A stretch of 64,000 nucleotides of DNA. It comes from Verrucomicrobiaceae bacterium. GTDB taxonomy: Bacteria > Verrucomicrobiota > Verrucomicrobiia > Verrucomicrobiales > Verrucomicrobiaceae. Made by a program: the position numbers and the translations under genes. The notes under the pieces are model-generated. The model had not been told where the DNA came from, made no database searches, and saw only the letters and a list, made by a program, of their open reading frames with translations. The stretch lies in assembly GCA_016795485.1 (NCBI GenBank), contig JAEUHM010000027.1, positions 1 to 64,000 of the forward strand, in the 5' to 3' direction. Positions 1 through 64,000 of this stretch are shown piece by piece (the stretch's first letter is position 1; the number at the start of each line of letters is the position of its first letter).

Positions 1-253
1 GACCCAAGACGACCCCAATCCACACGCAGCCTGAAAACGACAGTTGACCCCACTTTGCCCACACCCTAAACCATAACCCAATCACACCATGTGTTACCTA
101 TGTCCTGAACCAAAGGTGTTACCGATGTCCTGACTGAGCCCAGCCCGCTCTGCGTTCCGTCGTCCCGCCTGCTTCCAGTACTGGCTCCATCATGTAGCTC
201 GACAACGCTCAGGGCCGCCATAAGCTCCTGCCAAGCCCTTCTCTTCCGCCTAC
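1..253. other. non-coding leader of window
   Basis: No convincing gene lies here. The stretch holds two near-identical 18-bp direct repeats (described separately) and runs up to the start of the cysteine desulfurase gene. The base pattern upstream of the repeats could be the remnant of an insertion sequence end, but no transposase is visible within the window. Confidence 0.4.
91..133. repeat. 18-bp direct repeat pair, possible IS terminus
   Basis: The motif gtgttacctatgtcctga (91-108) recurs as gtgttaccgatgtcctga (116-133), with one mismatch and a 25-bp period. Closely spaced direct repeats of this sort occur inside the ends of some transposase-bound insertion sequences. No transposase is in view, so the link to an IS is an inference. 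Confidence 0.4.
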
Positions 254-1390
254 TTGATCTACCTCGACCACAACGCCACGACCCCCGTCTTACCGGAAGT
301 CCGGGAAGCGATGTTGCCGCTTCTCACCGACGATTGGGGGAACCCTTCTAGCTCTTACCGATTCGGGTCTAAGCTCAAGTCCAAGATAGAGAGCGCCAGG
401 GAGCAGGTTGCCGACTTGATTGGAGCGAAATCTCCGAGGGAGCTCATCTTCACCAGCGGAGGAACCGAGAGCAACAACACCGCCATCCATGCTGCACTTC
501 ATGGGACCACCAAGAAGCACATCATCACTTCCCAGGTCGAGCACTCCTCGGTGCTCAGCTATTGTCGCTTTCTTGAAGAGTATCGCGGCTATCGGGTGAC
601 CTACCTCCCCGTGGACCGTGACGGCCTGCTTGCCCTGAGTGATCTTGAGCAAGCCATCGACGACGACACCGCTCTTGTTTCCCTCATGTGGGCCAACAAC
701 GAGACTGGCGTGCTATTCCCTGTCGAGGAGATAGGCACCCTCTGCCGCAGCAAAGGCGTCCTTTATCACTGTGATGCCGTGCAGGCCGTGGGAAAGCTCC
801 CCATCGTCCTCCAGCGTCTACCCATCGACTACCTCGCCCTTACTGGGCACAAGCTCGGGGCGCCGAAGGGCATCGGAGCTCTCTATGTGAACAAGAAGGC
901 CCCCTTCGTCCCCTTCATGCACGGCGGACACCAGGAGCGGTCGCGACGTGGCGGCACCGAGAACGTCGCCAGCCTTGTGGGCCTCGGCACCGCCGCCGCT
1001 CACGCTGCCAAGAAGCTGCCCAAATACGAAAGCACCGTGCGCCCGCTGCGCGATGCCCTGGAGAAGGGCATCCTTTCTGCCGTTCCCAATACTGAACTCA
1101 ATGGCCACCCCACCGAGCGCCTCGCGAACACGTGCAACATCACTTTCCACGGCATCGAGTCCGAGGCTCTGCTACTCCTGTTAGATCAGGCAAGCATCTG
1201 CGCCAGCAGCGGTTCCGCCTGTCTGGCCGATTCGCCTGATCCCTCTCACGTGATCGCAGCCATGAAACCAGGGAAGGCAGCACGGCAATGCGTGCGATTT
1301 TCGCTCGGACTGACCAACAAGGAGAACGACGTCAGCGAGACGCTCGCCGCTTTGCAAAGGTGCGTAACATCGTTGTCTGGGCAGCGCTGA
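254..1390 (+). CDS. dndA: DndA-type cysteine desulfurase
   Basis: This is a PLP-dependent cysteine desulfurase of the NifS/IscS class, 378 residues, which would mobilise sulfur from L-cysteine as a protein persulfide. The N-terminus MIYLDHNATTP is typical. The PLP-binding lysine lies in TGHKLGAPKG (K200), and the persulfide-forming cysteine in ASSGSAC (C323). The start is TTG: the frame has a stop at 221-223 and no ATG or GTG between that stop and the conserved N-terminus. It is convergent with the dnd operon that ends near 1413, and its position beside dndB/C/D/E homologues argues for sulfur supply to DNA phosphorothioation rather than general Fe-S assembly. IscS-like housekeeping use cannot be excluded, since some dnd loci borrow IscS. 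Confidence 0.88.
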   Translation: MIYLDHNATTPVLPEVREAMLPLLTDDWGNPSSSYRFGSKLKSKIESAREQVADLIGAKSPRELIFTSGGTESNNTAIHAALHGTTKKHIITSQVEHSSVLSYCRFLEEYRGYRVTYLPVDRDGLLALSDLEQAIDDDTALVSLMWANNETGVLFPVEEIGTLCRSKGVLYHCDAVQAVGKLPIVLQRLPIDYLALTGHKLGAPKGIGALYVNKKAPFVPFMHGGHQERSRRGGTENVASLVGLGTAAAHAAKKLPKYESTVRPLRDALEKGILSAVPNTELNGHPTERLANTCNITFHGIESEALLLLLDQASICASSGSACLADSPDPSHVIAAMKPGKAARQCVRFSLGLTNKENDVSETLAALQRCVTSLSGQR

Positions 1391-1412
1391 AGTGACCGCA
1401 CCTCTTCCACCA

Positions 1413-1763
1413 TCAAGAGGAATGGCGCACCACACGAATCAACTGGCCCGGCAACGATGTGCATGAAGATAACGCTTCATGGATGCGAAGGGCGAATGCA
1501 GCCGGGTTCGCGTCATCCCGTGTGCAGGCGATGATCCCGGAATGCTGTCCGCTAGTGGAACGGTGCAGGCGGAAGAAATCGAGCCGGTTCAGGGTCAGCA
1601 CCGCACGCTGTTGTTCTGTGGCAAAGTTGAGCACCTCCTCATCAGGCACCATCTGGTTGGCCCTGCCAGCTTCCTGGGAGGTCATTACATCATGGCCCAG
1701 CAGGCGCAGTTCATTCACCACACGGCGGGGAAAGTTCTCGTTGGCATAGATCGCTGCCATCAC
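1413..1763 (-). CDS. DUF5615 family PIN-like protein (putative toxin)
   Basis: A 116-residue protein resembling the DUF5615 (Mut7-C/PIN-like) family. It opens with a strand followed by ANENFP, then LLGHDV, and further on TLNRLDF, the pattern of acidic residues seen in this family. Members are usually paired with a DUF433 protein and are thought to act as toxin-antitoxin-like modules, possibly as ribonucleases; activity is inferred from family only. Its ATG overlaps the stop of the upstream DUF433 gene by 4 bp (ATGA), showing translational coupling. The two genes form the tail of the dnd operon. Confidence 0.75.
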   Translation of the reverse strand: MMAAIYANENFPRRVVNELRLLGHDVMTSQEAGRANQMVPDEEVLNFATEQQRAVLTLNRLDFFRLHRSTSGQHSGIIACTRDDANPAAFALRIHEALSSCTSLPGQLIRVVRHSS

Positions 1764-2110
1764 ACCTCATTGTTAGCCCGGATGGCGTTCTCGATCTCAT
1801 CAGCATGGGTACTTACGTAATGCCAGGCCGCGTCCAGGTCATCCCGTGTCAGGTCCGGGTAATCGGCCATCAGTTCTGCGTCCGTCGCCCCCGCGCGCCT
1901 TGCCTCCTCCAGCATCCACACGGCAATGCGGGTCATACGAATGCAAGCCTCACCTCCACAGACTCCAGGCGTGTGCCGGATGAACGTCTTGCCCGGCCCA
2001 TCACCGCTCTTCCGCTGCTTGAGGAAGATCACAAAATCCAGCACCTCTGCCTGAAACGGCTCAGGGGCAGACTCGATCTCGCTGACGATGCGCTGGGTGA
2101 TCACGCTCAT
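1760..2110 (-). CDS. DUF433 domain protein with DUF2281-like N-terminus (putative antitoxin)
   Basis: From ATG 2110 this is a 116-residue protein. The first 35 residues (EVLDFVIFLKQRK) resemble DUF2281. The rest, with HTPGVCGGEACIRMTRI and the LMADYPDLTRDDLDAAWHY helix-turn-helix-like end, is a DUF433 domain. DUF433 proteins commonly accompany DUF5615 proteins as likely DNA-binding antitoxins. A longer frame opens with GTG at 2155, which shares one base with the dndB stop (TAGTG). I prefer ATG 2110 because the DUF2281-like segment starts there, but the GTG would couple it directly to dndB. It overlaps the next gene by 4 bp. Confidence 0.75.
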   Translation of the reverse strand: MSVITQRIVSEIESAPEPFQAEVLDFVIFLKQRKSGDGPGKTFIRHTPGVCGGEACIRMTRIAVWMLEEARRAGATDAELMADYPDLTRDDLDAAWHYVSTHADEIENAIRANNEV

Positions 2111-2154
2111 GAGAGAGGTTACATCCCTGCTGTCAGTTCGCAAGCAGCGGGGCA

Positions 2155-3411
2155 CTATGACCGAAGAACGCGGGTGTAAAACTGGTATGCTTCCTTGTTA
2201 TCATCAGCATCAGCCAAACCGATGGCAAATTCGAGACACTGTCGAATCTTGGTTCGGCCTGCGCCAGAGGCATTGACGAATTGTTGGTGGGAAAAATCAA
2301 TCCTGGAAGCCTTTTCCAATTTCTTCTTGAAGTGCTCAACGCGGACGTCTCGATCTCCTACCGCTGAGGCTATCAAAGGCTTCGCGATATCGAACAAAGC
2401 CTGAATGCCCACCGTTTTGAAGATGAAGCTGCCAGGCTTCGCATCTTTCCACAAACATAACACTACAGCTTTGAAGTAGTTCACTAGCGTGGCATAAATC
2501 ATTTCGTCGTTTGATTCACGAAACAACTCGCGAAGGGGAGCCTTATGCAAATCGACAGGCTCCAGCACCTCGCGTTTGAGGCCCACATAGCGTTCCTCGC
2601 CTGCCATTTTGTTGGCGTCCTTCTTCGGGTTGGATGAAATCAAGCGCACCACACCCTCGACTACAGTTGCAAGAGAGACGACCCAACTACCTGACCTTTT
2701 AGCCGATGCAGAAGTCATGGAAAAATCATTCTCTGCAGGCACAATCACATGCCCGGCGAGCGGGGATTCAGAATCAGCATTCAGCTTCCTGGCTATGAAG
2801 ACCGCAAACTTGTCAGGCGTCCACTGTTCTTCAGCCTCCTCCTCTAGGTTGTAGCCAAACAGCTCATAGGTCTGGCTTTTACTGACCGGCTTCTGGGTCG
2901 AATTGATCGTTGCAAACAGGCGAGCTTGATACGGCTTTGGCAACCCGAAGAAAATCGAACATACCAACGGCATGTCCATTCTAGCGGGATTTCCAATAGC
3001 AGTGAAGCCGAACAAGCGATGCTGCCCGTCAATGATAGCGGCCAGCTTGCCGTTCTTCGGCACTGTCAGGACACCAAGATTAGATTCACCTGTGGGTTCA
3101 AAGCTCCAGCATGTTTTAGAATCTGTGACTTCAAAACCATCCCCTTCTGAATAGTTTGCGGCGAGGATTATCGAATTGGGAAAACTTGCGGAACCTTTGT
3201 CAATGAACCCGCCAATCTCCTTGAGTCTTTTATCGTCCAACCTGCGTTGTGATCCATCTAGCCTGTATGAGCCGTCTGGTTGCAAACAAGCCTCCAGCCG
3301 ATCACTGTAACAAGTGTCGAGCAGCAGACGGGCAGGCAGTGCCGCTACAATAAAGTCTCCGAATGGCTGGGAAACAAAGATGGCCGGAGTTTGAAATGGG
3401 TAGTTCGTCAT
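2155..3411 (-). CDS. dndB: DndB-like DGQHR-domain protein
   Basis: A protein of 418 residues with the hallmark DGQHR motif (residues 128-132 from ATG 3411) followed by LFGF, and the FATINSTQKPVSKS segment typical of DndB/DGQHR proteins. In characterised Dnd systems DndB represses the dnd operon and influences where phosphorothioates are placed; here the role is inferred. A longer frame begins at 3420, but ATG 3411 overlaps the upstream stop by 4 bp (ATGA) and gives the sequence MTNYPFQTP, so I chose it. By eye its base composition looks more AT-rich than most of the window, consistent with a transferred island. Confidence 0.85.
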   Translation of the reverse strand: MTNYPFQTPAIFVSQPFGDFIVAALPARLLLDTCYSDRLEACLQPDGSYRLDGSQRRLDDKRLKEIGGFIDKGSASFPNSIILAANYSEGDGFEVTDSKTCWSFEPTGESNLGVLTVPKNGKLAAIIDGQHRLFGFTAIGNPARMDMPLVCSIFFGLPKPYQARLFATINSTQKPVSKSQTYELFGYNLEEEAEEQWTPDKFAVFIARKLNADSESPLAGHVIVPAENDFSMTSASAKRSGSWVVSLATVVEGVVRLISSNPKKDANKMAGEERYVGLKREVLEPVDLHKAPLRELFRESNDEMIYATLVNYFKAVVLCLWKDAKPGSFIFKTVGIQALFDIAKPLIASAVGDRDVRVEHFKKKLEKASRIDFSHQQFVNASGAGRTKIRQCLEFAIGLADADDNKEAYQFYTRVLRS

Positions 3412-3911
3412 ACCTGCCATCCCTTCTTCGTACCTTTGAGTTTTCGATTGGGATTAGGCGTGGAGCCATCGCCATCAACATCGCGAAAACAAGCTTTGTC
3501 GGCGTTGACGACCCACCAGAAAAGAATGCTGAGGATACTGCCAACGAGCCCCCAAACGATTGAACCATCACGAATCGTGAAAGCTGACATGCCGATCAGA
3601 AGCACGAATACAGCAAACGCAATTATGCCGAATGACCGAAAATACGGCTGCCCTTCACTACTGCTGTCAACGTAGGCCGCCCCAGCAACGGCTGGGAAGT
3701 AAGTGCAAAGAGCAGCCGCAACCGCCGGCCAACTCCATTCCCCACTGAATCTATACTCCAATAACGAATACCAAATGCCAGCTCCACCAAGCCCAACTAC
3801 AGCAACAAGTAAATGCATCCAAAATGTCACAGATTTGAGCGGAGTCTTCAAGCGCCTCACCAGTTCGCCCGGTAAAAGGTCCAATGATTTGAGATCTTCT
3901 TTGATTGTCAT
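3408..3911 (-). CDS. multi-pass membrane protein within dnd operon
   Basis: A 167-residue protein I do not recognise. It has an N-terminal soluble segment of about 28 residues and roughly four hydrophobic segments: about 29-50, 63-81, 93-110 and 118-136. It ends with a polar, lysine-rich tail (NPNRKLKGTKKGW). It lies between the DndE-ATPase fusion (12 bp upstream) and dndB (4-bp overlap), so it is almost certainly co-translated with them. Standard DndABCDE and DptFGH sets do not include such a protein. It might anchor the modification complex or act as an effector, but nothing in the sequence shows which. Confidence 0.8.
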   Translation of the reverse strand: MTIKEDLKSLDLLPGELVRRLKTPLKSVTFWMHLLVAVVGLGGAGIWYSLLEYRFSGEWSWPAVAAALCTYFPAVAGAAYVDSSSEGQPYFRSFGIIAFAVFVLLIGMSAFTIRDGSIVWGLVGSILSILFWWVVNADKACFRDVDGDGSTPNPNRKLKGTKKGWQV

Positions 3912-3923
3912 GGTTTCGAGAAA

Positions 3924-5402
3924 TCAATTCCCTCCGTCCCTCCAGAACTGTCTCGTTCCACCCGTCGTGGTCTTGCCGCCGAGCCGCAGCACAGCGTCAC
4001 CTTTGTCCAGCATCTTTGAAACTGTGGAACCGAGGATCTCCTTCTGCTCCTTCGGCTTCAGGGTTTGCGGAGAGAAATGAACGCCTGCGGAGGCGAGGTC
4101 GGCAAAATCCACGCCATTGCTGAGGAACTTGTCGGCGTCTTGGCTGGCTAGCCAGAGAGGGAAGCCCCAGGAGCGCCCTTCGCGTGCGAGCTTCTCAAGG
4201 AGCTTGGCTTTGCCGTCCTTGGGCAAGATGTTGTGCGCTTCATCGACGAAGAGCACCATCTGAAGCGGCTGGATGCCTTTGCGCACACTGAGGTTCTTGT
4301 TGAGGCGCTCGATGAAGAAGTTCAGCACGAAGGCGACTACCAGCACGCGGGTGTCGTTATCGAGCGGCTTGAGGTCGATGATGTTCGAGCGACTGATCCA
4401 TTCCTCGAAGGGCCGCGCCTTGTCAGCGGTGGCAAAGATGTTCAGCTCCACCAGCTTGCGCAGCACGGACACTGCGACGCCTTCGGATTCGTCGTCTTCT
4501 AACTGTTGAACGAGCGAGGGAAAATCAGGACGACGCAGTGCCTGATAGGCAGAGCGCAACTCGTCTTCCTGATTTTGGCCCATCTGCGGGCCAAAGGCCC
4601 GGACTAGTGACGCAATGCGGGAGGCGATATTCGCCGTCTCGGGTCCGCTCTTACCCGCGTACAGCGGGTTGACCGGCAGCGGCGCATCGATGAGCCGGAG
4701 ATACTGCGCACCTGTGAGGTCGAAGAACTTCTTCCTGTTCTCAGCCTTCTCTTTGTCATCGGCGCTGGCTTCTTCGAGTTCGCCTTTCAAATCAAAGAAC
4801 AGGAACGATACGCCTTGCCTCGCAAGTTGGGCGAGAAGGTCGAGCGCGAGTTGGCTTTTGCCGGAGCCTGGCTGGCCTGAAATGATAAGCAAGCCATTCT
4901 TCGTCTCAGGGCCGTTCATACTCCACGGCTCAACCTCATTGAGCAGCTTCACCTTCACCTCCCGGTCCACCACGGTGAGCATCTTGCGTTTGCCTCCCCC
5001 GGCATCAACGAGGTTCACCGGCATTTGCAGTTCTGTGTTTTGCGCTCCGCGGAGGAGTTCAGCGACGAACTTCGCTTGATCACGCCCGCTCGATTCCCAG
5101 ATGTCCGCCATTCTCACACAACCAAACTCAAACGCCCGCCGAAACTCTCGTTGGAATGCCGAATCATCCATTTTTTGTCCAAAACGGAACCTGAGGGCTG
5201 CGCGATAGACTTCCTCAAGCGGACCAACCAGCGCATCCCAACTGATATCTTTGCCATTGCCTGTTGGTGCCTTGTAGTCCTGGGGCACTCCTTCCGCGAG
5301 TGCGAGACTAACGGCCGCCCGGCCAAGTACTGCTTTCGTCTTAGCTCCCACACGGGGATATACGTCTTCAATGAACTTCTCAGCAAAAAGGCTAGGGGTC
5401 AT
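3924..5402 (-). CDS. DndE domain fused to HerA/FtsK-like ATPase
   Basis: A protein of 492 residues. Residues 1-115 match the small DndE (DUF1832) fold: a helix with LGRAAVSLALAEG, then ISWDALVG, EEVYRAALRFRFG and EFRRAFEFGCVRMADI, which mirror the conserved SLAE, W..FGGE and C-terminal helix pattern of DndE. Residues 165-492 form a P-loop ATPase of the HerA/FtsK type: Walker A GQPGSGKS (176-183), LFFDLKGE (201-208), Walker B MVLFVDEAH (382-390) and WLASQD (417-422). DndE binds nicked DNA in the modification complex, so the fusion would couple a DNA-translocating or remodelling motor to sulfur insertion; that is inference. It lies 15 bp after dndD. The DndE assignment rests on motif similarity by eye. 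Confidence 0.82.
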   Translation of the reverse strand: MTPSLFAEKFIEDVYPRVGAKTKAVLGRAAVSLALAEGVPQDYKAPTGNGKDISWDALVGPLEEVYRAALRFRFGQKMDDSAFQREFRRAFEFGCVRMADIWESSGRDQAKFVAELLRGAQNTELQMPVNLVDAGGGKRKMLTVVDREVKVKLLNEVEPWSMNGPETKNGLLIISGQPGSGKSQLALDLLAQLARQGVSFLFFDLKGELEEASADDKEKAENRKKFFDLTGAQYLRLIDAPLPVNPLYAGKSGPETANIASRIASLVRAFGPQMGQNQEDELRSAYQALRRPDFPSLVQQLEDDESEGVAVSVLRKLVELNIFATADKARPFEEWISRSNIIDLKPLDNDTRVLVVAFVLNFFIERLNKNLSVRKGIQPLQMVLFVDEAHNILPKDGKAKLLEKLAREGRSWGFPLWLASQDADKFLSNGVDFADLASAGVHFSPQTLKPKEQKEILGSTVSKMLDKGDAVLRLGGKTTTGGTRQFWRDGGN

Positions 5403-5417
5403 GTATCAAAAGGGATA

Positions 5418-7502
5418 TCAGAGCTTCTTGCCGAAGTATTTCGGCTCAAGTCGTACTTGGTAATCATCAGTGCCTTCGATTCCTTCAGGTATTAAAGTGT
5501 AGCCGCGCCCAAACTGGTCGCGAACCTTTGCGAAAAGTGGTCCGTCTGGATCAATCTCAGCATTGGTCGCCAAAACGATGGACTGATGGCCTTCGCTACT
5601 CAGGTAAAGTTTATCGAGCACTGCTGCGCGAACTTCACGATCCAAGCGTCCAAGTGGGGTATCGACTACTAGCGGAGGAACAGTTTGGGCAAGTCGGCGA
5701 AGTGCTTCATTGAAGGCGAGGAGCCTCACCTGCCTTTGGCCTGCGGATGGATTTGCATCGTCCCACTGGATGCGTTCTCCACTCTTCCGAATGAGTTCAC
5801 ACTGCCAAAGCTCACCGGTGAATTGCATACCTTTGAACTCGTGACTACGTTCGGTGATCTCCAGCCAAAGGTCGCCCACCAGCTGATTGATCTGACGGCG
5901 CATCTGTTCAGATGCGCGCTTGCGCATAACGCTGGCGGCGTCACGGAATGCATGAGCTCGGGATGCTAGACTGCGGCCTTTCGAGGCTTTTTCAACGATT
6001 TCAGTCCAACGGCTTTCCTCGACCTTCAGACGGGTAATATCATTCTCGATTTGGATGCGCTGAGCGTCCAACTCTAACAACTCACGATCTATCGATTCCA
6101 ACTCAGCGCGCAGAGTGCCACGTCGCTCGTGTAGGCTCTTGCCTGCACCAATTGCAGCGATGTTCTGGTTTTGCTGCCGAATCTCATAGTCAAGGTCCTT
6201 GATATCGGCCTGGAGCGCCTCAAGCTTTCGGCAGGCGTTCTCAAGGCTTGAAACTTCAGCGGTGGCTGTCGCTAGAATCTGCCGCACAGAAAAGTTAACC
6301 TCTGGTCTATCACAGACAAAAATTTCAACGCCCTCAACCCCTTCGGGGGGAGGGTTAAAGAGGCTGAGAAGCGCTTTGTCGAGGCGTTCTGAGTAATAGG
6401 CGTGCGTGGGCGGTGAGAGCTTGTGCTGGGACTCAGGATCATCAAATACATCCGCTTTGATCGACGGAAGGCGGGGTTCGATGGCCGCTTTTCGATCAAT
6501 CCATTCTCGTTTCCGTTCCTCGCCTTCCAAATGAGCGGTAACCGCCACTCTAAGACCAGCGAGCAACGTGACCGGAATTGGGGCTTCCCAAGCTGCTTCC
6601 AGTTTACCCTCGATCTCACGTTTCGCACTCGCCACCTCATCTCTTGTGGTTTGGTCACGCTCAAGTTTGGCTGGGTCGACTGCCCCCAACGTCTTTAGTT
6701 GATCCTGTATATCGGCCAGCTCTGATGCTGCTTCTTGCTGCTTTTCGAGTAGGACCTCACGACGTTGATGATTGCCTCGCAGCTTTCCGTTCGTCAGGCT
6801 TTGGATTTGGGAACTGATGTCCGCCAGCGTCTCGGATGCCTCGCTGCCGCCATCGGCATCAACTTGCTTATTGGTGGCTGAGAAAATACTGCGAAGCTCG
6901 TCTTCCAGCCGCTCATAAGCCCACAGGCCAAGGATTCGGCTGATTGCCTGGACGATTTCAGTTTCGCCAAGGTTGACGTTTTGGCTTTTCTCCGCATCGA
7001 AAAAGAAAAACCGAGCGAGGTGGCGAGGAAGGAATGCGTCGCGAAGGCGCTCAATCATCTTCTCATCCTCTTCCACTTGCCCATCATTTGAACGCTCTGC
7101 CCACGAGCGCCATACCGGTGGCGAGTTCGGGCGAAAACGAATCTCCCGATGAAGAGTCAGTGTCTGCTCCTTACTGCTATCTGCATCCCGTTGACGAATA
7201 GCAACTGTCAGCGTGCAGGTATCTGAACCCTCGCGGCTTGCGCGCCGATTCAATGCCTTACCGAAACTGAAACGCGTTGCTTCTGATCCAGTCTCGACCT
7301 TACGTAGGTCTCCGAGACCGGCCTCTCCTGCAACTGCAAGATAAAGCGCCCTAAGGACATGTGTTTTCCCTGCTCCGTTCTTACCGCCAATCAATACGTG
7401 GGGAGAGCTGTCGGCTGGAGTGAGAAAATCAAAATTGGTGGTGTCATAGAACGGACCAAAATTGGTGATCGAGAGCGAGTCGATGGAAACAAGGTTTGCC
7501 AT
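5418..7502 (-). CDS. dndD: DndD, SMC-like ATPase of DNA phosphorothioation
   Basis: A 694-residue SMC/RecN-like ATPase, close to the usual DndD length. It has an N-terminal head with Walker A GGKNGAGKTH (39-48), a long coiled-coil middle, an ABC signature-like NPSAGQRQ (about 584) and a Walker B/D-loop VVDTPLGRLD (about 616). In Dnd systems DndD hydrolyses ATP and is thought to nick or open DNA for sulfur incorporation with DndC and DndE. It starts 3 bp after the dndC stop and precedes the DndE-ATPase fusion by 15 bp, matching the standard C-D-E order. Confidence 0.92.
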   Translation of the reverse strand: MANLVSIDSLSITNFGPFYDTTNFDFLTPADSSPHVLIGGKNGAGKTHVLRALYLAVAGEAGLGDLRKVETGSEATRFSFGKALNRRASREGSDTCTLTVAIRQRDADSSKEQTLTLHREIRFRPNSPPVWRSWAERSNDGQVEEDEKMIERLRDAFLPRHLARFFFFDAEKSQNVNLGETEIVQAISRILGLWAYERLEDELRSIFSATNKQVDADGGSEASETLADISSQIQSLTNGKLRGNHQRREVLLEKQQEAASELADIQDQLKTLGAVDPAKLERDQTTRDEVASAKREIEGKLEAAWEAPIPVTLLAGLRVAVTAHLEGEERKREWIDRKAAIEPRLPSIKADVFDDPESQHKLSPPTHAYYSERLDKALLSLFNPPPEGVEGVEIFVCDRPEVNFSVRQILATATAEVSSLENACRKLEALQADIKDLDYEIRQQNQNIAAIGAGKSLHERRGTLRAELESIDRELLELDAQRIQIENDITRLKVEESRWTEIVEKASKGRSLASRAHAFRDAASVMRKRASEQMRRQINQLVGDLWLEITERSHEFKGMQFTGELWQCELIRKSGERIQWDDANPSAGQRQVRLLAFNEALRRLAQTVPPLVVDTPLGRLDREVRAAVLDKLYLSSEGHQSIVLATNAEIDPDGPLFAKVRDQFGRGYTLIPEGIEGTDDYQVRLEPKYFGKKL

Positions 7503-7505
7503 GGC

Positions 7506-8852
7506 CTAAGCGGCTTCTTGGGGGGAGTTATCTTTGAGGTCGTCTTGAAGAATCTTCGTGAGTTCGGCAAGGAGGCCATGAGCCCGATTGTTTTCGCTGA
7601 ACTCTTCAACCTTCGAGACTAACCTTTGAAGGGTCTCTGGGGAAAGGCCCTTTTCCTGAGCGACTTCCGCTTCAAGCTTCCGCAGGCGAGCAGTGTTGCG
7701 TAAGTCGTGCATGGGTAGGCCGGAGTGAGCGTTTACGATGCGGGCGACACCACGACCGTCGTCTGGTTCGCGGGCTGACTTCCAGTATTGCTGAATGAGG
7801 AGTAGCTCTTCATCGCTAATTAGCTTCATTTTGGAAGCATCTTGCAATTTAAGCAACTCTTTGAGCAACATTTTACGGCCTTTCATGATGATAGGGCCAT
7901 TTCCCTCCGTGCCATTCATACGGCGGGTATCCCGCCAGCCGTTGTCTGGGTTCTGGACTTCGAGCAACAGCTCACGGAACTCCAACATCGACTCCATTCT
8001 CTCATCGCCATTGGCCATGAGCCCTTCACTTGCCTTGTCTCGCTCCACCACGGTGCAAGTCCAGCAACCAAAACGCGAGTTACCGCAACTCGGAGTACTC
8101 GTGTCGATATGGATCGGGCATTCTCCGCCCCCCGCGTCTCGGTAGAGCCGGTAAAGCTCCTGATTGCTACCACCCCAAGGGGGGGCATTTTGCAAAAGGT
8201 AGGCCCAGACTTGTTCAGTAGTTAGGTGCTCGATGGGGTTCGACACGTCGACCCTAGGCAGGTCTGGATGACGCCTCAGGCCATTCTTGAGTTCAATGCC
8301 AGCCAGTGTCTGGGAACGACTCGAGCTTTCGCCTCTGCGTGCACCAAGGTGCAAGATTGCTTGGCCTGTCCTCCCAAGAGTTCGTTCTACAAATTGGTTT
8401 ACCGGATCAATTTTCATCCTCTGGGTACACCAACGGAAATGGCGGTTCGGTGGCGGATAACCGCGACCAATCAGGTTCACCCAGAACGTATCAGTGGGTG
8501 GTGGCTTGAGAAGGTGAACCGACACATTGAGGTTCTCCCGTTCGGAATAGCGGCGCATTCGCTCGAGCGTATCTTCGATCATCCCCACGATCGCAGGAAT
8601 CTCTACTCTCGTATCTGTACATAGAACAGATATGGGCTTGGTTCTGCGTTCAACGGATATGGAAGACAACATCCCAAAGATGAGGCCTGCCACCATTGTA
8701 GAGTCCTTCCCTCCACTGAATCCGATTAGCCAGGGACGGGGGTCTGAGAGATATAGGTCGCGAAGGGAGTCTTCGATTTCTTGAAACACCCAGCAGGCAT
8801 AACATCGCGAGGCGTCACACGTCAACACCAACCCCAAGTTGGCCGAGGTCAA
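7506..8852 (-). CDS. dndC: DndC, PAPS reductase-family sulfurtransferase
   Basis: A 448-residue protein of the adenine nucleotide alpha-hydrolase/PAPS reductase family. The PP-loop is SGGKDS (46-51). Cysteines suitable for a 4Fe-4S cluster occur in FRWCTQRM and in the cluster CPIHIDTSTPSCG..GCWTC. DndC receives sulfur from DndA and activates the DNA backbone with ATP. The frame opens with TTG at 8852; a GTG at 8789 would give MFQEIEDSL, which fits the usual DndC N-terminus better, so the true start is uncertain. It is the first gene of the minus-strand operon; the operon promoter should lie in 8853-9107. Confidence 0.92.
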   Translation of the reverse strand: MTSANLGLVLTCDASRCYACWVFQEIEDSLRDLYLSDPRPWLIGFSGGKDSTMVAGLIFGMLSSISVERRTKPISVLCTDTRVEIPAIVGMIEDTLERMRRYSERENLNVSVHLLKPPPTDTFWVNLIGRGYPPPNRHFRWCTQRMKIDPVNQFVERTLGRTGQAILHLGARRGESSSRSQTLAGIELKNGLRRHPDLPRVDVSNPIEHLTTEQVWAYLLQNAPPWGGSNQELYRLYRDAGGGECPIHIDTSTPSCGNSRFGCWTCTVVERDKASEGLMANGDERMESMLEFRELLLEVQNPDNGWRDTRRMNGTEGNGPIIMKGRKMLLKELLKLQDASKMKLISDEELLLIQQYWKSAREPDDGRGVARIVNAHSGLPMHDLRNTARLRKLEAEVAQEKGLSPETLQRLVSKVEEFSENNRAHGLLAELTKILQDDLKDNSPQEAA

Positions 8853-9036
8853 GATCTGGCGGGAAATTAACGGTTTGTTCTAAAAACTACGGTTTTCAGC
8901 TCTAGAGTGGACGAGGGACGGCCCCTCTGGCGAGGTGGAAAAACTGTCCGAGGGTCGCCAACGGCGTTCTGAGGTCAGGGAATGGCCTCCACGTGTGGAG
9001 TTTTGCGCGTGCTGGCCGCGTTTTGTGAGTGGGGAG

Positions 9037-9053
9037 GCAGTCGGGACGACTGC
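9037..9053. repeat. REP-like hairpin (GCAGTCG stem)
   Basis: gcagtcg-gga-cgactgc forms a perfect 7-bp stem with a 3-nt loop. The same hairpin recurs at 10459-10475, and a truncated copy starts at 9963. It is an interspersed palindromic repeat of the REP type, here just upstream of the dnd operon. Confidence 0.7.
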
Positions 9054-9107
9054 ACCACTTTCTAGGCCGGAAGGTGTGGAACGGGGTCGGTGGGAGTGTG
9101 GGGTGCT

Positions 9108-9575
9108 TCAGTTCTCGTCGTAGGTGAAGCCTTCAACGGTGGTGGGTGTTGGCGTTACCATGGGCGATGAGCCCCAGCCGTTGTCGGGCCAAGGGGATGC
9201 AATCCATCCGCTTCCCGACGAACTGGTGGCGGCGGGTGCTAGCGCTACGTCTGAGCCCCAGCCTTGAACGGGAGCGGTGGCGGAGGTTTGGGACTGGGCG
9301 CTGTGATCGGCTGATGATGACTCGGTGCCTGTCCATCCCTGATTGATGAGGAAAGCGGCGATGGTGACGACCAACCAGTTCCTCAACCTGGGCGTGGCTA
9401 GCACATACTCCACTAACTGCACGATGGCGTGCAAGCCTCTGGCGAGGTGCTCAATGCCAGCAGCAATGGCGCGGAACCCTTCAGCATAGTTGCGCCAGAT
9501 CACTGAAGCTTGCATCCTATCCGGCGACTGCTGGCGGTCTTTCCGGTCATTGGCGTCAGGTAGCTCGGTTGGCAT
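9108..9575 (-). CDS. hypothetical single-pass membrane protein
   Basis: I do not recognise this gene. From ATG 9575 (MPTELPDAND) it encodes about 155 residues: a polar N-terminus, an amphipathic helical stretch (about 30-60), a hydrophobic segment WLVVTIAAFLI (about 67-77), then a low-complexity Ser/Thr/Gly/Trp-rich tail with repeated GWGS and GWI patterns. The tail has no visible domain. A longer frame begins at 9611. It faces the dnd operon side but is separated from dndC by 255 bp. It may be a real but lineage-specific gene. Confidence 0.45.
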   Translation of the reverse strand: MPTELPDANDRKDRQQSPDRMQASVIWRNYAEGFRAIAAGIEHLARGLHAIVQLVEYVLATPRLRNWLVVTIAAFLINQGWTGTESSSADHSAQSQTSATAPVQGWGSDVALAPAATSSSGSGWIASPWPDNGWGSSPMVTPTPTTVEGFTYDEN

Positions 9576-9739
9576 GGCTGGATGAGTAAGCGCGCCGGAG
9601 AGGAAATGCAATCTGACTGATCAGAAGCGGGGGAGACGGGGAGATAATGAGACAATCAGACAAGGAGACAGGGGAGTTCTTGGTTCTTGGTTCTTGGTTG
9701 TTGGGGTGAAGGGAGTCCTTTGGCCTGCGGTGACGGCTC

Positions 9740-9756
9740 GGTGAGGACACCTCACC
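9740..9756. repeat. REP-like hairpin (GGTGAGG stem)
   Basis: ggtgagg-aca-cctcacc is a perfect 7-bp stem with a 3-nt loop. Its left flank tggcctgcggtgacg is shared with the different hairpin at 10619-10636, and its right flank ctaccttcc resembles that copy's cctatcttcc. The flanks are conserved while the stem sequence differs. Confidence 0.65.
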
Positions 9757-9844
9757 CTACCTTCCAGCTCCACCTGCTTAACTAGCGCTCAACCACTGCT
9801 CAACCACCGCAAGCCGCCCTGCCAGACATCAGATGCCAGACCGG

Positions 9845-9862
9845 GCGGACATGAGTGTCCGC
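9845..9862. repeat. REP-like hairpin (GCGGACA stem)
   Basis: gcggaca-tgag-tgtccgc is a perfect 7-bp stem with a 4-nt loop, followed by gctcctttt. A degenerate relative (gcggatgagtgttcgc followed by gctcgttt) lies near 10527-10542. Confidence 0.65.
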
Positions 9863-10108
9863 GCTCCTTTTCCAAACCACCGTCAACAATGGTCAACCAC
9901 GTCAACTACCGTAAACCGCCCCCGCGCTCCTTTGCTCAACCGCTGCAACCCGATTCCTGTTCGCAGTCGGGACGACACCAACACACTGGGGCCGAGAAGC
10001 GGAGGTTCTTGGTGCTTTGTTCTTCGTGCCTTGGTGCCTTCGTGTGAGAAGGGTCTGGGGAGCAGGCAGAAGATGCTTGGTGCGGGATGCTCTCCGGCAA
10101 CTTGGGAC

Positions 10109-10422
10109 AGGCGTTCCGAGGTTAAGTTTTTCGATTTCCAGGGTAAGGAGTGGCGTTCCGAAGTTAAGCTTTTCGATTTCCAGGTTCCGGAATGGCGTTC
10201 CGAGGTTAAGCTTTTCGATTTCCAGGTCAAGGAATGGCGTTCCGAGGTTACGGACTGGCACCGCTTGGTTAAGGAACGGCATTTTCTAGTTAAGACATGT
10301 CATGGCTTAGTTACGGAATGGCGTTTCTTGGTTAAGGAATGGCACCGCTTAGTTACGGAATGGCGTTCCGAGGTTCAATTTTTCGATTTCCAGGTTAAGG
10401 AATGGCGTTCCGAGGTTCAGTT
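10109..10422. repeat. 21-bp tandem repeat array, about 15 units
   Basis: The array is built of 21-bp units of the form tggcgttccgaggttaagga plus one base, alternating with units carrying ttcgatttccaggttaagg. Copies of gcgttccg fall at 10111, 10153, 10195 and 10237, exactly 42 bp apart, so pairs of units form a 42-bp higher-order repeat; the central units are single and more diverged. The shared core is ggttaaggaa. Because 21 is a multiple of three, it reads as heptapeptide repeats, but no credible start or domain accompanies it. Confidence 0.85.
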
Positions 10423-10458
10423 TTGTGGACGATAAAGGCTGAGGGAGGATCACTGATC

Positions 10459-10475
10459 GCAGTCGGGACGACTGC
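10459..10475. repeat. REP-like hairpin, second full copy of GCAGTCG type
   Basis: The sequence is identical to the hairpin at 9037-9053, including the following acca. It lies 37 bp after the 21-bp tandem array. Confidence 0.7.
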
Positions 10476-10618
10476 ACCATGTTCTTGGTGCCTTTGTGTC
10501 TTGGTGTGAGGCTTGGTGTTTGTTTTGCGGATGAGTGTTCGCGCTCGTTTGTCGATCAGATACCAGAGACCGCACTGGGGGATGCTCGTGGATGATGTCA
10601 TGTGGCCTGCGGTGACGA

Positions 10619-10636
10619 CGCTTGGAGGACCAAGCG
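10619..10636. repeat. REP-like hairpin (CGCTTGG stem)
   Basis: cgcttgg-agga-ccaagcg is a perfect 7-bp stem with a 4-nt loop, preceded by tggcctgcggtgacga and followed by gccctatcttcc. These flanks are shared with the copy at 9740-9756, although the stems are unrelated in sequence. Confidence 0.65.
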
Positions 10637-10706
10637 GCCCTATCTTCCAGAAGGGGGGGGTGGGAAATGATTGTCAATCGGTGGGTGGCTTGCCAGACTG
10701 GGGTGG

Positions 10707-11915
10707 ATGATGCTGCAACGTAAATGGTGGATCTGTGGGCTGCTTTTGCTGGCTACGACGATTAACTACATGGATCGGGTGACGCTGGCGAATGCGGCGA
10801 CTCGGATCACGACGGAGTTTGGCTTGTCTGAGCAGCAGTATGGGAATCTGGAGTTGGGGTTTGGCTGGGCGTTTGCTGCGGGCTCGCTGATCTTTGGCCT
10901 GCTGGCGGATAGGGTGAGTGTGTGGTGGCTGTATCCCGTGGTGCTGCTGGGGTGGTCTGGGGCGGGCTGGGCTTCTGGGGGAGTGGACTCGGTGGAGAGT
11001 CTGCTGGTGTGTAGGGTGTTGTTGGGTGTTTTTGAGGCGGGGCACTGGCCTTGTGCGCTGAAGACGACGTTTGCCCTGCTGAACCCGGCGGAGAGGACGA
11101 TGGGGAATAGTGTGCTGCAGAGTGGGGCGTCTGTGGGGGCGGTGCTGACTCCGCCGCTGATGCTGTGGCTGATGACGGAGGAGATCTCGACGTGGCGCTA
11201 TGCGTTCCAGGTGGTGGGCGCGGTGGGCTTAGTGTGGATTGTGGCTTGGTTTGCTCTGGTGCGGAGGGAGGACGTGGCAGTGGGGGGAGCGCCGGGGAAA
11301 CGGCAGGTGGGTTCGGTGTGGCCGATCCTGAAGAGCGCGCGGTTCTGGGCGGTGGCGCTGGTGATCTTTGGCGCGCAGACGTGCTGGCATTTGTTCCGGG
11401 TGTGGCTGCCGAAGTTTCTGCAACAGGGGCGTGGCTACTCTGAGGAGATGGCTTTGGGCTTTAGCTCGGTGTACTACATCGCAACGGATGTGGGGTGTCT
11501 TTTGGCGGGGATGCTGTCGCTGTGGCTGGTGAAGCGGGGTATGACGGCCCATGTGTCTAAGCGGCGGGTGTATCTGGTGTGCTGTGTGTTTACTTCTCTG
11601 GCAGTGCTGGTGCCGTGGCTGCCGCAGGGCTGGCTGCTGCTGGGGGTGATCTTGCTGGTGGGGATGGGTGCTCTGGGGCTGTTCCCTTGCTACTATAGCT
11701 TCGTCCAGGAGCTGTCGGATGAGCATGTGGGCAAGCTGACGGGGATCCTGAGTATGTGGGTGTGGGCGGTGACGTCTCCGGTGCATCCGCTGTTCGGCCG
11801 GATGGCGGACCAGACGAAGTCTTACGATCTTGGCATGGCATTTGCGGGCTTGGTCCCTTGGCTGGGCGTGGTCTCTCTCGCTCTGCTCTGGCGTCAGCCT
11901 GCCAAGCAGTCATAA
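10707..11915 (+). CDS. major facilitator superfamily transporter (ACS/hexuronate type)
   Basis: About 402 residues with some 12 hydrophobic segments. TTINYMDRVTLANAA in helix 1 and LLADRVSVWWL in the loop between helices 2 and 3 are typical of the anion:cation symporter branch (hexuronate, glucarate and phthalate transporters). The substrate is not determinable here; sugar acids are a family-based guess. The frame opens at TTG 10671, but ATG 10707 (or 10710) directly precedes the cytoplasmic LQRKWW and has a G-rich stretch upstream, so it is preferred. It stands alone, with an OmpA-like gene following after 70 bp. Confidence 0.85.
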   Translation: MMLQRKWWICGLLLLATTINYMDRVTLANAATRITTEFGLSEQQYGNLELGFGWAFAAGSLIFGLLADRVSVWWLYPVVLLGWSGAGWASGGVDSVESLLVCRVLLGVFEAGHWPCALKTTFALLNPAERTMGNSVLQSGASVGAVLTPPLMLWLMTEEISTWRYAFQVVGAVGLVWIVAWFALVRREDVAVGGAPGKRQVGSVWPILKSARFWAVALVIFGAQTCWHLFRVWLPKFLQQGRGYSEEMALGFSSVYYIATDVGCLLAGMLSLWLVKRGMTAHVSKRRVYLVCCVFTSLAVLVPWLPQGWLLLGVILLVGMGALGLFPCYYSFVQELSDEHVGKLTGILSMWVWAVTSPVHPLFGRMADQTKSYDLGMAFAGLVPWLGVVSLALLWRQPAKQS

Positions 11916-11985
11916 CCTTCTCTCTCGGGGGCAAGAATGGGCTTGCTACCCTGCCCGCCAGGAACGACATGTCTCACGCTTACGA

Positions 11986-13635
11986 ATGAACTTCATGCGC
12001 TCGCGTCATCCTGGCGTATCCGGTGGCAGTTACACTCCTGTCATCTTCATTGTTGCTGGTCTTGCGATCAGCGCTGCGGTGTTTTTTCTCTTCACGCGGA
12101 AGAAGCTGGAAGATCGGCCTGCTGCGGCCACGGCTCCCCTAGCGGCTCAGCAGGGAAACACTGGGTCTGAGGCGAAGAATGCTGCTGGTGGTCAGCCGGG
12201 AAAGGTGGCTGTGACTGCACCTGCGGAACCCACAACTCCACCCAGCGGGACGCCCAATGCGCCTGCAGGATCTGCCATGCAACCGCCAACGGCTCCTGGG
12301 GCAACGAAGACTACGCAAGCAACGGCTCTGGGTTTCGCTAGGCCAGGAGATCTAGGCACGCAAATGGCCCGGGCACTCTCTACGGGGGACATAGCGCAAG
12401 CAGCGAAGATGGCAGCAGCGGGTGATCCATCTCGTGCAACAGAGGCCGAGGCGGTGTTTAAGAAACTGTTTACGGACATGGGTCTGAAGGCTGCCCCAGA
12501 TGACCAAATGAAGATCCTGGGCCAAGTGGGTGATGCGACTCGGCTTTCCATCCCCCTGCTGAAGCCAGGGCAAACGGTGCCAACGATTTCGCTACAAATT
12601 GATGTGGAGAGGGATCCGAAGATGGGATGGAAGATCACGCAGTTCCGCCTGCCTGACGAGCTAGCTCCGGCGATAGCGGCAGCGATGGCGACTCCTGGTG
12701 CACCTGCTTCCACACCGGGGGCTGCTGCGACCTCGTCTACCACAGAGCCTACCGCCGCTGCTCTCGCTGCTGGGGCTAAAATGACGCCTCCAGTTGCTGG
12801 CAGTGCTCCCGCCGGCACCACGCCCGCAACTGCTGGAACAACACCCGCAGCAGCACCGAAGGGTGGCACGCCGCTTTTTGTGGTGGAACAACATGCGGAT
12901 GCGCTTGGGTTCGCGAGCGGCTTCGTCACCTCACTGTTAGGGAGAGACTTCTCGTCAGCGCGTAAGGTGATCGACGAGTCGAAGGTGCCTGTGGAGAAGC
13001 TAGCAGGTCTGTGCATCGTATTTGAAGAGGGTGACTATCAACTGAAGCCGAGCAAGCCGCTGATCATCACGGTGGCGAGCCCGAATGTCTCGTGGGTGAT
13101 CGCGCAAGTGGAGTCTGAGTCATTGCAACAGAGCACGGAGTTTGGCTTGGAGTTGCAGCGTGGAGCAGAGAGTCAGCCGTGGAAGGTGGTGGGCCTGAAC
13201 TTGTCTGAGTTGCTGGGTTCGTTTGCTCAGGTGGCGTCGAAGATTGGTGTGCCTTACACGCCGGTGGTGCAGAACCCAAAGGGCGGCGAGTCGCTGGCGC
13301 TCTACTTTGAGTATGATCAGGCTCAGCTTCACGAGCGCGCGCAGAAGCAACTGCACATCGTGGCGGAACTGCTGAAGTCCAATAGTGCTCGCAAGCTCCG
13401 TATCACAGGCCACACGGACGCTATGGGCACGGACGACTACAACGTGGCGCTGTCACAAGCACGGGCGAAGAGCGTGAAGGAGCAACTGGTAGCGCTGGGT
13501 GTGTCTGTGGATCAAGTCATCACCGAAGGCATGGGGAAGGCTGTCCCGCTGAGCCCTAACCAAAAGGCTGATGGCACGGATGACCCTGAGGGCCGGTCCA
13601 AGAACCGCCGCGCGGAGATATTTCTCGACTTCTGA
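11986..13635 (+). CDS. OmpA-family protein with N-terminal membrane anchor
   Basis: From ATG 11986 about 549 residues: a short N-terminus, one transmembrane segment (about 17-35, VIFIVAGLAISAAVFFLF), an Ala/Pro/Thr-rich linker, a middle region and a C-terminal OmpA domain. The OmpA part shows ALYFEYDQAQL, ITGHTDAMGTDDYN, LSQARAKSV and the end SKNRRAEIFLDF, the normal peptidoglycan-binding pattern. With a TM anchor rather than a beta-barrel, it probably sits in the inner membrane and contacts peptidoglycan. The frame extends upstream to 11830 within the transporter gene, but that part lacks coding character. Confidence 0.85.
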   Translation: MNFMRSRHPGVSGGSYTPVIFIVAGLAISAAVFFLFTRKKLEDRPAAATAPLAAQQGNTGSEAKNAAGGQPGKVAVTAPAEPTTPPSGTPNAPAGSAMQPPTAPGATKTTQATALGFARPGDLGTQMARALSTGDIAQAAKMAAAGDPSRATEAEAVFKKLFTDMGLKAAPDDQMKILGQVGDATRLSIPLLKPGQTVPTISLQIDVERDPKMGWKITQFRLPDELAPAIAAAMATPGAPASTPGAAATSSTTEPTAAALAAGAKMTPPVAGSAPAGTTPATAGTTPAAAPKGGTPLFVVEQHADALGFASGFVTSLLGRDFSSARKVIDESKVPVEKLAGLCIVFEEGDYQLKPSKPLIITVASPNVSWVIAQVESESLQQSTEFGLELQRGAESQPWKVVGLNLSELLGSFAQVASKIGVPYTPVVQNPKGGESLALYFEYDQAQLHERAQKQLHIVAELLKSNSARKLRITGHTDAMGTDDYNVALSQARAKSVKEQLVALGVSVDQVITEGMGKAVPLSPNQKADGTDDPEGRSKNRRAEIFLDF

Positions 13636-13712
13636 TCTGGAAAGGAGTGTGCGGACTGCACACAAGAGCCATCCGTCCTTGCGCGGTGCACCTAGCTGCC
13701 CACACTCGGTGC

Positions 13713-14315
13713 ATGGAACAGGTTCTCGTCGTCTCGCGCTCTCTTTTTGATCAACTCGGTGCTTTTCAAGGCTTTCAGCCTGACGCTGGGCGCTACCTGA
13801 CGGACCTGCTGAACCCTGAGAACAACTTTTTCATGGACCGACCTGCGGCGGAGGAAGACCCGTCCCACAAGCAACTCATTCCTTATTCACTGTTTCATCA
13901 TTCGGGTCGCCTGCTCTGCTACACGCGCGGTGGAAAAGGCGGTGAGAAGCGTCTCCACGCGAAGAAGAGCGTAGGCATAGGAGGCCACATCAATCCCGTG
14001 GATCAAACCCAAGCGCACCTTGGAGAGCAGACGTATAACAATGGAGTGGAGCGCGAGATCACGGAGGAACTACGCATCACGGGCAGCTACAAGCAGAAGG
14101 TGATAGGGCTGATCAATGACGACAGCAACGATGTGGGCCGTGTGCACCTGGGAGTGGTGCACTGGTTTGACCTGGAGTCCGATGATGTGGCATCCAACGA
14201 AGACGCTATTCAAGATCTACAGTTTGTGCCGATCAATGAGCTAGTAACGCGGATAGACGAACTAGAGACTTGGTCTGCCTTTTGCGTGAAGCACGTGGCC
14301 GAGACGAGACCTTGA
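13713..14315 (+). CDS. NUDIX-fold hydrolase-like protein
   Basis: From ATG 13713 (MEQVLVVSR) about 200 residues. A Nudix-like box is visible as GIGGHINPVD followed after an insertion by GVEREITEELRI, which keeps the REXXEE core. The earlier part, with LLCYTRGGKGGEKRLHAKKSVG, resembles a family of stand-alone phosphohydrolase-like NUDIX proteins. Substrate unknown. The upstream in-frame extension to 13647 has no coding look. It sits between the OmpA-like gene and a convergent operon. Confidence 0.78.
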   Translation: MEQVLVVSRSLFDQLGAFQGFQPDAGRYLTDLLNPENNFFMDRPAAEEDPSHKQLIPYSLFHHSGRLLCYTRGGKGGEKRLHAKKSVGIGGHINPVDQTQAHLGEQTYNNGVEREITEELRITGSYKQKVIGLINDDSNDVGRVHLGVVHWFDLESDDVASNEDAIQDLQFVPINELVTRIDELETWSAFCVKHVAETRP

Positions 14316-14332
14316 AGTAGGCACGCTGTGCC

Positions 14333-14866
14333 TCACGCCGCTGTTCCGCCTGTGGAGCCATTGGAAGGCTCGCCGGGCTTGGCGGTGGCATCCTGAGGCA
14401 GTGCAACCACGGTGCCCTGCCCCCCAGTGCCAAGTAGCTTGCGGAACATGCGCTGAGGGAAGGACTGACCTGACTCCTCGCTCTGGATCTGGCTCAGAGC
14501 TTGGCTTTTGGCCAACTCCCACGCCGGAGCAAAGCCAGGCGCGTTGATAAGCATGTGCTTCTCGGCCCTAGCTAGGATCTCCAACTCACGCATCATCTTG
14601 TTATCACTGCGCTCACTGAGACGGGCGATTTGGAGACGGAGATTCTCGTTCTCTTGGGCAAGGCGGCTCTTCTCCTTGCCAGTGTCCTGCATTTGCTTGG
14701 CGTCCAGTTCCAGTTTGTCACTGAGGTGGGTGCGGTAGCGCTTGAACTCGCGCTTGGTCTTCCAATGACTGTAGAGTGAGAGCACCAGGAAGATGACTCC
14801 CAGCAGAAAGCCGAGGAGGAATGTATTGAGTGGAGTGAAAATCTGTTCTGTCAGAGCGGCCAGCAT
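14333..14866 (-). CDS. membrane-anchored coiled-coil protein
   Basis: From ATG 14866 (MLAALTEQIF) about 177 residues: one strong transmembrane segment (FLLGFLLGVIFLVLSLY, about 16-32), then a charged coiled-coil (about 40-110), then a region with EILARAEKHMLINAPGFAPAWELA and a low-complexity Gly/Thr tail. I do not recognise a family. It is the last gene of the minus-strand run starting at xerC/parB and lies 83 bp after the preceding gene. The upstream frame to 15013 overlaps that gene and is unlikely to be coding. Confidence 0.7.
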   Translation of the reverse strand: MLAALTEQIFTPLNTFLLGFLLGVIFLVLSLYSHWKTKREFKRYRTHLSDKLELDAKQMQDTGKEKSRLAQENENLRLQIARLSERSDNKMMRELEILARAEKHMLINAPGFAPAWELAKSQALSQIQSEESGQSFPQRMFRKLLGTGGQGTVVALPQDATAKPGEPSNGSTGGTAA

Positions 14867-14949
14867 GGTGGGACGAGTATTTGCAGGGGGTTGTGGGAGA
14901 ACGTGCGCTGTAAACGTAGCGCGCTCTCGCGGCCTGTCACACGGCAATA

Positions 14950-15747
14950 TCAGGGTTTCACCTTGGGCTTGCGCAAAACTCTGGCTAGGAGGATGCGCTT
15001 CACCTGTAGCCATGGGCTGGTCCCATTGGCTTTAGCGGTGAATATCTGCTCCGTGACATCCTCGGTGATCTCAATGCGCCCCAACCGGAGGAGCAGGTAG
15101 GTCTCTTTGTCCTTAGTTTTCATGTCAGGTGCCACATCACTACGAGCCGTCTTACCGGCAAAGGTGACCTCAACGCTGGCATCTAAAGGCACTTCTGGAC
15201 ATGAATACTCAGCCACGATCTGATAGGTCCCGGCGGCCAGCTTTGATAGCTTCCACGATTGCTCGCCCAACGTCACATAAGAGGCACCTACAGGTCCAGG
15301 ATTGATCGTCTCATTGGGATCAAGGGAGAACACTTGGCCGGGAATCTGGCCCGTAGCGAGGAGTGACTTACCCGTTTCCACGCGGGTCTGTGGAGGCTCC
15401 ACGATTCCGTTTCCGACCGTCACCAAACGAGTGATCTTCGAAATCTCCGCCGCATACGCTGCCTTCTCTGTCTCGCTCAATGCCGCCGTTTGGGCTGCCT
15501 TCAAGTCAATGAGATACTGGTCGATCAGCTTCCGGTGCCGCTTCTGAAGGGCGTCCCGGTACGTTTGCTCCAACTGCTCCAACCGCCCCGGTGCCTGAGT
15601 CGATTCTGGAGACACGGAGGCAGCTTGAGACGCAGAACCAGTGCCCGTAGCCGGAGAGGCGGGCACAGGTGGGGCAATCTGAGCCATAAGCGCGTCCGCA
15701 CATGTCATCATCAAGGCTAACAACCAAGAACCGTATTTATTTGCCAC
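14950..15747 (-). CDS. secreted coiled-coil/beta-sandwich protein
   Basis: From GTG 15747 about 265 residues. GGAGG lies 11 nt upstream, which decides this start over the frame's first codon at 15786. An N-terminal signal-like segment (LLALMMTCADALMA) is followed by a Ser/Thr/Pro-rich stretch, a coiled-coil (LEQLEQTYRDALQKRHRK) and a C-terminal beta-rich part with WKLSKLAAGTYQIVAEYSC and LLLRLGRIEI. This last part resembles the WTLPDLPPGGYEVVLRY segment of the neighbouring gene at 17260. It overlaps the preceding gene by 11 bp. Function unknown. Confidence 0.75.
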   Translation of the reverse strand: MANKYGSWLLALMMTCADALMAQIAPPVPASPATGTGSASQAASVSPESTQAPGRLEQLEQTYRDALQKRHRKLIDQYLIDLKAAQTAALSETEKAAYAAEISKITRLVTVGNGIVEPPQTRVETGKSLLATGQIPGQVFSLDPNETINPGPVGASYVTLGEQSWKLSKLAAGTYQIVAEYSCPEVPLDASVEVTFAGKTARSDVAPDMKTKDKETYLLLRLGRIEITEDVTEQIFTAKANGTSPWLQVKRILLARVLRKPKVKP

Positions 15748-17263
15748 GATACCAACCGCCTCCTTCCTCGGCTGCTTTCCTTGCACGCCCCTCGTGCTCT
15801 AACATATCGGCCAGGAGGCCAGCTTCGAGCGCTGCTTTGCGGGTGTAGCCTTTGTCTTCAGGCCCATCGACAAGCGCCAACCCATGATCGATCAACACGT
15901 GCTGAAACAACCCTGTCGTCTCAAGGTAAACGAGGGCCACTAATGTGCCGTCAGGTGCCGGTGTGGCCCTGGCTAGAAGTTTAAGCGGTTTGCCTGTGAG
16001 ATAAAGTTCCGTGAACTCACGGGCCGCATGACCAATGGCCACCGCACCGAGTTCGTCGATGCCGAAACGTGACTTGATCAAGTCCATAGTGCGACCTTTG
16101 CGCGCATCCATGGGCGGGCACACCGTCCACATCAACTTCACCCAGAATGACTCACCTTCGTGCTCCACCTTGAACCTGTCCCCCGTATTGCCTGGGTCAG
16201 CCACATACTTCACGTCCGTGAGCGTGGTGAGGCCCGACTTGCTGACAGACGGAGCCAGTTGGAAAAAAGACTCCGTGCCAGACTCAAGAAACTTGGTCAC
16301 ACGCTTCGTCTCCGCCTGCACCACTCGCGCACCGGCTCCTTTTTCTCCCAGACCGGCCAGGAGTTCCAGATAGTCCTGCACCACTGGGGTCATCGCCTGC
16401 TTCATCCTCTCGTTGTGCAGTTCCTCAGCCTTTTGCAGAGCTAGTGAGACGGCCGCAGACTCAGTGGCCGCATTTGCAGGTGGACCGCTCAGGTTTAGCA
16501 GCGCCTCGTTGACAGGTTCCAGCACCACTTGCATTAGCCTGAAGGCGATCTGGCCAGCGTTCATTAGTTCCAGGCGAAAGGTAACTGGCAGGCGTTGGAC
16601 AGTGACGATCGGTTTAGGCGCAGTTGGTTGTTCTGGCACTGAGCTACCGTTTCCATTGGCGCTCGTTACCGAAATGGTTGCGCTGTTGGTCGCTGCAATC
16701 GTCAGGTTGGACACTTCCCGAAACCGCACTGCGGCCACAGGTGGAGTCGTTGGCAGGGTTGCGGTCAAAGGCATGGGCACCGCCACAGCGGGAGGTGCCA
16801 CCGCCGCTACGATCCTCACCACGTAGCGTCCAGGCTGAATGTTGGTGAGCGTCCACTCGGCGCCGGAGGTGGATGCGGCCCAGTTGTCCAGCACTCCTGC
16901 GTTCCAAGTCACTCCCCCAGAGACCCTGGCAGATGCCAGCGGCAGAGTGATGCCTGGTGCTGGTGCCGCCACCTCCTTGAGTCGCTGGCTAGCGGCCACC
17001 AAGTTCTCTCTGCGGCGCTTGGCAGACAAAGCTAGGGCGTAATCACCTGACGCACCGGCATTCATCTCCAAGTTAGCCAAATGGGGAGCGAACAACTCAT
17101 TGAGACCTACTGTTTCCCGGGCTGCAGCTGCCTCAAACTTCTTCCGCATCTCCACCAAAGCAGGCGGCTCTGGCAGTGGCGGACCCATTTGCGCATGAGC
17201 CATGAAGGTCGCCGCCAGCAAGCCCATGACCGAGCACAGAAAATGGTTCTTGCGCGGCATCAT
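15737..17263 (-). CDS. secreted protein with degenerate staphylococcal-nuclease-like domain
   Basis: A 508-residue protein with a signal peptide (SVMGLLAATFMAHA), a helical segment, a beta-rich region containing WTLTNIQPGRYVVRIVA, another helical segment and a C-terminal part resembling the SNase fold: GDRFKVEHEGESFWVKLMWT, GKPLKLLARA, GTLVALVYLE and LIDHGLALVDG follow the usual strand order. The arginines and acidic residues of the nuclease active site do not appear at the expected places (VKLMWTVCPPMD), so it is probably not catalytic. It overlaps the upstream gene by 4 bp (ATGA) and the downstream gene by 11 bp. Confidence 0.75.
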   Translation of the reverse strand: MMPRKNHFLCSVMGLLAATFMAHAQMGPPLPEPPALVEMRKKFEAAAARETVGLNELFAPHLANLEMNAGASGDYALALSAKRRRENLVAASQRLKEVAAPAPGITLPLASARVSGGVTWNAGVLDNWAASTSGAEWTLTNIQPGRYVVRIVAAVAPPAVAVPMPLTATLPTTPPVAAVRFREVSNLTIAATNSATISVTSANGNGSSVPEQPTAPKPIVTVQRLPVTFRLELMNAGQIAFRLMQVVLEPVNEALLNLSGPPANAATESAAVSLALQKAEELHNERMKQAMTPVVQDYLELLAGLGEKGAGARVVQAETKRVTKFLESGTESFFQLAPSVSKSGLTTLTDVKYVADPGNTGDRFKVEHEGESFWVKLMWTVCPPMDARKGRTMDLIKSRFGIDELGAVAIGHAAREFTELYLTGKPLKLLARATPAPDGTLVALVYLETTGLFQHVLIDHGLALVDGPEDKGYTRKAALEAGLLADMLEHEGRARKAAEEGGGWYRGK

Positions 17264-17958
17264 TCGTTCACGGGCACGAGTTGCACTCCATACAAGTCCA
17301 TGAGCCCGCCCTTGCTCACCTTGGATGCGCTCACTACCAGCGGCCCACTGCCCGTCCTCACCCGCAGGGTTCCCAACAGATGGTCCTCTGGACCGGCCAA
17401 GGTGATGTGAGTATCTGCATTCAAAGAATAAAACTGCTCCTGAACCCGCACTGTGCCGCCTTGGGTAGCGCTGGAGGTGTAACGCAGCACCACCTCATAC
17501 CCGCCCGGTGGCAGATCAGGCAGTGTCCACATCGCCCGTGAGCTGGTCGTCCTCCAGTCTGTCAGCGCCTTGCGAGAGTCGTCATACTTCACGCCCTCCA
17601 GAGTGGCCTGTGTCAGCGGCAGGTCTATTTTCCCTCGCGTTGCTTCCAGTTCCTTCACTGTTCCCAGCAGCAGGCTTAGTTTCTCCGCAGAGGCTAGGTC
17701 CATCTCAGCCCGCTGGCGCTTTTCACGAGCGGCCAGTGCCTGTTCCCAGTCCCACGCTGCCGCAGCGCGCTTCTCCGCAGCTTGTAGCTCCGTTATCCGC
17801 AGTTTTAGCGGTTCCACAGACGCGCGGGCCAGTGCTGCTTCAAAGTCAGCCCTCAGCCGTGCCAGCGCCGTCTCGCTTGTGGACTTCTCCTGGCTGCCTG
17901 AAGAGGCAGCCATCATCAGCAGCAATACGAGGGAAACACCTGCTCTCCAGCGTGACAT
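17260..17958 (-). CDS. secreted coiled-coil/beta-sandwich protein, paralogue-like
   Basis: From ATG 17958 (MSRWRAGVSLV) about 232 residues. A signal peptide (LVLLLMMAASSGS) is followed by a long coiled-coil rich in Ala, Glu and Arg (about 30-95) and a beta-sandwich-like end with AMWTLPDLPPGGYEVVLRY and LVPVNE. The design matches the proteins encoded at 14950 and 15737, suggesting descent by duplication. The frame reaches upstream to 18024. It overlaps the next gene by 4 bp. Carbohydrate or surface binding is conceivable from the beta-sandwich, but unproven. Confidence 0.75.
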   Translation of the reverse strand: MSRWRAGVSLVLLLMMAASSGSQEKSTSETALARLRADFEAALARASVEPLKLRITELQAAEKRAAAAWDWEQALAAREKRQRAEMDLASAEKLSLLLGTVKELEATRGKIDLPLTQATLEGVKYDDSRKALTDWRTTSSRAMWTLPDLPPGGYEVVLRYTSSATQGGTVRVQEQFYSLNADTHITLAGPEDHLLGTLRVRTGSGPLVVSASKVSKGGLMDLYGVQLVPVNE

Positions 17959-18032
17959 CGACGCCCATGGTAGCGGCTCGACACCACCTTTCCAAGCAGC
18001 GATTTCGTTCACCTTAGCAATCACCCCGCCCG

Positions 18033-18494
18033 TCAGTCCTGATAAAACACCAGACTGACAATGCGCCAGCCGTCCGGCCCTTTACGAAGCGTAAAGTAGT
18101 CCCAACCCGTCTCCACCACATCACCCTTCGTCAGCTTCCAGCTCACTGCGGCCTGAGCCACTCGCATATCTCCGCTGATCTGCATCAACAGCGGCACCTC
18201 CTTCATCGGCACCTTGCTCAGCTCGTGCCCCATCTTCTGACCATGAAGAAAATCCGTCAGCCCTTGGCTAGAAAGTGCGCCACCCTTCTCTACATAGGTC
18301 ACCCTTGCCTCCGGGGCAAAGCAGCCTCCATAGCCATCCATGTCCTGGGAGGACCAAGTGCTGAAGTAGCGTTCCAAAAACGCACGCACCGCCGGCTCAT
18401 CGGGATGCGGGGCCGGCATCGGTTGCCGATCACAACTCACCAACGACACGCACAGCACCGCTCCCAGCACCAGCATTCTGCAAACACTGCTCAT
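18033..18494 (-). CDS. NTF2-like (SnoaL/DUF4440) lipoprotein
   Basis: From ATG 18494 about 153 residues with a lipoprotein signal (LGAVLCVSLVSC). The mature part has the NTF2-like pattern: AVRAFLERYFSTWSSQDMDGYGGCFAPEA near the start, a middle strand pair and the ending GPDGWRIVSLVFYQD. Such domains bind small ligands or act as accessory domains; a specific role is unknown. The frame's first codon is a GTG at 18509, but the ATG gives a better signal peptide. It follows parB closely. Confidence 0.75.
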   Translation of the reverse strand: MSSVCRMLVLGAVLCVSLVSCDRQPMPAPHPDEPAVRAFLERYFSTWSSQDMDGYGGCFAPEARVTYVEKGGALSSQGLTDFLHGQKMGHELSKVPMKEVPLLMQISGDMRVAQAAVSWKLTKGDVVETGWDYFTLRKGPDGWRIVSLVFYQD

Positions 18495-18512
18495 CGGCGC
18501 GGCGGACACGGA

Positions 18513-19424
18513 TTACGCGCCAAAGTCTTCCTCTTCCACGCTCATCAGCGAGAGTAGGCGATTCAAATCCTCCACTCCGTAGTAGTCGATCTCGATCCGG
18601 CCCTTTTTCTCTCCATGCGAGATGGATACGTTGGTAGAAAAATGCCTCGTCAAGCGCTGCTCCACAGACCGCACCGCCTGGATCACATCTGCCTCTTTCT
18701 TTGTCGGCTCCGGCGGCTTCGGTGCAGGCTTTAGGATCTGCTGCACCAGACGCTCCACCGCGCGCACGGTCAGATTCTTCCGGATCACTTCGTCAGCAGC
18801 TGCTTCTTGATCCGCCGACTTCTTCAGCGTCAGCAAAACTTTAGCGTGGCCCGTGCTGATCCGCCCATCCACCAGCATATCACGCACCGGCGTTGGCAGT
18901 TCCAACAACCGGATCGCATTCGCCACAGTCGCACGGTTCTTACCCACACGCAGCGCGATGTCTTCCTGCCGCATGTTGAAGTCCTTCGACAGGCGCTGAT
19001 AAGCCTCCGCTTCCTCGATCGGGTTGAGCCCCTCACGCTGGAGGTTCTCGATCAATGCCATCTCCAGCACGTCCTGATCAGACGCCGTCCGGACGATCAG
19101 AGGGACTTCTTTAAGCCCCAGCTCTCTCGCGGCACGCCAGCGGCGTTCTCCCGCGATCAGCTCCAGCTTCCCGTTCACCGCACGGACGATCAGCGGCTGG
19201 ATAATCCCATGCTCACGGATTGAGTCCATCAACTCCGTCAGCTGATCCCCCGCGAACGTCTTCCGTGGCTGCAATGGGCTTGGCACCACCTGCTCCAGCG
19301 CTACACGACGCACCACATCACCCGGAGCCGGCTGGGACAAGGACGGTGCCTTGCTCACTCCCGCGACATTTGCGGGAGTGCTGATCAAGGCACTGAGACC
19401 TTTACCGAGAGATTGCTTGGCCAT
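18513..19424 (-). CDS. parB: chromosome-partitioning protein ParB
   Basis: A 303-residue ParB/Spo0J protein. The start MAKQSLGKGLSALI is typical. It carries the N-terminal CTP-binding/ParB-Srx fold with SPLQPRKTF, GIIQPLIVR and GERRWRAAR, the ENLQREGLNPIEEA motif, a helix-turn-helix (MRQEDIALRVGKNRATVANAIRL) for parS recognition and a C-terminal dimerisation segment. It would load at parS sites near the origin. No parA gene lies beside it: the upstream neighbour on the same strand is a tyrosine recombinase, 98 bp away, and the downstream neighbour a lipoprotein. Confidence 0.95.
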   Translation of the reverse strand: MAKQSLGKGLSALISTPANVAGVSKAPSLSQPAPGDVVRRVALEQVVPSPLQPRKTFAGDQLTELMDSIREHGIIQPLIVRAVNGKLELIAGERRWRAARELGLKEVPLIVRTASDQDVLEMALIENLQREGLNPIEEAEAYQRLSKDFNMRQEDIALRVGKNRATVANAIRLLELPTPVRDMLVDGRISTGHAKVLLTLKKSADQEAAADEVIRKNLTVRAVERLVQQILKPAPKPPEPTKKEADVIQAVRSVEQRLTRHFSTNVSISHGEKKGRIEIDYYGVEDLNRLLSLMSVEEEDFGA

Positions 19425-19522
19425 AAGCGGGGGCCGAGATTAGAGGGCTGTTGCCCCGTGGCAAATGTGTTTTGCATTTTCTCACCCGAAGTTATTCACA
19501 ACACCGTCTCTGCCCCCAGATT

Positions 19523-20422
19523 TCAAGCCCTTGGATGCGCTTCGTCATACACTTGGCGCATCCGTTGGGTTGACACATGCGTGTAGATCTGGGTCGTCGC
19601 CAAGCTCGCATGCCCCAGCAGCGTCTGCACACTCCTCAGGTCCGCACCCCGATTCAGCAGATGCGTGGCAAAGCTGTGCCTGAACTTATGCGGCGTCACG
19701 TGCACCGGCAGCCCACACGCCTTCCAGTACTTCTCCACCACATCAGAGATCGCCTGGCTCGTGATCCTCTTCCTCACCTTACTGATGAAAAGCGGTCCCT
19801 CCCGCACATTCGCCTTCACCCGGTAGCGCTGCACTGCCTCCAAGGCCAAGGGCCCTATGGGGCACACCCGTTCCTTCTTCCCCTTCCCCACCACCCTTGC
19901 CGTCTCCTGCACCGTATCAAGATCCTCCACATCCAGAGACGCCAACTCCGCCAAACGCATCCCCGTGCTGTAAAACATCTCCAGGATCGCCACATCCCGC
20001 TCCGGAGCCCACACCGGTGCTTGTTGCGGATGCTCCATCTTCAGCGGCGCCTCCAGCATCTCCAGCACCTGCTTCTCCGTCAGCACCACCGGCAGACGTC
20101 GTTCCTGCTTCGGCAGTTGCACCTCCACCAGCGGATTCACCTTCCAGCCATGCCGCCGAGTCAGATACTTGTGGAAACTCCGCAACGCAGCGAAATGCAG
20201 CCTCACCGTGGCCCTCCCCATCTCCTGCTTCATGAGATAAAACAGGTAACTCCGGTAATCATCCGCCGTCTGCGCCTCCCAACCAGCAAACGAAGGCCTC
20301 CACTCCCTGAATCGCCTCAGAGCCAGTTCATAGTTCGCCAAAGTACGCACAGAAGCCCGGCGCTCCACCTTCAGGAACTCCAGAAACGCATCAGCCAGAA
20401 GGTCTTCCCTCTCATCAGCCAT
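19523..20422 (-). CDS. XerC/XerD-type tyrosine recombinase
   Basis: About 299 residues from ATG 20422 (MADERED). It contains the N-terminal SAM-like domain (FLKVERRASVRTLANYELAL) and a catalytic domain with the R-K-H-R-H-Y set: STGMRLAEL, GKGKKER, PHKFRHSFATHLL, LLGHASL and the tyrosine in TTQIYTHV. Length and motifs fit chromosomal XerC or XerD, which resolves chromosome dimers at dif, rather than a phage integrase. XerC and XerD cannot be told apart by eye. The frame extends to 20494 without coding character. Confidence 0.88.
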   Translation of the reverse strand: MADEREDLLADAFLEFLKVERRASVRTLANYELALRRFREWRPSFAGWEAQTADDYRSYLFYLMKQEMGRATVRLHFAALRSFHKYLTRRHGWKVNPLVEVQLPKQERRLPVVLTEKQVLEMLEAPLKMEHPQQAPVWAPERDVAILEMFYSTGMRLAELASLDVEDLDTVQETARVVGKGKKERVCPIGPLALEAVQRYRVKANVREGPLFISKVRKRITSQAISDVVEKYWKACGLPVHVTPHKFRHSFATHLLNRGADLRSVQTLLGHASLATTQIYTHVSTQRMRQVYDEAHPRA

Positions 20423-20548
20423 ACCCAAGGCCCCCAAAGTGCCAGCCCAAATGCAAATCGCAAGCCTCCCTCCGCCAACGATGCGTAAACGCACTGCTCG
20501 GGTGCAAAATCCATCAAGACATCGCCTGGCTCGTCGTCACAGTGCGCC

Positions 20549-22801
20549 ATGAAGTTCTCACTCTTTGCGCATGGGCGGTTGGCCTGCTGGCTTGTGTTGG
20601 TTGCAGGCTTTGCTTTGCCTTTGGTCGCTCAGAAGGCGGACCCGTCCGTGCTCACTTTGGAGCGCATCTTTACCGACAAGGAGTTCGACGAAGAAAAAAT
20701 GGAGGCACACAAGTGGAGCAAGAAGACCGCCTCCTACTGCACGCTGGATAAAGCGGCTAAGGGCAAGCTCGGCAAGGACCTCGTCAGGCACGATGCAGCT
20801 ACCGGAGAGAAGACCGTCCTTGCCACCGCACAGAACATGATTCCCGCTGGGCAAACCAAGCCACTCACGGTCGACAGCGTTGAGTTCTCGCCCGATGAAA
20901 CGTCGGTGCTGCTCTTTGCGAATACCCGCAAAGTTTGGCGCAATAACACCCGTGGAGACTACTGGCTCCTGCACTTAGCCACCAAGAAGCTCACCAAGCT
21001 CGGTGGAGACGTGCCTGCCTCTACCCTCTTCTTTGCCAAGTTCTCCCCAGACGGCACCAAGGTGGCCTATGTGCACAAAAATAACCTCTATGTGCAGACT
21101 CTCTCCGACTTGAAGATCACCCCCATCACCAAGGATGGCAGCAGCACGCTCATCAATGGCACTTCCGACTGGGTCAATGAGGAAGAGCTGAGTCTGCGCG
21201 ACTGCTTCCGCTGGAGTCCTGATGGCGCGCACCTCGTCTTTTGGCAGTTCGACACCCAGGACGTGCGGCGCTTCTGGCTAGTCAACCAAACAGAGACCAA
21301 CTACCAACGCTTCACCACCTTCCCCTACCCCAAGGCGGGAGAAAAGAACTCCGCCACTCGTCTCGGAGTCGTTTCCGCTCAGGGCGGCCCGGTCACTTGG
21401 CTGCAAATCCCTGGCGACCCACGCGAGCACTACCTCCCCGTGGCGGAATGGACACCCGATGGCAAATCCATCATCCTCCAGCAGTTCAATCGACTTCAGA
21501 ACACCCTGCACGTCATGCTGGCAGATCCAGCCACAGGCCAGACCAAGCTCATCCTCACGGAGACAGACAAAGCATGGGTCAACAACGACAACGACACCAT
21601 GCGTTGGCTCGGTAGTGACTTCCTGTGGCTCAGCGAGCGCACCGGTTGGCGTCATGCGTTTCGCGTCACCCTCTCTGGCGAGGTCAATCCGATCACCAAA
21701 GGCGCGTTCGATCTCATCGAAGTCGTGGCTGTAGATGAGCAAAGCAGCGCGCTCTACTACTTCGCTTCCCCAGACAATGCGACCCAACGCTACCTCTACC
21801 GCGTCAGTCTCCACGGCGGAGAACCTCAGCGCCTCTCACCCACCGCACAGTCCGGCACCCACAGCTACAGTGTTAGCGAAGACACCCACTGGGCAGTGCA
21901 CACCTACTCCAGTGCCAGCACCCCACCCGTCGTTTCCCTCATTCAACTGCCAGAACACAAAACGATCCGCATCCTCAAGAGCCAGAAGAAGCTCAAAGAG
22001 AAACTCTCCAAGCTCACCTTGCCCAAAACTCAGTTCATCCAGCTCGACATCGGCAGCGGCATCACCCTGGACGCTTGGTACATGAGCAAGACCGACTTGG
22101 ACCTCAGCAAGAAGCACCCACTCTTGATCCACGTCTACGGCGAGCCCGCCGGGCAGACCGTGAAAGACAGTTGGGGCGGCCAGAAAGGCCTCTGGCACGC
22201 CATGCTCGCCCAACAAGGCTATGTGGTAGCCAGCATCGACAACCGCGGCACCCCAGCCCCCAAGGGACGCGACTGGCGGAAGTGCATCTACCTCAAGCTC
22301 GGCGTACTCACCGCCCAGGAGCAGGCGGCAGCCGTCCGCGCACTCCTTCAGCGCTTCACTCACTTGGACCCCAAGCGTGTGGGCATCTGGGGCTGGAGCG
22401 GAGGTGGCAGTAGCAGCTTAGACGCACTCTTTCGTTATCCAGACCTCTACCGCAGCGCCATAGCCGTTGCACCCGTGCCAGATCGCCGTCTCTACGACAC
22501 CATTTATGAAGAGCGCTACATGGGGCTGCCCAAGCCCAACGACAAAGCCTATACTGAGGGCTCCGCCATCTCCCACGTCAAAGCCATGCGCGGTGACCTG
22601 CTCCTCATCCACGGCACTGGGGACGACAATGTACACTACCAGGGCGTAGAGAAGCTCATCAACGAACTCATCGCCCTCAACAAGCCCTTCACCGTCATGC
22701 CCTACCCCAACCGGGACCACTCCATCAACACCGGCAAAGGCACCACCCGCCACCTCCACGAGCTAATGACCACCTGGCTGCATCAGCACCTGCCGAGGTG
22801 A
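20549..22801 (+). CDS. S9 family dipeptidyl peptidase IV
   Basis: A 750-residue exported serine peptidase with signal peptide (WLVLVAGFALPLVA), a beta-propeller domain (DPPIV_N) and a C-terminal alpha/beta-hydrolase. The nucleophile lies in GWSGGGSS, the acid in GTGDDNVHYQG and the histidine in NRDHSI. The propeller carries the DWVNEEE motif whose glutamates bind the free N-terminus in DPP-IV, so Xaa-Pro dipeptide release in the periplasm is likely. It appears to be monocistronic. Confidence 0.92.
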   Translation: MKFSLFAHGRLACWLVLVAGFALPLVAQKADPSVLTLERIFTDKEFDEEKMEAHKWSKKTASYCTLDKAAKGKLGKDLVRHDAATGEKTVLATAQNMIPAGQTKPLTVDSVEFSPDETSVLLFANTRKVWRNNTRGDYWLLHLATKKLTKLGGDVPASTLFFAKFSPDGTKVAYVHKNNLYVQTLSDLKITPITKDGSSTLINGTSDWVNEEELSLRDCFRWSPDGAHLVFWQFDTQDVRRFWLVNQTETNYQRFTTFPYPKAGEKNSATRLGVVSAQGGPVTWLQIPGDPREHYLPVAEWTPDGKSIILQQFNRLQNTLHVMLADPATGQTKLILTETDKAWVNNDNDTMRWLGSDFLWLSERTGWRHAFRVTLSGEVNPITKGAFDLIEVVAVDEQSSALYYFASPDNATQRYLYRVSLHGGEPQRLSPTAQSGTHSYSVSEDTHWAVHTYSSASTPPVVSLIQLPEHKTIRILKSQKKLKEKLSKLTLPKTQFIQLDIGSGITLDAWYMSKTDLDLSKKHPLLIHVYGEPAGQTVKDSWGGQKGLWHAMLAQQGYVVASIDNRGTPAPKGRDWRKCIYLKLGVLTAQEQAAAVRALLQRFTHLDPKRVGIWGWSGGGSSSLDALFRYPDLYRSAIAVAPVPDRRLYDTIYEERYMGLPKPNDKAYTEGSAISHVKAMRGDLLLIHGTGDDNVHYQGVEKLINELIALNKPFTVMPYPNRDHSINTGKGTTRHLHELMTTWLHQHLPR

Positions 22802-22866
22802 GCCACTAGGTAAACTTGGACGCCTATTGCGTTGCAACTGCTCCGCGCCCGTTGAAACAGTAAGGC

Positions 22867-23391
22867 ATGTATCTCCTTTCACAGGTCCAGTCATCCGCAT
22901 TGGATGCACTGCTCATTGGAGGGCACGCAGTGATCAGCTACGGCGTGCCGCGCTCTACCTTTGATCTGGATCTTTTGGTGCGCAAAGAGCAGCGGGAATC
23001 GTGGCGTACTTTCATGACGTCTCGCGGCTACACACTTTTTCATGAGTCGGACCCGTTCCAACAGTGGACACCTCCGACTGGAGAGATCGCGGTGGATTTC
23101 ATGCTAGTGGATGAGCCCACCTGGGACAAAATGCGTGCTTCAGCTCAGATCGTTCAACTAGGATCACTGCCCTGCTTAGCGGTAGCACCCATCCATTTGG
23201 TAGCCCTCAAGCTCCATGCAATGAAGTTCCGCCCAGGTAGCACAGCCGACAAGGACTGGAGGGACATCGTTGAACTCGTTCGCGCTTGTAACCTTGATCC
23301 GGCATCACCTGAGTTGCTCGCTATCGTCAGGAGATACGCAAACGCCAGCACACTCACCCGTTACGCCACCCATTTTCATGTCCAGCTCTGA
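22867..23391 (+). CDS. AbiEii-like nucleotidyltransferase
   Basis: A 174-residue protein with a minimal nucleotidyltransferase fold: ALLIGGHAVISYGVPRSTFDLDLLV contains the GG and DLD motif that binds metal and NTP, and VDFML supplies a further acidic strand residue. It resembles the AbiEii/MNT class of toxin-antitoxin nucleotidyltransferases. A small gene overlaps its 3' end by 14 bp, which supports a two-gene module. Target unknown. Confidence 0.72.
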   Translation: MYLLSQVQSSALDALLIGGHAVISYGVPRSTFDLDLLVRKEQRESWRTFMTSRGYTLFHESDPFQQWTPPTGEIAVDFMLVDEPTWDKMRASAQIVQLGSLPCLAVAPIHLVALKLHAMKFRPGSTADKDWRDIVELVRACNLDPASPELLAIVRRYANASTLTRYATHFHVQL

Positions 23392-23599
23392 TCCATCTCC
23401 GCACTCATCCGCAGACGATGAGTTCTCGTTGCCAGACCTACCTGAGCCACCTCCGGACATGCCTGTTAGGCCAGTGGTGCCGGTGGATTGGGCCGTAGTC
23501 GAGGCCTACTTCCGTCCCATGGTGCTAGCCTATCAGCAGCGCCCAGACGCCGAAGAGCAGCGTCTAGCAAGCAAGGTCTACGTGCCGTTTGAGATGTGA
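23378..23599 (+). CDS. small acidic protein coupled to nucleotidyltransferase
   Basis: From ATG 23378 about 73 residues (MSSSDPSPHSSADDEF). It is acidic and proline-rich at the start, with one predicted helix (WAVVEAYFRPMVLAYQQR) towards the end. No family is recognised. The 14-bp overlap with the nucleotidyltransferase indicates co-translation, so it may be its partner. The frame's earlier start at 23270 lies inside the neighbouring gene. Confidence 0.55.
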   Translation: MSSSDPSPHSSADDEFSLPDLPEPPPDMPVRPVVPVDWAVVEAYFRPMVLAYQQRPDAEEQRLASKVYVPFEM

Positions 23600-24434
23600 T
23601 TCCCTTCGTTGCAAGGGCACCATCTGCTTGGGGAGATTGGCCGACGACTAAGAACAAAAGCATCATCTTCCATTCTTCTGCCGCCATTCTTCTGCCATTC
23701 CACCCGCAGTCATCGGCATCTGCATCTCTTCCCAGGTCGCAGGACGTGATCCCAGCACTAACGATTCAGCACCCATGCATCAGGCACCCACAGCCTTGAA
23801 GCGCAGGTCGCCTTTGAAGTCGCTGTATTCTTAGCTCGCCCATCTCAATGAGGTGGCGGTTTCCGACTCTGTGGGCGAATCACGAATCCTGGCACAGGAT
23901 GAGCGAGCCTAATCGGATCGTAAGGGGTTGGAGTCACAGCAGTGACCGAGCATTTTCTGGCAAGGTCTGATCTTTTGGAGTCACCCCTAGCGGGTTTGCC
24001 CTCCATGGATGCTGATTTTGCAAACAGAGTGAATAGGGCGGGCCTCAGAGCTGGTAAAACGGCGTTGGCAGCGACTAGAGCGGCATTTGGACCCACTTGG
24101 ACTGGCAAAATGCTGGCTACCGGAGCTGAAATGCCAGGCCCTAGCGCCAAAACTCTGGCTGGGTGTGTCAAAATGGCCACTGCCGGAGTGAAAATGCCAA
24201 CTGCCGGAGGGAAAATGCTGGGTCCCGGAGTGAAAATGCTGACTGTCAGAGCCAAAATGCTGACTTCTTGCGTCAAATAGGCGCATTTTGGCGGGGTCTT
24301 GGCTGCTTGGAGGCGCGCCATGCCATTTGGGGCCGGGATACAGCTCGGGGGTGACGCCACCCGGCTCCATGCGTATCCCTTCCCGATAGGGACTCTTGAG
24401 TTGATCTCTGGGGTTCGGTCCGTCTTGGGCCGAT
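23600..24434. other. gene-poor region with 21-bp tandem array
   Basis: No supported gene in about 830 bp. The only clear structure is the 21-bp array at 24107-24274. An open frame on the plus strand runs across it (23942-24280), but its sequence is dominated by the repeats. Confidence 0.6.
24107..24274. repeat. 21-bp tandem repeat array, 8 units
   Basis: Eight units of exactly 21 bp, each beginning aaaatg or a close variant; typical units are aaaatgccaactgccggag and aaaatgctgggtcccggag, each plus one or two bases. The copies differ by several substitutions but never change length. The period matches that of the unrelated-sequence array at 10109-10422. It translates as KMLTAG-like heptads, though no true gene is evident. 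Confidence 0.85.
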
Positions 24435-25694
24435 TTAGGCCAGACCGGTCATGGTGCCGCTGCTGGTGGCGAACTTTTCTTCCTCCACTCCTAGCTGCTG
24501 CAGGGCGCTGAGGTAGAGGTTGGGCAGAGGGTAGTTCTCGCTCTGGTCAAAGGCGAGGTGCTGGCCGTGCTTGAAGCCGCCGCCGGCAAAGAGGACGGGC
24601 ATGTTCTTGTTGTCGTGGCTGCTGGCGTTGCCCAAGTTTGAGGTCATGAGCACCATGGTTTCGTCCAGGAGCTTGTCGGTCTTGAGCTTGCGCAAGAAGG
24701 CTGCCCACTGGTTGATCATTCCCTGCTCCACGATGGCGAGTTGAGCGAGTTTTTCCTCGTCCATGCCGTGGTGGCTGAGGCCGTGGTAGCTCTCGTCCAC
24801 GCCTTCGATGCCTTGCACGCCGTTGCCGGTGACGTGCAGCGTGACGAAGCGGGTGCTGTCGGTCATGAGCGCCATGTGGATGATGTCCAGAAAGATGCCT
24901 TCCACGGCGACTTCGTTGTCGCGCGGCACAGCGGCGGGTGGCTTCATGCTGACGCGGGGCTTAGGCCGGTGGGTCCAGGCTTCATTGGCCGCAAGACGTT
25001 GTTCGAGGTCGCGCACGCTGGTGAACCAGGCGTCTAGCTTGTCGCGATCTGCCCCGCCAAGCTCGCGCTGGAGAGCTTTTGCCTCAGCACCCACGAGATC
25101 CATGATGCTGCGGCCTTTTTGGATGAGCTCAGCCTGCCGCTCCTGCTCCTGCGCGCTGTCGTCCACAAAGAGCCGGGTGAAGAGCTTCATGGCGCTGTTC
25201 TCGGCAGGAATCATCGAGCCGTTTTCGGTGTAGGAAGGGCTGCTTTGGCTGTTGGTGTTGAGCACCAGGGAGGGAAATCGGGTCTCGTGGCCCAAATGAC
25301 GCGCCATGAGTTGATCCAGCGAGATGGTGTTGCGAGAAGTGGCTCCGCGTTGGTTGGGACAGGCGGAAAAGATGCTGCCCTCGGCGGTGTGCCCGCCGGT
25401 GACGCCTGGATGGGACGAGCCTGAAACGACGGTGAAGTCCTGCCGGAGGTCCTGAATGGACTGCAAGTAGCGAGAGGGCTGGTAATCGCGCCCAGTGGTG
25501 CTGGGCACGAGGTTGGGGTTATGCAATCCAAGCGCCAAACTCACGCCCACAAACCTCCGCGCCTTCGGCCCCTGAGGAGCGCTCAACGCCAAAGCCGGAG
25601 TCATGGCCTCCAACAAAGGCAAACCAAGACTAACCCCCGCCCCACGAAGAAAAGTGCGGCGAGAAAGGTGTTTTTTGAAGGTGAAAGTGGCCAT
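24435..25694 (-). CDS. DUF1552 family exported protein
   Basis: A 419-residue protein with a twin-arginine signal (LSRRTFLRGAGVSLGLPLLEAM). The DUF1552 pattern is clear: HPGVTGGHTAEGSIFSAC, ISLDQLMARHLG, FPSLVLNTNS and a C-terminal VLMTSNLGNASSHDNKNMPV segment with GGGFKHGQHL. Such proteins, related to DUF1501/sulfatase-like folds, normally lie next to DUF1592 cytochrome-type genes in planctomycetes and verrucomicrobia. Here that partner is 4.4 kb away, at 30091. The biochemical role is unknown; a periplasmic process coupled to c-type haem is suggested by the usual partner. Confidence 0.88.
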   Translation of the reverse strand: MATFTFKKHLSRRTFLRGAGVSLGLPLLEAMTPALALSAPQGPKARRFVGVSLALGLHNPNLVPSTTGRDYQPSRYLQSIQDLRQDFTVVSGSSHPGVTGGHTAEGSIFSACPNQRGATSRNTISLDQLMARHLGHETRFPSLVLNTNSQSSPSYTENGSMIPAENSAMKLFTRLFVDDSAQEQERQAELIQKGRSIMDLVGAEAKALQRELGGADRDKLDAWFTSVRDLEQRLAANEAWTHRPKPRVSMKPPAAVPRDNEVAVEGIFLDIIHMALMTDSTRFVTLHVTGNGVQGIEGVDESYHGLSHHGMDEEKLAQLAIVEQGMINQWAAFLRKLKTDKLLDETMVLMTSNLGNASSHDNKNMPVLFAGGGFKHGQHLAFDQSENYPLPNLYLSALQQLGVEEEKFATSSGTMTGLA

Positions 25695-25710
25695 GGGTTT
25701 GCACGATAAC

Positions 25711-25735
25711 GAAAGGCGAGGGGTGGTCTATCGCC
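25711..25735. repeat. 25-bp direct repeat, left copy
   Basis: The 25 bases gaaaggcgagg to tctatcgcc are identical to 28923-28947. This copy lies 17 bp upstream of the DUF1552 start codon and 35 bp beyond the end of the VKOR-fusion gene, so the two copies bracket that gene. Confidence 0.85.
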
Positions 25736-25769
25736 GGTGTCGTGCCAACTTTGGCCGAAGTGTGGGACC

Positions 25770-28724
25770 TCAATGCTCATGAACCTCACGGTAGTTGGGA
25801 CCGTAGGGAAAGTTGAGCGTGCAGGCCAGATGATTGCGCAACCTTAGCAGTTGTGTCTTGTATTTCGGATCACCCGTCTGGGCAAATTGAGTGCGCAGCA
25901 CATCGGCGGCTTTGCGCATCTTCTCCACTCGACGCTTGAGCGTATCCTGCATGATGTCGGGGAAATACGCGTGGATGTAAGTGGCGAAACAAAGAGCAAA
26001 AGCCCCGGTCAGGTCATCCATGGCCGGTATGGACTCCACCCGCACGCCCAAACGTTTTGCTGCTGAAGTAAAGGTCCGAACGAAGTGATCGAAGTTGTCC
26101 CAGTATTTGGCAAACTTCTGATAGTTGCCCATCGGGTCGGTGTTCAAGGCTTTAGTGATCAGCTCAGACTTACCCAACTCTCGTCCATCAGCGATGACCT
26201 GACTAAATGCAGCGGCGGCTTCGATGTAGACTGAATCTTCCTTCTGGCTGTCAAAAACCCTTTTGACCACGTCATTGAGCTTCACGCAATCAGCGCTTGG
26301 GTCTTTGTCGTTGTAAAAGCATCCGTTAAAAAGGTCCCTCGCAGCCTCTCTGTATTGTTTGAGGGAATGCGGATCTCTCTGAAGGCCCGATAAATACTGC
26401 TGATCCAAGGTTTCAGTTTTGGCTAACAGAGACGTTACTTCCTCATAAGCAGTTTCAAAAGAGGAGTCGCTTGTAACAGGCTTGATTGCGGGAGCTGATT
26501 TGTTAGCAACCGAACCATTAGCAGCCAAAACACGATCCGCGTATTTCTCCGCCGAACTCACCGAGTAGTAATCGAGATGATTCTGCAAATTTGGTTTATC
26601 TTTATGAAAGTGGAATAATGGCGCTGCGTGTACACCTGGGCTGCTCGAGTCGCGGGAAAATGTTCTCCAGCGATATAAGTTAGACAATCGAGTTATCAGA
26701 GCGTGCACTGAACTCGATTGAATCCAACCATCTTTTGTAAGGCTGCTATTCAGAGCATAAGATATGGATGCATCTTTTTCACTTCTTTGCGTCCGAAGAA
26801 GCACACCCTCATCCGTAAATGCCGCATAACAACTGCACGCGTCCGTTTCAGTGGGCAGTATCATCTCTGCCACTTCCGCACCATCGCATGTCATGGGCAA
26901 TGCATGAAAAACTGCCTCGGAAAACTTTTGTCTGAGCGGTTCAAAGTCTTGAGTCGTAAGACATGTGCCGGAGGTTGTTTTTCCGTTCCCCTTTTCGGCA
27001 TTTCTAAGTGACTCATGTTTTTCATCTGGTCCCGTCTCATCATCCGAAGGCCAAACCGGCAGAGCCACCTTTCCATTGGGTAGCCTGTCGCTGTGTGAAG
27101 AGACAAAGATGTCCACCTTGAGATACTTGGAGATGTCTTCCCCTTCTTGAAGGTGCTTTTTGCACTCCAGGTCTTTCAGAAACCCCTGTTTCAGCGATTC
27201 GAGAGCGGCGTCATTTTTGAAGAACTGCTCAAAGGCTGGCTTCGATGTGGGGATGTGTCGCACAGCACTTCCCATCCGAGCTTTTGCCCGGGCAATCGAA
27301 TCCTTTACCGCCTTGGTGGTGTCACTCGACAGGACAATTACCCGGGTGTTCTTGGGTTTGGCTTGGCTCAAGGCATCCAAAAAGTGAATGGTATCCCCGG
27401 CCGCCGGATCGGTGCCGGGATTTTTGGGGTCGGAGTTTAGATTTTCGCCCGCACCGTTGAAGAGGATGGTCAGATTCCCGCAGAACTTTCTTCCACTGCA
27501 CGGCTCGCTCGACTGGCTGGCAGCGGCTGGCCAGGGCAGCCCTTTCCCGGTGAGGGAAACGAGGTCCTTCACACCGGAAGGTGCCCCCAGCAGGATCTGG
27601 CTCTCAACCTGGAGCTGAGGCAACATCACCTCACGGCCCGTGACACGTGCGTTCTCGGCCATCAGTTCACGAGTCTTCTGGATCAGGTCCACCGTCCAGG
27701 CGTGGTGCTTTTGCCGCGCGGCGTCCCACTCCGTCTGGCCACCGAGAGCGAGACGGACCGCCTCGGTGACTGCCTCGCGAGTCGGGAGCAGATCGGAGCG
27801 GTAGAGTCGTGCGCTGAGCTCGGCCCAGGCCTTGGGGTTCTCGCGCCAGAGGATGAGCAGGGCAGTCTGAAGCGCAGAGCTCAACTCGGAATCAAGGGTG
27901 CCCGGAAGGAACACAATGGCCACCTCGCCCTCCGTTTGAGTCTTCCATGCCTCGCTGAGTTGCTGGCTGGTGTCCCGACAGTGGTGGCAGGTGGGATCGG
28001 TGATGCAGACGATGAGGTGCCTGGCGCTGATGGATCCCAGCCGTGGCAGCATTTCCATATCCAAGCGGAAGCGGCCTCCGTGCAGGGACAGCCAGTGGGT
28101 CCCATCCGCCTCAGTCCTCGCCACCGGCAGGGCCGTGGCCGGGAGCTTCTTGGCGTTTTCCTCGGACTTTGCCGTGGGCATCAGGCTGGAGAGAACACCG
28201 AGGACCAGCAGATGAGCAAGGGCGGACCACGCGATGGAAGGTGCAAGCCGCACCGGCTTCACTTTCCCAGGGGCAGGATGCGCCCCGTTCCGCCAGACGC
28301 CCACGATGCCGCAAGCTGCCCCCGCCGTGGCGAGGAGGTGGATGCTGCAACACCAAGGGCACCATGCCCTGAGGAAAATGGCCTGAACGCCAGTGAAAAA
28401 GAGGGCTGCGGCGAGGTTCCCACTGAGCAGGCAGATGAGCCAGGACCTACCCGACGAGGGGGAGCCAAGCAGAATGAGCTGCATCAGGTAGAAGGCCGCG
28501 CCCAACCATGCGGTCGGGATTCGCCCAACCGATGCCCAATCAGAACGCAGCACGGTGTCGCAGTCTGAACCCACGGGACAACCAGCAATCCCGCCCGAAC
28601 CATAGCGCAAACTTTGCCACCCCAGCCACGCGCTCAAAACCACGGCAGCGGAGAGAAGAACATGGGCGAGCACCAGTGGCGAATACACCATGTTGCGAGA
28701 TGAATGGCGGCCGGAATCGTTCAT
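25770..28724 (-). CDS. VKOR-DsbA-like fusion with putative clan CD peptidase domain
   Basis: From ATG 28724 a 984-residue protein. Residues about 10-180 form a VKOR domain: several membrane helices, C49 and C55 (GCPVGSDC) and the active CPWC (122-125). Another helix near 165-182 is followed by a thioredoxin/DsbA-like domain with CHHC (246-249). Residues about 410-710 are unlike any VKOR protein I know but resemble a caspase/legumain fold: LTILFNGAGEN, TRVIVLSSD, VDIFVSSHSD with H544 followed by GKVALPVWPSDD, then ETDACSC with C630/C632. The last 270 residues are helical and unrecognised. The domain order suggests oxidative folding or redox control of a peptidase. The upstream frame to 28838 is probably not translated. 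Confidence 0.78.
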   Translation of the reverse strand: MNDSGRHSSRNMVYSPLVLAHVLLSAAVVLSAWLGWQSLRYGSGGIAGCPVGSDCDTVLRSDWASVGRIPTAWLGAAFYLMQLILLGSPSSGRSWLICLLSGNLAAALFFTGVQAIFLRAWCPWCCSIHLLATAGAACGIVGVWRNGAHPAPGKVKPVRLAPSIAWSALAHLLVLGVLSSLMPTAKSEENAKKLPATALPVARTEADGTHWLSLHGGRFRLDMEMLPRLGSISARHLIVCITDPTCHHCRDTSQQLSEAWKTQTEGEVAIVFLPGTLDSELSSALQTALLILWRENPKAWAELSARLYRSDLLPTREAVTEAVRLALGGQTEWDAARQKHHAWTVDLIQKTRELMAENARVTGREVMLPQLQVESQILLGAPSGVKDLVSLTGKGLPWPAAASQSSEPCSGRKFCGNLTILFNGAGENLNSDPKNPGTDPAAGDTIHFLDALSQAKPKNTRVIVLSSDTTKAVKDSIARAKARMGSAVRHIPTSKPAFEQFFKNDAALESLKQGFLKDLECKKHLQEGEDISKYLKVDIFVSSHSDRLPNGKVALPVWPSDDETGPDEKHESLRNAEKGNGKTTSGTCLTTQDFEPLRQKFSEAVFHALPMTCDGAEVAEMILPTETDACSCYAAFTDEGVLLRTQRSEKDASISYALNSSLTKDGWIQSSSVHALITRLSNLYRWRTFSRDSSSPGVHAAPLFHFHKDKPNLQNHLDYYSVSSAEKYADRVLAANGSVANKSAPAIKPVTSDSSFETAYEEVTSLLAKTETLDQQYLSGLQRDPHSLKQYREAARDLFNGCFYNDKDPSADCVKLNDVVKRVFDSQKEDSVYIEAAAAFSQVIADGRELGKSELITKALNTDPMGNYQKFAKYWDNFDHFVRTFTSAAKRLGVRVESIPAMDDLTGAFALCFATYIHAYFPDIMQDTLKRRVEKMRKAADVLRTQFAQTGDPKYKTQLLRLRNHLACTLNFPYGPNYREVHEH

Positions 28725-28922
28725 GAGTAACGCGCAGGTATTGATCGAATGGTTAGGTTTCAGCCGACCGATTTCAAGGCGGAAAGTCTTTGAGCCCGCA
28801 CCGGGCAGCAACGGATGAGAACCGCAGACATAGGTCACAGATTCACCGTGTGTCGCCCACTTCAGAAACCTCAGTGGTGGAGGAATGGATCGGGCTGCAT
28901 GATCTTCGAGGAAGATGAAACC

Positions 28923-28947
28923 GAAAGGCGAGGGGTGGTCTATCGCC
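28923..28947. repeat. 25-bp direct repeat, right copy
   Basis: Identical to 25711-25735. It lies 199 bp upstream of the VKOR-fusion start codon, in the gap before the small zeta-partner gene. Flanking bases on both sides differ between the copies. Confidence 0.85.
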
Positions 28948-29073
28948 TGGAGGATGGAAGTGGAAGAAAGGATCCCTCAGGAGTTGGGCCAAGATCAACT
29001 GCCAGCCGCGTTTGCCGTTGGCGGCTTCGTGGTCTACGATTACCCTCTGAGAACGACGCCCCCTGCATTTCAA

Positions 29074-29301
29074 ATGAACGACTCCGACTCTGCGCTCGAC
29101 TATCTAGAGCAACAAATACCCTCGCTCTCCGCTGCTGCTGTGGACGTGGCCTACTGGCAGGCGCTCAGCAGCGGACTGGAGGTGCTCATCAGCGACGATG
29201 ATGGCATTTACCAAGCATTGCCGGATGGAACTAAGAAGCTCATTAAGCCGACAGACAAGCCGCTCAGCATTCCGGTGGGGACTCGGATCAAGATTCCCTG
29301 A
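29074..29301 (+). CDS. small protein preceding zeta-like toxin (putative antitoxin)
   Basis: From ATG 29074 about 75 residues (MNDSDSALDYLEQQ). It has an N-terminal helix, then short strands (GLEVLISDDDGIYQALPDGT) and a lysine-rich end (KKLIKPTDKPL). It starts within a longer frame that opens at 28915 but lacks coding character there. It ends 3 bp before the zeta-like gene, so it is the likely partner. It does not look like a classical epsilon or HTH antitoxin. Confidence 0.65.
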   Translation: MNDSDSALDYLEQQIPSLSAAAVDVAYWQALSSGLEVLISDDDGIYQALPDGTKKLIKPTDKPLSIPVGTRIKIP

Positions 29302-29304
29302 CCT

Positions 29305-30054
29305 ATGAGCGTGCCCCGTATGCGCATGTTTGCAGGTCCGAATGGTTCTGGCAAAAGCACGATCAAAAGTGTCGTGCCCGCTAATCTGCTCGGCATTTAC
29401 GTGAATCCAGATGAGATTCAGAAGGAGATTGAAGACCGTGGGTTTCTGGATGTCCATCAGTACGATGTGAAGACGACCCGAGATGAAATCTTGGGATATT
29501 TCATGGATTCGCCTTTGCTGAGGAGAGCAGACTTAGATGACGAGGCTGCGTGCTTGCGTTTCACCGATGGCAAGCTGGACTTTTTTGAGGTGATTGTTAA
29601 CGCCTACTTTGCTTCTGTGGCTGCCGACTTCCTCCGGCAAAAGCTGTTAGAGCAGCGTAGATCATTCTCATTTGAGACCGTGATGTCATCGCCCGATAAG
29701 GTGCAACTCCTACAGAAGGCGCAAGGGCTTGGCTACAGGACCTATCTTTACTACATAGCCACCGATGACCCGTCTATCAATGTGTCTCGGGTAAAAGCCC
29801 GCGTTCAATTAGGAGGCCATGACGTGCCGGAGGATAAAATCGTCAACCGGTATGCCCGGTCACTCAATTTGCTCTTGGACGCCGTGAAGCACACGAACCG
29901 CGCTTATCTTTTCGACAACTCCAGGCATGGCGGTGCTCGCCTCTGGGTGGCGGAGATAACCGATGGCCAAGACTTGGAAGTGAAGTGTGATCCCATGCCG
30001 CATTGGTTTGAGAAGGCTATCTGGAACAAAGTTTCAAGGGGCCGCTCACACTAG
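29305..30054 (+). CDS. zeta-toxin family P-loop kinase
   Basis: A 249-residue P-loop protein with Walker A AGPNGSGKST (10-19), YVNPDEIQKEI, a middle RRSFSFETVMSSPDK and the LYYIATDDPSINVSRVKARVQLGGHDVPEDKIVNRYARS segment characteristic of zeta/ATP-GTP-binding AbiQ-like 'predicted ABC-type ATPase' proteins. Zeta toxins phosphorylate UDP-GlcNAc-type peptidoglycan precursors; whether this member does so is not shown. It is translationally close to the 75-residue upstream gene. Confidence 0.82.
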   Translation: MSVPRMRMFAGPNGSGKSTIKSVVPANLLGIYVNPDEIQKEIEDRGFLDVHQYDVKTTRDEILGYFMDSPLLRRADLDDEAACLRFTDGKLDFFEVIVNAYFASVAADFLRQKLLEQRRSFSFETVMSSPDKVQLLQKAQGLGYRTYLYYIATDDPSINVSRVKARVQLGGHDVPEDKIVNRYARSLNLLLDAVKHTNRAYLFDNSRHGGARLWVAEITDGQDLEVKCDPMPHWFEKAIWNKVSRGRSH

Positions 30055-30090
30055 CCCCAAGCAGCAAACTTGCTGAGAGAAGACTCCAGC

Positions 30091-32400
30091 CTACTTCTTC
30101 ATGAACACCTCGCTGAGCATGGAGGCTTTGAGGAGTTGGCGGATGGTTGGGGTCTCGGTGGCGAGTTTGTCCAGGGTGGGCTCGTCGCTCAGCCGGATGG
30201 GGGAGCCGGTGGCGTAGGTGAGGAACTGGGCAACGAACCCGCGGGCGAGTTGCTGCTTGCGCTGGCCATAGATTTTCTGCCAAGCGCGGAGGTCGGCAAA
30301 CGGAGCGCCATCTGGTGTGCGACCGGAGGGATCGACCCGCGCGCCTTTGTCTCCTTTGCCATAGCTGACGCGCCAGAGCCCCACGGGATCGAAGTTCTCC
30401 AGGGCAAAACCTGGTGGGTCGATGGTCTGATGGCAACTGGCGCAAGACTCGTTGTTGCGGTGCTTGTCGAGTTGGTCGCGGATGGAAACGGCACCGCGAA
30501 TGTCTGGCTCAATGGCGGGAACTCCGGGCGGTGGCGGCGGAATGCGCTCACCAAGAATGCGCTCATTGACGAAAACTCCTCTCACGACGGGTGAGGTGTG
30601 CGTGCCGTCTGCGGTGACTTTCAAAATGGCACCTTGGGCGACGAGACCGCCACGCACTGAGCCATCCACGAGTTTCACGCGCTGAAGCCCTGCCCCTGGG
30701 GTGAGGCTGACTTTCTCCTCGTAGTGCCGCGCGAGCCGCTCATTGAGGTAAGTGTAACCAGAGTCAACGAACGCGGTGATGCTGCGGTCGGACTTGATGA
30801 GATCGCTAACATACAGACGCGTCTCTTGAAGCATGGACTCCTGCAGAACGGGGTCGAAGGTCTTGAAGAGCCGGGTGTCTGGGCTGGTGAAGTCGATCTG
30901 GTTGAGCTTGAGCCACTGGTCCGTGAAGCTGGCAATGAAACGCTCTGCCTTGGGATCGTCCAACATGCGGTCGATCTGAGCTGAGAGTGTGGCGAGTTCC
31001 TTCAATTTTCCCTGATCGGCCAGGGTGATGAGTTCCTCGTCTGGCATAGAGGTCCAGAGAGCGTAGCTGAGTCGAGTAGCGAGAGCATGATCGTCGAGAG
31101 GGCCCGGAGCCTCGATAAAGCTGAGGAAGCGAGGCGAGCAGAGGATAGCCCGATAGGCAGCGCGTAAGGCTTCCGGCACAGTGCCACCTTCTTTGAGCAA
31201 GCCCTGAGCGATGCCTTGATAAGCGGCCACTTGTTCGTTCGTGACCGGTCTGCGGAAGGCGCGGGCCGCAAAGTCTTTGATGATCGTGGGCACGTTTTCC
31301 TTGACCAGCTCATGGCTTCCGAACAGGCGCTTGCGCACCTGTTGGCTGCTCGCATAGGGATAGATGCGCTCGATTTGGATGCCGGTGTGCGAGATGCCCT
31401 GGAAGCCCTGCTTGGCAAGGCTGCGTCCGTCAAACGAGACATTTCCCCCTTTGGCTCCGGTGGGTGCTTTCTTCTGAGTGGCGTCGTTTGGCCGCAGTTC
31501 CAGCATGTGGTCTTCCTGCATCCAGGCCTCAAACGTGAGGTCGCGCGGCTCTTCTGTCGCCTCGACAAGGCCGACCATGTAAAGCATGGGCGCGTCTGAA
31601 TAACAGGTCCCCGAGCGCAAGGTGCCCCAGACAACTCCTGCGTCTGAGGGGTTGATGGCTTTCACCTGACGCAAGGTAATGCGATACCAGCCGTCCTCTG
31701 GCACACTGGTAGCGTTCATGCGACCAAAGAACTGCAGCGTGATGGGCCACGAGATGCTTTTGCCATCCTTCAGGTCGGGGCCACGATAGTTGCCTCGGGT
31801 CTTCTGAGCGAGGTCTTTGGGCGTGTAGAACTTTTTGAAGGTCTTGTCGCCTTCCAAGGCACGATCAAATGCCTCATCGAGCGCCAAATCTGCCACGTCC
31901 AGGTAACGTGCGAGCTGGTGTTGGGAGAGTTGCTGCCCATCGGCCACGGTTTCAAAACCATGAGAGATGCGATCCTCGGGCAAAAGGGTCTTGAGGGGTC
32001 GGTCGATGCCGAGCAAGTCGTGCAGCGTGTGATCATACTCGACTCTCGTGAGGCGGCGGCCCCTCACACGACCGCGAGCAGCGATGTCTGCCTTGTCCGC
32101 ACTGAAGAGAGGGGCCTTCAGAGCACTGAGAAAGGCGGTTTTGTCCGCAGGTTCTGGCTGAGGCTTCTTCTTGGGCGGCATTTCGCCATCGCGCACTCGC
32201 TCCATCACGCGGACCCATTTTTCAAAAGCGCTTCCGTCTGCCAAATCCCAGCCAAGGGCCATCAAATCGAGGCCTCCTTTTTTCACATCGGCATCATGGC
32301 AGTCGGTGCAGTGCCGGGACATGAAGTCGGCAATGCCTGGGGGCTGGTCAGCGAACACGGTGGCCGCCAGCAGGGGTAACGTGAAAAGGGGGAGTCTCAC
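30091..32400 (-). CDS. DUF1592/DUF1588/DUF1585 cytochrome-type protein
   Basis: About 769 residues from GTG 32400, chosen because it gives a clean signal peptide (MRLPLFTLPLLAATVFA); the frame opens at a TTG at 32430. The mature start holds a haem-binding CTDCH, followed by DUF1587-type sequence (TRVEYDHTLHDLLGID), DUF1595, DUF1592 (ATRLSYALWTSMPDEEL), DUF1588 (GGLVAQGAILKVTADGTHTSPVVRG cut by TSP, then CASCHQTIDPPG with a second CXXCH) and DUF1585 (FVAQFLTYATG). This planctomycete-type cytochrome c architecture normally partners DUF1552. It is divergent from nuoA. Confidence 0.88.
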   Translation of the reverse strand: MRLPLFTLPLLAATVFADQPPGIADFMSRHCTDCHDADVKKGGLDLMALGWDLADGSAFEKWVRVMERVRDGEMPPKKKPQPEPADKTAFLSALKAPLFSADKADIAARGRVRGRRLTRVEYDHTLHDLLGIDRPLKTLLPEDRISHGFETVADGQQLSQHQLARYLDVADLALDEAFDRALEGDKTFKKFYTPKDLAQKTRGNYRGPDLKDGKSISWPITLQFFGRMNATSVPEDGWYRITLRQVKAINPSDAGVVWGTLRSGTCYSDAPMLYMVGLVEATEEPRDLTFEAWMQEDHMLELRPNDATQKKAPTGAKGGNVSFDGRSLAKQGFQGISHTGIQIERIYPYASSQQVRKRLFGSHELVKENVPTIIKDFAARAFRRPVTNEQVAAYQGIAQGLLKEGGTVPEALRAAYRAILCSPRFLSFIEAPGPLDDHALATRLSYALWTSMPDEELITLADQGKLKELATLSAQIDRMLDDPKAERFIASFTDQWLKLNQIDFTSPDTRLFKTFDPVLQESMLQETRLYVSDLIKSDRSITAFVDSGYTYLNERLARHYEEKVSLTPGAGLQRVKLVDGSVRGGLVAQGAILKVTADGTHTSPVVRGVFVNERILGERIPPPPPGVPAIEPDIRGAVSIRDQLDKHRNNESCASCHQTIDPPGFALENFDPVGLWRVSYGKGDKGARVDPSGRTPDGAPFADLRAWQKIYGQRKQQLARGFVAQFLTYATGSPIRLSDEPTLDKLATETPTIRQLLKASMLSEVFMKK

Positions 32401-32500
32401 TACCGGCGAGAACGGCAGGACTGGGGCCAACTTTCAGCCCAATCGCAGTGGGGAATGACAGTTTGACGCCATGAGAGCCGCCGCTAGAGTCTCGGCCGTT

Positions 32501-32875
32501 ATGCTGAAGGAATACATCCCGGTTTTGCTACAGATCTTGATCGCGAGCGGATTTGCCGCTGTGACGTTGCTCATCAGCGTCATGCTGGGCAAGGCTGCCA
32601 AGTCCAACGCCGTCAAAGACAGTGCCTACGAGTGCGGTATGCTTCCCCTGGGTGAGGCCCAGCCGCGTTTCAGCGTAAAGTTCTACATCGTGGCGATGCT
32701 GTTCGTGCTTTTCGATATCGAGGTCGTCTTCCTTTATCCTTGGGCGCTCGTCTACAAAGACTATCTGCAAGGCGTGAGCGGTGCCATCCTGGGCACGATG
32801 CTGGGATTTGTCAGTATCCTGGGTGTAGCGTTCGTCTACGCCTGGAAGAAAGGCGCGCTGAACTGGAAATCCTAA
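32501..32875 (+). CDS. nuoA: NADH-quinone oxidoreductase subunit A
   Basis: From ATG 32501 about 124 residues with three transmembrane helices. The conserved loop YECGMLPLGEAQPRFSVKFY and the FVLFDIEVVFLYPWALVY helix identify NuoA, a membrane subunit of complex I. The adjacent genes are not nuo genes, so it is detached from the rest of the operon. It is divergent from the DUF1592 gene, with about 100 bp between. Confidence 0.93.
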   Translation: MLKEYIPVLLQILIASGFAAVTLLISVMLGKAAKSNAVKDSAYECGMLPLGEAQPRFSVKFYIVAMLFVLFDIEVVFLYPWALVYKDYLQGVSGAILGTMLGFVSILGVAFVYAWKKGALNWKS

Positions 32876-32897
32876 GCGCTCAGCGCCCCAGCCGCTC

Positions 32898-33215
32898 ATG
32901 ATAGCCCATATCTGCCTCCACAAGCTCAGGCCTGAGATCACCGAAGAACGTTTGGAGACCATGATGGCTCAGGCGCGTGTCCAATTGCTCCGTGTCCCGG
33001 AGGTTCTGGTGGTCCGCACCGGCAAGCGCATCAAGCCGACCGATCCCTGGGAGTGGTATGTCGCCATCGAGGTGGAAAGCTTGGACAAACTGGCCATCTG
33101 CCAGGATGACCCCAACTACATCAAGTTCCGCGAGGATGTAGTGAAGCCCGCCGTGGCTGAGTCTTGTGTGCAGTCCTTTGAAATGGACCCTCGCAAGGAC
33201 GTGAAGTACTCCTGA
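32898..33215 (+). CDS. Dabb (stress-responsive A/B barrel) protein
   Basis: A 105-residue protein. HICLHKLRPEITEERLETMM at the start, a middle WYVAIEVESLDKLAICQDDPNYIKF and the C-terminal strand follow the dimeric alpha-beta barrel (Dabb) pattern. Members of this family have varied or unknown roles. It follows nuoA by 22 bp and may be co-transcribed with it. Confidence 0.7.
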   Translation: MIAHICLHKLRPEITEERLETMMAQARVQLLRVPEVLVVRTGKRIKPTDPWEWYVAIEVESLDKLAICQDDPNYIKFREDVVKPAVAESCVQSFEMDPRKDVKYS

Positions 33216-33311
33216 CGCCCTCCAGGCTGCCATTCTTGGCAATAGCCTTGGTTCTTCACCCGTAATCTCGCTGCCCTGAAACGAAGTTCTTTTCAGAACC
33301 ATCACTCAACC

Positions 33312-34859
33312 ATGAACAAACATCTCCTCCTCGCCGCCATCATGCTCACCGGCCAAGCCCGTGCCGAACTGATGATGCCCGCCATCTTCACCGACAACAT
33401 GGTGCTCCAGCAGAAGCTGGCCAACCCCGTCTGGGGCTGGGATACCCCCGGCACGGACATCACTGTCACCTACGAAGGTCAAACCAAGACCGCCAAAGCA
33501 GCCGCTGACGGCAAATGGACCGTGCAACTCGATCCCGTGCCCGCCAATGCCAAGCCAACGTCCATGTCGATCAAAGGCAGCAGCGCCAAGACCATCAAAA
33601 ACATCCTCGTGGGTGAAGTCTGGATCTGCTCTGGCCAATCCAACATGCAATGGTCCGTGCAGGCCTCCTACGATGCCGACCTGGAAGCCATGACGGCCAA
33701 CTATCCGCTCATTCGTCTCATCTCCGTGCCCCAGGTAGGCACCCAGGAGCCACAAAAAGACTTCCGCGGCCAATGGTCCGAGTGTACCCCACAATCGGTG
33801 CCTGCCTTCTCAGCTGTCGGTTACTTCTATGGCCGCGTACTGCATCAGGCTCTGGGTGTGCCCATCGGCCTCATCAACAATGCCTGGGGCGGCTCTGCTG
33901 CTGAAGCGTGGATCAAGCGAGATGTTTTGGAGAAGGATGAGCGTTTTGCCACTCTCATGGCCAATACCCGCCAGCGTGAAGCGGATCTCGCCAAGCCAGA
34001 AGCCATGGCCAACTACAACAAGGCTTTGGAAGCATGGAAGAAGCGCGCGGAAGAGGCCAAAAAATCAGGCAAGCCCTTCACCGAGCGCGGCCCTCAAGCT
34101 CCGGACGGCTATCTGAGGGGCAACTCACGTCCTGGCAATATTTATAACGGAGTCCTGCTGCCAACCATCGGCTACGGCATCAAAGGAGCCATTTGGTATC
34201 AAGGTGAGTCCAACGCGAGCCGTGCCTTTGAATACCGCTCTCTCTTCCCACGCATGATCACCCACTGGCGTGAAGAGTGGAAGCAGGGCGACTTCCCGTT
34301 CTACTGGGTGCAGCTCGCCGACTTCAAACAAGAGCAGCCGCTCCCTGGCGACTCCGACTGGGCTGAACTGCGTGAAGCCCAGACGCTGACCATGACCGCG
34401 ATCAAAAACGGCGGTCAGGCGGTCATCATCGACCTCGGTGAAGGCAAGGACATCCACCCCAAAAACAAGCGCGATGTGGCTGAGCGCCTCGCTCGCTGGG
34501 CACTGGTGAAGGATTACGGCATGAAGCTGCCTTACCGCAGCCCTGAGTACAAGAGCCTGGAGATCAAAGGCAACAAGGCCGTCGTCACGATCGACACCTT
34601 CGGCAGCGCGCTGGTTACTTTCGACGTAGCTGAGGCACGCGGGTTCGCCATCTGCGGAGAAGACAAAAAGTGGGTGTGGGCCAATGCCAAAGTGCTCGGA
34701 GCAGACAAAGTCGAAGTCTCTGCCGCTACCGTAGCCAAGCCGGTAGCCGTCCGTTATGCTTGGAGTGACAATCCTGTGTGCAACCTCTTCAGCAAAGACG
34801 GTCTGCCCGTGACTCCTTTCCGCACGGATAGCTTCCCTATGATCACCGCGCCCAAATAA
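33312..34859 (+). CDS. sialate O-acetylesterase-like protein
   Basis: A 515-residue exported protein (signal MNKHLLLAAIMLTGQARA). The nucleophile is in EVWICSGQSNMQWSV, with AVGYFYGRVLHQALGVPIGLINNAWGG cut short here to the conserved NAWGGSAAEAW, IWYQGESNA and the catalytic DIHPKNK. It also has N- and C-terminal beta-rich regions. These features define the SASA/SGNH esterase group, which removes O-acetyl groups from sialic acids or hemicellulose. The precise substrate is undetermined. Confidence 0.9.
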   Translation: MNKHLLLAAIMLTGQARAELMMPAIFTDNMVLQQKLANPVWGWDTPGTDITVTYEGQTKTAKAAADGKWTVQLDPVPANAKPTSMSIKGSSAKTIKNILVGEVWICSGQSNMQWSVQASYDADLEAMTANYPLIRLISVPQVGTQEPQKDFRGQWSECTPQSVPAFSAVGYFYGRVLHQALGVPIGLINNAWGGSAAEAWIKRDVLEKDERFATLMANTRQREADLAKPEAMANYNKALEAWKKRAEEAKKSGKPFTERGPQAPDGYLRGNSRPGNIYNGVLLPTIGYGIKGAIWYQGESNASRAFEYRSLFPRMITHWREEWKQGDFPFYWVQLADFKQEQPLPGDSDWAELREAQTLTMTAIKNGGQAVIIDLGEGKDIHPKNKRDVAERLARWALVKDYGMKLPYRSPEYKSLEIKGNKAVVTIDTFGSALVTFDVAEARGFAICGEDKKWVWANAKVLGADKVEVSAATVAKPVAVRYAWSDNPVCNLFSKDGLPVTPFRTDSFPMITAPK

Positions 34860-34882
34860 GGCGCACTCTGGACCCTGAAGCC

Positions 34883-35509
34883 ATGTCTGACCAAGTTCAC
34901 GTTCTCGATCATCCTCTCGCTCGCGTTCTCGTGACGCAGTTGCGGGATCAGGACACACCATCAGACCGCTTCAGGGTCGCCATGCAGCGGCTGGCAGCCC
35001 TACTTTTCATGGATGCCAGCCGCCACATTCAGACACAGAGCATCTCTGTGCAGACTCCCATCACCAGCACCCAAGGTGACAAGCTCGCGCGGCCCGTGGT
35101 GCTCGTGCCAGTGCTCAGAGCTGGGCTAGGTCTTGTGGATGGCATCTTGCACCTCGTGCCAGATGCCGTGGTGGCCCACATCGGCATTGCCCGAGACGAA
35201 GCCACGGCCAAACCGCACTCCTACTACGCCAAGCTGCCTTCCCTGCTGAGCAATGCGGATGTATTTCTTCTAGACCCCATGCTCGCCACTGGCGGCAGTG
35301 CCATTGAAGCCGCACGTCAACTGAAGGAAGCCGGAACCAAATCGCTTCGGCTCGTAGGTGTGGTGGCATGTCCGCAGGGTATTGACGCCTTTTGCCAAGC
35401 TCATCCTGACGTTCCACTGCACACCGCAGCAGTGGACTCGCATTTGAATGACCGCAGCTACATCGTGCCAGGATTGGGCGATGCAGGAGATCGCTATTTC
35501 GGAACTTAA
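34883..35509 (+). CDS. upp: uracil phosphoribosyltransferase
   Basis: A 208-residue UPRTase making UMP from uracil and PRPP. It shows VLDHPLARVLVTQLRD, VPVLRAGLGLVDGIL, the PRPP-binding LLDPMLATGGSA and the C-terminal YIVPGLGDAGDRYFGT, all typical. It lies 23 bp after the esterase gene and 21 bp before the phosphoesterase gene, so it may be part of a loose operon. Confidence 0.95.
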   Translation: MSDQVHVLDHPLARVLVTQLRDQDTPSDRFRVAMQRLAALLFMDASRHIQTQSISVQTPITSTQGDKLARPVVLVPVLRAGLGLVDGILHLVPDAVVAHIGIARDEATAKPHSYYAKLPSLLSNADVFLLDPMLATGGSAIEAARQLKEAGTKSLRLVGVVACPQGIDAFCQAHPDVPLHTAAVDSHLNDRSYIVPGLGDAGDRYFGT

Positions 35510-35530
35510 CTCACCACCCTACCTCAAACC

Positions 35531-36451
35531 ATGCCACTGACTCTTCCCGCCACTGTCTCTCGCCGCCAGTTCCTTCAGCAGGCAGGTCTGGCCACCTTTT
35601 CGGCAGCCCTGGGTGCTCACGCTCAGGCCGCAAATCGTTCCGAGCTTTGGTACTTGCTCTCTGACACTCACATTGATGCAGATTCGTCCAAGACGAACAA
35701 AGACAACAACATGGCGGCCAACTTGGATCAAGTCGTTGCTGCCATCAAGAAGGCTCAGGAAGCCGAGCGCACCTTTGGACTCATCATCAATGGCGACCTC
35801 GCATTCAATGACGGCCAACCTGGCGACTACAACACCTTCGTGGCACACGTTCAGCCACTGCGGGACGCTGGCATTGATGTGCATGTCACCATGGGGAATC
35901 ACGATGACCGCGAGAACTTCAAAAAAGGCTGCATGGACCTGCTTCACTTGCGCAAGTCGCCTTTGGATCATCATCACTGCGGCATCCTCACCAGTGCCAT
36001 CGTCAACTGGGTGCTGCTAGACAGTCTTGAAACCGTAGACCAAACCCCAGGACTGCTGGGCGATGCTCAACTCGGCTGGCTTGACCGCACGCTGCGTGAT
36101 TTGCCCAACAAACCAACGCTCATCGTCAGTCACCACGATCTACAAGGCCCGCTGGTCGAAGGAAAAAAGGCCACCGGCCTGAAGGACACCGAGGCGCTCA
36201 TCAAGGTCATCGAGCAGCACAGCAAGGTGCAGGCTTACATCCACGGGCACACTCACCGCTGGGAAGTGAAGACGCGCAACAGCGGACTGCATGTAATCAA
36301 CGTCCCCGCCATCGGTTACGCACACAACCCCGTGCAGCCAACCGGCTATCTCACCGCACGGGTGACGGACAAGGGCATCAGCATCCAACTCCAGGCATTG
36401 GACTCCAAGCACTCCGCCCACCTCCAGAAGCACGACCTAGAATGGTCTTGA
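35531..36451 (+). CDS. Tat-exported calcineurin-like metallophosphoesterase
   Basis: A 306-residue protein with a Tat signal (SRRQFLQQAGLATFSAALGAHA). The metallophosphoesterase motifs are complete: SDTHID, NGDLAF, GNHDDRE, VSHHD and HGHTHRW. It should hydrolyse a phosphoester in the periplasm with two bound metal ions; the substrate cannot be told. Its 3' end overlaps the next gene by 10 bp. Confidence 0.88.
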   Translation: MPLTLPATVSRRQFLQQAGLATFSAALGAHAQAANRSELWYLLSDTHIDADSSKTNKDNNMAANLDQVVAAIKKAQEAERTFGLIINGDLAFNDGQPGDYNTFVAHVQPLRDAGIDVHVTMGNHDDRENFKKGCMDLLHLRKSPLDHHHCGILTSAIVNWVLLDSLETVDQTPGLLGDAQLGWLDRTLRDLPNKPTLIVSHHDLQGPLVEGKKATGLKDTEALIKVIEQHSKVQAYIHGHTHRWEVKTRNSGLHVINVPAIGYAHNPVQPTGYLTARVTDKGISIQLQALDSKHSAHLQKHDLEWS

Positions 36452-37455
36452 GGCACATCCTAATCTGTTTTTGCCTGCTGGGCACCATCGCCCACGCTCA
36501 GAAACCGCGCCTTGCCATTCTGACAGACATTGGAGGTGATCCCGATGATCGTCAGTCCATGATTCGACTCATGCTCTATGCCAATGAGTTCGACATTCAG
36601 CTACTGCTCGCCAGTGCGGCCGGCACCCCCGGTGAGTTGAAAGAGAAAGTAACGCGGCCTGAGCTGATTGATGAAATCATTGAAACCTACAGCTCCGTAC
36701 TACCCCATTTGAAGCAACACGCATCCGGATGGCCAGAAGCGATCCACCTGCACTCGTGTGTTAAGTCAGGCAACCCGCACCGGGGCCGCAGTAGCATTGG
36801 TCCGTCTGGTGATACCGACGGTTCCCGGGCTCTCGTTCGTCTTGTGGATGAAGGCACTGAAGGGAATCCTCTCAATATCGCCATCTGGGGCGGACAGACA
36901 GACCTTGCCCAGGCGCTGTGGCGGGTGAAGACAGATCGTGGGGTCAAGGGGCTGAGTGCGTTCGCAACCAAAGCACGGATCTATGACATCGCGGATCAAG
37001 ACGGCCTCGCTTCCTGGATCCGCCAGGAGTTTCCTGGGCTCTTCTACATCCTTGCGAAATCACCCAAGGGCATGGACCGCAGGGAGGCGGTCTTCCGAGG
37101 CATGTATCTGACTGGAGACGAAGCATTGACGAGTGCGGAGTGGATTGAGACGAACATCAAAAAGCACGGCCCTCTGGGTGCGCTCTATCCCATGAAAACC
37201 TTCACCGCACCCAATCCTCATGGCTGCATGAAGGAGGGAGATACACCATCGTGGTTCTTTTTCCTGCCGCTTGGCGGCAATAACCCGGCTGATCCGTCGA
37301 AACCCGGCTGGGGTGGCCAGTTCGAGCGCCAAGCCGATGGCTGGTGGCTGGATCCGCCGAAGGCTCCTAACTTTGACCCGCGCACTAGCGTCAGCCGGTG
37401 GCGTCCTGCGTTCCAGGCAGACTTTGCACGCCGCATGAGTTGGTGTGTGAAGTGA
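36442..37455 (+). CDS. DUF1593 nucleoside-hydrolase-like exported protein
   Basis: A 337-residue protein with a signal peptide (ILICFCLLGTIAHA). It opens with the metal-binding LTDIGGDPDDRQSMIRL, similar to the DTDPGVDD motif of inosine-uridine nucleoside hydrolases, and contains NIAIWGGQTDLAQALWRV and PSWFFFLPLGGNNPADPSKPG split across the end. These features match DUF1593. The protein is probably a periplasmic glycoside or nucleoside hydrolase-like enzyme. It overlaps the upstream phosphoesterase gene. Confidence 0.85.
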   Translation: MVLRHILICFCLLGTIAHAQKPRLAILTDIGGDPDDRQSMIRLMLYANEFDIQLLLASAAGTPGELKEKVTRPELIDEIIETYSSVLPHLKQHASGWPEAIHLHSCVKSGNPHRGRSSIGPSGDTDGSRALVRLVDEGTEGNPLNIAIWGGQTDLAQALWRVKTDRGVKGLSAFATKARIYDIADQDGLASWIRQEFPGLFYILAKSPKGMDRREAVFRGMYLTGDEALTSAEWIETNIKKHGPLGALYPMKTFTAPNPHGCMKEGDTPSWFFFLPLGGNNPADPSKPGWGGQFERQADGWWLDPPKAPNFDPRTSVSRWRPAFQADFARRMSWCVK

Positions 37456-37509
37456 GAGATGCGCCATGCGCATGATCAAAAGCCAGCGACCCAAACGTAG
37501 TTCCATCCG

Positions 37510-38781
37510 ATGAATCCAATGCCTACCCGCCGCCGTTTTTTACAGTCTGCTGCCCCTTTGATCCTTGGGTCGGGAGTTCTTGCCAGCAAAAGCTCTCTCG
37601 GGGCCAATGGCAAAGTGCGGTTGGCTTGCATCGGCCTCGGCGGCATGGGCACGGGAAACTTGAAGGCGTTCCTCAATGATGAGCGTGTCCAAGTCGTCGC
37701 TTTGTGTGATGTGGACAAGCAGCATCTGGCCGCAGCAGCCAAGATCGCGGCAGTCAAAGACGGCGACACCTACAATGACTACCGTGAGGTGCTCGCTCGC
37801 ACAGATGTGGACATCATCATGAATGCCACGCCCGACCACTGGCACTCTCACATCATTTTAGAGGCGATCGCTGCCGGGAAGGACCTTTACTCAGAGAAAC
37901 CGCTGGCAGCTAGCATCGGAGAAGGCCGTTCCGTGTGCGATGCGATTGCAAAAAGCAAACGCATCCTCCAGTGCGGCACTTGGAGACGCTCCGGGCTCAA
38001 GGTTCGCATCGCTTGCGAGATCGTGCGGAATGGTGGCATCGGCGAGTTGAAGGAGATCGAAGTCGGCGTGCCAGGAAAGTTTGCTATCCGTGGCGGATTC
38101 ACCGGACTGGAGGCCGAGCAGCAAGTGCCACCGCATCTCGACTACAAGCGCTGGCTCGGTTCCGCTCCTGCCAAGCCCTACACACAGGCACGCTGCCATT
38201 TTAACTTCCGCTGGTGTGACGACTACGCCCCAGGCTACATCACCGACTGGGGTGCGCACTTCCTTGACGTAGCTCAGTGGGGAGCGGGCATGGATGACAC
38301 TACGCCCACCGAAATCGAAGCCTCTCGCATCACCCGCCGGGACAAAGGCATCTACGATGCACCCGAGAGCTTCCACATCGAATACAAGTATGCCAACGGC
38401 GTGAAGGTGGTCATGACCAGCACCACTGACACAAGCAAGTGGGGCACCCGATTCATCGGCACCGACGGCTGGGTCTTCACCGAGAATCAAAAACTCGAAG
38501 CCAGCGATCCGAAGATCCTCCGTGAACGGCCCAAAGACGGCATCAAGCTCTTCGAGTCGCGGGATCACCACAAAAACTTCGTCGATGCCGTGCTCTCCCG
38601 TGGTCAAGTCGCCGCACCAGCAGAGGCCGCCCACCGTGCGGCCTCCTTTTGTCACCTCGGAGCCATTTCGGCAAAACTCGGCCGCCCCATCAAGTTCGAT
38701 CCCAAACAAGAGGCCTTCCCCGGTGACCCAGAAGCCACCGCCCTCATCACCCGTCAACAACGCGAGGGCTGGAACGCGTAA
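37510..38781 (+). CDS. Tat-exported Gfo/Idh/MocA oxidoreductase
   Basis: A 423-residue protein with a Tat signal (TRRRFLQSAAPLILGSG). The Rossmann motif is LACIGLGGMGTGN, followed by VALCDVD, ATPDHWHSH, EKPLAASIGEG and a conserved DWGAHFLDVAQWG. It belongs to the Gfo/Idh/MocA group acting on sugars with NAD(P). Exported members of this sort are typical of planctomycetes and verrucomicrobia. A second one lies at 40965. Substrate unknown. Confidence 0.9.
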   Translation: MNPMPTRRRFLQSAAPLILGSGVLASKSSLGANGKVRLACIGLGGMGTGNLKAFLNDERVQVVALCDVDKQHLAAAAKIAAVKDGDTYNDYREVLARTDVDIIMNATPDHWHSHIILEAIAAGKDLYSEKPLAASIGEGRSVCDAIAKSKRILQCGTWRRSGLKVRIACEIVRNGGIGELKEIEVGVPGKFAIRGGFTGLEAEQQVPPHLDYKRWLGSAPAKPYTQARCHFNFRWCDDYAPGYITDWGAHFLDVAQWGAGMDDTTPTEIEASRITRRDKGIYDAPESFHIEYKYANGVKVVMTSTTDTSKWGTRFIGTDGWVFTENQKLEASDPKILRERPKDGIKLFESRDHHKNFVDAVLSRGQVAAPAEAAHRAASFCHLGAISAKLGRPIKFDPKQEAFPGDPEATALITRQQREGWNA

Positions 38782-38870
38782 TCATCTCGCTGGCCAACTC
38801 ACCGTTGTCGCTCCATGATTGGCACAGGCTCATCTGCCTAACACCCATCCAACCGACCCGAGCAATCAAT

Positions 38871-39443
38871 ATGGCCAGCAAAGCAACCAAGAAGACCCTT
38901 CCCGCCAAGCAGGCTGCTGAACTCATCACCGCGCTCAAGGCCAGGTTTGAGAAGAACACAGCGCGGCACAAAGGCATCGCTTGGGCCTCCGTTCAGTCAC
39001 GTCTCGAAGCCAACCCCGATAAACTATGGTCGCTCAGCGAGATGGAGCGCACCGGTGGAGAGCCAGACGTCGTTGGGATCGAGAAGAAGACCGGTGAACT
39101 GCTTTTTGTCGACTGCTCCCCAGAGAGTCCAAAGGGGCGCACTAGCGTGTGTTACGATCGGGAAGGGCTGGAGTCGCGCAAGGAGCACAAACCCGCCAAC
39201 ACCGCCATCGACCTCGCCGCAGAGATCGGCATTGAGCTCCTCAATGAGGAGCAATACCGCGATCTGCAAAAGCTAGGCGAGTTTGACCTCAAGACCTCAA
39301 GCTGGATCAAGACCCCCGCCGACATCCGCAAGCTCGGAGGAGCCCTGTTTTGTGATCGCCGCTTCGGCCACGTCTTCGTCTACCACAACGGAGCCCAATC
39401 CTACTACAGCGCCCGCGGCTTCCGTGGCATCTTGCGTGTCTAA
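38871..39443 (+). CDS. DUF4256 protein
   Basis: From ATG 38871 about 190 residues (MASKATKKTLP). The sequence LKARFEKNTARHKGIAW, LSEMERTGGEPDVV, FVDCSPESPKGR and YHNGAQSYYSARGFRG matches the DUF4256 family of small cytosolic proteins, whose function is unknown. A longer frame opening at 38805 lacks a family match in its extension. Confidence 0.85.
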   Translation: MASKATKKTLPAKQAAELITALKARFEKNTARHKGIAWASVQSRLEANPDKLWSLSEMERTGGEPDVVGIEKKTGELLFVDCSPESPKGRTSVCYDREGLESRKEHKPANTAIDLAAEIGIELLNEEQYRDLQKLGEFDLKTSSWIKTPADIRKLGGALFCDRRFGHVFVYHNGAQSYYSARGFRGILRV

Positions 39444-39477
39444 CAAGAGGGCACTGAATCCAGCGCGAGTCATCTCC

Positions 39478-39936
39478 ATGAACACCACCATGCAAACAGA
39501 GACTATCGACCCCTCACAAGTCCAAAGGCCACTCCTGTCCACCGTGGTGGGCTGGATTTACATTCTGCTAGGCTGCATGGCCGTGTGGTCCGTGATCGCG
39601 AAGTTGATGAGCCACTCGGTTAGCATCAACTTTGGTGTCCTCTTGGTGCCCGTGGGCATCGGCATTCTAGGAGGTCGTTCATCCTCTGTGTTTTGGGGGC
39701 GCTTCTGGGCTGGGTTCTTTTGTGCGCTCATGGTCGCCATGGCGTTCGCCTATCCAGTGATCGGGCATATCTATAAAGTCCGTCTGAGTGGCGAGGAACT
39801 CCACGGTTGGCCTCGGCACCTCATAGGCACGTTGCTGCCAACCCTGTTCGCGTTAGTCATGGCACTCTGTTGGAGGTGGCTCGGCAGTCCCGCTCACCAG
39901 GCGTTCGTTTCCGCCAAGCAGCGTCTCCCGTTGTAG
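39478..39936 (+). CDS. hypothetical four-helix membrane protein
   Basis: From ATG 39478 about 152 residues with about four hydrophobic segments: GWIYILLGCMAVWSVIA, FGVLLVPVGIGILGG, FFCALMVAMAFAYPVIG and LLPTLFALVMALCWRW. No family is recognised. The frame's upstream part (39283 on) overlaps the DUF4256 gene in another frame and is not coding. Confidence 0.65.
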   Translation: MNTTMQTETIDPSQVQRPLLSTVVGWIYILLGCMAVWSVIAKLMSHSVSINFGVLLVPVGIGILGGRSSSVFWGRFWAGFFCALMVAMAFAYPVIGHIYKVRLSGEELHGWPRHLIGTLLPTLFALVMALCWRWLGSPAHQAFVSAKQRLPL

Positions 39937-39968
39937 GCCGGTTAAGAGGCTGATGACAGAATCATGAA

Positions 39969-40001
39969 TGACAAAATCATTTCAAAGCCATGATTTTGTC
40001 A
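39969..40001. repeat. 12-bp perfect inverted repeat
   Basis: tgacaaaatcat (39969-39980) pairs with atgattttgtca (39990-40001) across a 9-base loop. It lies 33 bp after the stop of the membrane protein gene, so it could act as a hairpin at the transcript end, but there is no T-rich tract after it. Confidence 0.6.
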
Positions 40002-40047
40002 AAAGAGCCGCAACCCAAAGTCGAGCCTCAGATCCATCAAAAAACTG

Positions 40048-40127
40048 CACTCAGAAATCAGCAATCTATTGTTCGGCGTATGCAGCGCACGCAGTGCACA
40101 CTGGCAGGACTAATTGATTTCTGAGTG
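40048..40127. repeat. 13-bp inverted pair
   Basis: cactcagaaatca (40048-40060) is the exact reverse complement of tgatttctgagtg (40115-40127). The right arm lies inside the left flanking repeat of the 41-bp array. Confidence 0.6.
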
Positions 40128-40187
40128 ACGATTTTTGATTTTTGATCTCGCTGGAAGCACGGCACCTACCGCCGCAGAGCCAGGATC
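40103..40187. repeat. flanking direct repeat, left copy
   Basis: An 85-bp stretch starting ggcagga and ending gccaggatc matches 40741-40818 closely, with a few substitutions and an extra tttttgat-like insertion. The pair brackets the 41-bp array and the hairpin pair. Confidence 0.75.
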
Positions 40188-40263
40188 GAAGGGCATGGGG
40201 AGAAGGGGAAGTTGGCTATGGTTGAGGGGCGCTGGGCGATTCAGCCCAAACGCGTAAAAGACC

Positions 40264-40605
40264 TCCAAAAAAGGCTTGTGCGGTCCATTGGGAAATCCAA
40301 ATGGCTCAAAAAAGGCTTTTTTGGTCCACTTGAGAAAAAAAGCACGCCAAAAAAGGCTTACGCGACCCACTTGGGAATCCAAACGGCTCAAAAAAGGCTT
40401 TTTTGGTCCACTTGAGAAAAAAAGCACGCCAAAAAAGGCTTACGCGGCCCACTTGGGAATCCAAACCGCTCAAAAAAGGCTTTTTTGGTCCACTTGAGAA
40501 AAAAAGCATGCCAAAAAAGGCTTACGCGACCCACTTGGAAATCCAAATGGCTCAAAAAAGCCTTTTTTGGTCCTCCTGGGAAAAAAAACATGCCAAAAAA
40601 GCCCC
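40264..40605. repeat. 41-bp tandem repeat array, paired into 82-bp units
   Basis: The unit begins caaaaaaggctt and alternates two types, one followed by ttttggtccacttgag and the other by acgcgacccacttgggaa. The ggctcaaaaaa junction falls at 40303, 40385, 40467 and 40549, exactly 82 bp apart. About eight half-units are present. Since 41 is not a multiple of three, the frame is not kept and the array is unlikely to code. Confidence 0.85.
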
Positions 40606-40641
40606 TGCCCTCGCCCCTAAAAGTGGGAGCCCAAGGCGTAG

Positions 40642-40716
40642 CGGAAGCTGCCAAGCTTCCGGGGATTGGCCTAGGGGTGATTTCGGAGCGCTGGGGTTGG
40701 AACTCTGGCGAGTTCC
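40642..40716. repeat. pair of opposed REP-like hairpins (BIME-like)
   Basis: cggaagct-gcca-agcttccg (40642-40661) and ggaactc-tggc-gagttcc (40699-40716) are two hairpins. Read on the opposite strand, the second is gtagcggaactcgccagagttcc, which shares the tagcggaa..gcca..ttcc design with the first. The two are thus inverted copies of one element about 37 bp apart. Confidence 0.7.
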
Positions 40717-40740
40717 GCTACGGGGGGAATGGCGCACTCC

Positions 40741-40818
40741 GGCAGGATTCATTGATTTCTGAGTGACGATTTTTGATCTCGACGGAAGCACTGCACCTAC
40801 CTCCTCAGCGCCAGGATC
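40741..40818. repeat. flanking direct repeat, right copy
   Basis: This 78-bp copy pairs with 40103-40187. Shared phrases are attgatttctgagtgacg, gatttttgat and gccaggatc. Confidence 0.75.
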
Positions 40819-40964
40819 ACCTCATGCAGCTTTTGCTGGATGGCTTGGAGTTGGTTTTGGCCATCACAATGCTGAGTTCATGGATCGCAGAAGGCCTGAC
40901 GTTGCTGGCCCATGCCAACTCGAAAAAAGTCGAGAAGCCGACAATACTACACACCTTAATGCTT

Positions 40965-42257
40965 CTATCCTAGCTTCTTCCAATCTTCGCGCATGATGCG
41001 GGTGCGGAGGGCATTGGCGTCTGGCTCTTGGAAGGTTTCTTTTTCTGGGTCCCAGTGAACTTTCTGTCCGAGTTCCATAGCGATGAGCCCTGTATGCATG
41101 GCGGTGCTGAGGCGATGGAGCGATTCAGCTGAGTAGGTGGGCGCGGCTTTTCCCTGGAGACAGTCGATGAAGTTGCGGTGCTCTCTGGGGGGGAGCGGCC
41201 AGATTTTGCTGCTGCTTGGATCGTATTTCTTTTGGTAGACCTGCATGTCGCTAGCTTCCATTTTTCCTACCCACTTGGTGCAGCCAACCCACCCCTTGTC
41301 ACCCTCAAACCGGATGTAGGGCTCAGCGGACTTCACTTCCATGGTGACTCCATTGGCAAAGGTGTAATCAAGGGTGTAGTCGCGTGGCACGGTATTGATG
41401 GAGTCTGGGGGGATGGTGCCTTTGCCCGAGACGGTGACGGGCCCACTGTTCTCCGAGAAGTTGCCGACTTGAGCGGTATCCATCAGATGGGCACCCCAAT
41501 CGGTGAGTGAGCCACCGGAGAAGTCCCGGATCTGCCGCCAGACTTGGTCATCAGTCAAGGTTGGGAAAAAGTCGCGCTCTGGTGCCGGGCCAAGCCACAT
41601 GGGGAAGTTCAGGCTGCCTGGCACTGGGGCGGGGTCCTGCTTGGGAAAGATGGGCTTTGTGGGTAGGCCTACTTTGATGTGTTTGAGCGTGCCAATGTCG
41701 CCATTTCTAACGATCTCTACGAGTCTGTGGTAGTGAATGAGAGAACGGTCCTCCAGGCCAGTGCAGAAGACTTTGCCACTCTTTGCGACGGACTGAACAA
41801 GTCTGCGGCCTTCGTCGATGGTGAGGGTGGGTTTTTCACAGAAGACATGCTTTCCCGCCTGAAGGGCGAGAAGCGCCATCGTGACATGCCAGTGGTCTGG
41901 AGTAGAGATGACGACAGCATCGATGTCTGGACGGGAAAGCAGCGCTCTGAAGTCCGCGACTGCCGCACAGTCGGAGTTTTTGTAGTGGCGATTGACTTCG
42001 GCTGCGGCTTTTTCCCGCCTATCGCGAAATACATCGCAAACTGCGACAATGCGACATCCTTCCTCATGAAGAAATGAACGCATATTGACGCCTACACCAT
42101 GCTTTCCCATGCCAATGCAGCCGAGGGTGAACGTCCTGGATGGAGACGCTTGACCTAACACTGAAGCGGGGATGAAAAGAGGGGCGCTACCGGTCGCAAG
42201 GACGCTGGCAAGGCCATTGCGCACGAAACTGCGTCGAGTGGATGAGTGTGTGATCAT
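40965..42257 (-). CDS. Tat-exported Gfo/Idh/MocA oxidoreductase
   Basis: A 430-residue protein with a Tat signal (STRRSFVRNGLASVL). The Rossmann motif LGCIGMGKHGVGVN, STPDHWHVTMA, EKPTLTIDEGR and SLTDWGAHLMDTAQ place it in the Gfo/Idh/MocA family, next to proteins acting on sugars. It is related in design to the gene at 37510 but diverged. It is monocistronic, convergent to the membrane protein gene at 39478 across the repeat region. Confidence 0.9.
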   Translation of the reverse strand: MITHSSTRRSFVRNGLASVLATGSAPLFIPASVLGQASPSRTFTLGCIGMGKHGVGVNMRSFLHEEGCRIVAVCDVFRDRREKAAAEVNRHYKNSDCAAVADFRALLSRPDIDAVVISTPDHWHVTMALLALQAGKHVFCEKPTLTIDEGRRLVQSVAKSGKVFCTGLEDRSLIHYHRLVEIVRNGDIGTLKHIKVGLPTKPIFPKQDPAPVPGSLNFPMWLGPAPERDFFPTLTDDQVWRQIRDFSGGSLTDWGAHLMDTAQVGNFSENSGPVTVSGKGTIPPDSINTVPRDYTLDYTFANGVTMEVKSAEPYIRFEGDKGWVGCTKWVGKMEASDMQVYQKKYDPSSSKIWPLPPREHRNFIDCLQGKAAPTYSAESLHRLSTAMHTGLIAMELGQKVHWDPEKETFQEPDANALRTRIMREDWKKLG

Positions 42258-42311
42258 GCGCCATTAAACGCACGCTCACGCGATGGTTTTGCTGCGGGTC
42301 GAAGCGGTGGC

Positions 42312-45300
42312 TCAAGGGGCAGCTGCCATCCTGATCTCGCCGCCAAAGTAGGTGCTGGTGGGGTTCAGGAATGTGGCGGTGGCACGGGTGCCTGCCAACC
42401 CGTCAAGGCCCGGCACGGCAATGCCGTTGAACAAGAGACTGGTCCCGGTAGGTGACTTGACGTTGCCACTAAGGATCCCGTTGGACATGATGCGGACTAG
42501 AACGAGTGGGGAGCCAACCTGTGTGAAGGTGTTGGACGTGGTCAACGTGAGGCCTGGACTTGCCGGCAAGGTGTAGCCACCACCTGTTACTGTGGCTGCA
42601 AGTCTGCCAGCGCCATTAGTAGTGAGGATGCGAACGCCTGCGGCAGGTGCCACGTACTTGCCGCCCGTTACACTGTAGGAAGCGGCTAACGGAGACGCAT
42701 AGCTGGCACCCCGTGGCAGCGTTTGGGCCGGACGCACAAAGCCACACGTGCCACTCACAGAGCCGCCCAAGCTTACATCCAGCAGGCCGGCCAACGAAGC
42801 ACGTGGAAGCGTCTTGGCACCGATCAAGAACAGAGGAGCCTCGTCACCCACAACCAAAGATACTGCGCCAGACACGGGCAGTGCATCTGGCCCGCGCCCC
42901 GATGCCGTGATGGTGCCATCAAGGCCGACCCGCAACCGCAACCACCCTTGGCTGGATGGAAGTCCAGGCTGACCGGGCAGCGCTGTCAGCCCCACATGGT
43001 AGAAACCACGGCTGGCAAGAGGAATAGGGGAACTGGCTGAGTAAGCATGCCGAATGGCACGTCCAGTCGTAACCTGTGCTCCATTGGTTGCCGTGATGTG
43101 GATATGTTGGCGGGGCTCTATGGTAGAAGCGCCTGCGGCAAATGCCTCAATGCTGACCGGCACTGTGCCTGCCATCAGGGATAGCTTTCCAGCTGAGTCC
43201 AGGCTCTGAATGAACGTCACCGTGCGGTCACGAAACACACACCGCCCAGATGCAAGCCCCGTGGTGCCGATGGTTGCTCGGAAATGACCGTCGGCAAGGC
43301 CATCACCATCGTCTAGCAAGCCGGAATAGCTGCCTGCGATCAGGCTATACCGAGCCACAGTGATCGTAGCTGTCGAACTAGCACCCGAAGGATCTTCTAC
43401 CGTGTAACTGAAGGTATCGGATGTGGTGAAAGTCGTTTTCTTGGTGAAGGTAATGCTGTTGGCCGTGAAGGTCACGGTGCCATGTGCCGGTGTGCCGACT
43501 GCTACGATGGTGAGGGCATCGTTATCGGCATCCGTATCATTTGCCAAAGGGCTGATGATTACACTGGCTCCGTTGAAGCGAATGCTGTCCGCCACGGCGA
43601 CGGGAGCGCGATTGCCCTGGATGACATTGAATGAACGATCGACTGAAGTGGCGGCATTGTAATCGTTTACGCCACCAGCTTGCAGGGCGCGGACCGTCAC
43701 CTGGCCTGGCGTGCCTGCCAGAGTCAAGGTGTTGCCCATGAGTGCAGCTGGACCGCTGACTAGACTGAAGGAAACAGGCAATCCGCTACTGGCTGTGGCT
43801 GAGAGTGTGATGGGCGCGGCATCTGTGAGAACATCGGGCAGGGCTGCAAAGTCTATCGTCTGCGATAGCTGGATATCCGCGATCTGCACACTGATCTGCC
43901 TAACAAAGATCAGGCTACCATCGTCTGTGGCCTGCACGCGGATGGAGTAGCTGTTCTTCACCTCGAAGTCTGTGGTAGAGTTGATGTTCAGTGTGTTCCC
44001 AGAGATGGAGAAAGCACCGTTGTCCGTGTCGCCTGCACCACTGACGAGGCTGAAGCTGTGCATTGCACCAGCATCTTCATCGACTGCGCTTAATGTGCCG
44101 ACCGTGGCGTTGGCGGCGTTGTTTTCCGCGATCGCACTTGGACTAAGAGTGATGTCCGTGGGTGCCTCGTTGACGTTCGTGATGGTCACGGTCAGTGCCT
44201 GAGTGACTGATTGGGCAGGATCGCCGTCATCGGTGGCGGTCACGTTCACCTCATAAACGTTGTCCATGTCAGAGTCCTGTGGTGTTTCAAAGTCACGCGC
44301 ACTGATAAAGGTCAGTGCTCCAGACACGGAGTCGATTGCGAACTTGTTGGCATCAGCACCGCCATCCGGAGCAATTGTCACGACCTCGCCGATGTTGAGT
44401 TCTTCAATAGTGATGGTGGTAACTGAAGCCGTATTCTCTGTTACAGAAACACTGGCGCTGCTGGTGATGGAAGGGGGCGATTTCACATCCACGACCACAC
44501 TCTCTGCAGCAGCCGAAGTGGCATCTCCATCCGTAAGCTGGTAGCTGAACGTCTGCTCGCCGCCGTTTACGGGCACAAACACCACACGCCGACTGGGATC
44601 GGTAAGTTCGGTCGGAACGGTTGTGATTGGATCAAGGGAACCGAACTGCTTCAGCGTGCCGGAGACCGGAAGGGCGGTGATGATGGCACGGAGTGCAGTC
44701 GTGGGTGAATCAACATCGAATCCGCCCAGCGTCAGAGTCAAGTTGGAGGAGAAAAACGTCCGTGCGCGAGCGATGCCTGAACCAGAGAGCGCCCAGGTGG
44801 CACTGCCTGAGACAATGGCGTGATTGCCACTTACTGAACTGTCGGTCAACGTGCTACCGCTGCCTTCATCGAAGTGATAAAGAGCTACCAGACCCGTCTC
44901 AGAGCCAGTTAGACGCTGACGGTAGTTTTGGGTGATCTCAGAGGCGCTCACAGGCCGGTCCCAGAGGCGGACTTCGTCGATCTCACCGGCTAGATACTCA
45001 CCAAACATACTATCAAACCTTGCGATCGTCAGCGGAGAACCGCTGGTCTGTGGCTCCTTGGTTGCGGGAGCAGAGGCGTTGAGTACGCCGTCCACATAGA
45101 GCTTCAAAGAATCGTTCGGGTTGTCGAAAACACCGGCGATGTGGTGCCATGAGCCATCATTGATCAGTGCAGTGGACTCAACTCTGTCGAACCCACCCAC
45201 ACCATCGTCGAACCGGAAGTCTGCTTTGCCACCTACGAGACTCATCGCAAAGCGCTGGCCGCCAAGGTGAGGTTTCACCACGATTCTGCCTGTAGTAGCT

Positions 45301-48300
45301 GTCGTTTTAACCCAAGCCTCCACCGTGAATGACGGCGAGAGATGGGCCGCGATGTGCGGTGCTTCAGCCCACTGGCTAGTGCCATCAAACTGGAGCGCAG
45401 AACCGGCATAACGTGCAGTTGGGACAGCCTCAACGACGTCATTCACGCTGATGGTGAAGGTCTTCTCAAAGCTTTCCGCAGGGCTTCCGCTGTCGGTAGC
45501 CCGAACGCGAATGCTGTAGCTGCTCTTTTGCTCGAAATTGAAGCTGGCGCTGGTTTGCAGGGTGCTGCCAGAGATGTTGAAGGAGGCGTTGTCCGTATCC
45601 CCTGTGCCGCTGACGAGCACGAATGTGTGGGTCTGACTCGTTTCGGGGTCTCCTGTGGCGCTCAGCGTGCCAATGGCTGTGTTGGTAGGCTGATTTTCGT
45701 CCACACTGGCATGAGATAGCGTTAGGTCGGTGGCTGGCTCGTTAACATCCGTGATGGAGACAACGAGCGCCTTTTCATAGATGCCGCCCGCGCCATCATC
45801 CGCTTGCACACGGACGTTGTAAGTGGATTTGACTTCAAAGTTGGCGCTCTCGATCAGGCTCAAGCTACCTCCGCTGATGGTGAACAGCGCATTATCCGTG
45901 CTGCCAGCCCCACCGACGAATGTAAACATGTGGCTGGCTGCCGCATCTTCGTCTGTGGCAGACAGCGTGCCTACGACAGCCGGAGCCACAGTGTTTTCTG
46001 CCAGAGAGGACGGAGAGAGGATAATGTCGGTGGGCGCGTCGTTGATATCAGTGATCGTGATTTGAATGGACTGTTCGTAATCGGCTCCACGGTTGTCCGT
46101 GGCTTTGATTCTGACGGAGTAGCTGCTCTTGACCTCGTAGTTGGCGACGATGCCTATCTTCAACTCATTGCTCACGATGCTGAAGCTGCCGTTGTCTGCA
46201 TCCCCTGCACCGCTAGCGAGGGTGAAAGTGTGGGTGTCAGTGGTGTTGGCATCTGTGGCTGTCAGAACGCCGACTGTGGCACCCACACTGCTCTTCTCTG
46301 CGAGACTTGACGGATTCAATGCAATGGCTGTAGGCGCGTAGTTAGGCTCTGAGAGCACTACATCATTGCCGGTGCCACCCACGTAGCTGATGGCCTTCTG
46401 CACGCCGTTGATCGTGAGGATTCCACCCTCAGGAAGGCCATTGAATGTGCCCACGACAGCATCGGCGCCGTCGTTTTCGATGAGCGTGTAGCTGGCTATG
46501 GCCGAAGGAACATGACTGCCAGTGATGACAAGATTGGCGCTGCCGAGTTCTACCATGCCGCTAATGTTTAGTTTGTCATGGGAAGTGCCAGGAACGTCAC
46601 CCTCGATCTGCATGGAGAGGGTGGAACTGGAAGCCAGTGCCACCGCACCCGCAGTCATGATGCCCACACCCGCGCCAGGAGCCAGGGTGCCTCCAGAAGA
46701 GACTCCGATGGCACCAGCGATGACCCCGGAGCCGTTCAATGCTGCACCGCTCTGAACGACGACATCTGTTGCCGCCGATCCATTGGCCACATTACCATTC
46801 ACGGTGAGCGTGCCTTCTGACACCGTGGTCTGGCCTGTGTAGGTGTTGTTACCGCTGAGAACAGCAGTGCCAGTGCCTGATTTCAACAGCGCTACACTGC
46901 CTGCAAGCGGTGCGGATACAGTTCCACTCCGGAGTTCGAATCCATCCGTGCTCGTAAGTGTTCCGCTGCCAGAGATGGTGCCCCCATTGTCTACCAACAC
47001 CGCCCCGACGGAGTCTGAGAATGTGCTGAGGTTCAAGATCGCCGTAGAGCCATCCACCGTGACGGCTCCGGTGGAGAGGGCATTGGCAATGCCATACGTT
47101 AGCGTGCCTTCTGACACCGTGGTGGTGCCAGTGTGTCCATTGTTGCCACTGAGGACCAGTGTGCCCGCCCCCTTCTTCTGCAAGCCGCCAGTGGTCACGG
47201 CTGAAGCGCCAGTAAGGGTCAACGTGTTCGTTGTGATGTCCCACACGGCCACCTTGCCTGGATTGATGGTGTAGCTACGGTTGGAACTGGAACTCGCCCC
47301 AGTGTATTGCAGGGTGCCGCCATCGAAAACTAGATTTGCAGCCGTGCTTGTAGCTTGCCCTATACCACCAGCTACGCCTCCATTCCCGATGCTGCTAACA
47401 CTGACTACTCCACCCGCAATGGTCGTCACTCCATTGTAAGAGTTGGTGCCAGAAAGCGTCTGCGTCCCAGAGCCAATCTTGGTTACCGAGCCCCCGCTTC
47501 CCGTGATAGTGCCTGAAAAACTTTTGCTGCTGTTGTCGCCACCTATGACTATACCCTTACTGCCAAGCACCACGGCACCAGTAGAGCCCGCGAGTGAACC
47601 GAGCGCTGTGACGCTATCACTAATTGCGGAAACATTGAGCGTGCCATTGCTTGGGAAAATGACGGGTGATTCCACAGGTAGGGCACCTGCTCCGTTCAGG
47701 CGCACCGTCCCGGCACCTACTTGGGTGCTTCCGCCGTAGCTGCAAGGCACGTTGATGTTAAGTGTGTTCACATAGGAAGCCAGATCGGAGGTAACGGAAG
47801 ACCCTGATATCCCAACGGTATTAATGTTGATAGTACCACTGCCGCTAAACGTTGTGGTGACCGCATCCTTCTCCAGCCCACTGTTGATGTTAAGCACCTG
47901 GCTTGAGCCCACAATGATGGAGTTACTGCCAGTAAGTGTAAGCAATCCAGTCAGCGTGCTAGTGCCACCAGTGGTTGAAATACTGCCGCTACCACTGTTG
48001 GTGATACTGGTGTTGGTGAGAGTGCTATTGGACAGATTGATACTACCGGTACCTGATGCTTGGAGAACGCCGTCCGTAACGGTACACCCCACGATATCAA
48101 CAATCCCATTCACAGAACGAATGATGCCACTGAGGTTCGCAATAGTTAGAGCTTCCAAGGAAGTCTTTATACCGCCTGTTGATTCGATTATGCCTTCATT
48201 GGTTAGATTGCCATTCTTTATGCGTAAGCCGAAGGAACTTCCTGCGGCGCTTCTCATGATGCCGGATGAAGTGTTGTTTATTCCCCCGGCATTGGGATCG

Positions 48301-50975
48301 ATCTCGAGCCAATTTCCTTGATTAGCGATGATGGTGCCAGAGTTCGTCAATGACATCAGGTTATTGCCAATAAAGCCCTGCCCTTGAATCGTATGTCCTG
48401 CACTGTTGATAAGATGATCCGTACCAGCCTCTCCCGAGATAAAGTTGCCGCTGTTGTAGGCAACCAAGGTTAAAGCACCACTGCCATTGAGTGTCACGGT
48501 TCCAATGACCTTGAGGTTGATGTCCGCATTGTTATTAAATATCACGCTACCGTCATTCTGGAAGCTGCCGGCCCCATTGAGTTTTAGCGTAGAGCCAGGC
48601 TCCAGCCTCACTACGCCACCTGCGGGGTTTGTGAGCGTTCCGTTAAATGTGTTGTTCCCGATGACGATGATTGTTCCCGTTGAGCTATTTGTTAGACTCC
48701 CCCCTGACGTGGTGGATCCGTTGACGACTAGTTGGCCGTTACCAACAGTCCGAATGGAGCCGCCGGTGTTGTCAATGGTTAACGCATCCAGCGTGGTTCT
48801 GCCTCCAGCTGTAGCTTCGATCACTCCTTCATTCGTTAGGTTACCATTTTTGACGGTGAGGCCAAAATTACTTCCAGAAGCTCCACGCATGATTCCGGTG
48901 GAAGTATTGGTGATACCTCCAGCATTGGGATCCATCTCCAAAAAGTTTCCCTGGTTAGCAATGATGGTTCCTGAGTTGGTAAGTGCCATCAGGTTGCTGC
49001 CGAAGTAACCTTGTCCTTGAATGGTGTGACCGCTGGCGTTGGTGAGCCGCTCGGTCCCCGCATCGCCACGTATGAAGTTGCCATGGTTATACATCTGCAT
49101 CGTCAAGCTTCCCGCGCCCGAGAGGGTGACGTCACCGACGATGCGCAGTGTCACGTCCGAGTTGTTGTTGAACGCAATGCTGCCGTCATTCACATAAGTG
49201 CCACCGGTTTGCAGCCTGAGGGTTGACCCGCTTTCGAGTCGGATGACTCCACCTGTAGGATTTGTCACACTGCCCCCGAACGTACTTGTGCCCAATATGG
49301 TAATGGTCGCCCCGGAACTACTTTGAAGAGAACCGCTTGCTATTGTGCTATTGTTTACCTGCAATGTCCCGGCAGACAAAAGTGTGTTTCCTGTGTGATT
49401 CAGTGATGCGCCATTCAGGGTAAGGGTCCCAGTTCCAGTCTTGGTCAAGCCACCACCAACTCCGCTTGTGGTGCCGGAAAATGTTGTTCCTCCTCCTACA
49501 TTCAAGGTCTTGCTACCGAGAACCAGAGAGCTCCCAGCAACCCCCGCAATGGAACCCCAAGTCACACTAGCCGGGGTTATACCGGAGATGTCCACTGATG
49601 CACTGGCGCCAGACAGGTTCACGGCCATTGAAGACACTAGACTTCCAGAGCCGGAAAGCACCAATTTACCCCCGCTGACAGTAGTGGTTCCCGAATAGGT
49701 ATTTGCGGCAGCGAGCACAAGCGTACCCGCACCCGCCTTGGTCAAGCCGCCGGTACCGCTAACGACGGCACTAATGGTCAGATCATCCGTGGCGGCGGAA
49801 CTATCGTCTACCGTATAAGTGCGAGTAGCGCTGCCCAGCGAAAGGTTGCCTGTGATACTTGCCCCTTGTGGGTTGTTTGTGGCAATGAAGTTGACCGGAC
49901 CATTGACTGTGAGGGTTCCGGCACCCGTTTGCACCTCCGAAGTGGCTCCGTTTGCACCGCCCATTGTCAAACCTGGGATCGTGTCCGTCCTACCACTCAA
50001 GTCTAGGGTAGCAGTCGAGCTAACCAATGGATCCAGTACAACCACGCTGTTGTCGGAAAGCACATTATTGGCTCCGGACCGCAACGTGCCCTGGATAATC
50101 GTAGTGGCTCCAGAATGCACTGAACTAGCAGTAGTATTGGCAAGAGTCAGGACTGCGGTGCCAGACTTGGTTAAGCTCAACGCTTTGTCAGACGCGCTCG
50201 CGCCGTTCCGGAAGAAGCCACTGAAGGTACAGTCTGCATTGTTCTGGACCATGATAGTGCCAGGTGCGAGAGTTGAGGCGTTCCATACGCTTCCAGAGTT
50301 CGCTGTGGCTGAACTAAGAGACGAGACAGTGACCAATAAACCCTTCACTTGGAGAGCAGCAAATGCAGCACCCGTGAACGTTAATGCATTCGGAGATGCC
50401 GTATTAAGCGCACCACTGTTTGTTACCGTAAAAGTAGAGTTTTGAACCGTGACTCCACCTGTGAAGGAGTTGCTCCCCCCCAAGGTCACGTTGCCGTTGG
50501 CAATGTTGATACCGAAGGAACCTCCTGTTTCAGAGATGTTGCCGCCAATCAACAATCCAGCACCTCCATTTGCAGTAATGTTGCGTGTTCCGTTCAATAC
50601 TAGCCCAATATTCACTGATTGATTAGCGCTGGATACATTCGTCAAGTTTCCGCCGAGCGTGATAGCGTTACCGGTCAGCGTGAAAGCGCCAGCACCTGAA
50701 TTGAAGGTGATACCTCCAAAAGTAGTTTCAGCGGCAAAGTCATTCGTAGGCCCGAGTCTGGTAGCCCCAGCAAACTGCAACGCATCCCCTGCAATCGGCG
50801 CGGTGCCGCCCCAGTTCGCAGCATTGGTCCAGTTGTTGTCACCACCACCGCCGGTCCAAACTTGCTGCCCATGGACCGTGTTGAGGAGCAAAGTGGCAAT
50901 CAACAAAGCGAGAGTGCCTTTAGTTGGATTGAGAAGGCTGAAGTTACCCTTGCAGCGGCTTACGAATGCATTCAT
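42312..50975 (-). CDS. giant autotransporter-repeat/cadherin/LamG surface protein
   Basis: A 2,887-residue secreted protein. After a signal peptide ending TLLLNTVHG it has a long beta-helix of autotransporter-associated repeats (GTLTLNG, YSGTTTVSGGKLVLSG) to about residue 1,540. Next come three cadherin-like repeats (LAEN..., TITDINDAPT; about 1,548-1,840), a LamG/concanavalin-like domain (SFTVEAWVKT, WHHIAGVFD, about 1,860-2,040), a further pair of cadherin-like repeats (about 2,170-2,330), Ig-like modules and a C-terminal region (2,548-2,887) with three repeats of the SGLLDDGDG/ATIGTTG type. Residues 548-743 and 762-957 are near-duplicates. No C-terminal beta-barrel is seen, so export and anchoring differ from true autotransporters. 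An adhesin role is likely. Confidence 0.85.
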   Translation of the reverse strand: MNAFVSRCKGNFSLLNPTKGTLALLIATLLLNTVHGQQVWTGGGGDNNWTNAANWGGTAPIAGDALQFAGATRLGPTNDFAAETTFGGITFNSGAGAFTLTGNAITLGGNLTNVSSANQSVNIGLVLNGTRNITANGGAGLLIGGNISETGGSFGINIANGNVTLGGSNSFTGGVTVQNSTFTVTNSGALNTASPNALTFTGAAFAALQVKGLLVTVSSLSSATANSGSVWNASTLAPGTIMVQNNADCTFSGFFRNGASASDKALSLTKSGTAVLTLANTTASSVHSGATTIIQGTLRSGANNVLSDNSVVVLDPLVSSTATLDLSGRTDTIPGLTMGGANGATSEVQTGAGTLTVNGPVNFIATNNPQGASITGNLSLGSATRTYTVDDSSAATDDLTISAVVSGTGGLTKAGAGTLVLAAANTYSGTTTVSGGKLVLSGSGSLVSSMAVNLSGASASVDISGITPASVTWGSIAGVAGSSLVLGSKTLNVGGGTTFSGTTSGVGGGLTKTGTGTLTLNGASLNHTGNTLLSAGTLQVNNSTIASGSLQSSSGATITILGTSTFGGSVTNPTGGVIRLESGSTLRLQTGGTYVNDGSIAFNNNSDVTLRIVGDVTLSGAGSLTMQMYNHGNFIRGDAGTERLTNASGHTIQGQGYFGSNLMALTNSGTIIANQGNFLEMDPNAGGITNTSTGIMRGASGSNFGLTVKNGNLTNEGVIEATAGGRTTLDALTIDNTGGSIRTVGNGQLVVNGSTTSGGSLTNSSTGTIIVIGNNTFNGTLTNPAGGVVRLEPGSTLKLNGAGSFQNDGSVIFNNNADINLKVIGTVTLNGSGALTLVAYNSGNFISGEAGTDHLINSAGHTIQGQGFIGNNLMSLTNSGTIIANQGNWLEIDPNAGGINNTSSGIMRSAAGSSFGLRIKNGNLTNEGIIESTGGIKTSLEALTIANLSGIIRSVNGIVDIVGCTVTDGVLQASGTGSINLSNSTLTNTSITNSGSGSISTTGGTSTLTGLLTLTGSNSIIVGSSQVLNINSGLEKDAVTTTFSGSGTININTVGISGSSVTSDLASYVNTLNINVPCSYGGSTQVGAGTVRLNGAGALPVESPVIFPSNGTLNVSAISDSVTALGSLAGSTGAVVLGSKGIVIGGDNSSKSFSGTITGSGGSVTKIGSGTQTLSGTNSYNGVTTIAGGVVSVSSIGNGGVAGGIGQATSTAANLVFDGGTLQYTGASSSSNRSYTINPGKVAVWDITTNTLTLTGASAVTTGGLQKKGAGTLVLSGNNGHTGTTTVSEGTLTYGIANALSTGAVTVDGSTAILNLSTFSDSVGAVLVDNGGTISGSGTLTSTDGFELRSGTVSAPLAGSVALLKSGTGTAVLSGNNTYTGQTTVSEGTLTVNGNVANGSAATDVVVQSGAALNGSGVIAGAIGVSSGGTLAPGAGVGIMTAGAVALASSSTLSMQIEGDVPGTSHDKLNISGMVELGSANLVITGSHVPSAIASYTLIENDGADAVVGTFNGLPEGGILTINGVQKAISYVGGTGNDVVLSEPNYAPTAIALNPSSLAEKSSVGATVGVLTATDANTTDTHTFTLASGAGDADNGSFSIVSNELKIGIVANYEVKSSYSVRIKATDNRGADYEQSIQITITDINDAPTDIILSPSSLAENTVAPAVVGTLSATDEDAAASHMFTFVGGAGSTDNALFTISGGSLSLIESANFEVKSTYNVRVQADDGAGGIYEKALVVSITDVNEPATDLTLSHASVDENQPTNTAIGTLSATGDPETSQTHTFVLVSGTGDTDNASFNISGSTLQTSASFNFEQKSSYSIRVRATDSGSPAESFEKTFTISVNDVVEAVPTARYAGSALQFDGTSQWAEAPHIAAHLSPSFTVEAWVKTTATTGRIVVKPHLGGQRFAMSLVGGKADFRFDDGVGGFDRVESTALINDGSWHHIAGVFDNPNDSLKLYVDGVLNASAPATKEPQTSGSPLTIARFDSMFGEYLAGEIDEVRLWDRPVSASEITQNYRQRLTGSETGLVALYHFDEGSGSTLTDSSVSGNHAIVSGSATWALSGSGIARARTFFSSNLTLTLGGFDVDSPTTALRAIITALPVSGTLKQFGSLDPITTVPTELTDPSRRVVFVPVNGGEQTFSYQLTDGDATSAAAESVVVDVKSPPSITSSASVSVTENTASVTTITIEELNIGEVVTIAPDGGADANKFAIDSVSGALTFISARDFETPQDSDMDNVYEVNVTATDDGDPAQSVTQALTVTITNVNEAPTDITLSPSAIAENNAANATVGTLSAVDEDAGAMHSFSLVSGAGDTDNGAFSISGNTLNINSTTDFEVKNSYSIRVQATDDGSLIFVRQISVQIADIQLSQTIDFAALPDVLTDAAPITLSATASSGLPVSFSLVSGPAALMGNTLTLAGTPGQVTVRALQAGGVNDYNAATSVDRSFNVIQGNRAPVAVADSIRFNGASVIISPLANDTDADNDALTIVAVGTPAHGTVTFTANSITFTKKTTFTTSDTFSYTVEDPSGASSTATITVARYSLIAGSYSGLLDDGDGLADGHFRATIGTTGLASGRCVFRDRTVTFIQSLDSAGKLSLMAGTVPVSIEAFAAGASTIEPRQHIHITATNGAQVTTGRAIRHAYSASSPIPLASRGFYHVGLTALPGQPGLPSSQGWLRLRVGLDGTITASGRGPDALPVSGAVSLVVGDEAPLFLIGAKTLPRASLAGLLDVSLGGSVSGTCGFVRPAQTLPRGASYASPLAASYSVTGGKYVAPAAGVRILTTNGAGRLAATVTGGGYTLPASPGLTLTTSNTFTQVGSPLVLVRIMSNGILSGNVKSPTGTSLLFNGIAVPGLDGLAGTRATATFLNPTSTYFGGEIRMAAAP

Positions 50976-51162
50976 GAGACAGAGAGGAGAATAGAGTTGC
51001 GCGTTGAAAGTGGCCGAAGTGAGAGATCCGGCTGAGCTTAGATCCAGAGTTTCTCCTATACCTGCTCAATCGCCGCTCAAGAGGCATTTGCGCCCTAAAA
51101 TAATGAAAATTACATTATTTGCCGCTGCTTTCAGTTGCCGTGTCCTTTGATAAGCAAGGCCA

Positions 51163-52956
51163 CTACTTCTGTCTGTTAGCTGCGTTGAAGATTTCGCCAC
51201 GCTTCATCCCTGTGCGATAAGAATCGACCACATGGCTTTTCATGAGTGCTTTCCACCGGAGAAATAGCGATTCATCCAATGGCAACTCAGGCTGAAACGC
51301 ATGCCACGGGAATGCCTCGTAGTATTGACCTTCGATGTTGTTCCCACGTTGTCCGGGTTTCTCTGGCTTGGGATGCAGACCATGCAAGCCACCAATCAAA
51401 GCCAGTGCTTGAACTTCTTCAAATATAGGGTGACCAGGCAGAATGTCGCTCACATAAGCAGTAGCGGCTCCGTGGTGATGCAAACGGGTCTGGACCTTGT
51501 GCACGGCAACATCCTGAACGCTCACATGGTCTTCAATGACCGCAGCTGCGGCGATCCCAGCAGCCTCGCCCATTGCAGCCCAGATAGGCTCAAGGCGTAG
51601 TGCACAAAAGCCAACGTGCGACGATGACGGGGCACCAGGTACGAGCAAGTTTTTGACCTTTGCAGGGACAATCGTGCCATACGGGATCTGATAAGGCGGA
51701 ACCGTCTTGTAAAACTCACCAGTGTGCCTTCCTCCATAGCGCGGGCCTTCGTGAGCAGTGCCGTGGCAGTTGTTACCGTAGTCACCAATAGCGATGCTAT
51801 CGCGATGGAGAACCGCGCGCGCATCGCCAGGGGCATGTTCTGAGTCATGCTCCGTGAAGACGCGCATTCCGATCATTCGGCGAGCCTCGCGAACGTAGAG
51901 TTGCCAGGGAAGATGTTGATTGTCGACGAACTCATCTTTGCACCAGCCAAACTCACGCGCGGCCTCTCGCATGGCTTCAGGCACGGCATCATCGTTTTGC
52001 ATGAAGTAGAGTATGCCCGCCCCATAGCTCAGATGGCGGGTAAAGATGTCCGCGCGCTCCTTTTCGGTGCCTGCTGGCCAGGCTAGGTTCTCGCCCGGCA
52101 TGGACATGCGGATGATTCCACGAGATACGTCATTGAGATCGTACTTGCGATTGGGCAGCGGTGGCAACTGGGCTTTGACGATGCACTTGCCGGGATAGCC
52201 AAATACCTTATCGATGATTCCAGGCTTCAAAAACGGAAGTGCCTCAACAAAATCTTCTCGGCGATACCCTGCTGGCTTCTGGATTGCTACTCGGTTGGTC
52301 GGATCATCCGTGGCGATGAATCTGAAGTTGTAGGCTTGTAATTGGGAATCTTCTTTCTCGGGCGCAAGGCCTTCATTGTATTTATCCTTTCCTTCTCGAC
52401 CCACATGAAAAGGAACACCGGCTCCGGCCATCAAGTCTCCTTCGTAGCTGGCATCAATGACCACCTGCGGCTCCCACGTTCGGGCCTTGCCTGACATGAC
52501 GATTCCAAGTTCTACAATGCGATTCTCGTCCAACGTGACGGTGCCGAGGCGCGCATTTTTGATGATCTGGATGCGGGCGTGACTCGCGAGCATTCGCTCA
52601 AAGATCAACTCATTGACACGTGGCTCAGCCTGGAGGCCCCGCCAACACTGCTTCACCTGCAAGGAGTCGGGGCCATACGTCTCGCGGTAATAGTCCTCGA
52701 CCGCCCGAGTGAACGTTAAATAGAAGCCGGTGATGCCCTCATAAGTACGAAAGTCGGTGTGACACAGACCCGACGTCACCATCCCGCCGAGGTGGCCAGT
52801 CGGCTCCACGAGGACAACGCTTTTTCCTTCCCGAGCGGCACCGATCGCCGCGCCAATACCACAAGGGGTGCCTCCAAAAACGAGAACATCGACTTTTTCC
52901 CGGGCATAGATCAGGTTAGAGGCGATCAGCAGTGACAAGATTGGGCGCATCAGCAT
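51163..52956 (-). CDS. exported FAD-dependent oxidoreductase
   Basis: A 597-residue protein with a signal-like N-terminus (PILSLLIASNLIYA). The FAD-binding Rossmann motif is VLVFGGTPCGIGAAIGAARE, followed by SVVLVEPTGHLGGMVTSGL. It matches the FAD_oxidored family, often annotated as xanthan lyase-like or DUF-type flavoproteins in verrucomicrobia. Substrate unknown. The ATG at 52956 overlaps the sufE stop by 7 bp; a second ATG at 52950 would give a TGATG junction. Confidence 0.85.
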   Translation of the reverse strand: MLMRPILSLLIASNLIYAREKVDVLVFGGTPCGIGAAIGAAREGKSVVLVEPTGHLGGMVTSGLCHTDFRTYEGITGFYLTFTRAVEDYYRETYGPDSLQVKQCWRGLQAEPRVNELIFERMLASHARIQIIKNARLGTVTLDENRIVELGIVMSGKARTWEPQVVIDASYEGDLMAGAGVPFHVGREGKDKYNEGLAPEKEDSQLQAYNFRFIATDDPTNRVAIQKPAGYRREDFVEALPFLKPGIIDKVFGYPGKCIVKAQLPPLPNRKYDLNDVSRGIIRMSMPGENLAWPAGTEKERADIFTRHLSYGAGILYFMQNDDAVPEAMREAAREFGWCKDEFVDNQHLPWQLYVREARRMIGMRVFTEHDSEHAPGDARAVLHRDSIAIGDYGNNCHGTAHEGPRYGGRHTGEFYKTVPPYQIPYGTIVPAKVKNLLVPGAPSSSHVGFCALRLEPIWAAMGEAAGIAAAAVIEDHVSVQDVAVHKVQTRLHHHGAATAYVSDILPGHPIFEEVQALALIGGLHGLHPKPEKPGQRGNNIEGQYYEAFPWHAFQPELPLDESLFLRWKALMKSHVVDSYRTGMKRGEIFNAANRQK

Positions 52957-53411
52957 GGCTGTGACGAAAAAGGCGTTTGATCTGAGCTTTTCAAGCGTGC
53001 AGCCGCTTCTTGCACGCGATGAAGCACATAGTAAATCGTGCGCGCTCGCAATTGAACCAGTTTCTGCCCAACTATCTGCTCTACAAAACCAGGCGTCAGT
53101 GCGATGATGTCATCAAGACGAGCATCTGCAAGGCCACGGCACAAAATCACGGCAAGCGCACGTGTCAGAGTCTGCACTTGGCACCCGAGCGACACAGCGA
53201 GACGGACTCGTCCACCTTCAAGCCGGAGGTGAATGCCCACGGTGTCGGAGCATTCGTTGTCTTTTCGCACATCCTCAAACTCAAACAACTCACCCGGCCG
53301 AGGCGAGTGCTGTTCTGCGGCATCGGCGAGCGCAATCAGCCCATCTCGGCGCTCGGCTTCTGTGAGCGACTCAAAGTGCTGAATGATCTCCTGCAATCTT
53401 GGCGGATGCAT
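52950..53411 (-). CDS. SufE-like sulfur acceptor protein
   Basis: From ATG 53411 (MHPPRLQEII) about 153 residues. It follows the SufE fold: LQEIIQHFESLTEAERRDGLIALADAA at the start, then VRKDNECSDTVGIHL where the cysteine replaces the usual VxGCxSxVW motif, then LSRALAVILCRGLADA-like sequence and FVEQIVGQKLVQLRARTIYYVLHRVQ. SufE passes persulfide from SufS to the scaffold. The cysteine is present, but the motif is divergent. The next gene overlaps its end. Confidence 0.78.
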   Translation of the reverse strand: MHPPRLQEIIQHFESLTEAERRDGLIALADAAEQHSPRPGELFEFEDVRKDNECSDTVGIHLRLEGGRVRLAVSLGCQVQTLTRALAVILCRGLADARLDDIIALTPGFVEQIVGQKLVQLRARTIYYVLHRVQEAAARLKSSDQTPFSSQPC

Positions 53412-53469
53412 TTGCACAATCAACGACCTGCTGGCATGATAACGCAAGCAAGACTAAAACCCTCCGGCC

Positions 53470-54165
53470 ATGGATCGTGTCCCCAACATTGACGAAGCGT
53501 TTTTCGCCAATCATGTGTCTGGACTGACGATGGACCAACTCTGGGCCGCCGGCTGGAGACACCAGGGCACCTTATTCTTCCGCTACGATGCTTGTGAAAT
53601 GCAGGGTGCATGGCATGACATCGTGCCCGTGCGCATCCGGGTGGGGGATTTCCAGATGAGCAAGAGCCACCGCCGGGTCTGGCGAAAAAATGCTGATATT
53701 CGCTGGGAGGTCGGACCGGCCATCATTGACGAGCCTACTCACGAGATATTTGAGCGTCACAAGACCCGATTTCAGGACAACATTCCGGAGTCTATCCATT
53801 GCTTTTTCACTTCCCAACCACACGACACACCGTGCGAGTGCCTGTCACTCAGAGCCTTTCTGGGAAACCGGCTCGTGGCGGCAAGCTTCATGGACATGGG
53901 TGGCCTATGCACGTCCAGCGTGTATGCGATCTTCGATCCTGCGTTCGCACGGCGCGGTCTCGGCACCCTGACGCTGCTGAAGGAGGTGGAACTGACACGC
54001 AAGTCTGGAAGGACCTTTCTGTACCCTGGTTATGCCACACGCGAGCCCAGCCACTACGACTACAAAAAGACGTTCAGCGCCTTGGAGGGGTTGCATTGGC
54101 CCAGCTCAAGATGGTTGGACTGGGACGGGAGCACTCCCGGACCCCAGTTGCCTGATTTTGACTGA
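53470..54165 (+). CDS. compact Ate1/Bpt-like aminoacyl-tRNA-protein transferase
   Basis: A 231-residue protein matching the C-terminal (GNAT-like) domain of bacterial Bpt/Ate1: MDQLWAAGWRHQGTLFFRYD, VPVRIRVGDF, SKSHRRVWRKNADI, CECLSLRAFLGNRLVAASFMD split at a residue, FDPAFARRGLGTLTLL and LYPGYATREPSHYDYK. These enzymes attach Leu or Arg to N-terminal acidic residues and mark proteins for ClpAP-type degradation. The usual N-terminal cysteine-rich half is absent, so it may have a modified role. Confidence 0.78.
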   Translation: MDRVPNIDEAFFANHVSGLTMDQLWAAGWRHQGTLFFRYDACEMQGAWHDIVPVRIRVGDFQMSKSHRRVWRKNADIRWEVGPAIIDEPTHEIFERHKTRFQDNIPESIHCFFTSQPHDTPCECLSLRAFLGNRLVAASFMDMGGLCTSSVYAIFDPAFARRGLGTLTLLKEVELTRKSGRTFLYPGYATREPSHYDYKKTFSALEGLHWPSSRWLDWDGSTPGPQLPDFD

Positions 54166-54172
54166 CTCGTGA

Positions 54173-54958
54173 CTACTTCTTACTGAAGTAAGCGGCTAGG
54201 CTTTTGACTCCATCAGTTGTGGCAGGCTTCATTGCTGCGGCAATCGCTTCGTCCTGAAGCGCGCAAAGCTCGCGGATTCCCTTTTTGCCCAGCGTCAACA
54301 ATTGCTCCAGTTGCGACTCCGTGAAGACGGCCTCTTCACCACTTCCCTGCACCTCGACGAACTCGCCGGCTTCCGTCATGACGATGTTTGCATCCACTTC
54401 TGCCTTTACATCCTCTTCGTAACAAAGGTCTAACAAGGCCTCTCCGCTTACAATGCCAGCACTGATAGCAGCTACTTTACGTTTCATCGGCTGCTGGGTG
54501 ATCTTGCCCTTCTCCAGAAGACGGTTGAATGCTACGGACGCCGCAATGCAGGCACCTGTGATGGACGCTGTGCGTGTACCGCCGTCGGCCTGAAGCACAT
54601 CACAGTCTACCCAAAGAGTGCGGGCCCCAAGTTTCTCCAAATCAACGACAGCCCTGAGACTCCGACCAATAAGTCGCTGAATCTCAATGCTCCGACCATC
54701 CTGTTTGCCCCGGGATGAGTCGCGTTCTTTGCGATCCAGTGTCGAATAAGGCAACATGGAATACTCGGCCGTCAGCCAACCACCTGAGACCCCTTGGAAC
54801 TTCATCCACCGGGGAACCTCTTCCTGAATGGTAGCCGCACAAATAACGCGGGTGTTACCAAAGCCAATGAGAACGGAAGCGCTCGCATGAGGTGCTACAT
54901 CAAGAATGTAGCTGACATTTCTTAGCTGATCAGGGGTACGAAGGTCGGAACGGGCCAT
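54173..54958 (-). CDS. rph: ribonuclease PH
   Basis: A 261-residue RNase PH that trims the 3' ends of tRNA precursors using phosphate. It shows the standard motifs: VICAATIQEEVPRWM, GWLTAEYSMLPYST, RDSSRGKQDGRSIEIQRLIGRSLR, WVDCDVLQADGGTRTASITG and DLCYEEDVKAEVDANIVMTE (broken by family spacing). It is convergent with the transferase gene, 7 bp apart, and lies downstream of the RodZ-like gene. Confidence 0.95.
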   Translation of the reverse strand: MARSDLRTPDQLRNVSYILDVAPHASASVLIGFGNTRVICAATIQEEVPRWMKFQGVSGGWLTAEYSMLPYSTLDRKERDSSRGKQDGRSIEIQRLIGRSLRAVVDLEKLGARTLWVDCDVLQADGGTRTASITGACIAASVAFNRLLEKGKITQQPMKRKVAAISAGIVSGEALLDLCYEEDVKAEVDANIVMTEAGEFVEVQGSGEEAVFTESQLEQLLTLGKKGIRELCALQDEAIAAAMKPATTDGVKSLAAYFSKK

Positions 54959-54991
54959 TCCTTCTCGTAGCGTGCCGGACCGGGATTTCCA

Positions 54992-55291
54992 TCACCCATT
55001 TTTTTTCTTCTCGGCAGTAGCCCCTTCAGCCTCCCCCGGAGTCTCGACGTTCATCTCCACCCACTCATCTTTGCCTTCTTTATCGAGCTTCCGCTGGTTG
55101 TAAGTCATCACGATGACTAGGCCAATGACAGCGAGGGTGGCTTCCAAAATGAAAGGGGAGGTGAAGACGCTGGCCAACAGGCCAAATCCCCCCACCACCA
55201 CCTCACGAAATGACGGTTGGGTCTTATACGCCCAAGCAAACGCCGCAACGAGCGCCACCACAAACAAAAACCACCCAGAAAAACGCTTCAC
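54992..55291 (-). CDS. small two-helix membrane protein
   Basis: From GTG 55291 about 99 residues. The GTG overlaps the stop of the RodZ-like gene by 4 bp (GTGA), which decides the start. It has two hydrophobic segments (FLFVVALVAAFAWAY; FILEATLAVIGLVIVMTY) and an acidic/lysine-rich tail ending AEKKKNG. No family is recognised. Co-translation with the RodZ-like protein suggests a link to cell shape or the envelope. Confidence 0.72.
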   Translation of the reverse strand: MKRFSGWFLFVVALVAAFAWAYKTQPSFREVVVGGFGLLASVFTSPFILEATLAVIGLVIVMTYNQRKLDKEGKDEWVEMNVETPGEAEGATAEKKKNG

Positions 55292-55989
55292 TGCACCACG
55301 ACTGCAGTTTTGATGACCGGCACCGCCGGGCGGACCTCCATTGCAGGACCCTGCCCCTTTGTGCCAGGCTCTTCGTCGTCTTCCACCACTTGGGCGGCCC
55401 TGACATTGGTCTTGTTGACCTTTTGCCACGGAATGACGTTGTTGAGCACGGCTGGAGCAGACTCCGTCGGAGGTAGAACGGCCATCGCCACTGGTTCTGG
55501 AGACACCACTTCTGTAGCAGTGATGGGCGAAGAGCCTGACACCGGCATCTTTGAAACCCAATAAGCTGTAGCTGCCCCCATCACGGCAAGCATTGCCGCC
55601 GCCTTGGTCACTGGCGAAACCGGAGCCTTGATTCGACGCCCACCAGCTTGGGGCATAGGCGCAGGACGAGGAAGCTTTCCAAATCGACGCGGCTGAGCCT
55701 CGTCTACCCAGGGTCCGTGGTTCTCTACCAAATAGCGATAATCAGCCACGCCCCCAAGAATCGGCTGGGGCAATGAATCCACGATGGTCTGTGTGTTTAC
55801 GCCCAGGAAGCGGCCGTAAATCTTCAAATAAGACTTGGCGTAAGCCATGCTCCCGATAGAGGCGAACTTGCCTTCCTCAAGCAATCGCAAGCGATCCACC
55901 GGAATCCGAGTTTCGTGAGCCGCATCCGCCAAAGTGAGACTCAGGGCCTCACGTTGCTGGCGAAGTGTTTCGGTCACAGAAGTCGACAT
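55288..55989 (-). CDS. RodZ-like HTH membrane protein
   Basis: From ATG 55989 (MSTSVTETLRQQR) about 233 residues. It has an N-terminal HTH_25 domain (LTLADAAHETRIPVDRLRLLEEG), FASIGSMAYAKSYLKIYGRFL typical of RodZ, then a transmembrane segment (AAMLAVMGAATAYWV, about 130-145) and a variable C-terminal tail. RodZ links MreB filaments to the membrane in cell-shape control. The periplasmic domain is short, and the identification rests on the N-terminal half. It starts a minus-strand operon with the small membrane protein. Confidence 0.82.
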   Translation of the reverse strand: MSTSVTETLRQQREALSLTLADAAHETRIPVDRLRLLEEGKFASIGSMAYAKSYLKIYGRFLGVNTQTIVDSLPQPILGGVADYRYLVENHGPWVDEAQPRRFGKLPRPAPMPQAGGRRIKAPVSPVTKAAAMLAVMGAATAYWVSKMPVSGSSPITATEVVSPEPVAMAVLPPTESAPAVLNNVIPWQKVNKTNVRAAQVVEDDEEPGTKGQGPAMEVRPAVPVIKTAVVVQ

Positions 55990-56288
55990 AGATTTCGCAC
56001 GTAATGACATGAGATTCGCAGAAATTGCAAAAGGTATTTTTTCTGAGTCTCAGCCAAAGGCATCTTGTGGTCGCACAGTCAGTGCGACTCAAGATCTAGG
56101 ACTTCGTTCATTTTTCCCCAACTCATCGCCCCTCCAGTCCCCCCCCGAATGAGTCAGCCTCGCCACTTGTGTGGCCTGACCATTAAGCTATTCTAAGCAC
56201 TTGTAAGGATTCCACGGAACAAACTCGCATCTGACGGCTCTCATGCTATGTCGGCGATTTCCGCTGCCCCTGCCCTCATTATCTGCCC
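55990..56288. promoter_or_regulatory. divergent intergenic region between rodZ-like and pilus genes
   Basis: About 300 bp between two divergent operons. It should contain promoters for both. I see no clear operator or riboswitch; a C-rich run (ccagtcccccccc) near 56133 and a sequence ggcctgaccattaag near 56172 are the only notable features. Confidence 0.4.
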
Positions 56289-57506
56289 ATGAAATCTTCT
56301 GAAGAAACCTGCCTCATCCCCGGTCCATCCGGGCCGACAGGGTGGCGTGCCTCCGGGAAGGGCAAACTCACAGGCATCGAGGTAGGTCGGATGAAACGGG
56401 CGGATTGGGTGGCCTTGCCACAAAAGGCGGTGATCACCCTGCCAGCACGATTTCCCGCCATGACGCCTGACAGGCGGGAAGCAGCAGCCCAGCTTGAGCT
56501 TGAGACCCTGGGGCTCAATGGGCTGACCAACGACGATTTTGACATCACCACTCACGACACAGACGAAAAAGAGCACCGCGCAACCATCGCGATCCAGTCC
56601 GCCGGGCATTCCGTACCGCCCGAGGCGGGCATGGACAGTAAGTTTGCTCCGTCGGTGAGTTTCAAGCGACTCGAGCCCAGTGAAGTCACGCTCTGGCGAG
56701 AGTCAGACCAGTGGTGCATGGCCATTCCCGCCGAAAACGGCAGACCTCTCCACGCCCAAGCGCTAACGGCCCGCGATGTAGACGAAGATGCCGCCGCAGA
56801 GATCCGATGTGTGCTCGGGGCGCTGGACTTGCTGGGACTGACGCCTGAAGTCAAGGAAGTGGTCGTAGAACGTCCCGAGGATCAACCCCCACCTCTCGGT
56901 CTGGCAGATTTAGCTGCTGAAGTGGATTTACCCATCAAAATTGAGCCGCTGGCGGCCCCGGTGCTCCCCGATCACAACTGGCGACTGGCCCCCACCGTTA
57001 TCCTCCAACGCCGTCGTGAGCGGGCTCAGCGGCAGGCAGCCTTCCTTGCTGGGTTAGGGGCCGTCCTCGTCATTCTGGCCCTGCTTGGAGCGTTTGCGGC
57101 GCGACTCTGGACCCGGGAGCGGAGTCTCGTGGCAGAGACCGCTCGATTGGACGCGATGGAGTCAGAGTTGGTGACCATCAGAGAGGCGCAAGAGCGCTGG
57201 GGTCTCATCGAATCCGCTCTCACTCCTGACAAAACCCCTCCGGAGATTTTTCATCAGATAGCAAGGCTGATGCCGCCCAAGGACATGCGGCTTTCTTTAT
57301 TCAAAATCGACGGTTCCACAGTTTACCTGAGCGCAGAGACCAAAGACCAGACCTTGGAGGGCCAGTTGCGCCAGAATCTTTTGGACTCCAAAGCCGGCTG
57401 CTTTGAGGGGCTTCAATGGGATACGCCCAACTCCCGCCAGCAGCCTGATGGGCGGTTGGTTTTTGACTGGCAGGCCGCCCCTCCCGTGACCGAAGAATCT
57501 CAATAA
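56289..57506 (+). CDS. PilM/PilN-like inner-membrane pilus assembly protein
   Basis: A 405-residue protein with a cytoplasmic N-terminal part (ITLPARFPAMTPDRREAAAQLELE), a transmembrane helix (FLAGLGAVLVILALLGAFAARL, about 248-270) and a periplasmic coiled-coil and alpha/beta part (IARLMPPKDMRLSLFKIDG). This resembles a fused PilM/GspL-PilN protein of type IV pilus or type II secretion platforms. It starts an operon that ends in a secretin. The Akkermansia cluster Amuc_1098-1102 has a similar set, but the match here is by order and design. Confidence 0.72.
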   Translation: MKSSEETCLIPGPSGPTGWRASGKGKLTGIEVGRMKRADWVALPQKAVITLPARFPAMTPDRREAAAQLELETLGLNGLTNDDFDITTHDTDEKEHRATIAIQSAGHSVPPEAGMDSKFAPSVSFKRLEPSEVTLWRESDQWCMAIPAENGRPLHAQALTARDVDEDAAAEIRCVLGALDLLGLTPEVKEVVVERPEDQPPPLGLADLAAEVDLPIKIEPLAAPVLPDHNWRLAPTVILQRRRERAQRQAAFLAGLGAVLVILALLGAFAARLWTRERSLVAETARLDAMESELVTIREAQERWGLIESALTPDKTPPEIFHQIARLMPPKDMRLSLFKIDGSTVYLSAETKDQTLEGQLRQNLLDSKAGCFEGLQWDTPNSRQQPDGRLVFDWQAAPPVTEESQ

Positions 57507-57523
57507 GGCTGACCATACCGCAG

Positions 57524-58060
57524 ATGAACCCCAGAGAGCTCAGACTCGCCATCGCCCTTGCTGCCATCCTCGTGGTTGGCGGAGGGTATTTGGCGTACAA
57601 GCGTCTTGGCGGCTGGAAATCCAGATTGGAGAGCCGCGAGATCGCGCTCGCCCAGAGACGAGTAGAAGCAGAGAGCCTTCTCTCCATGAAGGACTACTGG
57701 AAGGCTCGCTCAGAGTTCCTCAATGCCAACCAGCCAGAGTTCAAAAACCGCAACGAGGCAGACAACAGCTTACTGACTTTCGTCAAAGACCGCGCCAAAA
57801 CCCACGAGGTAGAACTGTCCTTAGCTCAATTGGAGCAACCTGAGGACCAGACCGGGGTACGCGCCTCCAACATGATCGTAGACGGCAAAGCGGAGTATGA
57901 GAAAATGTGGCGCTTCATCCACTCACTCCAAGATGATCCCAAGAACTTCATCACGATCCGCAGCATGGAACTCCGTCCTAACCTAGAAGACACGAAAGTG
58001 CTGGAGGTGACCGAACTGCGGATTCAGAAGTGGTTCAAAGTGAGCAACTCGGAGGGCTGA
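57524..58060 (+). CDS. PilO/GspM-like pilus assembly protein
   Basis: A 178-residue protein with an N-terminal transmembrane helix (LAIALAAILVVGGGYLAY, about 7-24), a coiled-coil (about 30-75) and a C-terminal ferredoxin-like part (EYEKMWRFIHSLQDDPKNFITIRSMEL cut here to its core), as in PilO/GspM and Amuc_1100-like proteins. It lies 17 bp after the first gene and 2 bp before the next. It would sit in the inner membrane and pair with the PilN-like protein. Confidence 0.75.
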   Translation: MNPRELRLAIALAAILVVGGGYLAYKRLGGWKSRLESREIALAQRRVEAESLLSMKDYWKARSEFLNANQPEFKNRNEADNSLLTFVKDRAKTHEVELSLAQLEQPEDQTGVRASNMIVDGKAEYEKMWRFIHSLQDDPKNFITIRSMELRPNLEDTKVLEVTELRIQKWFKVSNSEG

Positions 58061-58062
58061 AT

Positions 58063-58917
58063 ATGATCCGGAGCTTCCATTACTTCTTCCTCGGCACGGC
58101 GATCGCTTTTGCGTCCGTCTGTGGCGGTGGATATTCGCAGGAAGCCCCTCCTCAAGCCCCGCCTAACGTAGATGGAGCCTCGCCAGACTCTACGTCCCCT
58201 GAGCCTCCCGCAGATGGCAATCCGCCTTCAGCCGATGCCACAACCACTGGCACCCCATCTTCGCCGATTGAAGGACTCGGCCCGGCTATTCCCCAAGCTT
58301 ATACTGCGGACCGCTACTCCGGCACCTGGACTAAGAACCCGTTCCTCGTCGAAGTGGCACCTGTTGCCGTAAATCAAGTCTCGTTTGCCCAAGACTGGGC
58401 GCTCACTGGCCTCACGGTCAAACCTAACGGTGAGAGCATGGCCTACATTCGCAACAAGCAAACCCAAGAGTTCAAGCGAGTAACCAACAAGCCAGACTCC
58501 GATGGCTTTGAACTCGTCAAGGCTAACCCTAACCCTGATCGCAAGAGTGCATCCGTGGAAGTGCGGAAAGGCTCAGAGACCGCCACGCTCAAGTACGATG
58601 AAGTGGCACCCGCACCAGCTGCCGCCCAGCGAGTGCCTGTGCCTGGGCAGGTGCCCAACGCCGTGCCGAATGGCGTCCCTACCAATACAGCCGCAGCGGC
58701 AGCCATGCGCCCAGGCACGCCCGGAGTGCCGCCCGTTGCTCGGCCTGGCGTACCACCCGCCCCTGGAATGCAGGGCACGCAACCGCAATACCCCGGAGCC
58801 ACTCAGGCCCAACAAATGCCTGCAAACTTGCCTGGGAGCATTCCACGCACGCCATCTTCCCGCCGCCGTCTCCTCATCCCTCCCGCTCAGCCAGCCCCTG
58901 GGGCACCTCCGCAATGA
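58063..58917 (+). CDS. secreted proline-rich protein of pilus operon
   Basis: From ATG 58063 about 284 residues. It has a signal peptide (YFFLGTAIAFASVCGGGYS), a Pro/Ala-rich stretch, a conserved core (YTADRYSGTWTKNPFLVE, QDWALTGLTV, MAYIRNKQTQEFKRV), a long Pro/Ala/Val/Gly-rich linker and the tail RRRLLIPPAQPAPGAPPQ. The core is shared with the next gene. It looks like a PilP/GspC-like connector between inner membrane platform and secretin, though this is inference. Its stop overlaps the next ATG by 4 bp. Confidence 0.75.
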   Translation: MIRSFHYFFLGTAIAFASVCGGGYSQEAPPQAPPNVDGASPDSTSPEPPADGNPPSADATTTGTPSSPIEGLGPAIPQAYTADRYSGTWTKNPFLVEVAPVAVNQVSFAQDWALTGLTVKPNGESMAYIRNKQTQEFKRVTNKPDSDGFELVKANPNPDRKSASVEVRKGSETATLKYDEVAPAPAAAQRVPVPGQVPNAVPNGVPTNTAAAAAMRPGTPGVPPVARPGVPPAPGMQGTQPQYPGATQAQQMPANLPGSIPRTPSSRRRLLIPPAQPAPGAPPQ

Positions 58918-58918
58918 A
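58858..58918. repeat. 61-bp exact repeat at gene junction, first copy
   Basis: Begins tcccgccgccgtctcc and ends gcaatgaa; identical to 59364-59424. It encodes the shared C-terminal tail and includes the stop and the overlapping start of the following gene. Confidence 0.9.
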
Positions 58919-59423
58919 GTCTCTTGTTATAATCTGCTGCGCGATCACCGGCTTCCTTATGGCGAACGAGGAAAACTCAGTGCCGTCGGCATATCCAAGC
59001 GACCGCTACGCTCCTACTTGGGGGCGTAATCCGTTCTTGGTTACAACAACAAACCCGCCTCCGAAATCGTCTTGGGAACAGGATTGGGTGCTCCTTGGTA
59101 CCACTGTACTTGAAAAACAGGGAGCATTCGCACTGATACAGAATGTGCATACGCGAGAAGTCGTTAGAGTTGAGTCCAAACCCAACATTCACGGATTCAA
59201 ACTCATCGCTTGCCAGCCCGATCCCGCGAGAAAGGCCTCAACCGCCGAGATCAGCCTCCACGGCAAAATAGCAAGCTTGCCCCTAGCGAACACCACGGCA
59301 GCTCAATCTGCCCAGAACAAGCCTGACCGTCCGGAGCCTGTGCCTACACCAATCAACAGCCAATCCCGCCGCCGTCTCCTCATCCCTCCCGCTCAGCCAG
59401 CCCCTGGGGCACCTCCGCAATGA
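58914..59423 (+). CDS. secreted paralogue of preceding pilus-operon protein
   Basis: A 169-residue protein with a signal peptide (LVIICCAITGFLMA). Its core (YPSDRYAPTWGRNPFLVT, QDWVLLGTTV, AFALIQNVHTREVVRVES) matches the preceding protein, and it ends in exactly the same 18-residue tail RRRLLIPPAQPAPGAPPQ. It lacks the long Pro-rich linker. This is a tandem duplicate. Both its junctions are 4-bp ATGA overlaps, so it is co-translated with the secretin. Confidence 0.8.
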   Translation: MKSLVIICCAITGFLMANEENSVPSAYPSDRYAPTWGRNPFLVTTTNPPPKSSWEQDWVLLGTTVLEKQGAFALIQNVHTREVVRVESKPNIHGFKLIACQPDPARKASTAEISLHGKIASLPLANTTAAQSAQNKPDRPEPVPTPINSQSRRRLLIPPAQPAPGAPPQ

Positions 59424-59424
59424 A
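59364..59424. repeat. 61-bp exact repeat at gene junction, second copy
   Basis: Identical to 58858-58918; it includes the secretin start codon. Confidence 0.9.
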
Positions 59425-62128
59425 AAAACTCGCACTCACCCTCAGCTTTGTGTCCGGATGCATTGTCAGCTGGGCTCAGCTACCTGTGCAATCGCCTGCG
59501 ACCAACCCGTCCGCCCCTTCAGACAGCGGGACAAGGCGGCGCTCATCTTTATTCCTTGCTCAGATTCCTCAAAACACACCCGTAGCCCAACCCGGATCGG
59601 GTGCTATCCCTGGGCAGAATCCAAACACGATCCGCCCGAACATTCCGAGGCCCGCCGTAACACCGGTGCCTCGACCCGGCACGGCTGGTAGCCCTGCAAG
59701 ACCCCAACAACCGGGCGTCAACCCCTCAGCAGCGCCCCAGCAGCCGATTCCAGCACCGCAGCCTGCAATCGGTCGTCAGGCACCTTCCCCGTCCGTTCAG
59801 AATCCGCCAGATGCAGCTCCGGATACCTCTGGCGAGGAACTCATCGACATTCAGTGGGTGCAGTTCCCCATGTCTCAAATCCTCCTCGAGTATGAAAAAC
59901 TGACCGGCAAAAAGATTGTGCGGGATATCAACGTCGAATCCGTCAGCTTTACCATTGAGACCACTGGCCAACTACCCAAGTCCCAGGCAATCGAATACAT
60001 CGAGAAGAGTCTTTTGCTCAATGGCTATGCTTTCGTGCCTGCGGGTGACGGAATGCTGAAGTTCCTCAATGTCGCGGCGCTCAAACCCGGCTCCGAGGGC
60101 ACTGATATCTTCAATGACCCAGATGACCTTCCCAATGACGAGCGCATCGTCACCTTCGTGCAGCCGCTGCAATTTCTTGAGGCCGAGGACTTGAAGAAGT
60201 CCATCACTGAACTCGTTCCCGCTCACGCCTATCAAGTCATCACCGCACTGCCAAATGCTCGCGGAGTCATCATCACCGACAACAGCGCTACCATTCGCTA
60301 CATGCTCAAGTTGATCGAGCATCTGGACGTCGAGCCGTCCAGAACCGACAAGCGCTCTTTCCAACTGCTCCGTTCCTCAGCGGATAAAGTAGCCGAGGCG
60401 CTAAACGAGATCCTCGACATTGAGAGCAAGAAAAGCGGTAGCTCAGGTGGCAGCAGTGGTGGCACCCGCACTGCACCACCGCCCCCCGTCCCAGCCGCCA
60501 CTCCCGCAGCCAATGGCATTCCTCAACAGAACCCAGCAGCCCAGGCCCAAGCTCGCACTCCGACACCTGCAGCCGCAGGGGGAAATGCTCCACAAGCCGC
60601 AGCCATTCCTCCAAAAATCATCCCGATTGCTCGCACGAACAAGTTGCTGGTCATCGCACGTCCCATCGACCTCGCTTACATTGAGACGCTTATTGAGGAA
60701 CTGGATGGTGCTAGCGATGTGCGCAATTTCATCTCTCGTCCGATGAAGTATATGCTCGCCACTGCGGCACTTCCCGTCATCGAGCACGCCATCACTCGCG
60801 GCATGGACGACGAGGGAGGTAGCGGTACGACATCTGGCGGAAACAGCACCCTGGGAGCTAACAACAACAACTCCTCGGCCAACAACACCAATAACCGCAG
60901 TGGTGACTTCAGCAGTGGCCGTAGCGGCGGCTTTGGTGGCAACTCCGGCTTCGGCGGTGGTGGCTACGGCAGCGGTGGCATGGGCGGCTCCGGCTTCGGA
61001 GGCGGGGGCGGCCTCAGTTCCCTTGGCGGAGACAGCATGGAGCCTAAATCTACCGTCATTGGTAAGACGCTCATCATTGCCGATCCCAACGTGAACGAGA
61101 TTTTTGCCTCCGGTCCGCCAGATCAGCTTGAGGCACTCAATCAAGTCCTGGAGCAGATCGACCGACGGCCTCGCCAGGTCATCATCGACGCCGTCATTGG
61201 TGAGCTTAATGTCAATGACAACAAAGACTTCGGCATCGACTACATCATGCGGCCCAGAAGCTTCGGCCAGGGCAACAACTACGGCACCGTCGCTGGAGTG
61301 GCTCGCAATGACATCGTTGGCGATCTCCTTGTAGATCCTAGCGGACTCTCCGGTTTGGATGATTTCCCCAACCCCTCCGGCCTTGCGATCTTTGGCACAC
61401 TCAATGATGACCTCAACTTCGCCATCAAGGCGCTCGCCAGCACATCTAACTTCAAGATCCTTTCACGCCCCACCCTTCACACCATCAACAACAAGCCCGC
61501 CTCTATCGAGACGGGTCTGAAAATCCCCATTCCCACCTCCACACTCGGCAGCTATAACGGCGGAGTGTCTGACCCTACCGTCGGCGGCGGTGTAAACAGT
61601 GGCTTTGTCTCAAACATCGCCTACCAGGATGTCTCACTGCGGCTGGACGTGGCACCGCTGATTTACTCGGACGACGAACTGCTCCTTGAGGTCAAGCAGG
61701 TTAACGCCTCCACCAGTGGAACCACCACCATCTCTGGCAATCCGATCCCAAATATTTCTAACCAGGGTCTACAAACGACGATCACCGTCAAAAACAACGC
61801 CACCGTCTTGCTTGGCGGACTTATTTCCGAGACAACGGATCGTCAGCGCAACGGCATCCCCATCCTCAAGGACCTGCCGATCATCAAATACCTCACCTCC
61901 AGCACCAAGAACTTCAAAAAGCGCAACGAACTCCTGGTGTTCATCCGTCCTCGCATCGTGAAGGGCGATGGCGATGTGCCGACCTCAGCGCAAGATCCTG
62001 CTGGCGCTTCACCGCTGGGTGGTGATATGCGGAAGTTCATCAACAACGAGTACGTAGACCCAGAGCAAGAGCGCAGTCAGATCAAACGCAGCCGCGCCGC
62101 ACGCCTCTTCCAGAAGCTGTTCCAGTAA
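59420..62128 (+). CDS. type II/IV pilus secretin (PilQ/GspD-like)
   Basis: A 902-residue outer-membrane secretin. Signal peptide (LALTLSFVSGCIVSWA), a Pro/Gln-rich linker, N-domains from about residue 140 (STN/secretin_N: MSQILLEYEKLTGKKIVRDI), a Gly/Ser/Asn-rich stretch (about 470-535) and a C-terminal secretin domain (about 581-850), including RPRQVIIDAVIGELNV and TTITVKNNATVLLGGLI followed by DLPIIKYL and LLVFIRPRIV. It would form the outer-membrane channel for pilus or pseudopilus passage. It ends the five-gene operon and is similar in design to Amuc_1098. Confidence 0.92.
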   Translation: MKKLALTLSFVSGCIVSWAQLPVQSPATNPSAPSDSGTRRRSSLFLAQIPQNTPVAQPGSGAIPGQNPNTIRPNIPRPAVTPVPRPGTAGSPARPQQPGVNPSAAPQQPIPAPQPAIGRQAPSPSVQNPPDAAPDTSGEELIDIQWVQFPMSQILLEYEKLTGKKIVRDINVESVSFTIETTGQLPKSQAIEYIEKSLLLNGYAFVPAGDGMLKFLNVAALKPGSEGTDIFNDPDDLPNDERIVTFVQPLQFLEAEDLKKSITELVPAHAYQVITALPNARGVIITDNSATIRYMLKLIEHLDVEPSRTDKRSFQLLRSSADKVAEALNEILDIESKKSGSSGGSSGGTRTAPPPPVPAATPAANGIPQQNPAAQAQARTPTPAAAGGNAPQAAAIPPKIIPIARTNKLLVIARPIDLAYIETLIEELDGASDVRNFISRPMKYMLATAALPVIEHAITRGMDDEGGSGTTSGGNSTLGANNNNSSANNTNNRSGDFSSGRSGGFGGNSGFGGGGYGSGGMGGSGFGGGGGLSSLGGDSMEPKSTVIGKTLIIADPNVNEIFASGPPDQLEALNQVLEQIDRRPRQVIIDAVIGELNVNDNKDFGIDYIMRPRSFGQGNNYGTVAGVARNDIVGDLLVDPSGLSGLDDFPNPSGLAIFGTLNDDLNFAIKALASTSNFKILSRPTLHTINNKPASIETGLKIPIPTSTLGSYNGGVSDPTVGGGVNSGFVSNIAYQDVSLRLDVAPLIYSDDELLLEVKQVNASTSGTTTISGNPIPNISNQGLQTTITVKNNATVLLGGLISETTDRQRNGIPILKDLPIIKYLTSSTKNFKKRNELLVFIRPRIVKGDGDVPTSAQDPAGASPLGGDMRKFINNEYVDPEQERSQIKRSRAARLFQKLFQ

Positions 62129-62179
62129 CACGCTTATCCTTCCTGCAGCAGGGCAGCATTCAAACAACACCGCTAGGTG

Positions 62180-62644
62180 ATGTCCAGAATCCTCGGTCTC
62201 CTCATCGTTTTGGCGGTTACAGGCTGTACTACGCCACCCATCGCACCTCCCGGCAAAGCACTCATCCGCCCCATGGCATTGCGCAACACGCAGTCCAAAA
62301 CCTTCAGCCCTCGTCTCGTCATCCGTGAGATCGACGGGCACTCTCTGGCGGCAGAAGAGGCTGAGTCAGCAGTGGCCCTACCTCCCGGCCCACACACCGT
62401 CACGGTCACGATGCTGGCCCATACCGGCTCAGCGGTTGGCAACTACTCCCTTGGCCCTGTCGGCACCGCGATTGGCAACGCCATCGACATGCTGCACTCC
62501 ACTCAATTTGAGAGCCAACTCAGCTTCCGGGCCGAAGCAGGCCACACCTACCGGGCCTGCGTCATGGATGACGGCAGAGGCTATCGTTATTGGATTGAAG
62601 ACGAAACACAGCGCCGTGTCGTAGCTGGCTCTCGTTATTGGTAA
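62180..62644 (+). CDS. small lipoprotein
   Basis: From ATG 62180 about 154 residues; GTG 62177 is an alternative start. A lipoprotein signal (LGLLIVLAVTGC) leads a mature protein with ALPPGPHTVTVTMLAH and a C-terminal TYRACVMDDGRGYRYWIEDE strand region. This resembles small lipoproteins with a PEGA-like or DUF4397-type beta-domain, but no firm family assignment is possible. It is 51 bp after the secretin stop. Confidence 0.65.
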   Translation: MSRILGLLIVLAVTGCTTPPIAPPGKALIRPMALRNTQSKTFSPRLVIREIDGHSLAAEEAESAVALPPGPHTVTVTMLAHTGSAVGNYSLGPVGTAIGNAIDMLHSTQFESQLSFRAEAGHTYRACVMDDGRGYRYWIEDETQRRVVAGSRYW

Positions 62645-62648
62645 GACG

Positions 62649-63389
62649 ATGGAAGCCACTCCGATTTACGAAACACGCCGCCTGCTGGACGAATACCTGC
62701 TCTTTCACTACGGAACGGCGGATGAAATCATGCCGTGGTCCTTCGGTCCACGCGAGGCGCTGGATTTCCCGGTCCGCACCGTGCGCAATCTCATCGATTC
62801 TGAGATTCTTCCTCAGCAAGCACGCGCCCTTGACCTCGGATGCGCCGTAGGCCGCAGCAGCTTCGAGCTTGCGACATTCTGTGAGTCGGTCATCGGCATC
62901 GACTACTCACACAGCTTCATTCATGCGGCCAACGAACTCAAAGCCAGCGGCTTTATGCCCTACAAGGCCGCTCAAGAAGGCTCTCTCACCCAGGATTTGA
63001 TCGCTCATGTGCCAGCAGACCTTCCACGTGGCAATGTTCACTTTGAGCAGGGAGACGCCATGAACCTCAGAACTGATCTCGGCTCGTTTGACCTCGTCCA
63101 CGCAGCCAATCTCCTGTGTCGCCTGTCCGAACCACAGAAACTCATCGCCCGTCTACCCGAGTTGGTTGCACCTGGTGGTCAGCTATTGCTTACGACGCCC
63201 TGCACGTGGCTGGCAGACTTCACACCGCCAGAGCACTGGCCCCAAGGCACCACTCGAGACTGGCTCAAACAACACCTCAGCACGCACTTCACCCTCGCCG
63301 CAGAGCAGGACCTACCTTTCGTCATCCGCGAGCACGCACGGAAGTTCCAATGGACAGTCGCCTGGGCCAGCCGCTGGGTGCGTCGTTGA
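62649..63389 (+). CDS. stand-alone OvoA-C-terminal-type methyltransferase
   Basis: A 246-residue SAM-dependent methyltransferase. It shows YETRRLLDEYLLFHYGT, ALDLGCAVGRSSFELA (SAM motif I), GIDYSHSFIHAA, VHFEQGDAMNL, FDLVHAANLLCRLSEP and GGQLLLTTPCTWLADFTPPEHW, a close fit to the C-terminal methyltransferase domain of OvoA, which N-methylates 5-thiohistidine in ovothiol synthesis. The sulfoxide synthase half of OvoA is not adjacent in this window. It lies 4 bp after the lipoprotein gene. Confidence 0.85.
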   Translation: MEATPIYETRRLLDEYLLFHYGTADEIMPWSFGPREALDFPVRTVRNLIDSEILPQQARALDLGCAVGRSSFELATFCESVIGIDYSHSFIHAANELKASGFMPYKAAQEGSLTQDLIAHVPADLPRGNVHFEQGDAMNLRTDLGSFDLVHAANLLCRLSEPQKLIARLPELVAPGGQLLLTTPCTWLADFTPPEHWPQGTTRDWLKQHLSTHFTLAAEQDLPFVIREHARKFQWTVAWASRWVRR

Positions 63390-64000
63390 TTGCAGTGAAA
63401 CCAAAGAAAAGCTGCAGGAAGTAGCCTTGCAGCCCGCAGGAGTGACATTAGTCTCTCGGTTGGTGATCTTTCGCACGGTTTTCAGACTATTGTGGCCGTC
63501 ATCCCAAGCCGGAGGCTTGTAAGAGATTAGCCGGTGGTGGAGTGCAACAAAACCACCGGACAGACCACGAAGAGGGACACCGTCCTGAAGGGACGAAAGA
63601 AGACGAACGGTCGTTAACCCGCCACACGAAAAACGGACGCACTCGCCCGAATCCTGGTTGTGACATCATGTGGCCCAGTGGTGAATGTTTGACACTTACC
63701 AGCCATTTGAAAAAACACCTCGGCACTTGGATTGTAGCTGCTTGTTATCGTTGATCCATCGCAGCAAGCGCATGGGATTTGTCTTTCGGTTGGTGAACCT
63801 TCAAGCGAGTTCCACCCATTTGATCCCTCGCTTTTCACCAGCCCCGTTTGCTGTTCGTTTTGCTTTTTGAACCACCCGGCTCTTGCAGGCCTAGCTTGGC
63901 CCGCTACTTCCGGCCCCATGTCATCTTTCCCAAAAACATTTGTCAATTTCCATGTGCGTTCCGACTGCGGTAACCCGCTTCCGTTCGTTGTTCAAACAGC
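63390..64000. other. downstream region without clear gene
   Basis: No supported gene in about 610 bp. A hairpin (63531-63559) and a phrase gacaccgtcctgaaggga suggest an interspersed repeat. Open frames in both directions lack recognisable protein features. Confidence 0.5.
63531..63559. repeat. 8-bp hairpin
   Basis: ccggtggt (63531-63538) pairs with accaccgg (63552-63559) across a 13-base loop. It is embedded in a sequence that looks like an interspersed repeat, with no open frame. Confidence 0.55.

Follow-up and report, generated by a model that had tools for sequence, protein, structure and literature searches.

A rare DndE-HerA/FtsK fusion in a dnd operon of a Verrucomicrobiaceae bacterium

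In classical systems of DNA phosphorothioation, only a fraction of the consensus sites is modified. A DndE fused to a motor bears on site finding by DndCDE and on this partial modification, since a motor built into a naturally occurring DndE gives a direct handle on whether ATP hydrolysis affects phosphorothioation density or spacing. According to excerpts of Rakesh, Aravind & Krishnan (2024, PMC10853773), which cite their ref. 24, a subset of Dnd modification systems has such a fusion, of DndE with a 'clade-3' HerA/FtsK. Because the architecture is already in print, the fusion is valuable as a handle and not as a discovery; our literature search found no paper with experiments on it. Here we analyse a stretch of 64,000 nucleotides (the window; positions 1 to 64,000 of contig JAEUHM010000027.1, assembly GCA_016795485.1) from a Verrucomicrobiaceae bacterium, which encodes a protein of this kind.

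The fusion protein (492 aa) is encoded on the minus strand by an uninterrupted ORF with an ATG start (3924..5402). It consists of a DndE domain (residues 1-121; 5040..5402, minus strand), a variable linker (residues 122-164; 4911..5039, minus strand) that is gapped and poorly conserved in the alignment and has low model confidence, and a HerA/FtsK-type ATPase domain (residues 165-460; 4023..4910, minus strand). An initial annotation had read the gene as DndE joined to a HerA/FtsK-like P-loop motor and had suggested profile searches, structure prediction and a survey for the same fusion as checks; the reading is confirmed. The Pfam profile of DndE, PF08870, matched residues 6-88 of the window protein weakly (E 8.3e-4, 20.1 bits, cut-off 25), and this score below the cut-off left doubt about the DndE identity from sequence alone. 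The doubt was removed because all seven family members (the window protein and six relatives) match PF08870, the best with 1.2e-10, and because a model of the N-terminal domain finds solved DndE structures first. This AF2 model, built with the domain's own relatives (pLDDT 90.7), has DndE as all of its top solved matches: 7x4e (Z 12.3, rmsd 2.6, 104 aligned), 4lrv (Z 10.6) and 5wtu (Z 10.2). TraY chains of the F relaxosome follow with Z of about 7-8, and all other unrelated rows are below Z 4.5; the resemblance of DndE to TraY was already pointed out by Rakesh et al. (excerpts of PMC10853773). The model contains five helices in the order expected for two RHH units, and no strand was assigned by DSSP. 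A PDB HMM search with the N-domain profile did not recover DndE, whereas the structure comparison did, and hhalign aligned the fused domain with four free-standing DndE proteins over 97 columns (E 2.3e-4, probability 44%).

The match to TIGR03184 was also weak (E 0.0016), and with 18.8 bits against an equivalog cut-off of 71.85 the N-terminal domain is a divergent DndE-superfamily domain and not a TIGR03184 equivalog. It is the sole PF08870 match in the genome of the window. The inter-helix H1-H2 loops in models of fused DndE have 4-8 and 5 residues, and the excerpts of PMC10853773 give 3-5 and about 7 residues for clade 1 and about 15 and 14 for clade 2. A scan of the neighbouring DndD sequence for CxC or CxxC found none, i.e. 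no CxC zinc hook. Short H1-H2 loops and a DndD partner without the CxC hook place the fused domain in DndE clade 1.

The ATPase half has PADLOC DndH as its closest profile (residues 167-459, 1.7e-25), and its nearest solved chain is the C-terminal domain of DptH/DndH (7es4), with HerA (4d2i) next. Walker A (GQPGSGKS) lies at residues 176-183 and Walker B at 382-390, including VDEAH at 386-390, exactly where the initial annotation had placed them. The segment REGRSWG (407-413) is the arginine-finger region (R407/R410), and LASQ (418-421) supplies the sensor Gln (Q421). As judged from the primary structure, the HerA/FtsK motif set is complete, with Walker A, Walker B, a Gln sensor and an arginine finger upstream of that strand, and the catalytic positions are invariant in 7/7 aligned sequences, the relatives being 52-88% identical to the window protein. 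For the full-length protein, AF2 gave a model of low confidence (pLDDT 60.6, about 22-34 for residues 121-180), so quaternary structure cannot be inferred from it, and its Foldseek ranks only support the sequence results.

Both domains are present end to end in all six relatives, which are a Verrucomicrobiaceae MAG (88% identity; locus L002), a genome of the window's own family (72%), two Verrucomicrobiota MAGs (67 and 64%), and a Desulfobulbaceae MAG and Methylomonas sp. SURF-2 (both 52%). The initial annotation had considered that a frameshift or gene-model error might create the fusion. Such an artefact, in which a gene-model or assembly error joined two separate genes, has as its sole point of support the window protein's own DndE profile score below the curated cut-off. 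Against it, the same continuous two-domain frame recurs in six further loci from three higher groups; as 6/6 relatives carry the fusion, we rule the artefact out and regard its probability as negligible.

The DndE-HerA fusion is rare, being present in 2 of 387 genomes of the phylum sample versus free-standing DndE in 5. Wider sampling added no members: the phylum of Methylomonas (1/398 genomes), its order (1/201) and the phylum of the Desulfobulbaceae MAG (1/198) each returned the seed itself only. The fusion was unmatched in the plasmid collection, the phage collection gave only weak matches to the ATPase region (about 25-28% identity), and no relative of the fusion was found among viral contigs. 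These searches thus give no sign of the fusion in phages or in catalogued plasmids.

The operon of the window encodes, in minus-strand order, DndC, DndD, DndE-HerA, a four-TM protein, a DGQHR/DndB-like protein, a DUF433 protein and a DUF5615 protein, and a cysteine desulfurase gene is convergent to it. The DndC sulfurtransferase (7506..8852, minus strand; 448 aa as listed) scores above the cut-off of TIGR03183 (373.5 bits) and has an SGGKDS loop at residue 46 and a cysteine cluster; its listed start codon is TTG, and the true start may be further downstream. DndD (5418..7502, minus strand; 694 aa) is a DndD-type ABC ATPase with a coiled coil that matches TIGR03185 below the equivalog cut-off (2.8e-44) and PADLOC DndD with 1e-57. 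Downstream of the fusion lie a 167-aa membrane protein whose hydropathy profile shows about four hydrophobic segments (3408..3911, minus strand), for which no Pfam or NCBIfam family was found, and a DndB-like DGQHR protein of 421 aa (2155..3420, minus strand; TIGR04172 1.9e-128, 428.7 bits, cut-off 450; TIGR03187 DGQHR domain above cut-off). A DUF433 antitoxin-like protein (1760..2155, minus strand; PF04255 5.8e-20) and a DUF5615 PIN-like toxin candidate (1413..1763, minus strand; PF18480 5.3e-23) follow. The convergent DndA/NifS-like desulfurase (254..1390, plus strand) matches TIGR03402 with 505.6 bits (cut-off 530.75) and PADLOC DndA with 3.1e-139. By sequence, the Dnd gene set of dndC, dndD and dndE plus a cysteine desulfurase is therefore present. 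The operon (window 1-8852) lies right at the beginning of its contig (C20:1), with the far side beyond view. Its G+C content is 53.9% versus 57.1% in the window beyond it, and the lower value would fit a transferred island. Two tandem arrays were also seen in the window, one upstream of the operon (10110-10424; 42-base unit, 7.5 copies, 73% matches, open in several frames) and one at 40265-40601, whose 82-base unit is repeated in 4.1 copies (92% matches) and contains an internal palindrome-like AAAAAAGGCTTTTTT.

Comparison with the loci of the relatives showed a constant dndC-dndD-dndE/herA core with adjoining nuclease and regulator cassettes that are swapped between loci and missing in two. 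The dndD gene is directly upstream of dndE/herA in all loci except L004, where a separate gene intervenes, a candidate nuclease with HARE-HTH and Mrr_cat domains (2e-24), and dndC is present wherever the contig extends far enough. A convergent desulfurase gene is retained on the same side in four relatives, which all belong to Verrucomicrobiota (L002, L003, L004 and L010). Between core and desulfurase, L002 has HATPase_c_3 and Methyltransf_35 genes replacing the DGQHR cassette, L004 has a 200-aa protein and a DndB-type DGQHR protein, and L003 and L010 have a different four-TM protein with DGQHR, the similar-sized membrane gene occupying the place of 3408..3911 in the window. L005 and L006 consist of dndC-dndD-dndE/herA only. 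The contig edge of L003 carries an HNH protein of the PT-DNA-binding type (3.9e-30; 105 bits against the NF045808 cut-off of 180). In the same stretch (L003 2-1873), this HNH ORF is followed by a DndD frame without its N-terminal half, either a truncated gene or an assembly junction at the contig edge. In the stretch of L002 that holds the replaced cassette (11483-18517), a TrwC relaxase gene lies just past the desulfurase, which hints at a mobilisable island, and three genes resembling Wadjet (Jet) plasmid defence were identified by eye near the minimal locus of Methylomonas sp. SURF-2 (L006 12422-17787).

The pair of a small four-TM protein and a TIGR04172 DGQHR protein was found at window 2155-3911, L010 10559-12237 and L003 3531-5365, and again at L038 8893-10867, L039 8872-10559 and L040 9240-10970. 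Each of the strong TIGR04172 matches examined in the phylum sample has a membrane gene directly upstream, whose product of about 170-220 aa shows some four hydrophobic segments, and these four-TM proteins are highly divergent, with sequences barely alike. The contexts are DndE-HerA loci (window, L003, L010), R-M loci with N6-adenine methylases (L039, L040), and, in L038, a HATPase_c_3 gene without dnd genes. TIGR04172, a family named for phosphorothioation, thus also occurs in loci without a detected dnd gene. We found no paper on this cassette.

We infer that the ATPase moves a DndE reading head along DNA. The protein rather probably serves as DndE in a DNA phosphorothioation complex and brings its own HerA/FtsK-type dsDNA motor, which would make it a motorised scanning subunit. 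The computed basis for this reading is the identity of the domains, the intact motor motifs, the constant dndC-dndD-dndE/herA order and the lack of a second DndE match in the genome. Because nuclease and regulator genes vary between loci while the fusion stays beside dndC and dndD, the simplest reading is that the fusion belongs to the modification machine, and L005 and L006 indicate that the motor accompanies the modification core. The same architecture was independently described in modification systems (excerpts of PMC10853773). The ATPase domain would assemble as a ring around duplex DNA and translocate by ATP hydrolysis, the DndE heads and the DndD ABC ATPase, in a presumed complex with DndC, would read the target sequence, and DndC would insert sulfur from the DndA-like desulfurase in a predicted phosphorothioation reaction. 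With the motor, the search for sites or their modification would become processive along self DNA.

Alternatively, the HerA part could act as an effector of restriction or interception, as a motor like that of DndH which engages unmodified DNA entering the cell; a single polypeptide would then couple marking to exclusion. Two points leave room for this role. Among motors, that of the restriction protein DndH is nearest to the ATPase, and the minimal loci lack any other effector: in L005 and L006 the core has no flanking nuclease, which makes the motor the sole candidate if those loci restrict anything. DptF/DndF (TIGR03238), the marker of DndFGH, was unmatched in the window's genome, and among the six relatives it gave a single sub-threshold match (24.7 bits, cut-off 50; G066). 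Nor did any of the seven genomes have a PT-dependent HNH (NF045808) above its cut-off of 180, the best match in the window's genome being 21.6 bits on another contig. Matches to TIGR04095 in that genome are uninformative, as this family matches in 14/14 control genomes. The polypeptide, however, lacks a nuclease domain, and the candidate nucleases adjoining the core in L003 and L004 would make a second effector unnecessary there, so that we consider a restriction role unlikely. Less likely still is an ATPase acting as an assembly or regulatory switch that, for example, loads or releases DndD/DndC without translocation. Its fusion to a DNA-recognition subunit in the N-terminal place and the end of the protein soon after the ATPase core fit a switch, but every motor motif, the arginine region and the sensor Gln among them, is invariant across the relatives. 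It would be a long shot that the three genes dndC-dndD-dndE/herA, as they stand in Methylomonas sp. SURF-2, suffice as a complete system in which one DndE-motor guides phosphorothioation and, with no nuclease involved, also keeps out unmodified DNA by translocating. The initial annotation had proposed that the fusion would tie a motor to the sulfur-insertion machinery and may bridge modification and restriction. The former stands, as the motor is joined to DndE within a DndC/DndD/DndA-like sulfur-modification operon; the latter is not supported by the present evidence, which leans the other way, with no DptF above threshold in 7 genomes and the fusion kept with dndC-dndD with or without a nearby nuclease.

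Overall, the protein resembles free-standing DndE (PF08870; 4lrv, 5wtu, 7x4e) in its fold and its position after dndD, but free-standing DndE has roughly 105-157 aa and no motor, and the fused domain is divergent. The nearest relative of the ATPase half, the C-terminal ATPase of DndH/DptH, belongs to a restriction subunit of ~1400-1700 aa with nuclease and other domains that acts in DndFGH, whereas here the motor sits on DndE and DptF is missing. The SIR2-HerA and HerA-DUF4297 antiphage pairs share the ATPase superfamily, whose HerA members are ring motors, but they use separate effector proteins, and the fusion, joined to DndE, matches them more weakly than DndH. As in the fusion of PMC10853773, a single polypeptide adjoins a DndD-related ABC ATPase and its HerA part groups with DndH motors. 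As far as the excerpts of that paper go, the window protein agrees with the architecture in every respect tested and is a new member of it; they give the fusion one sentence, and the present analysis documents cassette swapping and dndCDE-only loci.

Follow-up and report, generated by a model that had tools for sequence, protein, structure and literature searches.

In the 64,000-nucleotide stretch of DNA analysed here (the window), a foreign-looking gene encoding a VKOR-thioredoxin fusion protein is bracketed by two identical copies of a 26-bp direct repeat, CGAAAGGCGAGGGGTGGTCTATCGCC, and lies within a 4.4-kb interval that splits a conserved gene pair, DUF1592 and DUF1552, whose members are contiguous in most relatives. 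We think it rather probable that the short junction of these two genes took up accessory genes, with the VKOR gene arriving second by illegitimate recombination, and that the repeat is the scar of this event.

The repeat pair and the interval around it

From left to right, the interval and its borders comprise DUF1552, 15 bp, the left repeat, 34 bp, the VKOR gene, 197 bp, the right repeat, 126 bp, an antitoxin-like gene, a zeta-like gene and DUF1592. The individual features are as follows:

24435-25694, minus strand: DUF1552 gene, the downstream member of the conserved pair, start intact (Pfam E = 4.1e-72)
25710-25735, plus strand: left copy of the 26-bp direct repeat, an exact match to 28922-28947, ending 15 bp upstream of the DUF1552 ATG
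25736-28921, no strand assigned: unit between the repeats, 3,186 bp, made up of 34 bp after the VKOR stop codon, the VKOR gene and 197 bp upstream of its ATG
25770-28724, minus strand: VKOR-thioredoxin fusion gene, 984 aa (Pfam VKOR E = 3e-12; Thioredoxin_4 E = 1.1e-4, below its cut-off)
28922-28947, plus strand: right-hand repeat copy (26 bp), in intergenic DNA 126 bp upstream of where the antitoxin gene probably starts
29074-29301, plus strand: antitoxin-like small gene, 75 aa, start set from homolog alignments, no Pfam, NCBIfam or PADLOC match
29305-30054, plus strand: zeta-toxin-like kinase gene (Pfam Zeta_toxin E = 4.1e-10)
30091-32430, minus strand: DUF1592/1588/1587/1595/1585 (PSCyt/PSD) gene, upstream half of the pair, end intact (Pfam; partners in relatives align through residue 779)

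The two copies have the same orientation and agree at 26/26 bp. Local alignment of positions 25601-25830 with 28801-29080 returned the 26 bp alone, with no longer stretch of diverged similarity around them; the flanks are unrelated and the edges sharp. A preliminary description of this DNA had correctly reported a perfect repeat with differing flanks, but gave its length as 25 bp and thus missed one base at the left; its statement that the copies enclose just the VKOR gene and its upstream region, about 3.2 kb, agrees with the 3,186 bp obtained from the coordinates. Exact direct pairs of this length are expected by chance about 5e-7 times in 64 kb of the window's composition and about 0.01 times over the whole genome on both strands; a chance origin of the pair is excluded.

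The same description had named a dispersed motif as the finding that would speak against it, and the searches turned up nothing of the kind. In the assembly of this genome (6,495,270 bases, 61 contigs), only these two copies were found at up to 3 mismatches, and a reversed-pattern control gave zero matches at the same threshold. A dispersed motif or REP-like family, considered as a candidate, was thus ruled out by the presence of two copies in 6.5 Mb. An 18-bp core of the repeat gave 16 matches in this genome at up to 3 mismatches compared with 5 for its control; since the 14 matches outside the pair all lie at exactly 3 mismatches and none at 1 or 2, there is no graded family of related sites. 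Among 239 genomes of the order, a 21-bp core at up to 2 mismatches was not above chance outside the genome itself, with 2 matches (L072 and L073) versus 6 for reversed-pattern controls, as counted by hand; both near-matches run antisense within a long related coding frame. Viral contigs contained no exact match to the repeat.

Direct repeats as such are not rare in this genome. In 864,000 bases of its interior sequence, window included, we surveyed direct repeats of at least 20 bp spaced 0.5-10 kb apart, with copy number counted in the sampled 1.2 Mb only, and found 33 rows with two copies there. A sorting by eye, which used shared offsets rather than annotation, assigned nearly all of them to repeat arrays within genes, to REP-like families or to sets of blocks with a common offset; by the same sorting the window pair, a single isolated block with copies 3.2 kb apart (>1 kb), stands out in the 864-kb sample. 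Contig C7 has a 23-bp pair with a spacing of 2,328 bp, which may likewise be an isolated block. Elsewhere in the window there are a tandem array of an 82-bp unit (40265-40601, 4.1 copies, 92% match) with a 27-bp direct repeat on either side of it (at 40113 and 40751), and a 21-bp palindromic repeat, GCAGTCGGGACGACTGCACCA, at 9037-9057 and 10459-10479, beside which lies a 42-bp tandem array (10110-10424). The palindromic repeat occurs 7 times on both strands of a 1.2-Mb sample of the genome at up to 2 mismatches. A ParB-family gene and an XerC-like recombinase gene stand side by side at 18513-20494, a setting of chromosome maintenance.

In composition the VKOR gene is a chimera: its first 400 codons have 63.7% GC and 75% GC3, similar to the neighbouring genes, and the rest 50.3% GC and 55% GC3. 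Its ATG is at 28724, with the open frame extending up to a GTG at 28838. Relatives of the protein cover about residues 1-420, i.e. the VKOR-thioredoxin part, save for one weak C-terminal match, and this part was matched in 7 of 57 genomes and in 11 of 288 genomes of the phylum, its own genome being counted in both. The 584-residue C-terminal part, of far lower GC, is almost devoid of relatives, its sole match being 28% identity over residues 624-726 in one genome (L009); a single-sequence structure model of it had a mean pLDDT of 40.9 and was unusable.

To the right of the unit lies a candidate type II toxin-antitoxin pair of the zeta type, in which the zeta domain is present and the adjoining small gene matches no named family. 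The antitoxin-like frame can be read from 28915, in which case the right repeat would form its coding start. This was ruled out by the nine best homologs from outside the genome (65-75% identity), whose alignments begin only at residues 45-54 of the longer frame, and the start was therefore moved from 28915 to 29074, which places the repeat in the spacer. Both copies are intergenic, and each contains GGCGA-N11-TCGCC. A promoter scan gave one sigma-70-like match, at chance level, and none in the spacers.

The DUF1592-DUF1552 junction in related genomes

The DUF1552 protein is 78-85% identical to its orthologs in genomes of the same family. A DUF1592 gene lies upstream of DUF1552 on the same strand in 60 of the 72 DUF1552 loci compared, with gaps of up to 59 bp in 50 of them, 70-110 bp in five, 473-492 bp in three, and 3,571 and 6,617 bp in one each, so that DUF1592 ends at most 110 bp upstream of DUF1552 in 55/72 loci. 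Most of the closer loci have a partner DUF1592 with 58-68% identity, versus about 35-47% for non-partner copies. Of the remaining 12 loci, six start less than 200 bp from the end of a contig, L147 matches residues 309-419 only, and five (L079, L085, L133, L137 and L143) have no partner-like DUF1592 directly upstream; for two of these five, L137 (Brevifollis gellanilyticus) and L143 (a Prosthecobacter MAG), the 8 kb preceding DUF1552 on its upstream side yielded no DUF1592 gene. In the window, the distance from the DUF1592 stop to the DUF1552 start is 4,396 bp. Since both partners are intact, retain their order and orientation and are contiguous in most relatives, the whole of this interval is best read as an insertion. 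A comparable arrangement is found in the PSCyt-encoding neighbourhoods of PMC5615132, where a PSCyt3-type gene stands beside a gene of an unknown-function family, although in the window the pair is split by 4.4 kb.

These 4,396 bp, which are extra compared with nearly all relatives, hold the VKOR-thioredoxin chimera, the antitoxin-like gene and the zeta-toxin-like gene, and the repeats bracket only the VKOR part. The preliminary proposal of an insertion with duplication of the sequence upstream of DUF1552 is supported as regards insertion and falls short as regards extent, the extra DNA including the antitoxin/zeta pair that the repeats leave outside. None of the VKOR, antitoxin and zeta genes occurs at the 72 DUF1552 loci, and the repeat, at up to 5 mismatches, is absent from all of these junctions and from the other loci examined outside this genome. 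The preliminary description had also proposed looking in related genomes for a version with one repeat copy and no VKOR gene; the 72 loci, 239 genomes of the order and 68 genomes of the family yielded none. The DUF1552 leader and the region upstream of the antitoxin gene may each be the source of the duplicated sequence; neither of these intergenic stretches is carried by any relative searched, and for the right spacer (28725-29073) the 68 family genomes contained no meaningful homolog, the three short matches outside the genome having E values of 0.0026-0.008. The region had no relative in plasmid and phage collections.

Other genes have entered the same junction elsewhere. In each of three loci (L084:7526-8000, L095:7516-8000 and L115:2592-3085), a single 23S_rRNA_IVP (PF05635) gene, with imperfect inverted repeats (15-37 bp) close to its ends, lies exactly between the protein-coding genes DUF1592 and DUF1552. 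Locus L091 has a GIY-YIG/DUF4357 gene at this place, and L086 a 6.6-kb, possibly defence-related insert (1387-7949) encoding a 1,837-aa DUF4011/AAA/MTES_1575/WGR protein (DUF4011-helicase) and an M48-like protein.

Origin of the repeat

When the VKOR unit is removed by computation, DUF1552 and the antitoxin gene are separated by a divergent spacer of 167 bp containing one repeat copy, plausibly an earlier state of the locus. The antitoxin/zeta pair would have arrived first and created this spacer facing DUF1552; the VKOR gene would then have entered it together with its own upstream region by illegitimate, short-homology-type recombination, with 26 bp of that spacer ending up on either side. 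On this view the repeat would be a scar of the junction, functionless in itself, and the VKOR gene could be deleted now and then, at low frequency, by replication slippage. We favour the VKOR gene as the second insertion because (i) the unit contains no recombinase or transposase gene, terminal inverted repeats or dif arms, (ii) the plasmid and phage collections contain no relative of the region, and (iii) the 167-bp spacer is a plausible prior state. The arrangement fits a separate insertion of the VKOR unit that duplicated 26 bp; since no empty-site relative (one repeat, the zeta pair, no VKOR gene) was found in the searched genomes, we can only infer the order of events.

The unit resembles the small variable segments (microdiversity loci) of PMC2884548, a setting in which short direct repeats are amply documented, in lying between intact genes, in having a repeat below 30 bp and in lacking mobile-element genes. 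By that account, direct repeats flank 10-18% of the variable segments in three species; 66-94% of the repeats are shorter than 30 bp, which lies under the RecA threshold reported for E. coli, and they are put down to short-homology illegitimate recombination or replication slippage. Here a direct repeat of 26/26 bp is present at both boundaries, and the junctions of the relatives lack the entire 4.4 kb; no close single-copy strain was found. That source compares strains of one species, whereas a strain without the segment is lacking here.

Two further points speak against this order and mode of events: the repeat, at 26 bp, is long for an event driven purely by microhomology, and six-base inverted arms, GCACGA and TCGTGC, surround the left copy, one arm to either side of the presumed edge of the insertion. 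The arms hint that the left context may have been continuous from the outset, the right copy being the later addition. If so, the VKOR gene would already have stood beside DUF1552, and 26 bp of the DUF1552 leader would have been copied as templated filler to the VKOR/antitoxin junction when the zeta pair joined, the bracketing being a coincidence of template distance. The arms suggest an originally continuous hairpin at the left copy, the flanks of the right copy lack such arms, and the zeta pair does lie outside the repeats. However, no significant hairpin was found (fold z -1.5 and -1.2), and in none of the 72 loci does a VKOR gene stand beside DUF1552. We consider such copying unlikely.

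That a direct repeat brackets exactly one gene would also suit the attachment sites of a non-autonomous integrative cassette, dif-module-like or integron-like, moved in trans by a tyrosine recombinase, of which the genome offers candidates in 10 Phage_integrase (PF00589) matches, among them the XerC-like gene at 19523-20494. In the Acinetobacter dif modules of PMC6449649, pdif sites bracket genes that often stand next to toxin-antitoxin genes, and the window likewise has one gene between short, recombination-sized repeats with a putative toxin-antitoxin pair nearby. Unlike those modules, it is chromosomal, has two copies only and no further modules, and its repeat lacks the 11+6+11 architecture given there: instead of a 28-bp site with palindromic inner arms and a 6-bp spacer there are 26 bp in which, at a 6-bp spacer, at best 3/6 inner arm bases are complementary. 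The unit itself has no recombinase gene, the genome has no third copy and the viral contigs none, relatives of the region are lacking from the plasmid and phage collections, and the XerC-like gene, which scores below the NCBIfam XerC cut-off, adjoins the ParB gene in a housekeeping context. A cassette of this kind is thus very unlikely. We give little credence, too, to a shared regulatory element, an operator or RNA hairpin serving DUF1552 and the VKOR/antitoxin spacer: the intergenic position of both copies and their common GGCGA-N11-TCGCC would suit it, but the distances differ (15 bp to the DUF1552 ATG, 197 bp to the VKOR ATG and 126 bp to the antitoxin ATG), the genome contains no copies at 1 or 2 mismatches, and the folds are ordinary. 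Direct repeats around an insert are the usual mark of a transposon's target-site duplication, which is nevertheless extremely improbable here, as the gene in the unit matches no transposase family, and the inner ends of the unit share 2/8 and 5/20 bases and hence form no terminal inverted repeats. Moreover, 26 bp exceeds typical insertion-sequence target duplications. The repeat most likely represents an ordinary gene-insertion scar and not a new mobile element; as to the recombination hotspot that the preliminary description gave as an alternative, any loss of the VKOR gene at a repeat of 26 bp would proceed by slippage-type events, and a dedicated excision system is unlikely.

The junction as a site for accessory genes

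It seems very doubtful that an undescribed route of site-specific recombination brings single genes to the DUF1592/DUF1552 junction, with the 26-bp sequence as its attachment site; were it so, the junction would be a preferred landing site, and the five other insert-bearing loci hold unrelated genes. As an insertion scar, the repeat marks a clean case in which a single accessory gene was slotted between two co-oriented genes, leaving both unharmed and the scar still readable. The repeat would hardly surprise specialists, and the more general point is the recurrent use of the junction: this place within a conserved gene pair of Planctomycetes and Verrucomicrobia, whose function is unknown, repeatedly takes accessory genes, which may help to find such cargo elsewhere.

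Follow-up and report, generated by a model that had tools for sequence, protein, structure and literature searches.

Two kinds of described protein resemble the gene product reported here. The VKORC1/thioredoxin domain protein (PDB 3kp9, 4nv2) consists of a VKOR membrane domain followed by a thioredoxin (Trx) domain, in chains of 291 residues. DsbI, found for example in Epsilonproteobacteria, is a five-transmembrane (TM), quinone-linked disulfide oxidase which carries a C-terminal periplasmic domain, a beta-propeller (PMC5403849). A third group, the clan CD peptidases, whose caspase-haemoglobinase fold has the strand order 2-1-3-4, becomes relevant through a proposed peptidase domain. In these enzymes the catalytic His lies after b3 and the catalytic Cys after b4, at C-terminal strand ends of the core sheet, and a Gly adjoins the catalytic His as a structurally conserved residue throughout the families of the clan (PMC4357240). 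In this study, we describe a VKOR-Trx protein with a long C-terminal extension, encoded in a window of 64,000 nucleotides from a member of the Verrucomicrobiaceae. This domain architecture is real and rare; among the VKOR-Trx fusions it is a novel variant. The original prediction had assigned a caspase/legumain-type peptidase domain to the extension, and we evaluate this assignment together with its alternatives.

The open reading frame and its coordinates (Table 1) were borne out, and the gene is the sole copy found in its own 6.5 Mb assembly. An in-frame GTG at 28838 is a possible alternative start; in the alignment the homologue L002 starts level with the shorter form of the window protein, not with the GTG form. 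PADLOC returned no defence match for the protein.

Residues 1-390 comprise a VKOR membrane domain and a DsbA-like Trx domain. Both had been recognised from their CPWC and CHHC motifs, rightly so according to Pfam and PDB matches and to the conservation of the Cys residues. The VKOR family (PF07884) matched with E=2.4e-12 and 47.6 bits, against a curated cut-off of 27.5. Thioredoxin_4 (PF13462) matched with E=1e-4 and 23.0 bits, 0.2 bits short of its cut-off of 23.2, and phmmer matched the Trx domain to DsbA-like and copper-resistance (ScsC-type) PDB chains with E about 5e-7. In a VKOR-Trx alignment of 24 rows (the window protein and up to 23 relatives), the VKOR residues C49, C55, C122 and C125 are kept in 21-24 rows, C246 and C249 of the CHHC motif in 23 and 24 rows, and the cis-Pro P369 in all 24. 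The window protein thus combines a VKOR score above cut-off, the CXXC motif and the loop Cys pair with the CxxC motif and cis-Pro of a DsbA-like protein within a thioredoxin-fold domain. Hydropathy reveals further hydrophobic segments within the VKOR part, and the segment preceding the Trx domain is likely the fifth TM helix. Judged by its sequence, the VKOR-Trx half is apparently an ordinary, seemingly intact disulfide-forming oxidoreductase.

Table 1. Features of the VKOR-Trx-extension gene; positions refer to the window.
Feature	Position	Strand	Remarks
ORF of the VKOR-Trx-extension protein	25770-28724	minus	984 aa
VKOR membrane domain, residues 22-134	28323..28661	minus	loop Cys C49/C55, CPWC C122/C125; Pfam and alignment
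Hydrophobic segment, residues 160-182, before Trx domain	28179..28247	minus	Kyte-Doolittle windows
DsbA-like Trx domain, residues 206-390	27555..28109	minus	C246-H-H-C249, cis-Pro P369
Alpha/beta part of extension, residues 409-640	26805..27500	minus	homologue L002; predicted strands and helices, low confidence
H544	27093..27095	minus	end of predicted strand; Ser next in both proteins
C613	26886..26888	minus	directly after the next predicted strand
C630-x-C632	26829..26837	minus	'DACSC' of the original prediction; no strand before C630 in models
C-terminal part, residues 641-984	25773..26804	minus	mostly helical, no family match; co-aligns end to end with homologue

Downstream of the Trx domain, the roughly 570 additional residues counted previously are present and amount to about 590 (residues ~391-984), with no match in Pfam, NCBIfam, PHROG or PDB sequences. 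The full-length architecture is shared by one other genome, the Verrucomicrobiales MAG G126 (contig JAEUHI010000071.1, locus L002). By blastp, residues 48-977 of the window protein align with residues 40-1022 of L002 at 26% identity, and in the VKOR-Trx tree the two proteins are sisters with support of 100/99. The simplest history is therefore a single fusion, followed by descent or transfer. The gene neighbourhoods of the two members are unlike each other. The co-linear full-length homologue and the tree establish that the extension is genuine; it is also very rare. Matches to the whole protein occurred in 21 of 143 genomes, nearly all of them to the VKOR-Trx half. Searches with the profiles A1 and A2 in 387 genomes of the order, 75 of the family of G126, 388 of the phylum and 197 of the class (overlapping draws) yielded no extension homologue beyond L002; neither did a scan of genome contigs with two short peptide patterns, which may overlook distant members. 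No homologue of the extension was present in plasmids, phages or viral contigs either. A weak match in genome G019 (L021, E 1.5e-4), a frame upstream of antitoxin-like sequence, is probably due to chance and was left out of the second tree, and the low-scoring A2 matches in phylum genomes look like noise. Several VKOR-Trx relatives within the order carry a DUF1573/HYDIN-type Ig domain after the Trx domain, in the place of the extension; DUF1573 (PF07610) was detected by Pfam at this position in L004 and L005, and not in the window protein.

Base composition changes along both genes. Third-position GC falls from 0.75 (residues 1-387) to 0.53 (residues 640-984) in the window protein, and from 0.72 to 0.46 in the homologue; in both, it is markedly lower in the extension (25773-27563 and L002:2578-4551) than in the VKOR-Trx half. 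Since the drop is common to both members, it does not simply reflect a recent acquisition.

Concerning the neighbourhood, a zeta-toxin-like gene (29305-30054, plus strand, PF06414 E=4e-10), preceded by a small ORF (28915-29301, plus strand), lies next to the minus-strand VKOR gene. Within 24435-32430, the VKOR and zeta-toxin-like genes are located between a PSCyt1/DUF1592-type gene (30091-32430, minus strand) and a DUF1552 gene (24435-25694, minus strand). PSCyt1/DUF1592-type and DUF1552 genes are often neighbours, and the VKOR and zeta-toxin-like genes may represent an insertion between them.

With two proteins available for comparison, Cys is the most conserved residue type of the extension: 6 of 10 Cys are conserved as compared to 2 of 16 His. 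Within residues 409-640, five of seven Cys (409, 415, 613, 630, 632) are conserved with L002, H544 is the only conserved one of five His, and neither of the two Tyr is kept. The two proteins have in common the motifs PC..R.FC, H544-S, DFEPL, C613-[DN]-G.EV (TCDG and ACNG, respectively) and C630.C632, as well as a GxG (G424, G426) after the first strand. H544 and C630, the catalytic pair of the original prediction, were numbered correctly and are identical in the homologue. However, C409, C415, C613 and C632 are identical too, and the comparison covers two sequences only. The stretch GKVALPVWPSDD, containing the LPVWPSDD likened to the LLPVD of clan CD peptidases, is not conserved and reads SYMDPPQNHGLGF in the homologue. 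The Gly adjoining the His in clan CD is not found as a shared feature: the window protein has SSHSD and the homologue YGHSV, so that Ser follows the His in both and a Gly occurs in the homologue alone, preceding the His.

AF2 models built from the two-row alignment reach a mean pLDDT of 43.6 when the whole extension is modelled and 49.2 with the domain alone, low values that no doubt stem from there being only two sequences. Both models predict two strands separated by a helix, then helices with one additional strand, a strand ending in H544, a helix, a strand that stops directly ahead of C613, and another helix. C630-C632 are placed on the strand after this last helix in the first model. H544 and C613 fit the b3 and b4 ends in this low-confidence secondary structure, whereas H544 and C630 do not: C630 follows a helix and a loop, with no strand predicted just before it. 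A caspase/legumain-type peptidase with the dyad H544/C630 is thus extremely improbable. Identity of both residues in the two known members speaks for it; the predicted position of C630, the conserved C613 in the expected place of the nucleophile, the lack of a Gly after the His and the divergent LPVWPSDD motif speak against it. C630 was probably the wrong choice of active-site Cys. Should the fold be clan CD, the nucleophile would be C613, the Cys which follows a predicted strand in clan CD order.

Structural comparison of the models speaks neither for nor against the proposed caspase/C13 fold: the compatible strand order is the one positive sign, and Rossmann matches are at least as good as those to legumain. 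For the first model, VIA-align reached Z about 6 over 151-158 residues with legumain (8ae5, 4nok), VyPAL2 and GPI transamidase, and Z 6-7.3 with Rossmann proteins, sepiapterin reductase among them. The second, domain-only model matched Rossmann and other alpha/beta proteins (best Z 7.7), with no clan CD chain among the best 50 matches listed, although this does not demonstrate that such matches are absent. Models that lack a real relative usually reach a best Z of 7-8, and Foldseek gave no match at E<=0.001. Profile comparison did not recover the families named in the original prediction. Neither PF00656 (C14) nor PF01650 (C13) was matched by hmmscan up to E=10. Using hhalign, we compared the two-sequence query with C13, C14, CHAT, DUF4347 and short-chain dehydrogenase (SDR) alignments built from related genomes, each with 60 column shuffles. 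Probabilities were <1% throughout, and the real score was reached by 1-6 shuffles for C13/C14, 2 for SDR, 14 for DUF4347 and 19 for CHAT, hence not clearly above shuffles. The positive controls mostly failed as well: real two-sequence C14 profiles matched C13 at <=3% probability, so the test has little power. When a global alignment to a pooled clan CD set was forced, it scored above all 40 shuffles, yet it comprised 73 columns at the chain ends only and is not meaningful.

These data bear on two further readings. According to the first, residues 409-640 are a divergent His/Cys hydrolase of clan CD-like (caspase/legumain/CHAT) type, its dyad being H544/C613 and C630-C632 lying on the next strand; the attached oxidase would set the redox state of its nucleophile. 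The predicted strand order is compatible with a caspase-haemoglobinase fold (PMC4357240), H544 is the sole conserved His, C613 is conserved with a Gly two residues on, and members of the clan are among the matches of the first model. Nevertheless, we consider this hydrolase unlikely, given pLDDT values of 44 and 49 in round figures, the absence of the clan from the best 50 matches of the domain-only model, the absence of any Pfam, PDB sequence or profile signal, a Ser instead of a Gly beside the His, and one additional strand plus several helices that separate the second strand from the one bearing the His. Moreover, the conserved Cys could equally form disulfides. The complete proposal, a membrane disulfide oxidase joined to such a divergent caspase/legumain-like hydrolase (H544/C613) that is switched on or off by Cys oxidation, is rather more doubtful still. 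In the literature searched, no VKOR-caspase or VKOR-C39 fusion was found. According to the second reading, the extension is a Rossmann-type nucleotide-binding domain, for example a short-chain dehydrogenase. Rossmann dehydrogenases indeed make up the majority of the top Foldseek and VIA matches for both models, and the GxG is conserved. Still, we regard it as very unlikely: the Z values and the Foldseek result are those typical without a clear match, no conserved Tyr is left to serve as the SDR catalytic Tyr, hhalign scored SDRs no better than C14, and a cofactor-binding domain would be unexpected outside the cytoplasm.

Caspase- and legumain-like proteins are encoded elsewhere in these genomes. 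The assembly of the window itself (G000) has nine caspase-like (PF00656) matches, five of them within about 11 kb (G000:C18:136260-147441, part of which is L084). In the C13-like proteins of several relatives (L051, L053-L058, L060-L062, L064-L066), GHGTFDGRE is combined with IHTASxSGG, IHCASSSGG or IDTASASGG where DACxSG is expected. In most of these copies there is no Cys close to the catalytic position, so they may be pseudo-peptidases.

On balance, we favour the interpretation that the gene product is a periplasmic, quinone-linked disulfide oxidase to which a lineage-specific Cys-rich accessory domain is attached. By analogy to the known VKOR/DsbA mechanism, the Trx domain would oxidise exported proteins and would itself be re-oxidised by the VKOR domain, from which electrons would pass to quinone. 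Assuming the orientation of the family, the extension would lie on the same, periplasmic side, where it appears to take the place held by DUF1573/Ig-like domains in several related VKOR-Trx proteins. It may act as an accessory domain that docks or selects partners and is stabilised by its own conserved Cys. The most economical assumption is such an accessory or docking function, which DsbI and the DUF1573 relatives suggest. The conserved Cys are most simply explained as putative disulfides, which would suit their making by the protein's own front half. The weakest step of this explanation is that the extension be non-catalytic: one His and one Cys, both conserved and both at the end of a predicted strand, could belong to an enzyme. 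If the extension is truly a His/Cys hydrolase, the protein would be a redox-gated periplasmic protease, which is directly testable; the candidate active-site Cys to pursue should then be C613 rather than C630.

Compared to known systems, the window protein shares with 3kp9 and 4nv2 the order of VKOR and Trx; the match of the VKOR part is weak (E 0.04-0.56), those chains are devoid of the ~590-residue extension, and the Trx domain of the window protein is closer to the DsbA/ScsC type. Clan CD peptidases (C13 legumain, C14 caspase) show a compatible predicted strand order and His and Cys at candidate positions, but neither a sequence match nor a confident structural match, and the His of the window protein is followed by Ser instead of Gly. 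The verrucomicrobial VKOR-Trx-DUF1573 proteins (L004, L005, L006) have a homologous VKOR-Trx front of about 28-33% identity and end in DUF1573/HYDIN-type Ig domains, for which the window protein has no match. DsbI is comparable in layout; it unites a DsbB-family oxidase with a beta-propeller, whereas the oxidase here is a VKOR. Besides the propeller of DsbI and the DUF1573 fusions, the window protein, whose attachment domain is without recognisable relative, adds a further type of C-terminal attachment to the quinone-linked disulfide-forming enzymes.
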